From: Athripsodes cinereus
Lineage: Eukaryota > Arthropoda > Insecta > Trichoptera > Leptoceridae
DNA: 64,000 bases
Assembly: GCA_947579605.1 (NCBI GenBank)
Contig: OX388325.1
Coordinates: 1,979,572 to 2,043,571, forward strand
Direction: 5' to 3'
Shown: piece after piece, positions 1 to 64,000 of the stretch
Layout: every line of letters begins with the position of its first letter
Position numbering within the stretch: the first letter of the stretch is position 1
Translations under genes and position numbers: made by a program
Notes under the pieces: model-generated
The model's database searches: none
Seen by the model: the letters and a program-made list of their open reading frames with translations, nothing else
What the model was told of the DNA's origin: nothing

Positions 1-116
1 GGACCTTGTTCTCCAGGTTCCCCTGGTTCTCCTTTAGGTCCTTCTGTACCTGGTCGCCCCTCTAATCCTGGAGGTCCTGTAAGACCTCTAGGACCTGTAG
101 CTCCACGCATTGATGT
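1..116 (-). CDS. Mp: Mp coding exon 10 (partial): second Gly-X-Y block
   Basis: After acceptor ATTCAG the minus strand reads [20 protein letters not shown] and continues in perfect Gly-X-Y triplets to the window edge, where the exon is cut. Confidence 0.93.
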
Positions 117-3100
117 CTGAATCGATAACAATCAAAATTAGATATGTATATAGTATTCATTAATGGAATTCACATAAAATCTGTAGGCTACTATAAGACA
201 TCACCAAGTTGGAATTGTTCTCAACGCCACAGTCTGAAATGGCATGATTTATTGGTTTTAAAGACCCGCAGATAGATTTTCAACTAATAAAGGCGGAAAA
301 AACTATCGTGTACAAAAATTCCGACGATTTGGATGTCCCTCTTTCACATTACAGCATTAATATTACAATGACATAAGAGCGTTAAGAATGTCATGAAATA
401 AGGATACTCGCTGGAGGAAGTGGAATTATGGCTTGTGCTCTCAGGAGAAATCTTGAAGTGCGTATGGATTGCAGAGACGACAGTGTGCTGTTTGATAATA
501 TTGTCGATAGTACATTATAGCAAACATTTGGTAACTTACAATATGCTGAGCCAACTGTTGCTGCAAGGCTTCCGCTTGACCATCGGGTCCTTTGTCATGC
601 CCTTGTTGATGGTTTAACTGGAAAATGATCAAATATCCAAATGGATACAATGAACTCAACTGTCAAAATTTACTATACTATACCCTCACCCTATGTCCCA
701 GGAGGGGTAGGCAGAGAGAACGGAATATAGATCTATCCTTACATATACTTCTTTTGCTTCCTCTACATTCATCCAGTTTCTCATACATGCACGCCGATTT
801 CTCTTAATCAACACGCGGCCATCTTTAAGAATTTGATCCACGTGATCAAGCCACGTGATTCTTGGACGTCCGCGATTCCTCAAACCCCTCCTTTCAGACA
901 AATACATCCTCTTCGTCATCCTTTCATCTTGCATTCGATCAACATGTCCATTTGTCCAAACCATCTAAACTTGTTTACACGCATTCTGTCCACAACACTC
1001 CTCTCACATCCGCTCATTCTGCTGATATCCTCATTCTTCACTCTATCTCGCAACGTCAAAATTTCAACGGATTTAAAGTGCAGAATCCTTAAAAATTATT
1101 ATTTATATCTTATTTTTTAGGTAGATAGGTACCTATTCATTTTAAATTTATAAAAATCTTATCCATGATTTTTTCAAAATTGATATTTCAGAACCACAGA
1201 TGTTAAATTGTATGGATAACGATTCTTATTTGACAATGTATACAAAAATTATTCTATAAATAGGCCAAATCTATGAAAAAACATCATCGTTGATTTTGTA
1301 CAATTCTCCATATTGCATTTTTTATTGATATTAAAAATGTATGGCGTAAATAATTTTCTTCGTATTTTTTCTTCCCGTGAATTTGAAAGATATTTTAATA
1401 GCCTATCTGCTATTCGGGGCGGAGAAGAATCCAACAAATCAGAGATCATTCAAATCGGTACAGCCATTCTTGAGTTATAAATGGTGTAACTAACACCACT
1501 TTCTTTTGTATATATAGATATATTACGATAGGTATGGGTACCATTAGGTACCGGCGAGATCGCGGTGGTTGTAAATAAATATTGCAGCTTATAATAACAA
1601 CGTTCACAAGCTACCCATACACCTCTGTTGCCTAATGGTTAGAGCACTTGACTCGGAACACAGAGGTGCTGAGTTCGAATCCCAGTAGGTGTAGTTAGCT
1701 GAACCAAGTCGCTATACAGCGATGAATGCAGTCACCAGCTCTGAAAAGATTGATATGAGAAAATCATTGGAGAAATGGATGGAATTGGTGAACGTTGCCA
1801 TGGTGTAAAGCTATTAAACCAGCCAAAGCCGATTCGTAAGCGTCGGAACACCTAATACTCTCTTCTCTACCATGCCTATCGTAATATATAACAACTACGT
1901 ACTAGTTTTTATACAAAAAGTAATGTTTTTAATTGCTTTAGAATTAGTATGGATAGAGTTCCTGAATAACATAATTTTAGTATTGCACACTTCGTAACAC
2001 TTACAGGTATCAAGAAAACATGTCCAGGAGGTCCTTGAATTCCATCAGTTCCTGCAATACCATCCCTTCCTTGGTCTCCTTTCAAACCTGGAGATCCCTG
2101 AGGACCAGGAGGACCTGGATAGCCTCTGGTTCCTGGTGGACCCCTATTAGGATCAGGTGATAATATGTACGGCCCTTCTGGTTGTATCGTGGTATTGGTC
2201 TGGAATGAATTATTTCACTTATTTTCCAACACGTAACTATATAACAGTTGAGAGACAATTTTAATATAATATATTAATACTATGCATTGATACTATCAAA
2301 ATTGAGAGACGGCAAAGCACCAGGTATTGACCTAATTCCATCAGAGCTGCTTAAATGCGCAGGAAGCGGCATGCTTAACACACTGTATAAGCTTGTCTGC
2401 AAAATATATGACACAGGAAAAATACCTGAGGACTTCGCCAAATGTCTGATACGAGCGCTACCTAAGAAAACAGGTACGAGAAAGTGCGAACAACACAGAA
2501 CATTAAGCATGATATCACACGCTTCTAAGATACTCACCAACATTATAGATCAATTTGGATTCCGTAAAGAGACAGGTACAAGAGATGCGATTCTGAGTCT
2601 AAGACTTGTTCTCGAAAAGAGAATAACAGTAAATAGAAACACATATATAGCATTCATCGACCTAGAAAAGGCATTCGATAAAGTAGAATGGGAACAACTT
2701 TTTAATATCCTAAACGAAATAGGAATGAGTTACAAAGACAGAAGAGCAATCTGGAGCCTATATAAGAATGAAATGGCTGTAATTAAAAGCGGAGAGAGCT
2801 GCGCAGAAGCGAGGGTAGAACAAGGTGTAAGACAGGGATGCTCAATGTCGCCAGCACTCTTTAACTGCTATATACAGCGAGCTATTGATGAACTGAGAGA
2901 AGAAATGAAGAACTGGACAGGAGTAAAAATAAATGGGAAAAAGGTCGACATGATTCGATATGCTGACGATATAGCCCTGTTCGCAGACTCCGAGATAGAA
3001 CTGAACGAAGCCTTACAAAAAATGGAAAGTACACTGCTGTCAAAGTACAACATGAAAATTAATAAAGACAAAACAAAATGTATGGTCGTTGGAAGGGAGG

Positions 3101-6100
3101 AAACGACTGCGAACATTGCCATAAACGGAGTGAGCATCAAACAAGTAAAAGAGTTTGTGTACTTGGGCAGCAGAATAAACCAGGATGGACGCTCCAAATC
3201 AGAAATTGTGAGCAGAATAAACCATGCAAGGATTGCCTTTAACAAAAAGTCTAAAATATTGGAATCCCCAAACATTGATTTAAGCGTAAGGAAGAACCTT
3301 ACTAAAGCCTTCGTATGGAGCATTTTGCTTTATGGTTGTGAGACATGGACCATCAGCAAGATTGAAAGCGGACGGTTGGCGGCCTTTGAGATGTGGTGCT
3401 ACAGACGCATGCTGAAGATCCATTGGTCGGAACACGTAGAAAACAAAGAAGTATTAAACAGGGTAGGCGAAAAAAGGCAACTCCTTAAGAGTATCAGCCA
3501 ACAACGAGCTAACTGGATTGGCCACAACATCAGGCACCCAGGACTCCTCATCGCCATCGCGGAGGGTAGGACCGAGGGCACAAACGGCAGAGGCCGGCCC
3601 AGAGATGCGTATATGGACCAACTGAAGAGGGACATGAATTGTGGCTCATACGTAGAGCTGAAAAGACTGGCTGAGTATAGGGAGGAATGGAGAAGAAAGA
3701 CAAAACTCGTTGCAGACCAATCCAATGGATTGTAACTCATTATATATATGCATTATCAGATTATCTGTTACCTACTTGATCTTTTAAAATTGCGAAAATA
3801 TTTCTATATTAATTTATTTACTTATTTTATTCTTCACTGTACATTGGTTACAATATTACATAATGAAATAGTGGCATAAAAATAACAATTATAAATTCAA
3901 TGTACAGAGGGCGAGTTTATCGCTAAAATGCGATGTCTTCCAACTAACCAGGTAACTAAAAATAAAATAAAAAATAAAAAAAACACATGCATACATATAT
4001 ACACCCTTACATATCAACAGTCATAAAAGAAATAAAAATACAACACAAAGTAAACAAAAGAAAAGAAAAAGAACACATGCAAGTAACAATGCACTTACGG
4101 ACACATGATAATAAAAGTTATAAGATATTAAATTGCAGTGTGCACATGCATAGGGAAAGGGAAAAGGATTTAGGAGTCAGATGCTAAATTCAATGAGAGA
4201 AAATGATTTTTGACAGCTTGTCTGAAAGAATTAAAGATTGTTATCATCCTGACTTTCGAAGGAAGATTGTTCCAACAGCGAGCACCATGAACAAGGAATG
4301 AGTTAGATAAAAAGCTTGTAGGTACTCTGTGCTGGTATAGCTAGAAGACGCTCTCACTCTGTTAGATCGCAAGGGTAAACCATGACTCGCTAGATACTCG
4401 AATTTGACTTTAAGATAGTTAATATCCGAAGTAAGGAATTTTATTTCTTATTCTTTATCCATTACTAGCTGACCCAGCGAACTTTGTACCGCCTAACAAT
4501 CAATACATGATTAAAAATTTTAATCTCAAAGTGTGTCATCGTACAGTGTAATAAAATAAAAATCATTTATGTTGAACAATAGTATTAAACTCAGATTTGT
4601 TTATAAATTATCTGCTGTACGTTATATAATTATGTATGTAGGTACTTATTTTTTTTAGGTAGATACCTATTCATTTTAAATTTATAAAAATTATGGAAAT
4701 AATTTTTCAAAATTGAAATTGCAGAACCACAGATGTTAAATTGTATGGATAACGATTCTAATTTGAAAATGTATACAATAATTATTCTATAATTAGAACA
4801 ATCTATAAAAAAATAATATAATCGTTGATTTTGTATAATTCTCCATATTGCATTTTTTATTGACATTAAAAATGTATGCCGTAAATAATTTTCTTCGTAA
4901 TTTTTCTTCCCGTGAATTTGTAACTTATTTTAATAGCCTATCTGCTATATTCGGGGTGGAGAAGAATCCAACAAATCAGAGATCATTCAAATCGGTACAG
5001 CCATTCTTGAGTTATAAATGGTGTAACGAACACCACTTTCTTTTATATAATATATAGATATCAGATTTTTAAATCATGATGATTATTCTATAGAAGGCTT
5101 CTATATCAGTTGGCTTGTCTAGTTTCATTCCTAGGATAAATAATTCCTAAAGATTCTGAAGTTAATTAAATTTGGATGATTTCTTCTATTTTTGCATCAT
5201 ACAACTTTTTATTGACACATTTTTTTTTATTTCAATCATTTGACGTGCGATGATTCTATAGCCAGACAAAATCTAAATACGATCTTAATCTTAATCATAC
5301 GACGCGCGAAGCGACTATTTGTCAAAAATACGTGCATACCAATCTCGCGGTTAGTGTTGTGGAATTCTCAAGAAATATTTTTTCAGAATTAAAAGAAGTA
5401 GAGAATTTACCGAGATTTTTTTTATTTTTTATTCAACAGTATAATAATAAATACTTTATTGAATCAATCAATAACAATGTACAGATGTTGAGACAATTTA
5501 TCACTAATACAGCTACAATCAATTATGGAAACAAAAAATGTTAGTTACTAACATAGAAAAAAGTGATAATAACTGATGAAAAATCTTGATATTTGACACC
5601 CCAAATGCCCATATTTTAGTTTAAAAAAATTGCAGGTACGTTACATGGAAAAAATGTTAATAACCTCTGATTTGGACCTTGATCAGCCCCACAAATTTTT
5701 GTATCAATAAGGTTGGCTGCGAAGTGTACTGGGCGAAAGTTCATAATACCGCTAAGAAAAATTATGGAGAGAAATTGCTCTTCCATCAGAGGAGAAATTC
5801 TCGGAGAAATTTCTCTTAAGATCAAGACTAGATTGAGATCGTATTAAGATTGTATCAAGAGTAACCCTGCTGTGTGTACACGAATTTTGGATTATAGTCA
5901 CTTAGCGCATCGTAGAATTAAGATCCAGACAAGATTATTAAAATCGTATTTAGATTGTGTTAAGAGTACCTACTGGACCCTGCTTATGAATCTATTTTAA
6001 TTTTTCGATTTTTATAATATTAAGTATTAATTGTTATTATACTACAAAATATGTTATTCGATTTTATGACAAATCACAATCCAATTTGGCAAACGTGTTT

Positions 6101-9100
6101 TTTTTTCATTAATTTAATTTATTTATTTTATTCATTTATTTAAATCAACACACGGCGTGAGCCTTTTACATGTTAATCTATAGTCTAGCAGTATAACAAA
6201 CAACAAACAGACACAATAGTCAAGAATATGTACATTTTTGTATAAATTTGAAGTAACTAATTAACAAGCAACAGTCAATAAAAAAAAAACTAAGCAAAAG
6301 AAGGCAATAGGAAGCAAAAGGTCTACGATAAATAAATTACATTAATTATGTCAATACAAACAAGCATGAATATGTCAGATAAAAAAAAAAAAAAAATTCC
6401 AATCAGAAAAAACAATGATAATATGTTGATAGTATGCTATAAGGATGATTAGAATATCAATAAATATAATAATAACAATAATAAACACTTTATTGTCAAA
6501 TATACAAATATTTTACAAAAGGCGTACATATTGCCATGAGGCAATGTCTTCCAGTAAACCTACTACAATGTTTGAGAACTGTTTTACTATAAATTGAGTT
6601 TAGATCAAAAGATAAACAGAAAATGAAATATATAATATGAAACAAGAATACCTATATAAATATAAAGAAAAAAAATAAAAGATAAAAATGTAAGCATTCA
6701 CAACCATAAACCTATATATTATATGTATCTAAGTGATAACTATGTACTATTGATGAGATGGTGGTTTGTTTATGAGGGATTTTACTTTATGTTTGAATGA
6801 GCCTATAGTTGAAGAGGACCGAATATCATTGGGGAGGTTGTTCCAGATTCTGGTAGCATGTACGGTAAAAGAAGATGAATAAAAAGGATGTACTATGAGG
6901 TGGGAATTCTATAACAGTACAAAATAAAATATAGTACAAAACAAATAGATATTAATTATATTATTAAAAAAAATAATGGAATAAAATATTAGTTATAAAA
7001 ACAAACAGAACAAGAAGAAGGAACACATCACACTATTATTGCTTCTTAAAGAGTGGATTCGAAATCGCAATCCAAATGTTTATAAGTTATCCAATTTCTG
7101 ACTTAAGTACTTTTTTGAATGATGTATTATACTAACTGGTTTCGGGGTAATTTCAATGTCTGATTCTTCATAATCAACTTCACCATCTTCTGTTGGAGTT
7201 GTCACAGTAATGGTTGGTTCAGTTGTCTGAGTTGGATCAGGTAATGCACCAACTGGAAGGTTGCTTCCAGTACCAGCTGCATCAATACCAACCTAAGTGA
7301 GAAAAAAAAAGAAAATTCTCTTACAAAACATAACAATTTGCAGTCGTTAAAATTTCAACACATAAGTAAATAGATGTAAAGCAACACATTAGATTGACAA
7401 TGTCCTCATAAGACGAAAGACGTCTCTCTCACAAAATAAAATCTTTAGTAGAATAAAACACCTGTTTTATTTTTTCGATATGGAATTCTACTACCTAAAC
7501 ACCGACACAGTGAATACAACACATTAGTATGTTAATAAGGCAGGTATTCGAAAAAATTAAGACATTGTACATCTTAAATTCAGCGATGAGGTTTGCCACC
7601 CATCCTGAATATCTTGATTTTATATTGGCACGAAGAGGACAGCTTGAATGTTTCTTACATGCGGCTGGTCTGCTGGTTACCCCACTTGTGGGATGTGCCG
7701 TGATGGTATAGTAGTAGTAGTTGTAGTATGTTAATAGAAGAAAAAAGTACAAAAGATATTAATAATGCTCTGCTAAGTTAAAACGGAGTAATTACCTAAA
7801 CACAAATGTGTGAAAATCACAGGCCTACCTTTTGTGTGTATTTTTTCCAATATTAAAAAACAAATATACCAGATTCGTCACAAATTGTCCCTCTTCTGAC
7901 TTACAGTCGTATCTGCCTAAATTTAAATTGTTCAGGAGAGCGTTTTTTGTGTTTTGTCGTGCATATTTTCGTCTCTCCTAGTTATATGATACAGTGTAAA
8001 TATATTACATTATTTTATAAGTGCCTATTCCTTTTTATTTCAGAATCATTTTTGTGATAAATTTTGAGGAATTAGTAGATACAACACATTATATTTGGAC
8101 AGAGATGTGCAAAATACTTTCAAAAAAGTATTTAAATACAAAAACTTTTGAATTTTTGTATTTCAAATACAAAATACTAAATACTTTTTCAAAATGGTAT
8201 TTAAATACAAAATACAAAATACGTATTTTCAAAATACTTTTTTAAAATACCTTTTTAAAATACTTTTTACAAATAGTCGAACAAGGTGTAAGACAGAAGT
8301 ATTTAATATTTAAACCATTGATTGAAATTAAAAACTGGACAAAAGTATACATAAATGGAGAAAGGGTTGACATGATTCGATATAGCATTGCTTGCAGACA
8401 ATTGATGAATGCCATTGATGAATGAAAAACTGGACAAGAGTATACATAAATGGAGAAAGGGTTGACATGATTCGATATATCATTGCTTGCAGACAATGAG
8501 GATGAGCCTTTAGAAGAACTGTCAAAATAGAAAAAAAAAATTAAGTCATGACAAAATGTACGGTTTAGAGGGTTATTTTTCCCGGATTATTTTCGTTCCC
8601 GGGAAACGGGAAATTTAAAAATGTATTTCCCGGGATTCCCGGGAAATTCATTATAATATTTATTAATATTCAATTTTCAACAAATTTGGTAGAAAAACTC
8701 GCAAAACTTGTTGACCCTTGCAAACATTTTGATTTGATAAAAAAAAATCAATTTTTTGTTACCAATATAAGTTATTTGCTTAAAAAAAACTAAATAGTCG
8801 ACTGACGAGATTTATTTAGGTAGGTACTCTTTGTTATATCAAAATACAAATTGTTTACAAAATATATAAATGTACTTTTAACTTTTATTCACCCTATCAA
8901 CCAAATAAATATTATGGATTTTGGCAAAGCTTTTTTAATAAACAAAAATCGAGTTCTTTTGGTGATTTTTGACTTCAAAAAATGAGAAATTTTAACAAAA
9001 AAGTGATTTTATAAATCGGGTAATATTCATGAATAAAACAAAAAATTGACAGTTTGCTGCACTAATATTTTTGAAAAATATCTAACTTTACGAAATAATA

Positions 9101-12100
9101 AAAAAAAAACATGAAAAATCGTAGGATTCTTGTACATTGTCGGCCAAACACACCCCTAATTTCGATGTTTAGAATTATGCTTTTTTCAAACGAATAATTA
9201 ATGTTTAGAATATTTACTATTTTTTTTTATTGTTTAACCGGATTTGGGTGCAGATGTCAAAACCGATTGGAGAACCATGTCTACACAATGCAACATTGTG
9301 CAAAATCTAATCGGAAGAAGTGAGAAAGGTGTCCCAACGCTTACGAATTGGTTCTAGGCTGACTTAAGTGATCACTTTCGGACTTTAGACGGGAGATCGC
9401 GATCCATTTGAGATATTGGCTATATAATTAAGTTTTTTTTTTAAAGTAAAACACTAATATTGGTAAAAAATATTTTTTTTCATATTTTATCACACCAAAA
9501 CAAGTTTATTACGACTATTACGGTTAACTAAACAAAGATTTCGGTATCGATATGGCGATCTGCATGACTAATAATTTGTGTTTTTTTCCCGGGAAATGAT
9601 TAGTTTTTTTCCCGGGAAACGGGAAATAAAAATTAGAGGGTTTTCCCGGGAATAACCCTCTAGTACGGTTGTTAGAAGAGATAAGCCGAAAATTGTCATA
9701 AATGGATTGAGTATCATCAAGCAGCTAAGAGAATTCCTGACTTGGGCTGCAAAATAAATCAGAATGGATAATCCAAATCTGAAATCGTATGGACTACTGT
9801 AACATCATATTATATACAGGACTGCTCCAGACTCTTCCTTATCGTCTTCAGATGGTTTTTAATGTTGCCTCCGGATCATTTACAGAGAGAATAAGAGCTG
9901 CCACATAACTTCACTACTAAGAAGTCTACACTAACTGAGAGTCCTAGAGATACTGGTGTTTAAACTGTGTCTCACTGTCCACAAGGCAGCACACCACCCA
10001 CTGAGCTGTTCCGCTGACGAAAATGTGTGACGAAGGCTGTGCTTAGCTTCTTAAACTCGTTGAACTCAAAAGGGCAAATACCTCTAAATTTGCAGAAAGA
10101 AGAAACAAAGTCGCAGCGTCATCTGCCTGGAATAGATTGCCTTCAGACAAAATTGAAAATGCTACCATTCAAGAGAAATCACAGCGCCCTTGAAATGGCC
10201 ATGGATCATTAAACGGCGTCATGTATAATTTGTTCAGTCATCATTATTATGTGTGTATATCTCAAACATGGAGTACTCTAATGGAAACTTTGTATTTGTA
10301 ATTCAACAAATTGGCAAAAAAAGCTTGCGTACGCGCATATCAATTAATGGCAGAATTTTGTTTCAAACAATAAAAAGGTATTTTGTAAATGTATTTTGTG
10401 TAAAATACAAAATACTCAAAAAAAGTATTTCAAATAAAATACAAAATACTTTTTACAAAAAGGTATTTGAAATACAAAATACAAATACGTATTTTGTATT
10501 TTGTATTTGTATTTTAAATACTTTTATTTCAAATACGTCACATCTCTGTATTTGGAATAATTCGTAAATATGACAGCAAATCAGAAGGCTGTCCCAGGAT
10601 AACGGTAACAGTTACAAGTGTGATCTTCAGTGAAAACATGCAGGGCACATATAAATACACATTGGTGATCATAACTCGATTTCGCCAAAAATGTCAGATA
10701 CGACAATTAGTCAGAAGAGGAACGAAATATCTCAGATATTCAATAATATTTTTATATTTTATTTTTCCTATATTTTTCCTAATTTAGATGTTTGTAACGA
10801 CTGTGGCATGTTTGTTTTTTAATATTTGAAAAATATACAAAAAAATGTAGTTTTCAACTTGGACAGCGATTCTGCCACATTTGCGTTTTGATAATTGCTG
10901 TGATTTTACTTAGCAGGGCAGAAAAGGAAAGTAAAAAATAAAAAAAAATAAAACAATAAAAATTATTACACTTACACCGTCTGATCGATTCGGTCCGATC
11001 AAACTTCCAGAAATATTTGTTCCACCGTAACTTGAACCTTCATTTCCGCCTTCTGTGGATATATTTCTCCTTCCATAAATCGTTCGTACATTTCCGCCAC
11101 TAGAAGATGCATTTCTTCCGCTGTTAGTTGCTCTACTTCCATCACCGGTTACAGTTCGTCCGCCAGAAAATGTTTCTCTACCAGCAGATCCTGAAACAAA
11201 ATCGTTAACTGAGTATAAAGAAGAGATTCAATGGTATATCAGTTTTTTTTTTATTAATTTACCTCCGTAAGAGCTTCGTTCTCCCGTGGATGTTCTGTAA
11301 CCACCTCCTCTATTACTGTCGTACCGATAAGGTCTTTCTGTTTGTGGTCTTCCATATGATCCACCTCCAGTTACTCTGCTAGACTCACCCGTTGGTCTCG
11401 ATGTCGCACCGTATGAAGCTGGTCTCATATTAAAACGGGTGCCATCTCTAGAAATATCAGACCTTGGAGTACTGGATCCGAAATAACTTTCAGATCTTGA
11501 AGTAGGTATAGATGAGGGAGATACATTTGGATTGGGATTGACTCTAGATGGTCTGAATCTGTTGACAGGAGGTCTCAAAGAGTTTTCATCATATTCTTCA
11601 AAGTCATCTTCATCGTACGAAGGTGTATCATCTTCGCTAACAGTTCTATCTGTTCTTGATTGATTCACATCAAATCTATAGTTCGAATCTGTACCTCTGT
11701 ATGTTCCTTGTGGAGGTCTTCTACTTGTGCTCCCAAAACTAATATTTTCTGAAGTATCTGATACAGTTTGTGATCCTGTGCTTGCATTAGGATCAATGAT
11801 AACTCCACGACTTGCAACTGAACTAATTACTTCACCGGTTGAACCAAAAACGATATCACCGCCGCCGTAACCAATCCGCCTCTCACCTTCAGAATCTCCA
11901 CTAGAAGAATTACTTATTGTAGTTCTAGAAGAACCAGATTCAGTTTCAATTGTTCTCCCTGCATTACCTTCCTCTCCCCTTTCATAATGTCCTGATATCG
12001 AATACCGGTTTTCACCTTCTAAAGAGCCAGAAATTCCATCTCCAAGTGCACAATTCGGTGCAACAGTTTTACACATTTCATATGCAATATCTGGAGTGTC

Positions 12101-15100
12101 TGCAATTCTGATCATCTGAATGTCTCCCTGCAAAACAATTAAAATTTATTAAAAATTAAAATGTACCTATTCTAGTTTTTTGACAACCGGATGTCGGAAA
12201 CTGTATTTACTTGCTCAGAAGTGTCATTTTTGGATTCAAACCATTCTAGATGAATCATTTACATTGATTCAATTCCGAAAAACTTTGTATATCAATTGTT
12301 ACAAATTTATATTCTGGTGGCTGCCGCCCAATTTTCAATCTGTAAACAGTTTGAGAAAATTCACGATTTTCTTTGCATTTCTGTTCACGAATGGACCACT
12401 TGCAGATTTTTTTTATTAGATAAAATTGTAAATTAGTATGAAAGAGACACAACCACAATTTATTTTAATTTTTCTGGCACTATTTTCTTAGATTTTAAAA
12501 ATTGTATTTTCTCGGAGTGATCAAAAACGATATGGCGGCACTGTGACGTCACGGAGTCCAGTGAATCATAATAACTTTCGCACCATAGATTATAATCTCA
12601 TACACACATGGGACTCCGTGACGTCATCAGCTGTCAAAAACCATTTAATGTGTTTTGCCAAAGGTCAAAAAATTTGGATTTTGTTTTTGGAAATTCTCCA
12701 AAAATTAGATATCTTAATTCGATCATTTTTATTAAAAATACCCTATGACTGCAAGTGGCCCATTGTGAAAAAAGGTAAAATTATTACTTTAATAATTATT
12801 TTTATATCTAATTTGGTGAGGTTTGCCACACATCCGGAACGTCTTGAATTTTTATTGGCTACCCCACTTGTGGGATATGCCGTGATGGTGTAGTAGTAGT
12901 AGTAGTTTTATTTCTAGCTTTAAAAATTGATATTTTCTGTTTGTTCCCCGGGAGCTTGTCCGGTTCGCCCGCCCCACCGTAAAGATCGCTAGTGATTGGG
13001 TGCACATCATTTTAATTGTTATTCTTAACTGGTATTATAATCTGAGACATCATTCTAAACTTACAGTAAAGAAGTCCTCTTCCGAAAGCTGTTTTCCGAC
13101 AATGATAACCCCCATGGTGTTGAGTTTGGATGAGGTTAATCTCTGCAGAGTTCTGGTGACTACCTTACGGTCACAATCAACAAGGAGAGTCATGGAATCT
13201 CCTTTCACACTCAGTCCAAGACGATGCCACCTGAGGAATCATATATTTTAATATTTAGACATCCACATGGATCAAATGATGATGGACATGCGCTGCGGAA
13301 CTAGAAAGATTTCCAGGGAATTTTTTGGGGAAATTGAATAAGAAGATGAAGAAGATTAAGAAAGAATAAACAGACTTATTGCTAACGAATCCAGTGGATT
13401 GTGACTCGGAAGAAGAACAATGTAAGAAACTGAAATGAATTGATATTCAAAGGTTTTCTGGCTGGTCACAGTTATTAGGATTTACTACGTCTAGATTTTA
13501 GAAGCGACGTAGAGAAGATTTTTTAAATTGCAATTTTTAATAATTCAAAATTAATATTCTATACTATTAATTAATAAGAGGGATAGAAAGAGAATGGAGG
13601 CAATTGAGATGTGATCCTATAGATGAATTATGGAAATATCCTGGAGGGACCACAATATCTCAAATGACGAAGCTGTTAACAGGATCGAAAGAGAAAAGCA
13701 CCTACTCAAGACCATTTCAATCGATTGAACTTTCTACACGAAATAGTTTTTTGTTTTTTGATTAGAAAACTCTGGAAAATAGATGCATTCTCCGGCTTTT
13801 GAACTATCATATTTTTACTAAATATTATGTCTAATAAATATTATTTATAGTTAATAAGATGTTCACATACTTTCCATCATCAATGCTGACTCCGAACGAT
13901 ATCATATTGCCATCAATTGGATTGCCATCAATGTCTTCGTAGAATATGGAAATATCAGTACCAACTGATATAATGAGTTGTTCATCACCTCCATCTGAAT
14001 ATATGGTCATCAAGGTAGATTGACCATATCCTAAAATTATGATTGATAAAAAAATATTAACTTGTTAAATATATTTAATATTTTGAATGTTTTTAGTATT
14101 CTACAAAGCACTTCCATTATTCGATTATTTGAATCGCGATCGATTTCGGTAAACCTTTACCATTGACGAGCGATACAATACTGTAATACATTAGTATTGT
14201 ATTGCTTGTCAATGGTACCTAAAGATTTACCGAAATCGATCGCGATTTGAAATAATCAAGTAACGGAAGTGCATTGTAGAATACTGAAAACATTCAAAAT
14301 GTCACGAAACTGTTACATAGTTAATCCTTCTTAAACATATTTGATATTAATAAAACACTGTTTAAAAGGCTTGTATCACCTTTGAAAAAAGCAATTTTGG
14401 CACTTCGTCGCAAAAAGTTCCACTCGTGGCGGAGCACTGTCTGACGTCATCAGCCGCTACAAACCAGTACTAAGAGTGAAATGTGTGCCAATACAACATA
14501 GCGCCTAGCGACGTCACAGCGTGATTATTCAATAACAGAAAATATGTATTTTTGAAATGAAAATAATGAATGGAATGTTTTATTTTATCGTTTCTTATTA
14601 AGATATTCATGATCAGCGTATGTAGTGTCGCTGAGTTACGAAATCCGCTATAACACATTTTTGTAATACAGAGAAAATCGATAAAAACTATTATTTAAGT
14701 ATTAAGCAAACTTTTTTGAAATAAATTAACTTTATTGATTGTAAGATTGGTGTAACAATTTATTTTTAAAATAAATATTGTGATTAAATAAAAAAAGACG
14801 GTTCATTTTGTATAAATAAAATTTCACGTGTCGGCTTTTGATAGGCACATGATGTTAAAGCGGGTTTCGTAAGACACACAGGATGATATAGTGGATTTTG
14901 TTAGAACTACATTTAAGTGCAACATGATAATTTATTCCAGTGGCGTCAATAAATTAAAATGCTGATATTTTATTTTAACAATTATTTTTTTATATAAATA
15001 AAGCATGAGTATTTATATTTCAATAAAAAACGTAAATTTTAATGAATTAACAAAATACGTTTTATTACTTGCTTTTTTCTACAGAAAATGTAATATTTTC

Positions 15101-18100
15101 GAAACTTGAGGAAATTGTTGCCGTATGTAGAATTAATTTTGGTCACCAAATTTTTCAAAAACTTTTTTTATAGGAAAAAAATTGCAACTATCAAACTTAA
15201 GCGGCCCCACCCGTTGTTGAGTAATATGTACGAAACTTTAGGAAATTTATATTCGAAGTAAATTTTATTTTTGGCGGCAAAAAATAAAACCATCAAAAAC
15301 AAAATCTAATTCAAATGTAAATTGGCCCCACCCGTTTTCGAGTATTTTTTCCCTTAGAAAAGTTTTGTATTCGAATTAAATTTTATTTTTGCCGGTTTTA
15401 TTTTATTTTTGTCGGCAAAATAAATACGTCTTATTAAGTACCGAAAGGCATACAATTTTAGTTTTGATTATACAACTTACAAAAAAAGTGATTTTAAACA
15501 TCAAGTAAGAATTCGCATTACGTGAAAGAAATGATAATCTATATTGTACATAAAAAAATTGATGACTTTGGCTGAGGCACAAAAATGTTTCGGAGACATT
15601 TTATTTATTATGCATATATTTTTTTATGCAGATTTATTTTCAATAAATGATAATATACCTGAATTATTTCATCATAATAATATTTATTTTTATTTCATAA
15701 ATAGCATAATAAAAAAAAGTGTTCACCTATGTCACATCAGAACTGCGCGCCACTGAATAAATACAGCAAAACGCACGAAATTCACTCAAAATATGTCAAT
15801 ATTTACTTACCGTTTTTGGCGTTGTAAGTAAACTTTTCAACTTCCTGTATGACTTATCTTTTTCCTTTCTCTATTTTCTTTACATTTTTTAACATTAAAA
15901 TCTTGATCACTCATTATGAATCAGTTTAAATTGCAATTATTTAAGAGAACCCAGAACGCCAAACTTACCAGATAAGAACAATTTTGTACCGGCGGCCATA
16001 TTGATTTTTTGAAAATACTGGACTCTTATTGGTTGGTTGAGTTATAGGGGATATTGAAAGGGACATTAAGTGATATAGTGGGATTCGTTTCTCAACCTCG
16101 TTTTATTTATTTTTTTCTGAAAAAATGGTGAATGTTTTCAAGTTAACAATTTTCTAAAGTTATAGACAATTCGATTACGAATCCAACGACATATATAACT
16201 CAATTTTTGTTAAAATGTGTTATAGCGGATTTCGTAACTCAGCGACACTTGATAACATTTATTCATATTCCTCACACATGCATGCTCCCTATTATGTTAC
16301 ACTGTTATCATTATGTGGGTAATAAAGAAAACATCTGAAAATACCTTTAATAGTTTTCACTACCAATAACAAGGAGAAATCTGTTGGAAATCCATCAGGG
16401 AAAGGTACCGCAGTTTGGGCTGTGAGCTGAGCTGAAACATCCAGGTGATAGGCCCTCTCCATCTCAATGTCTTCTGGATTCTGTGCGTGAGGGTCTATTC
16501 CTTCATGACTGATATTTGCGAAGCAATACGGAGTGGTTATGGTTACTCCCGGTGGTAGATCTGCTATGCCGATATATTCCAGAATATCAACTATGATTCC
16601 TGCAGAAGACAAAATTAAATAAAGGTCTTACGACATTTCAACTATTGACTACATTTCTTATGACATTTAAAATATTGTACCATTTTTCATAGTTTTTTTT
16701 CTTTCATCTATCTATTTGACATCTCCAAACTTAATTTTAATTCTTGACATATTGCTAAACATTTCATTGACATTCTATACTATTTTGTGATTTGACTAAA
16801 ATTATTGATATTTTGTATTGATTCCCATTTGTGTTTTTGTTTTTCGACAGTTTTTGTTCTTATCTTGCTCCAGCAGTGTTTGTTGATGAGAAATTTTATT
16901 TGTATGTTTTTTGTATATTTTTAAACATGTAAAAGGCTCACGCCGTGTATTTGTATAAAAAATTTTAAAAAATTAATTAAAGATAGGTATCTGCTTCCCC
17001 CTGGACAAACCGTCACTTTTCGATCGACTACAAACGAATTTACAACTATAACCGCAACAATAACGCATAATTACACGTGCGGTACATGTAGGTAGATTGT
17101 CGAAAAGTTCGCCAGTAGTCGATCGCTAAGTACGGTTTGTCAACGGATCCTGTACCTAATTAATCTTTAAGCTAAAATGGCAATGGGCCGGTCACGTGGA
17201 AAGATGAAAGTGTGGAAGATGGACTCCCGAATTTCTAAAATGGGAGGACGGAAGAATTTGTTGAAGAAAGATCTCAAAAAAGGCCACTTTATATGAATCA
17301 TAGAAGGATCATATTAGGAATTGTAAAACGATTTAACGGCAACATTTCACCAAATATGAATCATTTGATGAAATGAATTGCGGGTGAATCGCGTACAATC
17401 GTGACCATTTTACGAAAATTAGAGGAATTGCTACGGATCTGCTGGCAATTCGGGAAATGAATAATCTGTAGATGAATTGCTCAATGTGGCCATTTTAGCC
17501 CCACCAGGCCTTAAGAAAAAAACGGTGATTTTGTGTTATTCGAGATTAAAAATCGTGAACGAGTTTCGAAGAAACCTATACCTATCTAGCGGTGAAGAGA
17601 TGACGGCTAGCAATAAGTATTGAGTTAATTAAAAGATATTTAACATTCAATTTCAAGTGTCAAACAGTCCAATTGTTTAAATTATAATGTATTACAGACT
17701 TCCATATTAAATGTGCAGCATAATAATGGCGATACTGTTGTTTCTTCTTATAATATGTATGTACATACAGTTGATAAAATATTAAAATGGGTTAATTGTA
17801 GTTGATTGTAATGGCGCTCATAGACTTTATTACATCATGCAAAATGATTTGAACCCAGCACTTCTCAATTTAGTACTGTGTTGTGAATAAATTGGACATT
17901 AAACCGACGTTGAACATTCATAAAACCTATCGCATATTATCTGGATCAGTATTTCCCAAACTATGAGTCGCGAGTCGCGACCCACCGGTGGGTTTTTAAA
18001 AATATTTATGCTTATTAATATTTGAAGCTATACGCGAGAAGTCCCAACCTGTGCGTAATGGCGTTGTATACTTTCAAAATACGCTTCACTGAATCAGCGT

Positions 18101-20710
18101 CAGAAAGTATACACGACAATTACGCAGAAATCGTGTAGGTATATTTTCTGAGACTATTTTTCGTTACACAATGTGAAAACATACATTGCAAGAACATTAT
18201 GAATGCGTACTGGCATTGTATACTTTCAAAATGCGCCTCGGATATCACTGTTTTTAACATTACCTAACTTTGTTTTAAATCCTTAACCACGGCCACGAAA
18301 TAAAATATTTTGTAAATGTAACCCTATTCAACTTTGAAATCAATTTTAAATTAAGTTTTAAATATCGAGTAAAACACAAATTTATCGATTAATTTGAGTT
18401 TTTATTTTTTTATTTATTCCAACATACGGCGTTAGCCTTTTACATGTATAAAATATATGACAGACACAAAAAGCACATAAAAGTAAATTAAAACAAGACA
18501 GAAAGACATAAAATAATAATGCATAATTTTTTTTTTTTTTTTGTTTTGGCTATCCACCCGTTATCGAGTGACTTGAGCCCTTTGGGAACAATGTATTCGA
18601 TACCAAAATAATGCATAATCGAAAACAATATAAATAAATTAATATATACATAATATAAATAGATCAATAATTAAAATTTAATAAATATAATTAGTATAAT
18701 AAAATCAAATAGAAGCAATATAAAAAAAAACATTATGACAACATTAAAAATAAATAATTAATTCAGAAGGACTCAGCAAAATCAATGAATAATGAATCTA
18801 AGGCAATAATAACAAAATTCAAATCATATAAAACAGAAATAATGGAACAAACCATTTTGACACCAACAGAGTTTTAACATAACACACTGACATAAGATAT
18901 ACACTGTACATTATTTTATATGATTGATTAGTTTAGGTACTTGAAGATTTTATATATTTATAATGAGTTACAATCCATTGGATTGGTCTGCAACGAGTTT
19001 GGTCTTTCTTCTCCACACCTCCCTATTCTCAGCCAGTCTCTTCAACTACATGTATGAGCTACAGCTCATGTCCCTCTTCAGTTGGTCCATATAGGCGTCT
19101 CTCGGTCTGCCTCATCCATTTGTACCTTCGGTCCTACCCTCTGCGATTGCGATGAGTAGTGGAAGATTCTTTTGAGGAGTTGCCTTTATTCGCCAACCCT
19201 GGTTAACACTTCTTTGTTTCCGACGTGTTCCGACCAATGAATCTTCAGCATGCGTCTATAGCATCACATTCCAAATGCCGCTAACCGTTCGCTTTCACTC
19301 TTGCTGATGGTCCACGTCTCGCACCCATATAGCAAAATGCTCCACACAAAGGCTTTAGTGAGATTCTATATAGTGTGCTAATTTATCGCCACAAGAACAC
19401 TTCTGGTTTCTCGATTGTAAATCTAGGGTAATCGATGAGTAGGTATCTTGAAAAAAATACGTTCTTACATAATTTTTAAATCTATATAGGTAATATTCTT
19501 TTATTCTCAAGGCCATCCACTCGTTTACAAGTTTAAAAGTACATTTTTACAAAGCACGACCGATGTGAAAAGTGTAATCCCGCTACTGGGTATACCACAG
19601 TACTCGTATATCGCCATCTATCCTGAATTTAGTTTTCTTTTTTACCGACACAGAGAAGCGGTCTTGCTTTTTTGTTAGATATTGCATTCAGCCTATTCTT
19701 TGTGAGTTTAAATAGACAGTGATCTCTAGATCATTTCGTGAGAATGACCAATGATTTCGCAAAACGAACACAGTTTTTATTTCATCTACAAGGTTTGCGA
19801 CAACCACCAGGGTTACTCTCGACACAATCTTTTTTAATCTTGTATTTCTATATTTTGAATGATTATGTAGATAATATTTTAAGGTTTGTCTGTACACTGA
19901 TACATGCAAAGTCGTGTAAATTGTTCTACATAAATAAATACGAAATATCCTAAAATCCATGAAATTAATCAATAATCTGTCCATAATTTCCAATCTCCAG
20001 TGATGACCAATAATAAGATAAATATGTTCATGTGACTTATTGCTATTTTTTTTAATGTTGCGTAATTTTTTTTAACCATTTTACCTAAACTTATGTATTT
20101 TAATTGATCTCTAAGATTTGTAATTTTTTATATCAACTTTTTTTTATTTAAATTTTGTATTAACTTATGAATTTTAACTAATTGACTTCTAACTATATTT
20201 GTCATTTTTATACCACTTTAATTTCTCTTAGTAATGTCTTGACTAATTTTTTTTTAACAATTTCGCACCTTATTTTATAATTAAACATGATTACAGTATA
20301 ATGTTATACTGTCTGTTAAACTCTCGTTTTTTTAGTATAATTGTTTTGTGTATTTTTTGTAACAGATCGTACCTTTGCATACATGTATTGTATGTATACA
20401 GAGGTTAAACATAAAGGCTTAGGCCGTAAATATCTGTAAATAAAAAAAAAAACAAAATCTTACCGTCTTGCCCTGCCGTTGGTGTGGCGCTCGAAGCCAA
20501 AAGTATAATCAGTAAAATCCATTTTCCCCAACCGGAACTTCCAGCAGAATTGACTTCATTGCCTCTCAAAATCCTTCTTCTGCCATCCCAGATGTTTCCC
20601 TTCGCTCCTCTGCGATGTCGTCTCCTGCTGACCTCTCCCGCATCCTGTTCCAATCTCTCATCATCCCTTAAATCGTCTTGTTGTCCTCCTCCATCATAGC
20701 ACACTGACAT
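1..20710 (-). CDS. Mp: Collagen XV/XVIII-type chain (multiplexin), 5' part of gene, 10 coding exons
   Basis: Secreted basement-membrane collagen-proteoglycan of the multiplexin (XV/XVIII) family. Coding exons on the minus strand, in order: 20464-20710, 16345-16599, 13871-14030, 13065-13230, 11263-12127, 10976-11190, 7137-7292, 2005-2199, 540-617 and 1-116 (partial). They join with matching phases and no stop, giving 817 codons. Order of domains: hydrophobic signal segment (residues ~64-75), TSPN/laminin-G-like domain (exons 2 to 5), Ser/Gly/Arg-rich linker with an acidic patch, then Gly-X-Y blocks broken by the GHVFLIP / [17 protein letters not shown] interruption. That interruption is what I recognise from collagen XV/XVIII and Drosophila Mp. 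The remaining collagenous blocks, trimerisation region and endostatin-like C-terminus must lie left of base 1. Family assignment is strong; the exact exon 7 donor is the weakest join. Confidence 0.93.
540..617 (-). CDS. Mp: Mp coding exon 9: non-collagenous interruption
   Basis: A 78-nt micro-exon (26 codons), [20 protein letters not shown] and on to QLAQHI, between acceptor TTTTCCAG and donor GTAAGT. With exon 8 it gives the continuous block found in collagen XV/XVIII chains, which confirms the splice. Confidence 0.92.
664..1107 (-). mobile_element. LINE fragment (reverse-transcriptase C-terminal region)
   Basis: The minus strand encodes degraded blocks [20 protein letters not shown] and RGRPRITW followed by [20 protein letters not shown], the tail typical of RTE/Jockey-like LINE proteins (GHVERM..R.TKR....RGRPR..W). 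Close copies lie at 34628-35090 and 43919-44060. It sits in the Mp intron between exons 8 and 9. Confidence 0.7.
1108..1518 (-). mobile_element. Non-autonomous Helitron, 3'-truncated
   Basis: The minus strand begins TCTATATATACAAAAG at 1518, preceded by A, the expected Helitron 5' terminus. The body matches 4640-5058 and 29193-29402 / 30678-30794. The CTAG end is missing. Confidence 0.65.
1518..1889. mobile_element. Small inverted-repeat element containing a tRNA-like module
   Basis: TATTACGATAGGTATGG at 1521-1537 is repeated in inverted orientation (one mismatch) at 1869-1887. Between them lies the tRNA-like segment 1618-1693 and a 170-nt unique tail. It abuts the Helitron end at 1518. Confidence 0.5.
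1618..1693 (+). tRNA. tRNA-Arg-like sequence (probably SINE head or tRNA relic)
   Basis: 76 nt long, with a perfect 7-bp acceptor stem (TACACCT / AGGTGTA), an A-box-like GCCTAATGGTTAGAGC and a good B box (GTTCGAATCCC). The D-loop and the anticodon neighbourhood (GACTCGGAA) resemble tRNA-Arg(TCG), but the anticodon stem does not pair well and no CCA is present. More likely a tRNA-derived repeat than a functional gene. Confidence 0.4.
2005..2199 (-). CDS. Mp: Mp coding exon 8: first Gly-X-Y block
   Basis: 195 nt, phase 0 in and out. After a short non-collagenous lead it encodes uninterrupted collagen triplets ([19 protein letters not shown] and onward) and ends [10 protein letters not shown], the family-specific junction into the next interruption. 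Donor GTAAGT. Confidence 0.95.
2255..3760 (+). mobile_element. 5'-truncated RTE-type LINE in Mp intron 7 (antisense to Mp)
   Basis: Holds the open reverse-transcriptase frame 2287-3735 and a short AT-rich 3' end. Its left edge is ~60 bp from Mp exon 8. Decayed relatives lie at 8277-8557, 9671-9800, 13240-13730 and 18966-19367. Confidence 0.8.
2287..3735 (+). CDS. LINE reverse transcriptase, N-terminally truncated
   Basis: 482 codons. RT blocks seen: [16 protein letters not shown] (residues 8-23), FIDLEKAFD (123-131, catalytic Asp), [10 protein letters not shown] (180-189) and YADD (225-228). The C-terminal LLYGCETWT ... [11 protein letters not shown] and GRGRPRDAY blocks are typical of RTE-clade LINEs. 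The endonuclease half is absent. NIID runs straight into QFGFRK near residue 88, where relatives have ~20 further residues, so an in-frame internal deletion is likely. The start at 2287 is only the first Met of the open frame, not a real initiation site. No other lesion was seen, so the insertion is fairly young. Confidence 0.85.
   Translation: MILSKLRDGKAPGIDLIPSELLKCAGSGMLNTLYKLVCKIYDTGKIPEDFAKCLIRALPKKTGTRKCEQHRTLSMISHASKILTNIIDQFGFRKETGTRDAILSLRLVLEKRITVNRNTYIAFIDLEKAFDKVEWEQLFNILNEIGMSYKDRRAIWSLYKNEMAVIKSGESCAEARVEQGVRQGCSMSPALFNCYIQRAIDELREEMKNWTGVKINGKKVDMIRYADDIALFADSEIELNEALQKMESTLLSKYNMKINKDKTKCMVVGREETTANIAINGVSIKQVKEFVYLGSRINQDGRSKSEIVSRINHARIAFNKKSKILESPNIDLSVRKNLTKAFVWSILLYGCETWTISKIESGRLAAFEMWCYRRMLKIHWSEHVENKEVLNRVGEKRQLLKSISQQRANWIGHNIRHPGLLIAIAEGRTEGTNGRGRPRDAYMDQLKRDMNCGSYVELKRLAEYREEWRRKTKLVADQSNGL
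3816..4440 (-). mobile_element. LINE 3' end (Jockey/CR1-like), 5'-truncated
   Basis: Read on the minus strand, it encodes the end of an RT protein ([20 protein letters not shown] then [13 protein letters not shown]), followed by a 3' UTR containing GGAAGACATCGCATTTTAGC and an AATAAA-rich tail at the left. The same 3' end occurs at 43590-43918 in the other orientation. Confidence 0.65.
4465..5058 (-). mobile_element. Non-autonomous Helitron, complete
   Basis: On the minus strand it runs from TCTATATATT (5058) to a 3' terminus ending GGGTCAGCTAG (4465). It is inserted between host A and T, as Helitrons do. Length 594 bp, no coding capacity. Confidence 0.7.
5255..5975. mobile_element. GATCTTAATC-family foldback MITE split by a second MITE
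   Basis: Arms at ~5270-5335 and ~5819-5870 match the intact copy at 25563-25773 (CAGGGTTACTCTTG ends). Between them sits a copy (5351-5818) of the hAT-type MITE described at 47223-47709, whose distal inverted repeat is lost. 5935-5990 looks like another piece of the first family. Confidence 0.55.
6110..6905 (-). mobile_element. LINE 3' ends
   Basis: 6120-6170 is a minus-strand LINE tail (AAAAGGCTCACGCCGTG family, also near 16920, 18410, 46430, 55840, 59570 and 62410). 6464-6905 is a second one (AATAAACACTTTATTG tail, GAGGCAATGTCTTCCAG) whose minus strand retains decayed RT C-terminal coding ([13 protein letters not shown]) at 6780-6880. Confidence 0.55.
7137..7292 (-). CDS. Mp: Mp coding exon 7: Thr/Pro/acidic linker
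   Basis: Acceptor CTTAG starts 52 codons reading [20 protein letters not shown] onward to [12 protein letters not shown]. The donor used is GTTAGT (+3 T instead of A/G). The alternative, reading through, hits a stop within ~20 codons. The exact multiple of three and phase 0 on both sides support the call. Confidence 0.75.
7585..7730 (+). mobile_element. Retroposon family A, 3' end
   Basis: One of about nine dispersed copies, sharing GAGGTTTGCCACCCATCCTG ... CCCCACTTGTGGGAT.TGCCGTGATGG and ending in a (TAG)n tail. Others: 12818-12900, 32748-32998, 35871-35955, 40120-40230, 44362-44625, 48300-48395, 49510-49600 and 57598-57735. The copy at 35.9 kb has a target duplication. Confidence 0.65.
8277..8557 (+). 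pseudogene. RTE reverse-transcriptase relic, left half
   Basis: Fragments correspond to the block around EQGVRQG, NWT.VKINGK and VDMIRYA of the 2287-3735 frame. A ~75-bp piece is tandemly duplicated (8330-8400 and 8425-8495). It is interrupted at TACGGTT by the element at 8566-9662 and resumes at 9663. Confidence 0.6.
8566..9662. mobile_element. hAT-type element with CCCGGGAAA subterminal motifs
   Basis: TIR TAGAGGGTTATT at both ends and the octamer GTACGGTT duplicated at 8558-8565 and 9663-9670. CCCGGGAAA-like words cluster at both ends. The interior holds a degraded piece of the GGGGCCCC family (8675-9230) and a segment shared with 40950-41085 (9265-9395). Confidence 0.75.
9671..10220 (+). 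pseudogene. RTE relic (right half) followed by CR1-like LINE relic
   Basis: 9671-9800 continues the RTE relic ([19 protein letters not shown]). 9800-10215 contains scattered CR1/L2-type RT C-terminal coding ([32 protein letters not shown]) in shifted frames. Confidence 0.5.
10976..11190 (-). CDS. Mp: Mp coding exon 6: Gly/Ser-rich linker
   Basis: 215 nt between acceptor TTTCAG and donor GTAAGT, phase 1 in and phase 0 out. It encodes a Gly/Ser/Arg/Asn-rich segment with several N-glycosylation sequons (RNAS, RNIS, TNIS). The phase match with both neighbours supports it although the sequence itself is poorly conserved. Confidence 0.85.
11263..12127 (-). CDS. Mp: Mp coding exon 5: end of TSPN domain plus Ser/Gly-rich linker
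   Basis: The largest exon (865 nt, phase 0 in, phase 1 out) starts [19 protein letters not shown], the C-terminal strand and paired Cys (YEMC, PNCAL) of the TSPN domain. About 260 residues of low-complexity sequence rich in Ser, Gly, Arg and Thr follow, with an acidic patch ([17 protein letters not shown]). Several Ser-Gly dipeptides near acidic residues could carry glycosaminoglycan; that is inference. Donor GTAAAT at 11262. Confidence 0.92.
12384..12905. mobile_element. TIR MITE with a CRE-like inverted repeat, then family A retroposon
   Basis: ATGGACCACTTGCAG at 12391 is mirrored near 12750-12765. Inside, TGACGTCACGGAGTCC (12544-12559) recurs inverted at 12611-12626. A short family A copy with a (TAG)n tail occupies 12818-12905. 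12180-12383 shows nothing recognisable. Confidence 0.5.
13065..13230 (-). CDS. Mp: Mp coding exon 4: TSPN domain, [10 protein letters not shown] segment
   Basis: 166 nt, phase 2 in and phase 0 out. It encodes [20 protein letters not shown] and then [11 protein letters not shown] to SEEDFFT. The W-H-R-L and V-D-C blocks are the hallmark of the TSPN fold, with the Cys expected to be disulfide bonded. Acceptor CCTCAG; consensus donor GTAAGT. Confidence 0.92.
13240..13730 (+). pseudogene. RTE LINE relics in Mp intron 3
   Basis: 13370-13410 ends like the RTE ORF (TNPVDC-type end matching CNPLD/SNGL). 13560-13720 resembles [23 protein letters not shown]. Frames are broken and the pieces are out of order. 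Confidence 0.5.
13871..14030 (-). CDS. Mp: Mp coding exon 3: TSPN domain, middle
   Basis: Acceptor TTTTAG and donor GTATGT flank 160 nt encoding [19 protein letters not shown] and on to [10 protein letters not shown]. It enters in phase 1 and leaves in phase 2, matching both neighbours. Confidence 0.9.
14092..14290. mobile_element. Foldback MITE
   Basis: Near-palindrome: arms containing CGCGATCGATTTCGGTAAA and ACCATTGAC pair across a ~25-bp centre. It lies just upstream (in transcription sense) of Mp exon 3, ~60 bp from its acceptor. Confidence 0.6.
14625..16248. mobile_element. 1.6-kb TIR element in Mp intron 2
   Basis: 37-bp terminal inverted repeats (GTGTCGCTGAGTTACGAAAT ... and complement) at 14625-14661 and 16212-16248. 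The interior is AT-rich, without coding capacity, and contains two imperfect repeats with GGCCCCACCCGTT (15203 and 15327). No target duplication was seen. Confidence 0.6.
16345..16599 (-). CDS. Mp: Mp coding exon 2: start of TSPN/laminin-G-like domain
   Basis: Acceptor TCTTCTGCAG precedes base 16599 and a GTATTT donor follows 16345. The leftover G of exon 1 completes a Gly codon ([11 protein letters not shown]). The reading frame continues to [12 protein letters not shown], the typical opening strands of a TSPN domain. 255 nt, phase 1 at both ends. Confidence 0.9.
16600..18400. mobile_element. Mixed small repeats in Mp intron 1
   Basis: 16918-16965: LINE tail (+). 17003-17143: foldback MITE (GACAAACCGT ... 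TCGATCGACTAC; sister copy at 31193-31587). 17163-17262: LINE RT scrap (MAMGRSRGK / WAGHVER-like). 17946-18000: hAT-like terminus CAGTATTTCCCAAAC. 18034-18245: partial copy of the 27304-28190 element. Nothing recognised in the remainder (17263-17945). Confidence 0.45.
18405..18475 (-). mobile_element. LINE 3' tail
   Basis: GGCTAACGCCGTATG stem plus an AATAAA-rich tail, read on minus. 18476-18960 is low-complexity A/T with a T-run at 18529-18541; nothing else seen. Confidence 0.45.
18966..19367 (-). pseudogene. RTE LINE 3' fragment
   Basis: The minus strand parallels residues ~345-482 of the 2287-3735 frame ([34 protein letters not shown]), with frameshifts. 19368-20060 holds no recognised feature. 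Confidence 0.75.
20080..20452 (+). mobile_element. LINE 3' UTR and tail next to the Mp exon 1 donor
   Basis: About 370 bp similar to 46120-46490, ending GGCTTAGGCCGTAAATAT and an A-rich tail. The tail stops about ten bases from the splice donor of Mp exon 1 (20463). Confidence 0.6.
20464..20710 (-). CDS. Mp: Mp coding exon 1: start codon and signal/anchor segment
   Basis: The ATG is at 20710-20708. The exon ends in phase 1 at a GTAAGA donor (20463). It encodes 82 residues plus one base. Residues 29-37 are very basic (RRRHRRGAK). A hydrophobic stretch, WILLIILLA, begins near residue 64 and is followed by a plausible signal-peptidase site (ATPTAG). The ~60-residue n-region is unusually long for a cleaved signal, so a signal anchor or a different initiation site is possible; there is no downstream in-frame Met before the hydrophobic core. 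The exon also carries ~66 nt of 5' UTR, with an acceptor just upstream (exon start 20776). Confidence 0.85.
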
Positions 20711-20776
20711 GGTGACCTCTCAGCGTTTCTAGAGAGTCACTACCACATAATGAAGGGCGAGCTCATGGATTTGGGC
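20711..20776 (-). promoter_or_regulatory. Mp: Mp 5' UTR portion with an 8-codon upstream ORF
   Basis: Acceptor TTTCAATTTCAG precedes base 20776. The leader contains an upstream ATG at 20766-20764 opening an 8-codon frame (MSSPFIMW) that stops at 20740, 30 nt before the main ATG. Such a uORF can lower main-ORF initiation; that effect here is inference. Confidence 0.6.
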
Positions 20777-20900
20777 CTGAAATTGAAACAGACAGAGGAT
20801 TAATCTACATTTTCGAGATAAATACATTTTTTTAGAACTGCAGGGCTACTCTTATCATGATCTAAATACGACCTTACCTTTAATCTTGTCTTTATCTTAA

Positions 20901-21686
20901 GGGCCCCGTTTAGCAAAAACGGCAAAATATTCAATTTTCAACAAATTTGATAGAAAAAGTGCCAATACTTGTTGACCCTTGCGAACACATTGATTTGATA
21001 AAATAAAAAAAACAAATATTTATTACCAATATTAGTTTTTTACTAAAAAATAAATAAATCGCAGACTGACGAGATATATTTAGGTAGGTACTCTTTGTTT
21101 TATCAAAATACAAATTATTTGTAAAATAAATATATTTTTTATTCATTCTATCAAGCACATAAATACCATAGATTTTAGCAAACTTTTTTTAGTATATAAA
21201 AAAAAGAGTTCATGTGGTGATTTTTGGTTGCAAAATATGAGAAATTTTATCCAAAAAAATAATTTTTAGGTCGGTCAATATCCATGAAAAAAACAAAAAA
21301 AAATAGTTTTTTTTGTTCTATAACTGTAATAACTATCTAAATATTCTCAATATTAAAATAAATATATGAAAATTTGTAGGATTCTCGTGCATTTATGTAC
21401 CAAACACACCCCCGAATTCGATTTTTAGAAATATGCTTTTTTATAAACGAACGCTATGAAGCAAAAATCGAGTTTTTTTTTTAAAGCTAAAGTTTGATAT
21501 ATCGCTTCTCGGCCTGTTGGCTAAGATCAAAGTGTAGTATCTGTTCTTGAAGTTTGATATTGGTAAATAATATTTGTTTTCATATATTATCAAATCAAAA
21601 TGTTCGTAGGGTCAACAAGTTTTGAGAGTTTGTGTACCAAACTTGTTGAAAATTGAATGTTTTATCGTTTTTGCTAAAGGGGCCCC
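20901..21686. mobile_element. piggyBac-type MITE, GGGGCCCC family, copy 1
   Basis: Ends in GGGCCCCGTTTAGCAAAAACG with TTAA at the left (20897-20900). A sister copy at 42903-43579 has TTAA on both sides. This copy is interrupted by the U2 snRNA fragment at 21501-21549. 20842-20896 is a piece of the CAGGG foldback family. Confidence 0.65.
21501..21549 (+). pseudogene. U2 snRNA retro-insertion (5' 48 nt, 3'-truncated)
   Basis: ATCGCTTCTCGGCCTGTTGG and the following 28 bases match the 5' end of U2 snRNA (from memory of the conserved sequence), apart from one change in the CCTTTTGG loop region. The copy starts exactly at U2 nucleotide 1 and stops after GUUCUU. It is flanked by AAGTTTGATAT at 21490-21500 and 21550-21560. 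Sister MITE copies at 43.0 kb and 63.4 kb carry this site only once. Confidence 0.88.
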
Positions 21687-21944
21687 TAAAATGTATACAC
21701 CAAAATTCAAAAATCTATTATAATAAATACCTACTTGTAGTATTGTTATAAAGTTTTTGAACACAGATATTTCAGGCACAATGCTGGTATTTTGATCCCG
21801 CATTTTGAGCCTAATCCTTTGATATCCTGTATATCTGAATGGGTGAATTTTGCCCGGCATTAGACTGTTTAGTTTTTTTATCACTTTGTTTATATTTTCG
21901 GCATTAACTATATTATAATTTTATTTCTATTATTTTAGATTACT

Positions 21945-22236
21945 ACACTGAGAAAAATACTAACGAAATTTCACAACGAAACATTGGTACGTACTATCAG
22001 ATTAGGACCAGAGATAGTACAAACGATTCTATAATATTACGAATAATAATATACTACGAAGAATATAAATAAATAATATTAACTTTTCGCAAACAAATTG
22101 TCGGTAAATTTACCAACGACTTGTTTGCGATAGGTTAATATTATAGATTCGTACTGATGAATCGTTTGTACTATCTCTGGTCCTTATCTGATAGTACTTA
22201 CCAATGATTCGTTGTGAGTATTTTTCTCAGTGTATG
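21945..22236. mobile_element. Foldback MITE (CACTGAGAAAAATACT ends)
   Basis: Long arms mirror each other (GTACTATCAGAT, GGACCAGAGATAGTACAAAC). CACTGAGAAAAATACT at the left is complemented at the right end. Confidence 0.65.
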
Positions 22237-22245
22237 TATCAATAA

Positions 22246-22301
22246 TTATATTTTGTGAGCTTTTTCGCTACCGCGGTTTCGAAAAAGCTCACAAAATATA
22301 A
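22246..22301. repeat. Perfect 22-bp hairpin with 12-nt loop
   Basis: TATTTTGTGAGCTTTTTCG in both orientations around a 12-nt loop containing ACCGCGG. It sits immediately beside the foldback MITE. Confidence 0.7.
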
Positions 22302-22496
22302 GTTTTTGTATGATTATGATTGATAAAATATGGAGACTTATCTGGTTGTATATTTTAATGCTGAGAAATGTGGATGTCAATTTATTCTGATGTCGCGTTA
22401 GAAAAAGAATTACGTATTCTACGTAGTGTAAAGAATAAATCCAAAAACATGCGGGTGTTAGAAATAATATAAGTGTTTCAATGTGTTCTGTCTTAC

Positions 22497-22575
22497 CTCA
22501 GGGAAGCTGCCCTCTCTGCTGGACGTCTCCCGGGCCACTGGCACTAAGTACTTCCATTTGATATCAGATCTTCAG
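22497..22575 (-). other. Candidate upstream non-coding exon of Mp
   Basis: The only GC-rich non-repeat island upstream ends in a good donor (CCTGAG followed by GTAAGACAG at 22496 downward on the minus strand). It would splice to the acceptor at 20776. No long frame is present, so it would be 5' UTR. The right boundary (transcription start) is a guess. Confidence 0.4.
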
Positions 22576-22668
22576 ATCCACACCAGCTCCATATAACTGA
22601 TTACGTAATGTTTAATCAAAACAATGATATGTATATTATAATATCTTATTAAATTAAATGTAACAAGG

Positions 22669-23177
22669 CAGTGGTACCTCGACATAGAGTTTAATTCGTT
22701 CCGCAACCTTGCTCATATTTCAAATTACTCGTATCTCAAAGCAAATTTCCCATTGAAATTAATTGAACTGTCATCAATCCGTTCCAGCCCCCAAAATGGT
22801 ACCCCAGTTATTTTTGTTACATGTTTTTGAATAAGAAAAATGTATTTATAAATGACAAATATTGTACAAAAACATAATAAAAGAGAATGTAAAGAAATAA
22901 ACTAGATTTAAAAAAGTGTTTGTTTGTTGCTTAATTTTCGTCACTGCTTTTCTCTTCACTGTGGTCTTTGCCTTTTCCACCACGCTTCTCTCACTTTCAC
23001 CTGTAAAAAAAAAGTATGTCCAAGGAGATTTATTTCTTCCTCCCTTTCAGAATGATCCGGAAATGAGTAAGGAAAGCTAAGCCGATTGCTTGTATTTCAA
23101 AGCAAAAAATCGCTCGCTCGATGGCTCGTATTTCAAAAACTCGTATGTTGGGGCACTCGTTTGTCAAGGTACCACTG
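22669..23177. mobile_element. pogo/Tigger-like MITE
   Basis: Termini CAGTGGTACCTCGAC and the complementary GTACCACTG, with TA after the right end. The interior has no transposase. A truncated relative lies at 53077-53416. Confidence 0.6.
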
Positions 23178-23303
23178 TATAACTATACATATGTACCTAT
23201 ATTGTAAGAATCAACACATTCTGTGGGCTCAATACTATAACTAAACATGTCAAAACCAATAGTTTTGAGATAATGGATGATATTACAATCAGAAGTATAG
23301 TAT

Positions 23304-23854
23304 TTGAATCAGTCATTTGAGAAACAACATAAGTCAGGTTTTTAGCGAAAATGACTTTCTTTTATTTGGGTCCCTTTTCTTGAAACGCGCGTTATTTCAT
23401 TTAGAAACCACGTAATTTTTACCTATTTGATACAAATTGAGCTGATTAACTTGGCCAGTCAATAGAAAAACAACACAAGTTATTGGCTAATTTTTTTCGT
23501 GTCGATTCACAACTGACACTTAACGCCAACCACTAATATGGGTGAAAATGATGAAAAATAGTGATTTTTGGTTGTTTAATAAATAATCTGGGATGAAAAA
23601 GTTGATTTTTATTCCCTGAAATGGTGTTCATTTGAGAAACAACATAAGTCAAAGGTTTTAAATTAACAAATCAATATACAAATAAAATATTTTGACAAAA
23701 AATAAAGGTTGATAATAAAAGAATACACTATAAGTAACATTCTGATTTCAGTAAGATATCAACATTTCATTTAAAATTTTATAACAGTTTTTTGTGATTT
23801 CTGAAAAGTTTGTATTGACTGACTTATGTTGTTTCTCAAATGACCGATTCAATT
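23304..23854. mobile_element. TIR MITE (CATTTGAGAAACAACATAAG)
   Basis: A ~38-bp terminal repeat (TTGAATCAGTCATTTGAGAA ...) is mirrored at 23815-23854. A third direct copy of the core lies inside at 23629-23652. Confidence 0.6.
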
Positions 23855-23879
23855 AATAATAAGTTATAGGTAGGTATAT

Positions 23880-24060
23880 GAGTTCGTCGGTAGCCTGGAG
23901 GTAGAGTCTCGGCCTCTTGAACAAGGGGTCCGCGGTTCGATCCCAGGTGCCGGCAAACTCCCCTTTCACGACACAAGCTTTAGCTTACTGTGGAAGGTGT
24001 ATAAAGTTGTATTTGGGTTTATAACAAAACCCAGATATATCTTAAAAAAAAAAAAAAAAT
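23880..24060 (+). mobile_element. tRNA-derived SINE (family 1)
   Basis: A box TAGCCTGGAGGTAGAG, B box GGTTCGATCCC, a ~100-bp body ending ACCCAGATATATC and a poly(A) tail. Other copies: 45133-45222 (minus, head only) and 49325-49503 (body plus long tail). Confidence 0.75.
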
Positions 24061-24071
24061 ATGTATTATTA

Positions 24072-24350
24072 CTAGCTGACCCGGCAAACGTTGTTTTGCC
24101 ATATACTAATATCGCTATTAAAAAATAGGGGTTGATGGTAGAAGGGTGAAAATTTAGGGCTGTATGTATTTTTTAATGCCTCACCATAATTTAAAAAAAA
24201 AAAACACCCTTGACTTTAACGGGTATGAAAAATAGATGTTGGCCGATTCTCAGACCTACCCGATAAGCACACAAAATTTCATCAAAATCGGTCCAGCCGT
24301 TTCGGAGGAGTATAATAACAAACACCGTGACACGAGAATTTTATATTAGA
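24072..24350 (-). mobile_element. Non-autonomous Helitron, 279 bp, complete
   Basis: On minus it starts TCTAATATAAAATTCTCGTG and ends with a GGCAAAAC/GTTTGCC hairpin ~10 nt before CTAG, inserted between A and T. These are the textbook Helitron features. Confidence 0.75.
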
Positions 24351-24421
24351 TTTTAATATAATTTGTAGGATATTTTAGAGACAATGTACTTCTCATAATA
24401 ATTAGTATTTATGTTATCTTA

Positions 24422-24894
24422 AGGGGCGTTCACATTTGTTAACTTTCAGTGATCACTCCGGATGATCCTCCAAGATGAACAGGTGTGAACAGGCGTTTCA
24501 TCAATAGTGATCACTAGCGATGACGGAGGAAAGAGATTACCACTCGTCATAATTTTGATGAAAGGTCCTTTCACTGAAACGACCATAAACAAGTTTTATC
24601 TTATTATTTGTTTAATTCTCTATGAATTTGTATTGAATGTCAGAATCATGTACAAAATTATTATGCAGTCGAGAGCTATATTAATTTATTTTAAGTGTTA
24701 TTTTTCATTTTTGAATTTGTTTATTTATTTTTATACGAAAATACGTTAAACTACATACAACATCAGTGAGAGTGTTGACATGGCAGTGAAAGCATAGGAT
24801 GAACAAATGTGAACAGACGTGTTCACTTTCGATGAACAAGTTTGACCCTGACACTCTGGATGATCATCCAAAGTGAAGCAATGTGAATGCTACT
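24422..24894 (+). mobile_element. PIF/Harbinger-type MITE, copy 1
   Basis: Ends AGGGGCGTTCACAT and ATGTGAATGCTACT, flanked by TTA on both sides (TWA duplication as in PIF/Harbinger). Near-identical copies: 26790-27264 (inverted), 58140-58612 and 62625-63062. Confidence 0.75.
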
Positions 24895-25562
24895 TTAGTG
24901 ACTAGTTATCTAGACAGAGTCCTATAGATATCTTACAGTGTTTTTTTTTTTTACTCTGGACTTTGGTGGTAACCCTATAGGTGTACTACTATTCTCGAGA
25001 CCCTTGGAGAGGCAACTGCTCCCTTTTGCACCCCTGGGTAGGATTAAGTTTCAACATCAAGACAACTCAAAATATTTTGAAGAAAGTTGTCTGATTTCAT
25101 GCTTCTGTACAAGATTATACATGGTCAGATAAATTGTCCAAATATCTTAAGTCAAATAAACTTTCGGGCCACACGACAGGCAGCACCATTTTATGTGAAT
25201 GAATCCCTGACAGCACATAGTCAGAACTCATAGCTGAATCGTATTCAAAGAGTTGGTAATGAATACTCTCAGGCAGCTGATAATATGTAGGTATAACACA
25301 ACTGTATATCAATTTAAATAATGTTTGAAGAATGTCATGCTGCAGTACTAACTGATTGCTTTGAGTATGATTTTGTGTTATTATGGTGGTGCTTGTGTGT
25401 CTATCTTTTGTCGCTTTTGTTTTTAAATTTTGTTTTCACTTGAATATTTATTGTGTCATATGTATCATAAGTTATTTTAATGCTCTTAATTTTGTTGTTC
25501 TTATTACATAATGTTTGTATATTTTAATATGTTTTAATATGTACTTTTGTAATTGGCTTCTG

Positions 25563-25773
25563 CAGGGTTACTCTTGACAAAACTAAACACGATCTTAATC
25601 TAGTCTTGATCTTGTTCATACGACGCACGAAGGGACTATGGTCAAAAACACGGCGCTACCGCAAACGCGCGATCGGTTTGCGTGTATTTTTGGCCAATAG
25701 TCACTTCGTGCGTCGTATGATCAAGATCAAGACTAGATTAAGATCGTGTTTAGTTTTGTCAAGAGTAGCCCTG
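25563..25773. mobile_element. Foldback MITE, CAGGGTTACTCTTG family, intact copy
   Basis: ~95-bp arms, with ACTAAACACGATCTTAATC and CATACGACGCACGAAG mirrored around a short centre. Broken relatives lie at 5255-5975 and 20842-20896. 24895-25562 shows no recognised feature. Confidence 0.7.
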
Positions 25774-26789
25774 CTGAGCCGTTAGAATTAATAAAATAAA
25801 AAAAAAAATAAAAGACTAATTATTGTACATTTATTTTATTTTAGAGACAGATTAACTCATACCTATCTCTCGCATCTCCTGCAAGTGGTGCAGCTTAATG
25901 CATATTATAACAAACATGCGAGTCGTCTTCTTCGTGCTGATAAAAATTAAATCAATCAAGATGTGTGACAATATCTGCGTCTAAATATCACACCGCGTTA
26001 TAAGTTAGTAGAATATCAAAGATATTATATATATTAGTTCGGTAATTCAAAGAAAAAATCGGTCGTGCAGCCGATCAAATTTTGCTGCCAGTTTTAAACT
26101 GACGTTGGTTGAGAAAGTTTGTGTAAGACAATATATTGCTAATACTTGAAGGACATCGATTGATTGTTGTTTTATGACAATTTTTATGATAGGAATGCAA
26201 CACCCTCGTTAGGTATAAAGGATGTCCTATACTTCAGCATTAGTAGGAAAGAGAACATTATCATCTTAATGATATGGAGTGAAACAGCATAATAATTTTA
26301 TTGTTATTATAAATTTTGGAACACAAAATTCCGAAAAAATGTACCGCTCTGCAAGTCTATAACTAGGATTCAAATGAACTGTCGACTCCAATAATAAAAC
26401 AAAATCCAATTAGAGGTGATAATTTGTGTTACGGGAGCTTTATTTTCTTGTAACTCGATGTACGTAAATATCACATCTTCTTTCTAATCCTATTCTTGAC
26501 CTGTTTTTACTAGTTTTACCTGTTTTACATTGGGTGGGAAATGAATAGCATATATTTTTTATTATTCTTAAAAACATAAATGTTTATGTGATTAGCTATA
26601 GTTTGTACCTAAAACTATAAAAATATTTTTTTTAAAGATGTATTTGAGTTTTTGTTATAAACCCAAATATGTACAACCATAAAAAATAAGCATCTATAAA
26701 AATTAATTCCTATTTTAAAAGTATGAATCCTTTTCATCTATGTTTTATTTAGTAACATGGAACATAATTTACCCATCACTACTAACTTA
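25774..26789. other. About 1 kb without a recognised gene
   Basis: AT-rich. Only 26270-26375 is recognised, as a fragment of the repeat seen at 36779-36867 and 60325-60424 (GGAACACAAAATTCCGAAAA, GCTGCAAGT-like). Confidence 0.4.
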
Positions 26790-27264
26790 AGTAGCATTCA
26801 CATTGCTTCACTTTGGATGATCATCCAGAGTGTCAGGGTCAAACCTGTTCATCAAAAGTGAACACGTCTGTTTACATTTGTTCATCCTATGCTTTCACTG
26901 ACTGCCATGTCAACACTCTCAGTCATGTTGTATGTAGTTTAACATATTTACGTACAAAAGTAATTAAACAAATTCAAAAATGAAAAATAACACAAAATAA
27001 ATTAATATAGCTCTCGACTGCATAATAATTTTGTACATGATTCTGACATTCAATACAAATTCATAGAGAATAAAACAAATAATAAGATAAAACTTGTTTA
27101 TGGTCGTTTCAGTGAAAGGACCTTTCATCAAAATTATGACGAGTGGTAATCTCTTTCCTCCGTCATCGCTAGTGATCACTATTGATGAAACGCCTGTTCA
27201 CACCTTTTCATCTTGGAGGATCATCCGGAGTGATCACTGAAAGTGAACAAATGTGAACGACCCT
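26790..27264 (-). mobile_element. PIF/Harbinger-type MITE, copy 2
   Basis: Inverted relative to copy 1, flanked by TTA at 26787-26789 and 27265-27267. Confidence 0.75.
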
Positions 27265-27303
27265 TTACTACTACCTGCCATAAGAGATGTGAGTGTAACG
27301 GGA

Positions 27304-28190
27304 GCGTATTTTGAAAGTATACAATGCCATTACACATTCATAGTGTTCTTGCAATGTATGTTTTCAAATCGTGTAACGAAAAATAGTCTCAGAAAATATA
27401 CACGATTTCTGCGTAATTGTCGCGTATACTTTCTGACGCTGATTCAGTGAAGCGCATTTTGAAAGTATACAACGCCATTACGCACAGGTTGGGACTTCTC
27501 GCGTATAGTTTCAAATATAAATAAGCATAAATATTTTTAAAAACTATACATGTTTATTACGCTCTTATCGTGTATGTAAAAATATTTTTATAATATTTTT
27601 TTTATAATATTTTATGAATATTTTTATTATAAAACAAAACAAAGTACAAAAATATTTTTATAATATAAAAGAAACACAAATGTTTAAGTACTTAAGTGCT
27701 ACTTTAAAAAGACGCCAGTGAAATAATAATAAAAATATTTGTTTATTTAAGAACATTTACATTTTTCTCTTTTACATGTTAACAAATTTCAGAAATTATA
27801 ACAACAAGTTAATCCAAACTAACAAAAATACAGGTAATAAAAGCAATAAAAAATTATTAATAAAAACAAGACGTAAAAAATAATAAAAATACATATATGA
27901 AAAAAAGAGAAAGCAACCAATCAAAATGGCTACTTGGAAACTAGTCGCGTATACATTCTAAGAACGTTGCCTTGGTAGCACTTAGAAAATGTACACGATT
28001 ATTCCGCAATGGAAACTTGTGCAGTATGTTTTCCACACAAATTTTAGTGTAACGTTATTGGAAACTATACACGATAAGAGCGTAATAACCATGTATAGTT
28101 TCTAAAAATATTTATGCTTATTACTACTTGAAACTATACGCGAGCAGTCCCAACCTGTGCGTAATGGCGTTGTATACTTTCAAAATACGC
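27304..28190. mobile_element. TIR element with 9-bp target duplication (Mutator-like?)
   Basis: GCGTATTTTGAAAGTATACA begins the element and is mirrored at 28171-28190. GTAACGGGA flanks it at 27295-27303 and 28191-28199. An extra inverted copy of the subterminal ~100 bp lies at 27452-27550. No coding capacity. Confidence 0.65.
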
Positions 28191-28486
28191 GTAACGGGAG
28201 CAGGTAGTCGATTCTTCTTGCTCGCATATTTTACGACAGAGTTTGCCATTTCAATTGAATTCTGGTACAGTATGTCTATGGTAGAATATATTTTTGTGTT
28301 CTGAACTATTATAATATTATTAAATATAGACAATAATGCACTAATAGAAATGCCGCCTTCCTAGTTTGTGTTTCTAATCAAATTTATTCAATGACATAAC
28401 ATAAATATGTATCTATCAATATTCATAATATGAATATACCCACCAAATATCAGATATTGGAAAACTTTTTAGTCTCTCTTTCTATC

Positions 28487-28900
28487 TCTACCGGGTCCCC
28501 CCGACGTTAACGATCACTCTGGAGAATGCTTCTCTTTGCCGCGTTGTGCGAACCAGCTCTCCCATCTGTGTTATTCCAGTCCATTGCTGTGGGCATATTA
28601 CGCAGCCACGACATCTGCCTCCTTCCCACTCCACGACGTCTCTCAATCTTGCTCTCTGTTATCAACTGCAGAAGCCGATATTTATCGCCTCATAGGATGG
28701 CGCCCAAATATGAGACTTTACGAACCTTAATATTCATCAGGAGCTCTTTATTCGTATGCACTCTACGTAGGACTTCTGTATTGGGCACTAAGTCTGTCCA
28801 CGGTATTCGAAGCATTCTTTGATGAATCCACATCTCGAATACCTCCAACCGGTTCATTGTGTTAACCTTAAGTGTCTAAGTTTCGCAACCATACAACAGC
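28487..28900 (-). pseudogene. LINE reverse-transcriptase C-terminal fragment
   Basis: The minus strand reads, with frame breaks, LLYGCETQTLKVNTMNRLEV, RMLRIPWTDLVPNTEVLRRV, ELLMNIKVRK and WLRNMPTAMDWNN: the C-terminal region of an RTE-like LINE. 28200-28486 has nothing recognised. Confidence 0.65.
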
Positions 28901-28903
28901 ACA

Positions 28904-29106
28904 GAGGCCTGAGTCAACAACACACTATCGCGTCACGTTCCCGCTCCGCTAGCGTTCGGGTGCAGACGATGGTGCGCCAAAGTGTTAATTTTCGTAACTA
29001 TTGTGTATCTTAGCAACGAAATTGACACTTGCTTGCAATATCGTCTGCACCCGAACGCTAACGGAGCGGGAACGTGACACGAAAGTGTGTTGTTGACTCA
29101 GGCCTC
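28904..29106. mobile_element. Foldback MITE, GGCCTGAGTCAACAACAC family
   Basis: Near-palindrome with arms of ~85 bp (GAACGCTAGCGG / CCGAACGCTA regions). A shorter relative with AGTCAAAACAC ends lies at 32452-32580. Confidence 0.7.
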
Positions 29107-29414
29107 AGACCAGATATAACACTTAATTGAGTGGCTCAGAGCCAATGGTGCCTATCCAACAGTCGCAAAAATTTGTAATTGTTAAACACAGATGTTAAAT
29201 TGTATGGATAACGATTCTAATTTGAAAATGTATACAAAAATATTCTATAGATAGGCCAATCTATAAAAAAAACATCATCGTTGATTTTGTATAATTCTCC
29301 ATATTGCATTTTTTATTGAAATAAAAAATGTATGACGTAAATAATTTTCTTCTCGATTTTTCTTCCCGTGAATTTATAAGATATTTTAATAGCTAATCGG
29401 CTATAGACCATTAA

Positions 29415-30446
29415 CCCTCTGCAACTGACGTGAGGTCTGTCAGACACCGCGAAATCTTTTTTTTGCAACAACGTTGCCATTTTGAGTCCTATCTTTCCGT
29501 TTCGCTCAGTAGCTTCCTAATTTATGTTCTTTTAATCATCAATACAGTAACGACGGCCGTCGTGAGTACATGTGTGGATCTATAGCTGATGGGTGTCTGA
29601 CATACCTCACGTCAGTAATAAATGATGGGTCTGTTAGACCTAACGTCAGTAACATAGTAATTTTTTCATAGTGTCTCACATACATCAGCTCAGTAAATTC
29701 ATAGAGTCTACCTAACATCACTTCAATAATTTTTTTTTTTTCAATAAATGGAGGGCAAATTTCATTTGAGGCCTTGCTAGGGAACTTGTTCTTCCTATTA
29801 TGACACAGCGGGTGTATAATGAAAAATTGCCGAGAGAATTGCGCAATCATGACTTAGGACGAGATTTCCCAACTGCCCCTGAACAAATCGAATCTGGGAC
29901 ATCGTGTGAAAGAATATTGTGCAGAATTTTTACGAGTGAATTGAAAAGAAAGATTAAAGAGTGCGATTTAATTGAAAGGAAGACAAAATTTACTCGTTAT
30001 GCATGCAAAAAACATGTCTGCCTACAATGCTCGGCACAAATTTACCAGGAATGAGAGGACGTACTTTGAAGCCGATTTTTAGAGAAACCGTTCTAACGAT
30101 TTTTTTTATTATTTTTTTACATTTTAACAAAAGTTAACAGAAAACAAATTTCTACTTACTTTTTTTATTTCATGTGTTTTTTTTCATTTAATTAATTTTT
30201 ATAAATTGTTCTCAAAAAAATGGTGATTTTTTATTAGCATTAATAAATATCTTGTAATTTCTAATATCTGTTTTTTTTAAACCATATTTTTTCAAATAGT
30301 GTCTGCATACATGTCAAATACTCACAAAAAACTAAAAAAATAATCAAAACTTTTTAAATAATGGCAATAATGGAACTTAAAATGAGTGTCTGTCAGACCA
30401 CTCCTCAGCAGAATAATAACTAAAAAGCCACCTCAGTTGCAGAGGG
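29415..30446. mobile_element. piggyBac-type element relic
   Basis: TIR CCCTCTGCAACTGA at 29415 is mirrored at 30446, with TTAA at 29411-29414 and 30447-30450. It keeps only the end of a transposase frame. Confidence 0.75.
29800..30054 (+). pseudogene. piggyBac transposase C-terminal remnant
   Basis: 84-codon open stretch. The last ~45 residues (CERILCRIF ... CDLIERKTKFTRYACKKHVC then LQC) fit the Cys-rich C-terminal finger of piggyBac transposases (C..C, RKTRY.C, C..C). The DDD catalytic core is absent. Its position between piggyBac TIRs supports the reading. Confidence 0.55.
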
Positions 30447-31192
30447 TTAAAGGATGACGTCACAGATAAATGTTTGGAGGGCAACAACGGAACAAAAACA
30501 AAACCAACAAAAAGGTGGAACGCCTAAAGAATACCTAATAATAAAAAAAAAACTGTCAGTGTCGTTTTTGTTATTATTTTGTCGTCTGACTTTCTTTTTT
30601 TTCTCTTATGGCATAATATCCTACAAGGATAATTTGCGCAATCTGACTGTTTAGACAAGACCACGTGACCTTTAATGGTCTATTCGGTGGGGAGAAGAAT
30701 CCAACAAATCAGAGATCATTCAAATCGGCACAGCCAATCTTGAGTTATAAATGGTGTAACACACACGACTTTCTGTTATATAGGTATATAAAGATTATCG
30801 GATTTAAAAGCGATGAGACATTGTTTCATCCAGTTCCACTTTGGATTTTTATCAAAAAGCTGCACTCCAGAGTCTCCAGACAGCATCATCGACTCCAGGG
30901 TAGCGCATTGGGCTCGTGAGCCGCGTATTCCGACCCATGCACTTGACACATTTATAACAATATTATCAATTAATGCTCATAGATTTTGACTGTTCCTCAT
31001 TCATACAAATAATAGGCGTTATTAATTTATTACATACTAAATATACAATAATAGTATCAATCTAAATATAAAATAATGAGCGATATAGAAAAAAATCATT
31101 ACACCATAAAACTAAAAGCCAATGACTTACTTAGACTAGCAGCGCGGTACTTTATTCTGAATTGTCTCAGAACAATACCTACACAAGACCCC

Positions 31193-31587
31193 CTAGACAA
31201 ACTGCACTTGGCGATCGACTACAAACAAATTTTCGACAATAACCACCACAATAACGCATAATTACACTGTACATTACATAAAATATGTATAGAGAATTCA
31301 CACAGATCGAGCTGGTCCCAAACTAAGGTATGAACTTTGTATTATGGGTACTAACGCGACGATATACGATGCACTAAACACATATACATGTAACACCCAG
31401 ACCCAGGACGATTTGAAAAAGGTCAATCTTCACTCTGCCCTGGTCGGGAATCAAACCCGGGACTTCGTGACTCAAAGACAAGAGCGTTACCTCCGCTCCA
31501 CACCGGCCGCCGTATCCACACATTGTAGGTACCTATAGATTGTCGATAATTTTACCAGTGTAGTCGATCGCCAAGTGCGGTTTGCCT
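31193..31587. mobile_element. Foldback MITE split by a SINE
   Basis: Arms ACTTGGCGATCGACTAC (31206) and GTAGTCGATCGCCAAGT (31560) match 17003-17143. A minus-strand SINE family 2 copy lies between. Confidence 0.6.
31270..31515 (-). mobile_element. tRNA-derived SINE (family 2)
   Basis: On minus: GCCGGTGTGGAGCGGAGGTA, a CTTTGAGTCACGAAGTCCC region, B box GGTTTGATTCCC, then a body with CAGACCCAGG-type sequence. The same family occurs at 31902-32745 and 44095-44360. Confidence 0.7.
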
Positions 31588-31901
31588 ACGGTGCATGGTC
31601 GCAAAATTTGATCGGTCGCAATACCAATTTTTCCGTTGAATTTCCAATGTAATAAATCTTTGCTCATAGCAGCATTTTTTTCTAGGCTCCCATTCCTCCT
31701 AACAAACATTCTTGGCATGCTCATGTAGGTAGGTACAGCTCCTAGACGCATATTGTACTATGATTTGGCCTTAATTGAAATTCCATATGATGAATAATTA
31801 ATATCAATCATCTTCAATGGATCTTAGAATAATTACACATGAAAATATATTCATATCGATATTAGTTATTATTATTTACGAAATATTATATTTGGCGGCC
31901 A

Positions 31902-32745
31902 GTGTGGTGTGGTGGGTTGCCAGATGGTATCCAAAAGGAGGACATGTCCTCCTTTTTTATGTTTAGTCCTCCCTTACCTACTGTAAGTCCTTCTTTTTAC
32001 TAAACATCGGGTTCTGTGAGTTTTATTTTTGTAAAACTCGCGAGAGCTTTTTCACTGATTATTACTCAGTGAAGCAAAGAGAGGAATAGACTATAAGCGT
32101 GGAGTCAGTTAAATCCTTAATTCTTACTCAATACAACTTCAAAAACATGACATGTGAAGATTTTATAATTATTTGTAGAAAAACCAAGATCTTCTTTCCA
32201 AAATTGGCAACTCAGCTAAATATGTTTAAAATAAAGTAAAATAATATAAAAAATTCGTTTGATTTCTGAATTTCCTCCTTTTTTTAAGAAAATCCTCCTT
32301 TTTATACCCATCTGTCCTCCTTTATCAAATTATCATCTGGCAACCCTATGTGGAGGTAGGTAACGCTCTTGCCTTTGAGTCACGAGGTCCCGGGTTCGAT
32401 TCCCGGCCGGAGCAAATAGAATAATGACCTTTTTCAAATTGTCCTGGGCCTGTAGTCAAAACACATTTAAGCGTTACGTTTTCGTTCAAACGTAGACGAC
32501 GTTACGAGAACGTGTCAATTTTCGTAGCTAAAATACACTAGCAGATACGAAAATTGACACGTGTTTTGACTAGGCCTACTGGGTCTGGGTTTTACATGTA
32601 GGTATATGTGTTCAGTGCATTGTATATATGTGTAGCGTCATGTTAGTACCTATAATACAAGATATATGTCTTAGTTTGGGACTAGCTCGATCTGTGTGAA
32701 TTGTCTATGCATGTTATGTTTATGTTAAATTTAATAATATTAGCC
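31902..32745 (+). mobile_element. SINE family 2 interrupted by two MITEs
   Basis: The SINE head (CGGCCAGTGTGGTGTGG) is cut by a TIR element at 31919-32342 (GGGTTGCCAGATG ends, TGTGG repeated on both sides). It resumes with GAGTCACGAGGTCCCGGGTT. A second, short MITE (32452-32580, AGTCAAAACAC ends) interrupts the body. Confidence 0.65.
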
Positions 32746-32747
32746 GT

Positions 32748-32998
32748 GGAGCACCCGGCTAAGAATTGGTCTCCACTCTTTTCCGTAAGTTTTCGAACGT
32801 CCAGTAAAAGGCGGTGTTCGAAATAATAAAGTCATTTTACATCTTAATTTCAGCGACGAGGTTTGCTATCCATCCTGAATGTCTCAATTTTTTTGTTGGC
32901 TCGTAGAGTTTGACAGATTTCATGTTTATTACGTGCAGCTGGTCTGCTGGCTACCCCCTTTGTGGGATATGCCGTGATGGTATAGTATGGTGTAATAG
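32748..32998 (+). mobile_element. Retroposon family A, long copy
   Basis: Starts GTGGAGCACCCGGCTAA and ends GCCGTGATGGTATAG. It aligns to the minus strand of 44362-44625. Confidence 0.65.
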
Positions 32999-33164
32999 AT
33001 TTTTATATATTTTCATTTTTTTTATTTGACATATCCACAGACTTTTTACAAATATAACACATATTTATTTAGGTAATATGGCTGCATAAAAAAGACCCTG
33101 GAATAGAGATGAATTTTATATTTTTTAAATAAATTTTGTTTTTACCTTTTATTTGTAAGTATAC

Positions 33165-34445
33165 CTACATTATGCACTTTTAATTAGTGTCCTGTAAGAG
33201 GCAGTGGTAGGTATTTGTAAGTATACATACCTACATTGAAATGAAAAATACCTACATTGTGCACTTTTAATATTAGTGTTCTGTAAGAGGCAGTGGTAGG
33301 TGTTTGTAAGTATACCTACATTGAAATGAAAAATATCTACATTTGTAAGTATACCTACATTGAAATGAAAAATACCTACCTACATTGTGCACTTTTAATT
33401 AGTGCCCTGTAAGAGGCAGTGGTAGGTAGGTATTTGCAATTATACCTATTTATATGAAAATGAATTTAAATTGTGAAAATGTGATACTTGGTGTTGTATA
33501 ATATTTCTGTGAAATAAATTATTATTGTTATTATGCACTTTTAATTAGTGTCCTGTTAGAGGCAATGGTAGGTATTTGTAAGTATACCTACATTATGCAC
33601 TTTTAATTAGTGTCCTGTAAGAGGCAATGGTAGGTATTTGTAAGTATACCTACATTATGCACTTTTAATTAGTGTCCTGTAAGAGGCAATGGTAGGTATT
33701 TGTAAGTATACCTACATTATGCACTTTTAATTAGAGTCCTGTAAGAGGCAATGGTAGGTATTTGTAAGTATACCTACATTGAAATGAAAAATACCTACCT
33801 ACATTGTGCACTTTTAATTAGTGCCCTGTAAGAGGCAGTGGTAGGTAGGTATTTGCAAGTATACCTATTTATATGAAAATGAATTTAAATTGTGAAAATG
33901 TGATACTTGGTGTTGTATAATATTTCTGTGAAATAAATTATTATTGTTATTATGCACTTTTAATTAGTGTCCTGTTAGAGGCAATGGTAGGTATTTGTAA
34001 GTATACCTACATTATGCACTTTTAATTAGTGTCCTGTAAGAGGCAATGGTAGGTATTTGTAAGTATACCTACATTATGCACTTTTAATTAGTGTCCTGTA
34101 AGAGGCAATGGTAGGTATTTGTAAGTATACCTACATTATGCACTTTTAATTAGTGTCCTGTAAGAGGCAATGGTAGGTATTTGTAAGTATACCTACATTA
34201 TGCACTTTTAATTAGTGTCCTGTAAGAGGCAATGGTAGGTATTTGTAAGTATACCTACATTATGCACTTTTAATTAGAGTCCTGTAAGAGGCAATGGTAG
34301 GTATTTGTAAGTATACCTACATTGAAATGAAAAATACCTACCTACATTGTGCACTTTTAATTAGTGCCCTGTAAGAGGCAGTGGTAGGTATTTGTAAGTA
34401 TACCTACATTATGCACTTTTAATTAGTGTCCTATGAAAGGCAGTG
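33165..34445 (+). repeat. 62-bp tandem satellite with higher-order structure
   Basis: About 16 units of ACTTTTAATTAGTGTCCTGT + AAGAGGCAATGGTAGGTATT + TGTAAGTATACCTACATTAT + GC. A ~147-bp variant block, including GATACTTGGTGTTGTATAAT, recurs at 33388-33535 and 33806-33953 (about 418 bp apart), so units 33388-33805 form a higher-order repeat. Confidence 0.9.
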
Positions 34446-34448
34446 GTA

Positions 34449-35090
34449 AAAAGCAAAGGATAGATGAGAGTGGAAGAGACTTTTGGATCCAGCCAAGACC
34501 CACCCAGGGCTGTTGAATGATGGTGATGAAGAAGCAGAGGTAGGTGTTTGTAAAATACGAGTATCACATATACCTAAGATAATGAACATTATTGAATTCT
34601 ACAAAAATATTTTAATTCAAAGGAGGATAGTATACTATACCCTCACGCCATGTGCCAGGAGGGGTAGGCAGAGAGAACGGAACGCCATATAGATCTATCC
34701 TTACATACTTCTTTCGCTTCCTCTACATTCATCCAGTTTCTCATACATGCACGCCGATTTCTCTTACTCAGTACGCGTCCGTCCTTAAGAATTTGGTCCA
34801 CGTGGTTCTTGGACGTCCGCGCTTCTTCACACCCCTTCTTTCAGATAAATACATCCTCTTCGTCATCCTTTCATCTTGCATTCGCTCAACATGTCCAAAC
34901 CATCTCAACTTGTTTACACGCATTCTGTCCACAACACTCTTCTCACATCCGCTCATTCTCCTGATATCCTCATTCTTTACTCTATCTCACAACGTTTTAC
35001 CAACCATTCTTCTCAGTGAACGCATCTCCACAGCATTTATTCCACTCTCATCCTTTTTCAACCACGTCCAAGTTTCGCTTGCAAAGGAGG
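34449..35090. pseudogene. Two LINE C-terminal scraps
   Basis: 34449-34510 (+) reads EWKRLLDPAKTHPGL-like, the end of a LINE protein. 34628-35090 (-) repeats the 664-1107 fragment ([28 protein letters not shown]). Confidence 0.65.
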
Positions 35091-35505
35091 ATATACCTAC
35101 TTGTTTAAAAGAAGGGGTGTGAGGAAGAGCTTGAAATTCAAAAGGTTAGATAGGTATATCAATTTGAAAAAATACGTGATTTTATTAATTTGTCATAGGA
35201 TTAAAAAAAAACATGCTCAACTTATTAAAGATCTTCTAGGTCTTTTGACATTTAATTAGGAGTCACTGTCAGCAACATAATTTGAACTCTGGATCTTTCG
35301 ATTGAAAATTTAAAACGTTTCCGTCAGACTGCGAGGATCATCACAATGATTAATTAGGATTTTTAAAATAAAATAAAAAAAAAAATATTATAATAAAATT
35401 TATTAAGAATATAAATGCAATTCATATATTTATAGGTAGGCATTATAATATTTCATTATTATTATTATGTGTAATAACAGAATTATAAAAATATCTATAC
35501 AAGTA

Positions 35506-36054
35506 CAGTCGATTCCACTTAATTGGCACAACCGCTTATTTGGGACAAACCTCAAAGAGCAGAAACCATTAGTAAATTTATATGTTTAATTGGGACAACA
35601 TTCCGCTTAATTGGGACAGTAAATTTAAGATCACAGCACATATTATGCTACACATATTCTCAAGAAAAAATATGTACAAAGAATTTGATATGATGCGTTA
35701 TGTCACAGCTGATTATATTACATATTTGTTATTTATATGATAATTTATATTACCTATATGTAATTTACAGTTTCCAAGAGTTTATAAAATAAAATTATTG
35801 AAAAAAAATGCATTGTTTAATTTTATGTGTGTATTACTGGTTAATGGCCTTAGCTCCAAAACCAAATAACTACTACTACTACTATACCATCACGGCATAT
35901 CCCACAAGTGGGGTAGCCAGCAGATCAGCTGCACGTAAGATTCATGCAAACTTTCCAAACAAACCAAATAAATGTATTGAAAAAAATGTGAAATTCGCTT
36001 AATTAGGACAAAATGCCCAAATCCCGATATGTCCCAATTAAGCTGAATCGACTG
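35506..36054. mobile_element. pogo-like MITE, copy 1
   Basis: TIR CAGTCGATTCCACTTAATTG and complement (AATTAAGCTGAATCGACTG), flanked by TA on both sides. It contains a family A retroposon at 35871-35955. 35100-35500 is AT-rich with nothing recognised. Confidence 0.7.
35871..35955 (-). mobile_element. Retroposon family A with target duplication
   Basis: The (TAG)n tail on the left is next to AACCAAATAA. The same ten bases follow the right end. The sister pogo-like copy at 50.5 kb has an uninterrupted site. Confidence 0.7.
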
Positions 36055-36229
36055 TACATAGTTTATCTGTTTCTCTTACGACTAGTAATATAAAATCATG
36101 ATATATGGTAAAAATATGGTAAAATATATCAATAATGGTAAGTAATAGGTAAAAATGGTTGTTAAACAATCAACTTTTAAGCTTGTGTGAGGAAGAGAAA
36201 AATAGTAACAGTACTATTACTTATTAGAA

Positions 36230-36867
36230 GTAGAGATGCAATGAATATCAGGCAACTATTCGGTATTCTGCCTATTTGGCAACATTTTTACTAATCGGCC
36301 GAATACCGAATATTTAATAGTCTATTATTCGGTATTCTGCCGAATAGTTTAAATGTATGTTAGATATTTCTATGAATGAAGACAGCTTGGGTAAGAAAGA
36401 GAATGAAAGATGCTATGATAGCTGTGTGTAAGAGAGAGAAAGAGTGCTTGGATGGTTTGAGAATGGCCGAGCGAAACGAGTCGGCAGTCGTTACCTAGTC
36501 GTTGGTATAGTTGGTTGTATGAACGTGCATAAGTTTTTGTCGTTTACCTAGAATTGTCTGTAATATTGTAAATGTCGAATAAAAGGTTATATATTTCATA
36601 AAAACAGTCGTGTTTTAGTGTTTGCTCCTTCTCCCGATGAATATAGAGACAAATATAATATGTGGAACTGGAAGGAGCTAATAAAAGCTTGTAGATTGCT
36701 GCTATTTCATTGTCAGCTGCAGATGCATAATTTTATTAATCCTCAAATATCTAATTAATTAATTTAATTTGATACGGAGAGAAACAACATAATATTATTA
36801 TTGTTATTATTAATGTCGGAACAAAAAAAATTGAAAAAATGTACCTCGCTGCAAGTCTAGTACATAA
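36230..36867. mobile_element. AGAGATGCAACGAATA repeat with possible solo LTR inside
   Basis: 36232-36357 and 36652-36867 match 60170-60424. The intervening ~295 bp (TGTTAGATATTTC ... with AATAAA at 36579) is absent from that copy. It has the look of a solo LTR (starts TG, contains a poly(A) signal), but clean TG..CA ends and a duplication are not certain. Confidence 0.45.
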
Positions 36868-37204
36868 TATTGAAGTTTTACTTACCATTAAAACTTTTAT
36901 TATGTTCCTGCCTTATTTAAAACCATTGTTGAGAGAGCGCCGTCTGTTTTCTCGTGCGGTCGTGCCCAAATCACGTGATCCTAGTTCTTCCCCGCGCATT
37001 TTTCTCTGTCACCAGGCTGTCAACCTTAGTTTTTTATCTATGGTTGACTCTACTGTCTATGGTTCCTTTGTTTGACAGGCATTAGCTTCAACAGGCAGCC
37101 CTTGCCTTGGTTTTAAATAAGGCAGGAACATAATAAAAGTTTTAATGGTAAGTAAAACTTCAATATTATGTATCCGTAGCCGTTATTTAAAACCATTGTT
37201 GAGA
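36868..37204. repeat. DIRS terminal/internal complementary repeats
   Basis: A ~60-bp sequence (GAAGTTTTACTTACCATTAA ... GCCTTATTTAAAACCA) at 36868-36929 is repeated inverted at 37107-37167. TTATTTAAAACCATTGTTGA occurs directly at 36912 and 37183. This fits the inverted-terminal plus internal-complementary-region architecture of DIRS elements. Confidence 0.6.
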
Positions 37205-37266
37205 TTTGTTTGTTATCGCCTGGTGACATTGAATTGACACGCTAATGTGATGACTGATTTAATATT

Positions 37267-39708
37267 CTATTCCACCGGTTGGAATAGTGGTGCGATCGAA
37301 GAAGATGAGATATTACCCTCATTTCTGATCTCTCTCCTGTAAAACTTGGCAAAAGTGTTGGCGCTTTGCCAGTTTCCTCTTGACAATATGTCGTCTAACT
37401 TAAAGTTTTCCAGCCAGTTTAAGGATGCCACTGCCGAGCGTATACTCCCTGGAGTGCTTTCTATTCCTGCATTTTTAAGAATAGATTTGACCCAGTTTGC
37501 AATCTTACATCTTGTTGCTGGCTTTGGATTTGCGCTACCAGTAATAAACAAGGACCTTTTGGTATCTTCACCTGTCCTGAGATCTCTAGAGAGATCCATC
37601 ACCTTTTTAATCCAGTATACAGGACAGATATTCTTGTCCTTTCCCGCTTTTAATCTCCAACCTGACTGTCGATACGACAAGGTATCAGTTTTGGAGCCGT
37701 ATACTGGCCACAGTACTATATCCTCTTCGCTGATAATTATCCTGTCAGGGGTACAATGTAGTAAAGTTAAGTCCTGCACCCTCCGACCTGATGCCAGCAG
37801 AAGTAGGGCACAAGCTCTTCTATTTGCTTCATACAGGCTATCCTTATTAGGGGGGTTCTCTTTAAGCCACGAGAGAACTTGCCTTGGGTCCCATATAGGT
37901 GGTTTATCGCCTCTAGGCTTAGATAACTGAATTGCTTTCATCATTCTCTTAACGAGAGGGTGAGATGCTAGGTTTTGTGCTGTTGGTCTACAAAGGGTGG
38001 CTACCACAGATTTATGTAAGAGAATTGTATTAGGTGATAGTTTCCACTTTAGGTGTAGGTCAGAAAGAAACCGTGCTAAGTCTGATCCTCTTGGCTTTGC
38101 CACGTTGATACAATTGTTCTGGGCCCAGTTCTTCCAACGTTGCCAAGGTGCCTTGTATGAACTAAGAGTCGACGCTCTCCAACCTTGTCTGAGCAAGTGT
38201 TTTTGTTGGCTATTCCAATTACTCAATGACCTTTCCCACCCCCACACCTCCAAACTTCCAGTATCAGATGGTTCAGGAATGGAGGAGGTTTGCCGGTCGT
38301 GGTGTTCACCAGAACTGCTGACAAGTTGTCTATCCTCCTGGGAGGATCTGTCGCTCGATTCTTTAGGTCTCCCCTCCAGAAGACTTTGTGCCATTTTGGT
38401 GCTACCACCAGATATATGCCTTGGGCTTGATTCAGATGGTTCAATACTTGAGGCATCAGACAGGGGGGTGGAAACACCCAAGCTAGTCTGTGATTCCATG
38501 CTTGGCTGAATGCATTGTGGAATACTGCCTGCTTGTCGAGGTGGTCTAAGGAGACATATGCCTCTACCACGTGAGCTGTTTGGGAGGCAAACAGATCTAT
38601 TTCCGGGGTTCCCCATTCCCGAAATATTGTAGAGGTAGCTTCTGGAAGTAGATGCCATTCCGACGGTAGCTGCTGGCGAGACAGGCAATCCGCAATCCCG
38701 TTGAACCTTCCTGGCAAGTACTGTGCCTTTATTGTGATGGAGTGTTGATCCACCAGTTCTAGGAGAGTTCGAGTCAGGATCAAAAGAGCCCGTGACCTTG
38801 TTCCCCCTTCCTTGTTTATGTAGGATACCACTGTCCTGTTGTCGCACTGAACCATGAGACCCGAGTGCGCGAGGTGTTCGGCGTGTGGTGACAAGGCAGC
38901 CAGCACGCCAAGCATCTCCTTCTGATTGCAATGTAGGTTCTCTTGATGTGTTTTCCAAGTACCTTCCAGTTGTTGGTTGTTCAAGAGTGCTCCCCATCCT
39001 ACGTCTGAAGCGTCTGTCGTGAGCAGATTTATGTATGGGGGATGATGAATTAAAGATCTTTCGCTTATATTGTGTAGCCACCAACTTAGATCTTCCACTG
39101 CTTCTGCATTTAGAAGGAATCTTTGAAATTTTGGAAATTTCCTTAACTTCTGGCTGAGCATCTGGAGCCTTCTGCAATGTAATCTTCCCCGAGGGACGAC
39201 AAAGCTTGCGAAGTTTAAGAACCCCAAGAGTACTTGGGATTCGTTTAGGGACCACTTCTTTCTTTTCAACACTGACGAGAGATAAGCACTGGTCCTTTGT
39301 ACCTTGTCTTCCGGAAGCCATTTTTTGTTCTCCGCTGTTCCCCATTTCACCCCTAGAAAGTCGAGTTCTTGCGTAGGAACTAGAACGGACTTGGTATGTT
39401 GGATGCTCCACCCTAGATGTCTCAGAAAGAACACCAGCTCCTGGGCTTGTCCCTGTAGCACCTCGCGAGACTGATTTGTTATCAAAAAGTCGTCGAGGTA
39501 AACCACTATTCTGAATGATTTCCCTCTCAGGTATTCGGCCACCCAATTGGTCACTGTGGCGAATGTTTTTGGGGCTGAGCTGAGTCCGAATGGCAGACAA
39601 GTCATTTGAAAGAGGTTGTCTTGATAGATCAAGCGCAGGAATCTGCGATGAGATGTGTGAACTGGAATGTGGAAATAGGCATTGGATATATCCAGTTTTA
39701 TCATCCAA
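37267..39708 (-). CDS. DIRS tyrosine recombinase, in a long frame overlapping RT/RNase H
   Basis: The open frame has 813 codons. Only the last ~320 (from about NWNSQQKHLLRQGWRASTL) look like a recombinase: a core-binding region, then catalytic ASGRRVQDL (Arg), TPGSIRSAVAS (second Arg; His replaced by Ser/Gly context) and NTFAKFYRRE with the nucleophile Tyr at residue 790. The first ~495 codons overlap the RT/RNase H frame in another phase and are Ser/Arg-rich without a recognisable domain. Overlapping RT and YR frames are known in DIRS1. The true start is uncertain and may be near 38.2 kb. Confidence 0.8.
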   Translation of the reverse strand: MDDKTGYIQCLFPHSSSHISSQIPALDLSRQPLSNDLSAIRTQLSPKNIRHSDQLGGRIPEREIIQNSGLPRRLFDNKSVSRGATGTSPGAGVLSETSRVEHPTYQVRSSSYARTRLSRGEMGNSGEQKMASGRQGTKDQCLSLVSVEKKEVVPKRIPSTLGVLKLRKLCRPSGKITLQKAPDAQPEVKEISKISKIPSKCRSSGRSKLVATQYKRKIFNSSSPIHKSAHDRRFRRRMGSTLEQPTTGRYLENTSREPTLQSEGDAWRAGCLVTTRRTPRALGSHGSVRQQDSGILHKQGRGNKVTGSFDPDSNSPRTGGSTLHHNKGTVLARKVQRDCGLPVSPAATVGMASTSRSYLYNISGMGNPGNRSVCLPNSSRGRGICLLRPPRQAGSIPQCIQPSMESQTSLGVSTPLSDASSIEPSESSPRHISGGSTKMAQSLLEGRPKESSDRSSQEDRQLVSSSGEHHDRQTSSIPEPSDTGSLEVWGWERSLSNWNSQQKHLLRQGWRASTLSSYKAPWQRWKNWAQNNCINVAKPRGSDLARFLSDLHLKWKLSPNTILLHKSVVATLCRPTAQNLASHPLVKRMMKAIQLSKPRGDKPPIWDPRQVLSWLKENPPNKDSLYEANRRACALLLLASGRRVQDLTLLHCTPDRIIISEEDIVLWPVYGSKTDTLSYRQSGWRLKAGKDKNICPVYWIKKVMDLSRDLRTGEDTKRSLFITGSANPKPATRCKIANWVKSILKNAGIESTPGSIRSAVASLNWLENFKLDDILSRGNWQSANTFAKFYRREIRNEGNISSSSIAPLFQPVE

Positions 39709-39899
39709 TCTTCCGCCTGCAAGAATCCTGGAATTCGTTGCATATTTAAAAGCTGAAAGTTGCTTACCTTTGTATACCTGTTCAGTGGCCTTAGATTTAG
39801 CACAGGTCTTGTTGTACCATCTGCTTTGGGTACCAGGAACATTCTGGATACGAAGGAGGGCGATGGCTCTGCCTTCTCTATTATTCCCAGGCGTAACAT
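38223..39899 (-). CDS. DIRS reverse transcriptase / RNase H polyprotein (N-terminus in gap)
   Basis: 558 residues visible; the frame is open into the gap, so the first Met is not the start. RT: LKLDISNAYFHIPVH-type motif A (Asp70 region), LPFGLSSAPKTF (102-113) and YLDD (134-137). RNase H: TTDAS (Asp296), KEML (Glu328), QCDN (Asp353) and GIADCLSR (Asp404), so all four acidic catalytic positions are present. The C-terminal PEIDLFAS ... FPPPCLMPQVLNHL ... VAPKW block is the conserved DIRS extension. No stop or frameshift seen: possibly intact. Confidence 0.88.
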   Translation of the reverse strand: MLRLGIIEKAEPSPSFVSRMFLVPKADGTTRPVLNLRPLNRYTKVSNFQLLNMQRIPGFLQAEDWMIKLDISNAYFHIPVHTSHRRFLRLIYQDNLFQMTCLPFGLSSAPKTFATVTNWVAEYLRGKSFRIVVYLDDFLITNQSREVLQGQAQELVFFLRHLGWSIQHTKSVLVPTQELDFLGVKWGTAENKKWLPEDKVQRTSAYLSSVLKRKKWSLNESQVLLGFLNFASFVVPRGRLHCRRLQMLSQKLRKFPKFQRFLLNAEAVEDLSWWLHNISERSLIHHPPYINLLTTDASDVGWGALLNNQQLEGTWKTHQENLHCNQKEMLGVLAALSPHAEHLAHSGLMVQCDNRTVVSYINKEGGTRSRALLILTRTLLELVDQHSITIKAQYLPGRFNGIADCLSRQQLPSEWHLLPEATSTIFREWGTPEIDLFASQTAHVVEAYVSLDHLDKQAVFHNAFSQAWNHRLAWVFPPPCLMPQVLNHLNQAQGIYLVVAPKWHKVFWRGDLKNRATDPPRRIDNLSAVLVNTTTGKPPPFLNHLILEVWRCGGGKGH

Positions 39900-39900
39900 C

Positions 39901-40100
39901 NNNNNNNNNNNNNNNNNNNNNNNNNNNNNNNNNNNNNNNNNNNNNNNNNNNNNNNNNNNNNNNNNNNNNNNNNNNNNNNNNNNNNNNNNNNNNNNNNNNN
40001 NNNNNNNNNNNNNNNNNNNNNNNNNNNNNNNNNNNNNNNNNNNNNNNNNNNNNNNNNNNNNNNNNNNNNNNNNNNNNNNNNNNNNNNNNNNNNNNNNNNN
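39901..40100. other. Assembly gap (200 N)
   Basis: A round 200-N run, probably a placeholder of unknown true size. It cuts the DIRS RT frame; sequence to the right is unrelated repeat. Confidence 0.95.
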
Positions 40101-40740
40101 AAACCGTTACGGTATATTTCTAAAGTGGGGTGCCAGCAGACTAACTGCATGTAATGAACAACCTATTGTACTCTTTGTAGCATAAAAAATAAAACATTCA
40201 GGATGCATGGCATATCTCATTGCTGAAGTAAATGTGTCCTATGGCCGTAAGAGCGCCCTTTTTTTTCACAAAACGGCGCTTTACAAATCATCCAAATAAT
40301 AATAATAAATAATAATAAATAAATAAATAAATAAAACTTTATTGACCATAATCTTACACAAATACATAAACAATAAAATACAACATTACAAAACGTGACA
40401 ATTAACAAAATTTGGCCAAAAGGCGGACTTGTTGCTAGGCAACGTCTTCCAGTCAACCTTAAAAATAAAAATAAAAAAAAGTAGGTCTATGCCTACCCAA
40501 AATAATAAAAAAAGAAAAGAAATAATTAAAAATATAGGAACCCAAAGAGAAGAAATTTTAAATTTATAAATAAATAATCTAATTTATACATACATAATTA
40601 ATACACAGATACAATAAATAATAATACATACATACATAAGATAAGATAAAATACTTTAATAAAAACAAATTAAACATGTGATACATGTGCAAAACAATTA
40701 TTGAAACTTGCATTTCAGAAATAAGTATTAATATTAATAA
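40101..40740 (-). mobile_element. Family A scrap and LINE 3' tails
   Basis: 40120-40230 is a degraded family A copy. 40325-40470 is a minus-strand LINE 3' end (GTTGCTAGGCAACGTCTTCC, TTTATTG). 40471-40740 is low-complexity (AATA)n. Confidence 0.5.
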
Positions 40741-40790
40741 ATAAAATAAAATAGATAAAATAGATATCTGTGCACTCCTGGTGAGGACAA

Positions 40791-40816
40791 GGGAGAGGGG
40801 GGGGAGGGGGGGAAAG
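40791..40816 (+). other. G-rich tract (possible G-quadruplex)
   Basis: GGG, then runs of eight and seven G separated by single A, then GG. Striking in this AT-rich context. 40817-41138 holds one repeat shared with 9265-9395 (40950-41085) and nothing else. Confidence 0.5.
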
Positions 40817-41138
40817 GAAAAAGAGCTCTTTATTAAGTGTCAATAATGGCCGGTTCCAATATCCTATCTTTGAAAACTATCTGCGATAAATAATTAAGGT
40901 CTATCTATCTATAACTTGCGTGTCAATAAACTAAAGTTTGAAAAAACCAATGAGACATCTGAATTGGAGAACCATGTTTACACAATGTAACATTGTGCAA
41001 AATCTAATCGGAAGAAGTGAGGAAGGCGTCCCAAAACTTACAAATTGGCTCTAGGCTGGCTTAAGTGATCACTATCGGTGTCTGGTGTATTCTCACTGTC
41101 TTGATAATCATAAGGTCCACCAATCGAGACATATTTAA

Positions 41139-41765
41139 CACTACAGTGCTCGCGTGGGTGACATGTGTCACCCACTATGTAAAATTGATAAATGATTTCT
41201 GAACGCACTGCAATACAATTCTGTTCTTTAAGATATTCCTCAAATATGAGACATACTTCCCATCAGCAGCACAACAGTCGTCACAGCGCATTTACAGCTG
41301 CGCAATATAGCTACAAAGTTCTTGGGTGACGCATGTGCCCCACGCGAGCTCTCGAGAAACGAAATATCACGAGTGAAATACATACTTATTTTGTACGTAA
41401 GTTGTTATTTTCCCGATAGCGATGATATTATGATTGAACAGTAAGGATATAATATAAAACATTATAATGAGACAAGTTTTTTGATAATTTATAATGTTCC
41501 TATAGTTCAAAACGGTGCTGATCTCAACAAGTCCAAAATATGTTATTTTTATAGAAGTTTATTGTTTTGTTCATAATTATAAAATCTAAGACAATTTATG
41601 TTGACCTTTAACTGTATATGGTAAAGATAAAGCTGATGTATAATATAATAACTTGTTTTTCTGAATACCGTTAACTTTAATACTCAAAATTTCTTATGGT
41701 AATGGGTGACACATGTGCCCCGCGCGAGCACTCAATGAGTACTTGAAGGCGCGAGTACTGTAGTG
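41139..41765. mobile_element. piggyBac-type MITE (CACTACAGT ends)
   Basis: TIR CACTACAGTGCTCGCG, mirrored with one mismatch, with TTAA at 41135-41138 and 41766-41769. Internal GGGTGACACATGTG words recur three times. Confidence 0.7.
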
Positions 41766-41967
41766 TTAATGCAAACCATAGAAATAACCATTTTTCGGGA
41801 TTTCATATTATAGATCTCGAAAAGATCACCAGTCTAAATGGTGCCGAAACAATTAAGTTTATCGGCTGCTAGTTCGACCCGTCAGTAACAAACGTTTATA
41901 ATATTAATAATTTTTATTTTTTTACTAGGTTTGAGCACAACGCGCAAATGACAAAACTAAAGTTTAA

Positions 41968-42570
41968 CCCTTAAATGCATGATTTTTTGTATTGCATTTA
42001 AAAACATGTTTTATGGTACAATTTGAGGTGTAGTTTTAGGTCAAAATAATTTAAAAAATCAATGACACAAAGAAAGTACATTTTTTAAAAGAAAATTAGT
42101 ATTTCTAATATAATCCGTAACTTTTTGCGTATTATCCATTATGGTATGAAGTAAACACTTAACTTTTTTATAAATACACGTCTTGGTAAAAGACGAAACA
42201 ATTGTCTACTCATTTATAAAATATAGTGTGTATTTATAAGAAAATTAGTATGATGGAAAATTCTATCATCGTGAATATGGTCTGTCAGCTAGAAAAATTA
42301 TTTTTTACAAAGTAATATGGAATTATATGTGTATGGAATTATAAAAACAATTATATTTTTTTGATTTTTGAAACAGATGAGAGATGGCTGAGAAATTAAA
42401 CAGTAAAACTTAGCAAAATACCAAAAACGTAAAACCTGCGCTATGACAATTACTACTAACACAAATCATAGACAAAAAGGTTGATTTAGTTTTTATTTTT
42501 ACTTGAATCTATATATTAACTCTTCAAATTGGTTTAATAAAAAAAAAAACCATCACGATGCATTTAAGGG
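41968..42570. mobile_element. piggyBac-type MITE (CCCTTAAATGCAT ends)
   Basis: CCCTTAAATGCATGAT at the left and ATGCATTTAAGGG at the right, with TTAA / TTAT flanks. It lies ~50 bp beyond the last recognised GST exon. Confidence 0.7.
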
Positions 42571-42619
42571 TTATATAAGACAAAGTGTTTGAAGATCATC
42601 TTGAGGGAACATTTCTTAC

Positions 42620-42840
42620 TTTTTAGCATTGTATATTTGTGGTAGCAAGCAGACATCTGCGATGGTGATCTTGTTGCCCACGCAGTAGTCTCCGGAAGTC
42701 TTTCTGGTGATGTCCTCTAGAGCTCCGAATCCCTTGTTGATCCAGAAATTAGAGAACTTCATAAATGCTTTCTCATCGGACAGCATGGGGATTTGTTTGA
42801 GACCTATGTTCTGAAGAGGCTGAATGCCTGAAGCGATCAT
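42620..42840 (-). CDS. GstZ: GstZ exon 4: helical C-terminal domain
   Basis: 221 nt ending in phase 2 at a GTAAGA donor (AAA-AA|GTAAGA). If unspliced the frame would stop at that TAA, giving a protein ending NAKK, short of the family length. Confidence 0.9.
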
Positions 42841-45077
42841 CTGAAAAAATAATTAATGATAAAGTAGGTACTACACTATACTGTACTATTGTCATAGCTT
42901 AAGGGGCCCCTTTAGCAAAAACGATAAAACATTCAATTTTCAACAAGTTTGGTACACTAACTCTCAAAACTTGTTGACCCTACGAACATTTTGATTTGAT
43001 AAAATATGAAAACAAATATTAATTACCAATATCAAACTTAAACTTAAAAAAAAAACTTGATTTTAGCTTCATAGTATTCGTTTATAAAAAAGCATATTTC
43101 TAAAAATCGAATTCGGGGGTGTGTTTGGTACATCAATGCAGGAGAATCCTGATTACAACTATAGAACAAAAAAAAAACTATTTTTTTTTTGTTTTTTTCA
43201 TGGATATTGACCGACTTAAAAAAAATTTTTTGATAAAATTTCTCATATTTTGAAACCAAAAATCACCACATGTACTTAATTTTATCTATACTAAAAAAAG
43301 TTTGCTTCAATCTATAGTATTTATATGCTTGATAGGATGAATAAAAAATATATATATTTTACAAATAATTTGTATTTTGATATAACAAAGAGAACCTAAA
43401 TAAATCTCATTAGTCTGCGATTTATTTATTTTTTAGTAAAAAACTAATATTGGTAATAAATATTTGATTTTTTATTTTATCAAATCTATAAATGTTCGCA
43501 AGGGTCAACAAGTTTTGGCAGTTTTTCTATCAAATTTGTTGAAAATAGAAAATTTTACCGTTTTTGCTAAACGGGGCCCTTAAGCTGTCAAAAATCACTT
43601 CCTTTGAATTTCACTGAATTTAGCATCTGACTCCTAAAACCCTTTCCCCTATGCATGTGCACGCAGCAGTGTATGTATGTTCTACTTTTTTTATTATTAT
43701 TATGTGTCCATGAGTACATTGTTGCCTGCATTTGCCTTTTTCATTTGTTTGCTTTATATTGTATTTTTGTTGATTTTAATAACCGGGTTAGTTGGAAGAC
43801 ATCGCATTTTAGCGATAAACTCGCCCTCTGTACATTGAATTGTATAAATGATATTTTCTATGTTAATTTGTATGTATTATTGTAAACAATGTACAGTGAA
43901 GAATAAAATAAATAAATAAATATCCCAAGTGTGGTAGGCAGAGAAAACTGAACGCCATATAGATCTGTCCTTACACACTTCTTTCGCTTCTCCTACATTC
44001 ACATAATTTCTCATGCACACACGTCGATTTCTCTTACTCAACAAGCGACCGTCCTAGTATACATATTTATATGTATTGTACGTATTAACAGAGGACCGGT
44101 GTGGCGCGGAGGCTAACGCACTTGCCTTTGAGTCACGAGGTCCCGGGTTCGATTCCTGGCCAGGGGAAAATGAAGAATGACCTTTTTCAGATTGTCCTGG
44201 GTCTGGGTGTCATGTATATGTGTTTAGTGTATTGTATATATGTGTATCGTCGTGTTAGTACCCATAATACAAGATTCATTTCTAAATTTGGGACTAGCTC
44301 GGTCTGTGTGAATTGTCTATACCTACATCTTATGTCTTATGTTATCTTATTTAAATCCTAAGGTAGGTACTACTACTATTATACCATCACGGCAAATCCC
44401 ACAAGTGGGGTAGCCAGCAGACCAGTCACATGCGGTAAACATACAAGCTGTCATTCCCATGCCAACAAAATATTAAGACATTCAGGATGGGTGGCAAAGC
44501 TCATCACTGTTGAATTTAAGATATAAAATATATTTATTTTTTCCAACACCTGCCTTTTACAGGACACCTGAAAACTAACGGAAAAGAGTGGGAGACCAAT
44601 TCATTAGCGGGTGCTCCACGGAAAATAATTATTGTGAAATTGATTGTCCACTAACCAAACTGATTTCCCTGACGTGAGACTTCTCCAGTTTGTCTGAAGG
44701 GTACAGAGGATGTGTGCCCGGATAACTCTCCTCTAGATAGTTCATTATATTCAGGGACTCTACTAGAGTCTTACCACCTGCAATTGATAACAAAGAAATA
44801 AATAATAAATATTCAATGAACAATAAAAATTAGAAAAAAATTAAAATTAGAAAATCAAAATTACAGATTCTATTATGATAAAACAATAGTAACAGATAGA
44901 CAAATACATCATAAAAGACCCGGTTTAGTATTGCATGATAAACGTAATAATAAAATAACGTACCTAATAGACATCGCTGTCCCAAATACACATAATATAC
45001 AAACAACCGTCGCAGAAAAAATACGTAAATATACAGAACTAACAGGAGAAATAAAAAATATTTGGCATTCTAGGTCC

Positions 45078-45139
<62 letters not shown>

Positions 45140-48100
45140 TACACCTGGGATCGAACCGCCGACCCCTTGTTCAAGAGGCCGAGACTCTACCTCCAGGCTA
45201 CCGACGAACTCGTTTATATAATACCTTTAGTCATGTCAGCTACAGGGGTAATTCCGAAATCTTTAATAATTAATTTACAAAACTTAGATTTTCCGGTTAA
45301 TTTGTACATTAAAATTCAAAAATCTATTACAATAAACACTTATATTGTAAAAAAGTTTTTGAACACAGATATTTCAGGCACAATGCTGGTATTTTGATCC
45401 CGTGTTTTGAGCCTAATCCTTTGATATCCTGTATATCTGGATAGGTGAATTTTTCCCGGCATTAGACTGTTAAGTTTTTGTGTGACCATGACTGATCATA
45501 TGAAGACTTATCTGGTTGTATAATGCTGAGAAGTGTGGATGGCAATTCTGCCGCCGCGTATAAAAAAAAATAATACTAAATGTTCCTACCCAGCATTGCC
45601 AGGGTGAATTTCACAAAAATTTTTGTTATGGCAACACGTGACAGCGGAACTGTCATACAAATGTCACTTTCATACAAAAATACAATACAAATATCCGACT
45701 TTTCCAATGGATTTTCCAAAAATTTCCTTTCGTGCCAACCATCTTCTGATAATTACAAACACAACAAAAACAGAATCAGGCAATTCGGTTCAGCCGTTCT
45801 CAAGTTATGGGGGAACATACATGGTCAACTCATTTTTATTTATATAGATTTTCTTTTTATTATTATTTGGGCATTCCACCCAATCTTGAGTGATTTTGCT
45901 GTAATAAATAACAAAATTATAAAACAAATTCGCAAAATAAAATCTTACCGCAATTATGCATTAGAAATGAGTATGAAATAAAAAATGTTACAACGCAATG
46001 AATATAATATTTATCTATGTAGTAGCTACTTCTATATACACGTGTAATGCAAGCTATTTTTATTCTAAAAATATTAAATTGTAGGGATATATATCTAATA
46101 TTTTATACAAATTATTTTACTCTTAATAAAAAACTAATGCATTTTAACTGATCTCTGATTTTTGTAATTTTTTATAAGTATAATTTTTTTATTAACTTAT
46201 GAATTTTAATTATCTGACTTTTAACCAATATTTGACATTTTTTATACCACTTCGATTTATTTTTTTAATAATAGCTTGACCAAAATTTTGTACTTTTACT
46301 TTTTTTTACAATTTTAACCTGATAATGTTACACCGTTTGTTAAACTGTCGTTTTTTATTAATCTAATTGTTTGTGTCTTTTTTGAAAATTATTGTACCTT
46401 TATTATATTATACATGTATTGCATGTATACAGGGGTTTAACATGTAAAAGGCTTTGGCCGTGAATATATGTGAATAAAAAAATTAATATTATTTTATTCC
46501 CTGGTTAGTACCTATACAGAAACACTCAACATTATGTTTAAGTAAAAAAAGTACTAATGCTGCTCAGAACTCGCCACTGCATCGATGCGTCACCACATAT
46601 AACAATTTGGAGAAGGTGAGGTCCGTGAACATATTCTGTATGTCCAGGAGCCTTTTTAGGAGCCACATTAGACAGGAATGAAATATTTGTTTAGATTTTC
46701 TTTTTCTTTTCTTTTCTTTTTTTTCTTTCTGTGTTTGTACTGTACTGGGAATAATAATAATGAACTCAAAGATGGGCTGGTCAAGTACAAGAAATATGTT
46801 TAATGGTTATTATGTTATATTTTGTAAAATTTTATTGTATGTTGCCCATTTTTTTTAATAAATAAATAAAAAAAATAAAAATAACTGTTATATTATTCGT
46901 ATATCAAAAATAACTGAAATAATTAGTAAATTTACCGATAACTAAAGCAGGAACTTTCTGTATAGGATTAATGGCTTTATATTCATCCTCCAGTTGCTGT
47001 CTCCTCTTAACTATATCAACAGTGACAAGCTCATAATCTATCTCCTTCAGATGCAGAGCGATCCTTACACGCCAAGAGCAAGAACTTCTCCAGAAAGAGT
47101 ACAACAGCGGCTGAAAACAGTAGAGCATATTAAGATATGAATGAATGTGTGTCGATTTCTACAATAGGTTATCCAGTGGAACCCAGTTTGAAAATATAAA
47201 TGTTGATAATCATAGTTGTATTTAGTGATGTGAGAAGAGAAAATTCTCCAAAGAAGTTTCTCCTCTGATGGAAGAGAAATTTCTCTCCATAATTTTTCTT
47301 AGTGGTATTATGACCTTTCGCTCAATACACTTCGCAGCCAACCTGATTGATCCAAAAATTTGTGGGGCTGATTAAGGCCCAAATCAGAGGTTATTAACAC
47401 TTTTTGCCATGTACCTACCTACGTACCTGCATTTTTTTTAACTTAAATATGGGCATGTGGGGTGTCAAAAATCAAGATTTTTCATCAGTTATTAGCAATT
47501 TTTTCTATGTAGGTATCTAACATTTTTTTGTTTCCATAATTAATTGTAGCCATGTTGAAAATAAATTGTCTCAACATTTGTAAATTGTCATTGATTGATT
47601 GAATAAATTATTTATTATTATTATACTGATAAATAAAAAAAATTCTCCGCAAATTTTCTACTTCGAGAAATTTCTCGAAAAATTATTTCTTGAGAATTCC
47701 ACAACACTAGTTGTATTTATTATTATTATCCTTCACTGTACTTCTTCTTCTCAGCCCACTCTTGTCCACTCCTAGATGAAGGCCACCTCCATTTCCTTCC
47801 AAGTCATTTGATTCTGTGCCGTCTGTATCCAGTTGACCCCAGCGAGTTGAGTGATATCGTCCCTCCACTTCATTGAGGGTCTAACTGCTGTCCTGGTTAC
47901 TGCTCTTGGTCATTGTACACTGTTACAAAATATCATGGAGCACCCAGATATGATCCGGGGGAGGGGTGCAGATTGTATTTTTCCAATTATTTATTCTTCT
48001 ATATATTTTTTGTAGAGATGCAACAAATAGTATATTAGACTGAATACCGAATATTATGCAAGCTCATGTGCCGAATAACCAAATATTCTGCAAAACAATG

Positions 48101-49423
48101 GTGAGAGCGTGCGGTACTCCCGACAGTGCATCTTCGTGTTGGTACATCATAGACATAGTATGCAAAGGAAGTAACCCACACAAAATTTTGAATTTCTTTC
48201 AGGTTTTAGGTTTGTGGGAAGACATCTAAGGACTAAATCCCACAATGGACTACATCTAGAAGTCGAGGTGGGCAGGGTCTTTGGATGGAAGAAAAAAAAA
48301 CATGAGAATTGTATTCTCCGTGCTTATAAAAATTAAGACATTCAGGATGAGCGGCATACCACATCGCCGCTATATTGAATTATTATGTCCAACTAGGAAG
48401 AACCTTCAGAGATGGGGTTTGGCTGACGAGAGCACGGTGTGAAGAAAAAGAAGGAGAAGAATACAATTTAATAAAAGGTATATGTAACTTCTGATGTGGA
48501 CACCTCTATGTATCCGAGATTCTTATTGAATCTATTTATTTATTTATATTATGACGTGGGTTAAAGTCCTAGAGGTACGCTCTGGCACGTATACTACACT
48601 TTAGTGTTGTCCAATAATAATAATGACACTAAACTCTACTGGGATCGACCAATTCAAACTGATCGAACTATTCTAGCTAATCGACCAGATATTGTGTTGG
48701 TTGATCGCAGACGCCGTAAAACATATATCATAGACATCATTATCCCGCACGATGAAAATTTAAATAAAGCTGAGCAAGATAAGATAATAAAATATCTTGA
48801 TCTTGCTCACTAAATCAAAGATATGTGGAGAACACCTACCACAATCATCGTGCCTATAGTGTTGTCTGTGAATGGTTTAATACCTATGAGTCTGTCAAGC
48901 AATCTCAGAAAACTGGGAGTAGATGACAGGCTCAAATACAGCATGCAGAAGGCCGTACTTCTATCGTCCACCAAGATAGTAAGAAGGTTTTTGTCCCTGT
49001 AGCTCTGTAAGTGATCTCCCATGATTGTACTATTTCATAGAACATCATGGAAGAATCAACTCGAATAATGTTGGGGTTCTACATTTTGAATAAGAATTTG
49101 TTTAAATATTTTATGGTTTTTGTTATTTAATGTTATATTTAAATTTTATTGTTAATCTTATATTGTGTTCAAAATGTGGAATCTAATATTGTTTTTTTAA
49201 AATAAATGAGATATGAAATAATAATAATACCTCATCATTGAATGAAAGAAGTCTTATTTGTGATGTTTTACCAAAGCCTGCCTTTTAAGTGACACTCAAA
49301 AACTAAAGTATGATATAAGTATGTCGGCTATGCCGGCAAACTCCCCTTTCACGGCACAAGCTTTTAGCTTAGTGTGAAAGGTGTATAAGGTTGTATTTGG
49401 GTTTATAACAAAACCCAGATATA

Positions 49424-49506
<83 letters not shown>

Positions 49507-50079
49507 CCGTACCTACTACTACTACTATACCATCACGGCATATCCCACAAGTGGGGTAGCCAGCAGACCAGCTGCATATAAAACATGCAAAAAACGTATG
49601 TCTATGCAAAAAACACGTAGATATGTGAAAATTGACGAAAAAACCAGGCCAGCAGACCAGCTGCATATAAAACATGCAAAAAAAACGTAGATATGTGAAA
49701 ATTTTCGAAAAAACCAGGCCAGCAAATAATGTTAATAATATAGATATAAGTAGATAAGATAAAAAATACTTTTTACAAGTTTAAATAAATAGTTCGTTAT
49801 GGATTCGAATGTTTCGTAATTTTGTCGGCAATTTGAAAAATAGAATATTGAATTAAAAATCGCGCAAATTGGCAAAGACAAAACAGAAAACTGCAATCAT
49901 AACATTATCATCCAAAAAAATTTAGACGTCACAAAATAAAACATAACCTCAATTTACTATTGAACAGTTTGAGAGGTTCGCCGTCCTTGTAAATTTGCGC
50001 AAAGGAAAAAACGAGTAAGTTGATCGTTTTATTCAATACAAATATAATAAAAAATATTACTTAAACTTACCTTAGCCAT
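42620..50079 (-). CDS. GstZ: Zeta-class glutathione transferase / maleylacetoacetate isomerase (last exon not found)
   Basis: Catalyses glutathione-dependent cis-trans isomerisation of maleylacetoacetate in tyrosine breakdown (family knowledge). Exons on minus: 50071-50079 (MAK), 46936-47110, 44656-44777 and 42620-42840; phases all match. The protein has the zeta signature SSCSWRVRIAL (Ser12, Ser13, Cys14), NPIQKVPAL with the cis-Pro, an ES pair (TLVESLNIMNYLEE) for glutathione, and IASGIQPLQN and GDYCVGNKITIADVCLLPQIYNAKK of the C-terminal helical domain. 175 codons are present; relatives have ~215, so ~40 C-terminal codons are missing. They should lie further left, possibly in or beyond the DIRS/gap region. 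Introns are filled with MITEs, SINEs and LINE ends. Confidence 0.9.
42903..43579. mobile_element. piggyBac-type MITE, GGGGCCCC family, copy 2
   Basis: GGCCCCTTTAGCAAAAACG ends flanked by TTAA on both sides (42899-42902, 43580-43583). It has no U2 insert and serves as an empty-site reference. In GstZ intron 3. Confidence 0.7.
43590..44060. mobile_element. LINE 3' end (+) and LINE scrap (-)
   Basis: 43590-43918 is the plus-oriented copy of the 3816-4200 3' end (GGAAGACATCGCATTTTAGC ... AATAAATAAATAAAT). 43919-44060 repeats part of 664-800. Confidence 0.6.
44095..44625. mobile_element. SINE family 2 (+) abutting family A retroposon (-)
   Basis: 44095-44360: GACCGGTGTGGCGCGGAGGC, B box GGTTCGATTCC, body to GTGAATTGTC. 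44362-44625: full family A unit on minus. Both lie 30 bp beyond GstZ exon 3. Confidence 0.7.
44656..44777 (-). CDS. GstZ: GstZ exon 3
   Basis: 122 nt encoding GGKTLVESLNIMNYLEESYP and on to REISL. Acceptor AATTGCAG. The donor is GTTAGT, the same non-consensus form as Mp exon 7. It joins exon 4 in frame (REISL-MIASGIQPLQN). Confidence 0.9.
44878..45578 (+). pseudogene. C-terminal fragment of restriction-endonuclease-type LINE, split by a SINE
   Basis: Reads KRNNKITYLIDIAVPNTHNI, EKIRKYTELTGEIKNIW and, after the SINE, IPLVMSATGVIPKSLIINLQ. This is the region of R2-like LINEs that follows the PD..D endonuclease motif. The 3' UTR runs to 45578 and is shared with 21690-22390. Confidence 0.55.
45077..45222 (-). 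mobile_element. tRNA-derived SINE family 1 (head and 54-nt tail)
   Basis: On minus: GTTCGTCGGTAGCCTGGAGG, B box GGTTCGATCCC, truncated body, then a run of 54 A (T on plus, 45079-45132). Confidence 0.7.
45592..45848 (-). mobile_element. Helitron-like fragment
   Basis: The minus strand begins TCTATATAAATAAAAATGAG at 45848, preceded by A. It contains ACTTGAGAACGGCTGAACCG. The 3' end is degraded (TTTAGT instead of CTAGT). Confidence 0.55.
46120..46490 (+). mobile_element. LINE 3' UTR and tail
   Basis: Matches 20080-20452; ends AAAAGGCTTTGGCCGTGAAT and AATAAAAAAA. 46491-46930 has a second short tail near 46850 and nothing else recognised. Confidence 0.55.
46936..47110 (-). CDS. GstZ: GstZ exon 2: thioredoxin-fold N-terminal domain
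   Basis: Acceptor TGTTTTCAG; donor GTAAAT; 175 nt, phase 0 in, phase 1 out. Contains the SSCSWRVRIAL active-site motif and VPAL. Confidence 0.93.
47223..47709. mobile_element. hAT-type MITE with 8-bp target duplication
   Basis: Ends TAGTGATGTG and CACAACACTA, flanked by GTTGTATT at 47215-47222 and 47710-47717. Its partner at 5351-5818 is truncated. Confidence 0.75.
47745..48395 (-). pseudogene. LINE scrap, AGAGATGCAAC repeat scrap and family A scrap
   Basis: 47757-47940 reads WRDDITQLAGVNWIQTAQNQ on minus (LINE C-terminus). 47993-48130 is a piece of the 60167-60553 element. 48300-48395 is part of family A. Confidence 0.5.
48602..49030 (+). pseudogene. Restriction-endonuclease-type LINE C-terminus
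   Basis: KLYWDRPIQTDRTILANRPD-IVLVDRRRRKTYIIDIIIPHD: P-D and I-D pairs fit the PD-(D/E)xK motif of R2-like endonucleases. It then reads AHEIKDMWRTPTTIIVPIVL and KLGVDDRLKYSMQKAVLLSS after an in-frame stop at 48811. Confidence 0.6.
49325..49735. mobile_element. SINE family 1 body with 74-A tail, then tandemly duplicated family A end
   Basis: 49325-49503: SINE body and uninterrupted poly(A) of 74. 49515-49600: family A end. A ~100-bp segment (CCAGCAGACCAGCTGCATAT ... AAAACCAGG) is then tandemly repeated to 49730. Confidence 0.65.
50071..50079 (-). CDS. GstZ: GstZ exon 1 (start codon)
   Basis: ATGGCTAAG followed by a consensus donor GTAAGT; it gives MAK in front of PLLYSFWRSSCSW. Nine coding bases only. 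5' UTR extends right of 50079. Confidence 0.8.
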
Positions 50080-50555
50080 TTTTAAATAATTTAAAACACT
50101 ATGTGGCTTTTAAAATAGATAATTTCGATTAGAAACGTCTCGCCGCACCAACAGTTTAACAACAATGAACTTTGTACCACAATATTTGCGTCTACCTTTT
50201 GACAATATTGTTATTCACAATGTACTATGATAATATTGTTCGTACGTTTTTGTTGTATTCCGGTTTTAATAATATGCAACTGGCGTCTCTGCCAGTGTAA
50301 TAAAATAAATACATAAGTATGTATATAAAATAACATTAATATTATGTCTTTACTGAGTGGAGCCACTTGCGGTCATAAAACTAACACTAATATTATCAAA
50401 TTTTTATCGCGGTATTAGTAAGTGTATACAGTCGATTCAGCTTAATTGGGACACATCGGGACTTGGGCATTTTGTCCCAATTAAGCAAATTTCACATTTT
50501 TTTATATTCATTTATTTGGTTTTGGCAACTAAGGCCTTTAACCAGTAATACACAC

Positions 50556-50886
50556 TAGTGATGTAACGAATATTCGCATTCGCGAATATTCGTGACAATA
50601 TTGTTATTCACAATGCGAATATTATTTTGGTAATAAAGTATCGGATATTCGGTCAAAGTACTGGATACTTACCCGGTACATTGTAGAAAAAGGTATTGCA
50701 AGAAAATATTCTTTAAGAAAACCGAAGAGTTTTGAAATATTTTAAATTCCTATACCATTTTGAAAACTCGGCGACGGGGGGGTAGAAATTTTAATGTTTG
50801 AGCAATTGCAGAAATTTAAGCAAGGCTATCGGCAACAAATATTCGCATTCGCGAATATCCAAAATCACACATTCGTTACATCACTA
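50556..50886. mobile_element. hAT-type MITE with ATACACAC duplication
   Basis: TAGTGATGTAACGAATATTC and complement; octamer ATACACAC at 50548-50555 and 50887-50894. The sister pogo-like copy near 35.83 kb shows the octamer once. Confidence 0.8.
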
Positions 50887-51197
50887 ATACACACATAAAA
50901 TTAAACAATGCATATTTTTTTCAATAATTTTATCTTATAAACTCCTGGAAACTGTAAATTACATATAGGTAATATAAATTATCATATAATTATAAATATA
51001 TGATATAAACTTTTAAGAAAAAAAATGAATTCCTAATTAAAATAATAACCGATCAGCTGTGGACAACCCATCATATCAAATTCTTTGTACATATATTTTC
51101 TTGAGAATATGTGTAACATATAATATGTGCTGTGATCTTAAATTTACTGTCCCAATTAAGCGGAATGTTGTCCCAATTAAACATATAAATTTACTAT

Positions 51198-51979
51198 ATT
51201 ATTATACTTTTGAGCGAGAATCTACTGAGAAATATATACTGTGCTATGGGACAGTCACTACTATCTTATGGTGTTTTGGGGTGGGGATGCGCGACTAAAA
51301 CAAGGATTCAGATGCTGGAGATTTCTCAAAAGTTCCTATTAAAAACTATGTATAAAAAACCCTATAGATATCCATCGGAAGAGTTGTACAAAGAATGTGG
51401 CATTCTTAGTGTGCGAAAATTGTACGTTCGAAGGATTTTTTTACATTACATTAGTAATCACCAGTGGCATATACTGTCGCCGGATGTGGTACAGATTGAT
51501 GGCCGAACCAGGTATGGAGGTAGTTCTGTTAGGCATCCCAAAATGAAGACACGCTTTGGCCAAAGGTCATATCTATTCTTGGCACCTAAGGTCTATAATA
51601 TAGTCAGAAATTTGATGGTTGCTAATATCTCCGGAGCTACATTTTTGAAATTAAAATTTCTTATAAATTCTCACCTGTTGGAAATGTCGATATCTGAAAC
51701 TGAGAGTGTGTTTATGGAGGTGGTTTGTTGATGGGAATGAATGTTTGGAGATGCACGTGTGTTTGTTTTTTCATCGCTTTGTCGTTGTTCCATTGTTTTT
51801 TCATTGTATTGACATGATTGTATTTTATTTATTTCATTATAGAATGTTAAGATCATGTCTTCCCGATACGGACTTGTCTAGTGGGAAGATATAATATTTC
51901 TAAACTTTGTAATATGTATCTATTTTTGTGTGTAATTGCATAATGTTTGTAATATGTACTTAAGAAATAAATAAATAAA
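51198..51979 (+). pseudogene. 5'-truncated LINE (Jockey/CR1-like RT C-terminus)
   Basis: The frame 51210-51731 encodes LLSYGVLGWGC, LEISQKFLLKTMYKKPYRYP and LYKECGILSVRKLYVRRIFL, the thumb/C-terminal region of Jockey-like RTs. The 3' UTR ends in (AAATA)n. ACTA flanks both sides of the insert. Confidence 0.65.
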
Positions 51980-52491
51980 TAAACTATTGGTTTCTTGGTT
52001 TGGTTTCTGTTCTTTGAGATTTTTCCCAAATAAGCGGCTGTCCCAGTTAAGCGGAATCGACTGTAGTTAATTTTATATTTGTGCATATTAACTTTTATCG
52101 TACAGTTACCTATGGAACAAATTATTTAGTATTTAACTTCATTTATACATATTACTTTATCATTGTTGAAGTATGTTATTCATTTTTTCAATTAAATAGA
52201 TTATTGTTATAATGTATCAAAATATAAAAATGTCGCCCTGCACTGAGACCATAACAGCTTTTGGCTATGGCAATCTCAGCAGGAAAAAAAACAAAGCAAA
52301 ATAAAAAAAAAGTGAGGGAAACGAAAAAAAACACAAAAGAGACATCATCAAAAAAAAGAAACAACAGAAACAAAATCAAATCAGATATATCCATATATCA
52401 GGGATGCCCAAACTTTCATACTATATTGTTTTTCTATATTCCTGTTATTCAAATTAACCTTCGGTTTTTTTTTACAGCGAAATAATTCAAA

Positions 52492-52671
52492 ATGTCAGCG
52501 TGGCGTCAAGTTGGTCTTAACTACATCAACTATTCAACCATCGCAGCCAGGATCCTGAGACAGTCACTCAAACCAGACGAGCTGATCAATGCGGAGAAGA
52601 GAGGCATCTCCAACATCAGATTTACTTCGTGGGCCGATGGGAAACCTGTCAAAGACGGGGCATCCAAGTAG
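52492..52671 (+). CDS. sun: ATP synthase F1 subunit epsilon, mitochondrial
   Basis: 59-residue protein starting MSAWRQVGLNYINYSTIAAR and ending GKPVKDGASK. Small subunit of the F1 central stalk, sitting with gamma and delta in the mitochondrial matrix (family knowledge; ATP5F1E, Drosophila stunted). The W-R-x-x-G-L-x-Y-I-x-Y-S start, R-x-x-L-K-P and F-x-x-W-x-D-G-K-P blocks match the family, and the length is full. The ATG is the only possible start; an acceptor (TTTTTTTTTACAG, exon start 52478) just upstream shows the leader is spliced, but the upstream exon was not identified. Intact, single coding exon. Divergent from GstZ. Confidence 0.93.
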   Translation: MSAWRQVGLNYINYSTIAARILRQSLKPDELINAEKRGISNIRFTSWADGKPVKDGASK

Positions 52672-52746
52672 AGGTGTTTCCGGTTAAGAATATACGATTG
52701 CCGTGTTTATTTTCATTGTTAGTATGTTTTGTTGGTTTAATAATAG

Positions 52747-52752
52747 AATAAA
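52747..52752 (+). terminator. Polyadenylation signal of the ATP synthase epsilon gene
   Basis: AATAAA 76 nt after the stop codon, followed by a T-rich stretch. 52760-53070 is AT-rich with nothing recognised. Confidence 0.7.
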
Positions 52753-53076
52753 TATATTTTTTTGATTCAGAGCAGCGTGTTTCATAATTTGATTATATTT
52801 TTGTCTCATCAATTTAGAATTATCCCAACTCCTATATGTATAAATATTCTAGGTATATTTTCTAGTGTAACTTTGTAGAAATGCATTATAAAATTAAAAA
52901 AACAATTAAACAATTCTCATAGTAGAATTAAACAGTGTTTTTTTTTTAATTTTATAATAATCTTTCCTGCACGTGTATAATGGAATATAGAAAAACATAA
53001 ACACAATCACTTGATAAGTATTTAAATATAATTGAATTATTTCTATAAATATGTAAACATAATTTGGTTATATCAA

Positions 53077-53416
53077 AACGCCTACAGGTGAAAGTGAGAA
53101 AAGCGTGGTGAAAAAAGCAAAGACCAGTGAAGAAAAATGCAGTGACGAAAATTAAGCGAAAGTAACACTTTATGAATCTAGTTTATTTCTTTACATTCTC
53201 TTTTATTATGTTTCTGTACAATATTTGTCAATTATAAATACATTTTTCTTATTCAAAAACACGTAACAAAAATAACTGGGGTGACATTTTAGGGGCTGGA
53301 ACGGATTAATGGCAGTTCAATTATTTTCAATGGGGAAATTTGCTTTGAGATACGAGTAATTTGAAATACGAGCAAGGTTGCGGAACAAATTAAACTCGTT
53401 TGTCGAGGTACCACTA
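53077..53416. mobile_element. pogo-like MITE, left-truncated
   Basis: Matches the complement of 22669-23000 and ends AACTCGTTTGTCGAGGTACC-ACTA. Confidence 0.6.
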
Positions 53417-53646
53417 TACCAACTTAATCTACACACAATGAAGTTGGAATTTACTGTCATTATTATTATTATTTATTTGAGAAAAACAGACATGATTTTG
53501 TGTACACATAATCAAAATGGTAATTTTTTTTTCCAAAAATCATAATGTATGACATTAATGTTGTTGACCGAAGGTACTTGTTGGAAGTCCATTTCAAGAT
53601 AATTGAAAAAAACACAATATTTAGTTAACTTCCAAATGACTTTTAT

Positions 53647-53697
53647 TATTTCGCGTACTAGTATTCGGAGACTCTCGTCTCCATCATCAGGCGATTA
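53647..53697 (-). ncRNA. Hammerhead-like ribozyme motif 1
   Basis: On minus: stem I TCGC, core CTGATGA (53690-53684), T, stem-loop GGAGAC-GAGA-GTCTCC, GAA, then TACTAGTA (short stem III), C, stem I GCGA. It departs from the canonical core by an extra T before stem II and by T15.1/A16.1 instead of A/U. Confidence 0.5.
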
Positions 53698-54400
53698 GTA
53701 AAAAGTGAAATAAGATACAGAGACAAACAGTATTTATAGGATTTGTACAAAAGAAAGTTTATAGAAGCCCGTGTTGATAAGAAAGTAATTAGAATTCATT
53801 GATAAAAAACTATTGGAAAGTGATCCGCTGTGGACGGATTCACGAGAGAATAATTTAAAAAAATATAAATATCTAACTTCTCCGGCATTTACCTTATTGC
53901 GAAATGGGGAAACCACAGAAAACCCAAATCAGAGAAGAGCAAAAATGCTAGATTATTAAAAAAAAAATATTTAGTTTTTTTTTTTTTATAATATCAAATA
54001 TCTCACATCATTTTTACAATGTTAAAGTCACAGAGTTAAATCATATTGTTAATTGTATAATTGCTTATTATTTCCTTTTTCTATTAATAATTAATTCACA
54101 TGTACCTACTTAAGAAACTTAAAATTTTAGTTAATAATCTAGCATTTTTGCTCTTCTCTGATTTGGGTTTTCTGTGGTTTCCCCATTTCGCAATAAGGTA
54201 AATGCCGGAGAAGTTAGATATTTATATTTTTTTAAATTATTCTCTCGTGAATCCGTCCACAGCGGATCACTTTCCAATAGTTTTTTATCAATGAATTCTA
54301 ATTACTTTCTTATCAACACGGGCTTCTATAAACTTTCTTTTGTACAAATCCTATAAATACTGTTTGTCTCTGTATCTTATTTCACTTTTTACTAATTTTT

Positions 54401-54447
54401 ACGCCTGATGATGGAGACGAGAGTCTCCGAATACTAGTACGCGAAAT
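54401..54447 (+). ncRNA. Hammerhead-like ribozyme motif 2
   Basis: Same motif as at 53.65 kb: CTGATGA at 54405-54411, stem II 54413-54428, GAAT then ACTAGTA, C and GCG. Stem I is shortened to CGC/GCG by a small insertion. Confidence 0.5.
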
Positions 54448-54760
54448 AATAATAGTCATTTGGAAGTTAACTAAATATTGTGTTTTTTTTTTTCAATTAT
54501 AATGTATGATTTTTTTCATAATGTATGAAAAATCTTTCATCACTAAAATGATGAACAATGTCAACACAATAAAAAAGGCAGTTCTCAAATTTTTATGTTT
54601 CAAGATTAAATTTATAATTTGGGCCCTCTTTTGATTAATACGAAACAATATTGTTTATTATTTGTACAGATGGTATTCTACGACAATTGATCGCATTCCG
54701 CATAACTCTGTCTGGTTGATTTATCATTGCCAGCAAACTCATAAGACCGTTGTATAAGAC

Positions 54761-55430
54761 GGTGACAGGAAAATTATTCGAATGGACAATTCTTCGAAAA
54801 AACATTTGTACGAACTAACTTTTTTTCGAATGACAATTATTCGAATGGCAGTTATTCGAATCCACAATTATCAGAAAACACAATTGTTCGAATTTTTATA
54901 CGTTATATTTATAACAACAATTATCCGAAACACAATTCTTCGAATTTTTATTATCAAGACAGATAATATTGCTCCAATTTTCGGCGAAAAGTGACGTACT
55001 TAGCGAAGTTATATTACATAATTCGACTCAGTTTGCAATCGATTTATCTAAATAGTGTCAAACGTTTGGAAAAATAATTTAAATATATTTATAATTAGGT
55101 ATGAACGCAATTGCCTCATTTTCTTAAGAAACTAAAATAACGTTAAAGTTGGATGAGGTATGGCTGGAGTTTTATATGAAACGTAATATAATTGCGTCAA
55201 TATGACCTGCTTCTGAAGATCAAAATAAAATGAATTTAGATTAATATAAAATAATTCGAATAATAGGATTTTCTAACAAATGTTAGTCGAACAATTCACT
55301 TTCCATTAATTGTAATTCGAATAATTGATAGTCGAACAAATGTTATTCGAAGATTTGTTAATTCGAATAATTATGTTTTCGAAGAATTGTGAATTCGAAC
55401 AATTGTATTTCGAAGAATTTTCATGTAATC
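54761..55430. mobile_element. TIR element with TTCGAA arrays and 9-bp target duplication
   Basis: Ends GGTGACAGGAAAATT / AATTTTCATGTAATC. GTATAAGAC flanks both sides (54752-54760 and 55431-55439). About 20 copies of words such as ATTCGAATAATTG, CAATTCTTCGAA and ACAATTATTCGAA are concentrated in both subterminal regions. Confidence 0.7.
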
Positions 55431-55479
55431 GTATAAGACACACGCCAGATCTTATTTGTGATGTGACCGTAACATACCC

Positions 55480-55620
55480 TGCTATAAATTGAAAAAAAAA
55501 AACACAGTATGGAGTTACCTAACTTCAAAATTAGTTTCACTTACTAGTATTCGGAGACTCGACTCCATCATCAGGTGATTAGAGAAAATAAAAATTATAT
55601 CCTGTGTTAAGTTTTTTATA
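55480..55620 (-). mobile_element. Penelope-like end, third copy, with hammerhead-like motif 3
   Basis: On minus (55580-55535): TCAC, CTGATGA, T, GGAG-TCGAGT-CTCC, GAA, TACTAGTA, A, GTGA. Compared with copy 1, stem I changed from TCGC/GCGA to TCAC/GTGA on both strands. Confidence 0.5.
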
Positions 55621-55829
55621 TCCTGCTATGGCAAAATTAAAAGACAAATGTTTTATTCTACTATATTATGTTTTATTGTCTTGAGAGACGTTTTTGCTTG
55701 TTAGGACATTGTCAATCATTCATTGACTCCAAAATCCCGACAATAAAACATTTAGAAGAATAAAACATTTGTTTTTCGAATTCATTATGAAATTCTACTA
55801 CCTTAACACCGGCAACAGTGAATATTTAT

Positions 55830-56480
55830 TTATTTATTTATTTAAAACAGCATACGGCATCAAAGCCATTCATATTTAACCATAATAAAAAACATGAATA
55901 TTTTATACAATACATACTCTAACTATCGTAAAGAAAATAATTGTTGTACAATAGAATTCAAAGTAACAAAAAAAATGGATTTACATTAAAAACAAGAACA
56001 TGCACAATAAATATTTGGATACAAACAATAGAATCCATAATATGATGACAAATCAGCATTCCGAACCAAATAAACATTCAAAATGTCTTTAAATTATATC
56101 ACATCATAAATACTTCCAACATTTCCATACATTTCATTCAATTTTAACAACTTATTTGAGACAATGAATACGAAATAAAATAACACAGGCAAAACAAGAA
56201 TAACAACAACACAAAAACAGCTGGACATTAATCCGAATTTCAAACGAAATAAAAAACAGACAGAATTTATTAAAATTACGATGCAACATGACATGCAAAT
56301 ACAATAAAACAGACACATATATACATGCATGTGTAAATGAAATTATACAATAATAATAAAAATAATTATACTATAAAAATTATAGAAAAATAAAAAATTA
56401 TATATATACCTATATAAAACAAAAATAACAACAAATAAATGGAATATTAAAAATCAACAAATTTCAACCCCATCTTGCTG
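55830..56480 (-). mobile_element. LINE 3' tail and low-complexity DNA
   Basis: 55835-55880 carries the GGC...GCCGTATG tail motif (minus). 55900-56480 is A-rich with no recognised gene. Confidence 0.35.
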
Positions 56481-56499
56481 TTATTACTGTCTTACTAAA

Positions 56500-57115
56500 A
56501 AATAATGAAACAGTCCAGAAATTCTAGAAATAAACCTCTACATGTGGCCCAGTTTAAGGAAAGATATAATTTTGAAGTAGTCAATGAATTTACCTATCTG
56601 GGATCTACCATAACCAAAAAAAATGAAGACCACATAGAAATTAAACAAAGAATAGCAACAGGAAACAAAGCATTTTTTCAAAAACATATGGGTGTGAAGC
56701 GTGGACAATGACAGCAAAGTCTGCAGAAGAGCTGGATAGATTTGAGAGGAGAAAGCTAAGGAAAATCCTAGGACCCGTGAATGATGGCGAAACCTGGAGA
56801 ATAAAATTCAACGAAGAGCTGTATAACATCTATAAAGCTCCCAGATATTTTCTGTACATGCAAAATTTAACAGGCCAAGATGGGCCGGACATGTGCGGAG
56901 AATGGCGTCTTCACGGGTACCAAAAAGGATCCTTGAGGGATATCTGGGTGGGAAAAGAAGAGTTGGCAGACCTATGCTGAGATGAGGAAAGTCACAAACC
57001 AACTACTAAAGGTCGTAGACTGGAAAGCCGCAGCTGGAGCGGTAGACAGGAGGAGTTGGAGGCGAGGGCTGATGGAGGCCAAGCCTCGATATGAGCTGTA
57101 GGGCCATCAAAGAAG
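56500..57115 (+). pseudogene. LINE reverse-transcriptase C-terminal relic
   Basis: KERYNFEVVNEFTYLGSTIT (56560s), then in another frame KSAEELDRFERRKLRKILGP (56717 on). It ends with GCCATCAAAGAAGAAGAA. A related shorter scrap is at 61390-61645. Confidence 0.7.
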
Positions 57116-57597
57116 AAGAAAAATTATTATTACTGCCTGAAAGGAACTTTTAAAATATTTGATATTTGTATGTACCATAAATAAAATTAAAGCATTCAAT
57201 ATTGGTGGCATGCGAAATCTCTGAATTATGTTAATTTTAATGGCGTCCGGAGAATTTTGTTTTGTATCCATGCGAAATTCGCCCGATGATATTCCCAAAT
57301 GTGAACACCACATAAACAGCACCAAATACAAACTGTCTTTATTATTATTATTGTGCGGAGAAGGTTTCTGTAAAGTTATATTCTTAATATAGGTATTCAT
57401 AGTGTAATAAAAATACAAATCAGACACATTCTCTTCACACAAAAATTTACTTTTTGATAAATATTATACAAGTTACATATATAATCGAAAATAAAAAGCA
57501 GCAAATTGGCTATCATTATAGAGGAAGTTTGTGCCCATACCAACTTAGTTTCCTCTCTTCTAGCCATTGCTATTTATGTCAGTAACCTTTTATATTT

Positions 57598-57945
57598 ACT
57601 ACTATTACTACTATACCATCACGGCATATCCCACAAGTGGGGTAGCCAGCAGACCAGCTGCATATAATAAACATGCAAGCTGTCCTCTCCGTGCCAACAT
57701 AAAATCAAGACATTCAGGATGGGTGGCAAACCTCTTTTATATTTAGTAACATCATAAATATATTTAATTTTTAATTATTAAGAATTAATATAATGAAAAC
57801 AAAATTGTTTTTGGTTTTACTACGATTTATTTGTTAAATAAGTTACCAGGTTTCGACCTATGAGGTCATTGTCAAACTAAAAAAACTCAAAAAACTTTTC
57901 GTAGTAAAACCAAAAACAATTTTGTTTTCATTATATTAATATAAT
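57598..57945. mobile_element. Family A retroposon (-) and a palindromic Penelope-like repeat
   Basis: 57598-57735: family A with (TAG)n tail on the left. 57785-57945: arms AAACAAAATTGTTTTTGGTT mirrored around GTTTCGACCTATGAGGTCAT, which resembles a degraded Penelope-type end. 57116-57597 holds nothing recognised. Confidence 0.5.
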
Positions 57946-58000
57946 GGAGTTTTATAAAATCAACGTCGACTCAATCAATATATTAAGAATTAGTGTATTA

Positions 58001-59361
58001 TGTACTACACCACTTAATTTTTTTAAAACACTAGGGCCAATTCTGAATCTTGCTGAACTAACTAATAATAGTTGACTAATATTAGTAATTATAGTACAAA
58101 TTCGTATTCAGTATTAGTTACGAACTATAAACTCGATAAAGGGTCGTTCACATACGTTCACTTTCAGTGATCACTCCGGATGATCCTCCAAGATGAACAG
58201 GTGTGAACGGGCGTTTCATCAATAGTGATCACTAGCGATGACGGAGGAAAGAGATTACCACTCGTCATAATTTTGATGAAAGGTCCTTTCACTGAAACGA
58301 CCATAAACAATTTTCATCTTATTATTTGTTTTATTCTCTATGAATTTGTACTGAATGTCAGAATCATGTACAAAATTATTATGCAGTCGAGAGCTATATT
58401 AATTTATTTTAAGTGTTATTTTTTATTTTTGAATTTGTTTAATTATTTTTATACGAAAATACGTCAAACTACATACAACATGAGTGAGAAAGTAGACATG
58501 GCAGTGAAAGCATAGGATGAACAAATGTGAACAGACGTGTTCACTTTCGATGAACAGGTTTGACCCTGACACTCTGGATGATCATCCAAAGTGAAGCAAT
58601 GTGAATGCTACTTAACCACCAAGGGCAAACGGTAAAATCTATGGGACAAACACATATTAGTCGGTGATGCCGCAATATAAAATGTTTTTCACGTTCCGAT
58701 TTACACTTCTGGCAACAATTTAATAGTTGTCGCGCGTGATAATTGTGAAATGTCAGATTTGCCGGTATATTTTGACGTTCGCATTTGCGTCGGTGGTGGT
58801 ATAATTTTACAATTTATAGATGCCAAGAGTTGCGAGGACCCTAAAAATATCCATTTTTTACTTTTAATTGAAAAAAACAACTTTGTACTTCCAAAATATA
58901 GCAATATTCTGCGGCGAAATGACAGCAACTAATAATATTCGCACATTAAAAGTCGCGAATAAAATTCTGCCAAATACAACCAATTGTAGTTGTCAGATGT
59001 CAACTAAAATTTCGTTCTGAATACGAAATCCATAGATTCACGTAATTTATAGTTGTACTAAGGTGTCAAAATGAACTAGCTAACTAAATAAGTTTTAGTA
59101 CGGAAAACTGTGAATACGAATTTGAACTAAATATTATGATTCAACTATCTCCTTACACTTAGTTAGTGCAACTAAACTATTTTATGATTCAGAATTGGCC
59201 ATATTACCGGTTTCAACGCTAAGGTGCGTCATTGACGAGTGTTATGCTGAAACTAAATAAATACTAGAACTAAAACAGTTCTAAGTTTTAGTATAACACT
59301 CGTCAATGACGCACCTTAGCGTTGAAACCGGTAGTGTTTTTAAAAAATTTAAGTGGTGTAG
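58001..59361. mobile_element. Three-level nested MITEs
   Basis: Outer foldback element (ACTACACCACTTAA ... ; hairpin arms 59210-59333 with CCGGTTTCAACGCTAAGG) is interrupted at ACTA by a TIR element 58032-59207 (GGCCAATTCTGAATC ends). That in turn carries Harbinger-type MITE copy 3 (58140-58612, TAA on both sides). Confidence 0.65.
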
Positions 59362-59837
59362 TAATAATAATAATAAACTTTATTGTACAAAATATATGGA
59401 TACAAATGATAAGGTTACATGCTATAAACGAATAATTTTGCACAATGGGCGAGTTTATCGCTGATATAAACTAATTCTTAATAATTAAAAATGTTTTGTG
59501 ATTACCACATGGTTAGTGCCAACAAAATCAAACATATATTTAATTGATTAATTCAGATATTTACAGCCGAAGCCTTTTACATGTAAAATTTAGTAAACAT
59601 ACAATAAATGTACCTATACAAAAAGTATTTTTTTTTAATAAAGAATACACAAAAAAATTAGTTTGATACAAGAGTTCAATTAAATAATAGTATAACATTA
59701 ATTAAAGTAAAAATTGACAAAGACAAATAATTTGGTCAAGATATTAATTTTAAAAAATCGAAGTGATATAAACAAAAAATGTCAAAAACAAATACAATCA
59801 AATGGTCAGTTAGTTAAAACTCACAAATGGAGGTCTA

Positions 59838-60006
59838 ATGGTATATATCGTCGTTGGATCAATGAAACCTCTTATGTGTCAATTTTTTTCGAAGATGAGA
59901 CATTGGTATCAAACGATTCGTCTCGTCGGGCCGAACAATTTGGTACCAATATCTCATCTTCGAAAAAAATTGACACATAAGAGGTTTCATTGATCCAACG
60001 ACGATA
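59838..60006. mobile_element. Foldback MITE with near-perfect arms
   Basis: ~68-bp arms (ATCGTCGTTGGATCAATGAA, ACCTCTTATGTGTC, TTCGAAGATGAGA) around a ~30-bp centre. 59362-59640 holds two LINE tails (TTTATTG type and GCCGAAGCC type). Confidence 0.7.
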
Positions 60007-60166
60007 TGTAAAATGTATTTTTTTTTTCTAGTATTGCCCCAGAACAGATTTTAATCTAGTGGGGCAATATATTCCATTATATTGTTTTTCATGTTAATTT
60101 TGTACGCTCTATTGGAATAATTAATTAAAAAAAAAAATATATATATATATATAGGTATGTAAATTA

Positions 60167-60553
60167 GAGATGCAACGAATACAGGCAACTATTCGGTATT
60201 CTGCCGAATAGTTTAAATATATATCTGGAAGGAACTAATAACTTGTAGATTGTTGCTATTTCATTGTCAGCTGCAGATGCATAATTATTAATCCTCAAAT
60301 ATCTAATTAATTAATTTAGTTTGATATGGAATGAAACAACATAATATTATTATTGTTATTATTAATGTTGGAACACAAAAATTTCGAAAAAGTGTACTGC
60401 GCTGCAAGTTTAGTACATATTATGTCTATGATTTACCTACACGAAGATTGTTTCTCTCTCACCATTGTTTTGCAGAATATTCGGTTATTCGGCACATGAT
60501 CTTGCATAATATTTGGTATTTGGCAAATATACTATTCCTTGCATCTCTAAAAT
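60167..60553. mobile_element. AGAGATGCAACGAATA MITE (hAT-like)
   Basis: TAGAGATGCAACGAATA at the left and TATTCCTTGCATCTCTA at the right, with internal ATTCGGTATTCTGCCGAATA. The target duplication is unclear. Parts recur at 26270, 36230-36867 and 47993. Confidence 0.55.
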
Positions 60554-60629
60554 ATGTATATCTATATGTTGGTGACATGAACTCTATCGTTTAGTCCATA
60601 TTATGTGTACCTACATAAAAATAAGATTT

Positions 60630-61339
60630 ATTTATTTTATTTTATTAATTGGGGTGAAATATGCACCGCGACCTATAAGATCTATTGTACTCCCCCTACT
60701 CAGCTTTCCCGGTGTTGCCTGTCAAAGCACACCCTCAAGTCCCAGACATCTAATGAAGTCTAGGATCTTGAGGGGGTCCAAGGTGTGGAGAGATTCCACT
60801 TCTACCCAGTGTCTACCTAGGGCTTTGATTCTTGCGAATACCACGGCATTGCATTCCGCTAGGAGATGTCGAGGAGTCTCGGCCTCTTCTTCACAAAATC
60901 TACAAGTACCGTCTTCTTCAAGTCCCAGTTTGCGTAGGTGTTCCCTGAGCCTGCAGTGACCCGTTAGGAAGCCTGTTATTGCTTTGAGACTTGTTTTACT
61001 TAGGTTAGTGCATACCTTGGCTCTTCCGAAGTTATATCCTCCGAGTAGTTCCTTGGCTTGCCTAAGCCTAGGGAGATTTTTCCATAATTCGTTTCTTTCT
61101 TGTCTCCCTTTCTTTTTAATTTCCTCTTGGAAAAACGTATGTCCCAAACCACAGAATGGTTCTGGTCCATAGAGTTGCGTTGCCGCACCCTTTCTTGCCA
61201 GCTTATCAGCTCGTTCATTGCCCTCTACCCCGATGTGTCCGGGTACCCAAAGGAGGGTGACTTTATTCTTCTTGCCTAACTCGTTAAGTTTGAGGAGGCA
61301 TGTCCAAACCATCTTGGAGTTGATGATGTTTGAACCCAA
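60630..61339 (-). pseudogene. LINE RNase H domain and C-terminus (5'-truncated)
   Basis: The minus frame 61339-60722 (205 codons, open) has VTLLWVPGHIGVEGNERADK (end of an RNase H domain, H.G..GNE.AD) and a C-terminal CRFCEEEAETPRHLLAEC zinc knuckle. Followed by a short 3' UTR with an A-rich tail (AATAAAATAAAATAAATAAA). This is the layout of RNase H-bearing LINEs of the Jockey/R1/I group. The first Met is not a genuine start. Confidence 0.75.
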
Positions 61340-61389
61340 TAAAATAAGATAAGAACAAAAATAAGATACTTTACTATATAATACTTTCT

Positions 61390-61645
61390 GTACATGCTAA
61401 ATTAAACAGACTAAGATGGACCGGATATGTGAAGAGAATGCCGTCTTCATGTGTACCAAAAAGAATCCTTGAGAGACATCTGGGTGGGGTAAGAAGAGTT
61501 GGCAGACCTAGGCTGAGATGGGAGGATGAGGCGAGGATGGAACGCAAACCAGCTACTACAGGTGACAGACTGAAAAGTCGCAGCTGGAGACAAGAGGAGT
61601 TGTAGGCGAGGGCTCGATATGAGCTATAGGGCCATCAAAGAAGAA
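61390..61645 (+). pseudogene. LINE C-terminal scrap
   Basis: Reads, with breaks, KLNRLRWTGYVKRMPSSCVP, KRILERHLGG and GRPRLRWEDE, and ends GCCATCAAAGAAGAAATG. 61646-62400 shows nothing recognised; 62405-62470 is a LINE tail. Confidence 0.6.
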
Positions 61646-62624
61646 ATGTCGTAGTCTATAAATCAGTTTTTATTTTTTTCATTAGGTATATTTGGTTTAA
61701 TCATACACAAAGTATCAATTTTAATTGTTAATTTGGTATCTTTTCTTGTACAACTATATAAAAATTTATTCATGAAACAAAACAATTTATGATATTTTAG
61801 AAATAAGAGAAAAAATAAATGAATGAAAATTCAAGAGAAATTTTGTAGAAAATTTGAAATTTATTTAAGTAGGTAATTGTTGTATTTTTCTTATCTTTAC
61901 ACATAAATCAAGTAGGTATAAAACAAAGCTGTAATCAAACATAAACAAAATTAATTTAAACTTTTTTTATTAATAATAATATACAATTCAAATACTAACA
62001 CAGATAAAATACACTGCATAAGACAATCTATAATAATAATATTTGTTTTTATAATATTGGCGATGCACCCTTGTTTGGATGATTTCCGCCTTTTAAAATC
62101 ATAGATTTTGTGTGGGATGATATGTACGTGTGTTAATATGTGGTGAGGGATTTGTGATGTGTATGGTTGAGGGATATGTCGTTTCTTATCTTATTTTATA
62201 TGGAGTAATGATTTGTTTATTTATTATTTCGTGTATGGACAGTTTACAGTGCAGTATTTGCTTGTTATGAATGTGATTGTGTATGAATTGCAGTATAATG
62301 CTTATGTCTTAATGTTTTTATAATGAAATTTGTTTTTATCTTTTGTAGTCGATATGTACCTTGAGTGTATAACTGTAATGTAATAATAATATATGTTCAA
62401 GTATACTTTGTAATACAATGTAAAAAGGCTTAAACGCCGTTTAATGTATTAAATAAATAAATAAATACGTAGGAGATGAATGCTTTTTGTAATAATTGTG
62501 TATATGATTGATATGTTTGTGAGATGTTTGCCTTAGTACAGGATCTATCAAGTTGGGCAGCATCAATAAAGTATGTATGTAAATTGTAATTAATTAAAAA
62601 TAAATAAATAAAAAAAAAGGATTA

Positions 62625-63062
62625 ATTCACATTTGTTCACTTGATCACTCCGGATGATCCTCCAAGATGAACAGGTGTGAATAGGCGTTTCATCGCTAGT
62701 GATCACTAGCGATGACGGGGGAAAGAGATTACTACTTCTCATAATTTTGATGAAAGGTCCATAAACAAGTTTTATCTTATTATTTGTTTAATTCTCTATG
62801 AATTTGTATTGAATGTCAGAATCATATACAAACTTATTATGCAGTTGAGAGCTATATTAATTTATTTTAAGTGTTATTTTTCATTTTTGAATTTGTTTTT
62901 AATTATTTTTATACGAAAATACGTTAAACTACATACAACATGAGTGAGAGTATTGACATGGCAGTGAAAGCATAGGATGAACAGACGTGTTCACTTTCGA
63001 TGAACAGGTTTGACCCTGACACTCTGGATGATCATCCAAAATGAAGCAATGTGAATGCTACT
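62625..63062 (+). mobile_element. PIF/Harbinger-type MITE, copy 4
   Basis: Matches copies 1 to 3 with small deletions; right end ATGCTACT followed by TTA. Confidence 0.7.
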
Positions 63063-63225
63063 TTACAACTATACATAGATAAAGTTAATTAGGTCAATCA
63101 AGAGCAAATGTGATCAATACCTCAAAGTAAAATGAAATTTCTAGGAACAAAATCAAAAATCATTCTATATGCACCTTATAATAATTTTATTCATTCAAAA
63201 TATGCAGATACATCTGTGATCTTAA

Positions 63226-63850
63226 GGGGCCCCTTTAGCAAAAACGATAAAACATTCAATTTTCAACTAGTTTGGTACACAAACTCTCACAACTTGTTGA
63301 CCCTACGAACATTTTGATTTGATAAAATATGAAAACATTTATTAATTACCAATATCAAACTTTAACTATAAAAAAAACTCGATTTTAGCTTCATAGTATT
63401 CGTTTATAAAAAAGCATATTTCTAAAAATCGAATTCGGGGGTGTGTTTGGTACATATATGCACGAGAATCCTACAATTTTTCATATATTTATTTTAGTAT
63501 TGAGAATATTTAGATATTTATTACAATTATCGAACAAAAAAAATCTATTTTTTTTTGTTTTTTCCATGGATTTTTTTTGATAAAATTTCTCATATTTTGA
63601 AACCAAAAATCACCACATGAACTCAATTTTTTGTATACTAAAAAAAGTTTGCTAAAATCTATAGTATTTATATGCTTGATAGGATGAATGTAAAATATTT
63701 ATATTTTACAAATAGTTTGTATTTTGATATAACAAAGAGTACCTAAATAAATCTCGTCAGTCTGCGATTTATTTATTTTTTAGTAAAAAACTAATATTGG
63801 TAGTAAATGTTTGATTTTTTATTTTATCAAATCAATATGTTGGCAAGTAG
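63226..63850. mobile_element. piggyBac-type MITE, GGGGCCCC family, copy 3 (right-truncated)
   Basis: TTAA then GGGGCCCCTTTAGCAAAAACG; it shows the unoccupied U2 target site near 63360. 63851-64000 shows nothing. Confidence 0.65.
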
Positions 63851-64000
63851 AATATTTTTTTCATTCCGACTAAAATACAGTGTTATTTATTTAATTATGT
63901 TGTTTTTAGTGTTTATTGTGCTTAAGTTTAAATATTAATTTGTAAAAATAGAAACATACAAACTAAATCTAATAAAAAATTGCGACAATAATATTTAACC

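What the first reader, a model, noticed from the sequence alone, without database searches (positions are those of the whole stretch)
21490..21560. 3'-truncated U2 snRNA copy inserted into a MITE, with target duplication and empty-site controls
The first 48 nt of U2 snRNA (ATCGCTTCTCGG ... GTTCTT) sit in one copy of the GGGGCCCC MITE, bounded by an 11-bp duplication (AAGTTTGATAT). Sister copies at 43.0 and 63.4 kb have the site once. The copy starts at exactly U2 nucleotide 1 and lacks the 3' end and any poly(A). That is opposite to normal LINE 5' truncation and like the 3'-truncated snRNA pseudogenes reported in mammals. It suggests U2 RNA used as template (self-primed or template-jumped) by a LINE machinery in this insect.
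Basis: partly seen in the sequence, partly recalled or inferred. Interest (0 to 1): 0.8.

Follow-up and report, generated by a model that had tools for sequence, protein, structure and literature searches.

The report
Broken-off splicing-RNA copies in moth-like DNA
A piece of the splicing RNA U2 was copied into DNA and pasted into a small transposon in a genome that looks like a moth's or butterfly's, and it is one of about twenty such U2 pieces there, most of which stop at a short motif that resembles the tail of an abundant jumping element in the same genome.

Summary
Window 21501-21548 equals nt 1-48 of the host's own U2 (48/48). It sits in one MITE copy between identical 11-bp repeats plus one extra G; two sister copies have the site once. 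It is not isolated: a 65-nt U2 query finds 6 genes and 22 5' fragments in the 716-Mb assembly. Eighteen of 22 start at nt 1, and 10 of 22 have target-site duplications (TSDs) scoring above all 462 mismatched-flank controls. U1 has a parallel truncated set (19 copies), but without clear TSDs. These are tailless snRNA retropseudogenes, known from mammals, anole and maize; my library searches listed none from insects. What is new is where they stop. U2 and U1 each hold one GUAGU (34-38, 133-137); 14 of 22 U2 ends (35-39) and 10 of 19 U1 ends (134-137) fall there. An abundant hairpin-tailed retroelement in this genome (39 copies in ~288 kb held) ends in GGTATAGTAGTAG. I propose that snRNA GUAGU imitates that tail or serves as a switch point from it. 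The idea is post hoc. The window's own copy (end at nt 48) lies outside the motif, and target complementarity is not significant overall.

The parts
21501..21548 (+). U2 snRNA nt 1-48, 3'-truncated retropseudogene
   Evidence: Rfam U2 62.1 bits; 48/48 to the host U2 genes
21549..21549 (+). one extra G between U2 and the right TSD
21490..21500 (+). left target-site duplication AAGTTTGATAT
21550..21560 (+). right target-site duplication AAGTTTGATAT
20900..21687 (+). host MITE copy with GGGGCCCC ends
43029..43039 (-). empty site in the sister MITE (42902-43583)
63352..63362 (-). empty site in the sister MITE (about 63225-63850)
7674..7728 (+). hairpin 3' end with (TAG/GTA)n tail of the abundant retroelement
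12859..12904 (+). hairpin and (GTA)n tail, second copy
32951..32987 (+). hairpin and short tail, copy with a tRNA-like box about 590 nt upstream
35870..35916 (-). hairpin and (TAG)n tail; 11-bp TSD TTATTTGGTTT
44368..44425 (-). hairpin and tail, further copy
49510..49559 (-). hairpin and (TAG)n tail, further copy
57597..57645 (-). hairpin and tail; TSD AAATATAAAAG read by eye

Best explanation
The segment is a tailless (3'-truncated) U2 retropseudogene. A LINE-type reverse transcriptase nicked the MITE, began copying U2 RNA at an internal place instead of at its 3' end, ran to nt 1, and the staggered cut left an 11-bp duplication. Shown by sequence: insertion of host U2 nt 1-48, TSD, empty sites, and a genome-wide class of the same build. 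Inferred: target-primed reverse transcription and the kind of enzyme. For most members of the class (not for this copy) I further infer that the enzyme starts at, or switches to, the GUAGU of U2 and U1 because it resembles the (GUA)n tail of an abundant resident hairpin-tailed LINE/SINE family; I give that sub-step about 0.42. The confidence below is for the retropseudogene reading.
For: 48/48 identity to the host U2, exact start at nt 1, 11-bp TSD and two empty sister sites. Of 22 U2 fragments, 18 start at nt 1 and 10 have TSD scores >=80, reached by 0 of 462 mismatched pairs. Flanks are unrelated apart from three short matches. For the sub-step: the single GTAGT of U2 (34-38) and of U1 (133-137), with 14 of 22 and 10 of 19 ends there; tail likeness peaks at nt 39 in U2 and nt 137, 135, 136 in U1; sliding the ends along the RNA reaches the observed likeness in 0 of 163 and 3 of 134 shifts; 39 tail-family copies against 0 in reversed sequence, 24 of 39 with GTAGT just after the hairpin; lost, added or re-copied GTA-like units at several U2 junctions.
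Against: 12 of 22 U2 fragments have no TSD score >=80, and the 19 truncated U1 copies have no convincing TSD. The window copy ends at nt 48, not at GUAGU. The tail likeness of U2 and U1 is not exceptional for their composition (shuffles reach it in 8 and 44 of 100; 13% and 29.5% of 200). GUAGU lies in or beside single-stranded parts of both RNAs, so accessibility is confounded with motif. No LINE protein could be tied to the tail family. The motif idea came after seeing the data.
Confidence: 0.85

Rival explanations
1. Relaxed internal priming as proposed for mammalian L1: the nicked target strand pairs with a single-stranded, complementary stretch of the snRNA and primes there; the GUAGU coincidence is only accessibility.
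For: Ends lie in or beside single-stranded parts: U2 nt 24-48 and the SL IIa loop, the U1 Sm region (consensus line). The window target shares 8 of 10 letters with host U2 52-61, a likeness reached by 1071 of 127530 window sites. Mammalian precedent (PMC5322556, PMC4476161).
Against: Over 14 TSD-bearing loci the complementarity between target and U2 beyond the junction is not above re-paired targets in 11 of 12 settings (one at 0.009, two at about 0.09). The nick side shows no TT/AAAA-like pattern in the 10 TSD loci printed. An L1 ORF1 family search found nothing, but it had no positive control.
Confidence: 0.35
2. The template is a U2 (or U1) RNA already cut at an exposed place, copied from its new 3' end without need for pairing.
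For: Explains sharp ends without target complementarity and the extra G, GTG or re-copied units at junctions.
Against: No RNA data here. Noll et al. looked for such fragments of human U2 and 5S RNA and found none (PMC5322556).
Confidence: 0.15
3. DNA-level patching: snRNA gene DNA or cDNA captured at double-strand breaks, without a LINE nick.
For: The 19 truncated U1 copies lack clear TSDs.
Against: Copies begin at RNA nt 1 in 18 of 22 (U2) and 16 of 20 (U1), so the RNA 5' end is the boundary; repeated TSDs of 10-16 bp for U2.
Confidence: 0.06

Closest known systems
Tailless retropseudogenes of therian mammals (Noll 2015, PMC5322556, named sections read; Schmitz 2004 seen only as a cited reference)
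   Same: 5'-complete, 3'-truncated small-RNA copies without poly(A), with TSDs, ends in single-stranded regions; U2 is a source
   Different: Insect host; U2 ends concentrate at GUAGU; no significant target complementarity; no TT/AAAA-like nick site; junctions with GTA-like slippage; U1 copies without TSD
3'-truncated snRNA pseudogenes mobilised by L1 (Doucet 2015, PMC4476161, section 8 and passages read)
   Same: Several snRNAs, clustered ends, TSDs, no attached retroelement
   Different: There, complementarity and an L1-like cleavage site; here neither is shown
snRNA-LINE chimeras by template switching (passages of PMC13174262 and PMC4476161)
   Same: The snRNA part begins at the RNA 5' end; a switch from a LINE tail is one reading of our junctions
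   Different: No LINE sequence beyond possible GTA-like units is attached here
SINEs with snRNA-derived heads (SINEU; seen as a mention and reference in PMC8010984)
   Same: snRNA 5' part copied into DNA
   Different: Here the U2 piece is followed at once by the target, with no SINE body
Lepidopteran RTE LINEs and partner SINEs with short-repeat tails (HaRTE1, HaSE1; PMC3272025, abstract and passages)
   Same: Tail of trinucleotide repeats (TGA there) and 10-15 bp TSDs for HaRTE elements
   Different: The tail family here ends in (GTA)n and its LINE is unidentified

Membership tests
Tailless retropseudogene (criteria of Noll 2015, read) | 5' end (almost) complete, within 5 nt | tested here: met
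   Window copy starts at nt 1
Tailless retropseudogene (criteria of Noll 2015, read) | 3' truncated by at least 10 nt, length at least 30 nt, no tail | tested here: met
   nt 1-48 of 193; target follows after one G
Tailless retropseudogene (criteria of Noll 2015, read) | TSD of 8-35 nt with at least 70% identity, starting within 15 nt of the 3' end | tested here: met
   11 of 11 nt, offset 1
Tailless retropseudogene | target site complementary to the RNA at the truncation | tested here: inconclusive
   8/10 for this copy; not significant over 14 loci
Product of L1 clade | TT/AAAA-like first nick | tested here: not met
   no such pattern in the 10 TSD loci printed
Product of L1 clade | L1 present in the genome | tested here: inconclusive
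   PF02994 search empty, no control rang
SINE with snRNA head | snRNA head followed by a shared SINE body and tail | tested here: not met
   flanks of 22 loci unrelated apart from three short matches

The most novel reading that the evidence does not exclude
A tail-requiring LINE machinery in a lepidopteran makes 3'-truncated U1 and U2 copies because the functional motif GUAGU (branch-site recognition in U2, beside the Sm site in U1; these roles are recalled) imitates its (GUA)n RNA tail, or lets the enzyme jump from its own tail into the snRNA. 'Tailless' pseudogenes would then carry an internal tail.
Probability: 0.42. Interest if true: 0.75.

Novelty: new variant of a known kind. Interest (0 to 1): 0.6.

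Why it matters
Tailless snRNA pseudogenes have been read as a mark of relaxed L1 activity (PMC5322556). If tail-requiring LINEs make them too, by mistaking a splicing-RNA motif for their own tail, the rule that template choice depends on poly(A) or on target pairing is incomplete. The 3' ends of snRNA pseudogenes could then serve as a footprint of the tail that a genome's LINEs recognise, which can be tested across existing lepidopteran assemblies.

Tried and rejected
Exact U2 and MITE patterns in viral contigs: 0 matches each. Target complementarity as the general rule: not significant. For this copy, pairing with the SL IIa loop looked rare with the Rfam consensus (9/10, 0.14% of sites) and weakens with the host U2 (8/10, 0.84%). 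TSDs for U1 copies were sought with narrow and wide windows; in the 25/40-base window and the Noll-like test only L066 stands out, and in the wide window L071, L079 and L086 also reach p<0.05, with repeats 1-22 nt from the 5' end and 8-101 nt past the 3' end. U6: 18 matches besides L087, ends scattered over nt 52-107, none with TSD score >=80 and one at 64. U4: 17 matches listed but not cut out, so not analysed. A 68-nt query for the tail family found nothing although the window holds 7 copies; the tool skips very common words, so this shows nothing. Linking the tail family to a LINE protein failed: the RTE-like frame in L106 ends about 2 kb before a copy. The first tail-family counts (41 at up to 4 edits; 37 at up to 3) used a best-match option that skips copies; I recounted by plain mismatches (39 at up to 3) and repeated the tail test there. 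Rows dropped before counts: 6 U2 genes of 28; of 29 U1 matches, 8 gene-like L058-L065 and the divergent L082, leaving 20, 19 of 22 U2 loci and 16 of 20 U1 loci. Full-length U2, U1 DNA and U5 searches were asked for but did not complete, so 3' fragments of U2 were not searched for by DNA query.

Full report
What is there. The window holds U2 nt 1-48 at 21501-21548, one G, and the 11-bp direct repeat AAGTTTGATAT at 21490-21500 and 21550-21560. It lies in one copy of a MITE with GGGGCCCC ends. Two sister copies show the site once, at 43029-43039 and 63352-63362 on the minus strand.

Host and source. The window is part of a 716-Mb, 160-contig assembly. The maleylacetoacetate isomerase gene at 42.6-47.1 kb has mostly lepidopteran best named hits (best 120 of 831 listed), so the host is most likely a moth or butterfly; the species is not known to me. 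Six full-length U2 genes are identical over nt 1-100 and carry G16; the window copy equals them over nt 1-48.

A class, not a single event. A 65-nt U2 query gives 28 places: the 6 genes and 22 fragments. Of the 22, 18 align from nt 1 and the others from 3, 4, 5 and 7. Their 3' ends are 35, 36 (2), 37 (2), 38 (5), 39 (4), 40, 42, 43, 48, 53, 58 (2) and 61. TSD scores of 80 or more occur in 10 of 22 loci and in 0 of 462 pairings of one locus with the 3' flank of another; scores of 64 or more in 13 of 22 against 2.2%. A different scoring gave 9 of 22 above every control and 14 of 22 at or above the 95th percentile. Flanks (400 nt each side) are unrelated apart from three short matches, one of them within a locus. 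The search scores only best candidates, so these counts are lower bounds.

U1 and U6. U1 gives 29 matches: 8 gene-like copies that share an upstream element, one divergent U1-like locus left out, and 20 others. Of those 20, 16 begin at nt 1; 16 end at 130-137 and 10 at 134-137, at and just beyond the Sm-like AATTTTTGG. One, L066, is nearly full length (1-163) with an A-rich extension and a clear TSD. The 19 truncated ones have no convincing TSD. This is a real difference from U2 and I cannot explain it. U6 gives 19 matches; the 18 besides the best show scattered ends and no TSD score of 80 or more.

Where they stop. U2 has one GTAGT (34-38), U1 one (133-137), U6 none. The window contains GTAGTAGTAGTA-like runs far above chance: 15 overlapping matches at one mismatch against 0.21 expected. 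They lie at the 3' ends of copies of one interspersed element with a conserved terminal hairpin, GGCTACCCCACTTGTGGGATATGCCGTGATGGTATAGTAGTAG. In all sequence held (350,125 bases, about 288,480 non-redundant) there are 39 copies at up to 3 mismatches of a 20-nt hairpin segment and 0 in the reversed sequence; 24 of 39 have GTAGT within 27 nt after it, against 28 of 2,133 background 30-mers of the window. Seven copies lie in the window. Exact repeats of 11-14 bp that look like TSDs were printed for five of 41 copies (35916(-), L008, L028, L062, L088), without a control, and 5' ends differ; one copy has a tRNA-like box about 590 nt upstream. It behaves like a LINE/SINE tail family; its protein was not found.

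Test of coincidence. Scoring each snRNA position by its likeness to the tails, the best position is nt 39 in U2 and nt 137, then 135 and 136, in U1. Moving all ends together along the RNA reaches the observed likeness in 0 of 163 shifts for U2 and 3 of 134 for U1. The likeness itself is not exceptional for sequences of that composition (8 and 44 of 100 shuffles), so the evidence lies in position only. Several junctions of the U2 cluster lose or gain GTA-like units or carry G, GTG or re-copied TGTAGT (L043, L046, L048, L053, L055, L057), as expected if synthesis starts or restarts on a short repeat. The idea came after seeing the data, and the motif lies in or beside single-stranded parts of both RNAs, so I hold it at 0.42.

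This copy. The window's own U2 copy ends at nt 48, outside the motif, as do four others ending at 53-61. Its target shares 8 of 10 letters with host U2 52-61, a likeness reached by 1071 of 127530 window sites, which fits pairing with the SL IIa loop; over 14 TSD-bearing loci such complementarity is not significant. At the 5' junction TT precedes U2 in 9 of 19 loci against a background of 12.9%; U1 has 6 of 16. This may reflect the second cut or second-strand priming.

Comparison with the literature. The copy meets the published criteria for tailless retropseudogenes (PMC5322556: introduction, methods part 1 and results read). That paper reports them from therians and the anole and 8 U2-derived ones from maize, found none in chicken or platypus, and ties them to relaxed L1. 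PMC4476161 (section 8 and passages) describes clustered single-stranded ends, TSDs in 70-100% and L1-like sites in mammals, and links absence of 3'-truncated copies in platypus to a LINE that needs its own 3' sequence. A lepidopteran cytogenetics paper (PMC8190105, passages) estimated 1-56 U2 copies per genome and does not use the word pseudogene in its main text. My library searches (listings and abstract beginnings seen) showed no report of 3'-truncated snRNA retropseudogenes from insects; that is a statement about this open-access library and these terms only.

Noticed in passing
window 42902-43583 (-) and 20900-21687 (+): The MITE copy at 43 kb is bounded by TTAA on both sides, so the family may be piggyBac-like (recalled association).
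   Followed up: no
G000 loci L067-L086 (U1 copies): Nineteen 3'-truncated U1 copies, mostly ending at the Sm region, lack the TSDs that U2 copies show.
   Followed up: partly
L066 (G000:C8:3841013-3841176): Nearly full-length U1 copy with an A-rich extension and a TSD, a classic poly(A)-type retropseudogene in the same genome.
   Followed up: partly
L086 (U1 nt 2-71): A 14-nt near-repeat lies 22 nt before and 101 nt after the U1 piece, as if a larger insertion carried it.
   Followed up: no
L078 and L083 upstream flanks: Both U1 copies follow similar sequence (ATGGCGC.CTTGAGATGGT), possibly the same repeat family.
   Followed up: no
window 37267-39899 (-): Reverse transcriptase frame overlapping another long frame, DIRS-like in look (recalled); a run of N lies near 39.6-40.1 kb.
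   Followed up: no
window 2287-3735 (+): RTE-like reverse transcriptase frame, closest named hit Diaphorina citri at 60% identity.
   Followed up: partly
window 21950-22200: Long inverted repeat just downstream of the MITE, probably another hairpin-type MITE.
   Followed up: no
window 33161-34410: Tandem array with 62-bp units and higher-order periods of 124 and 419 bp.
   Followed up: no
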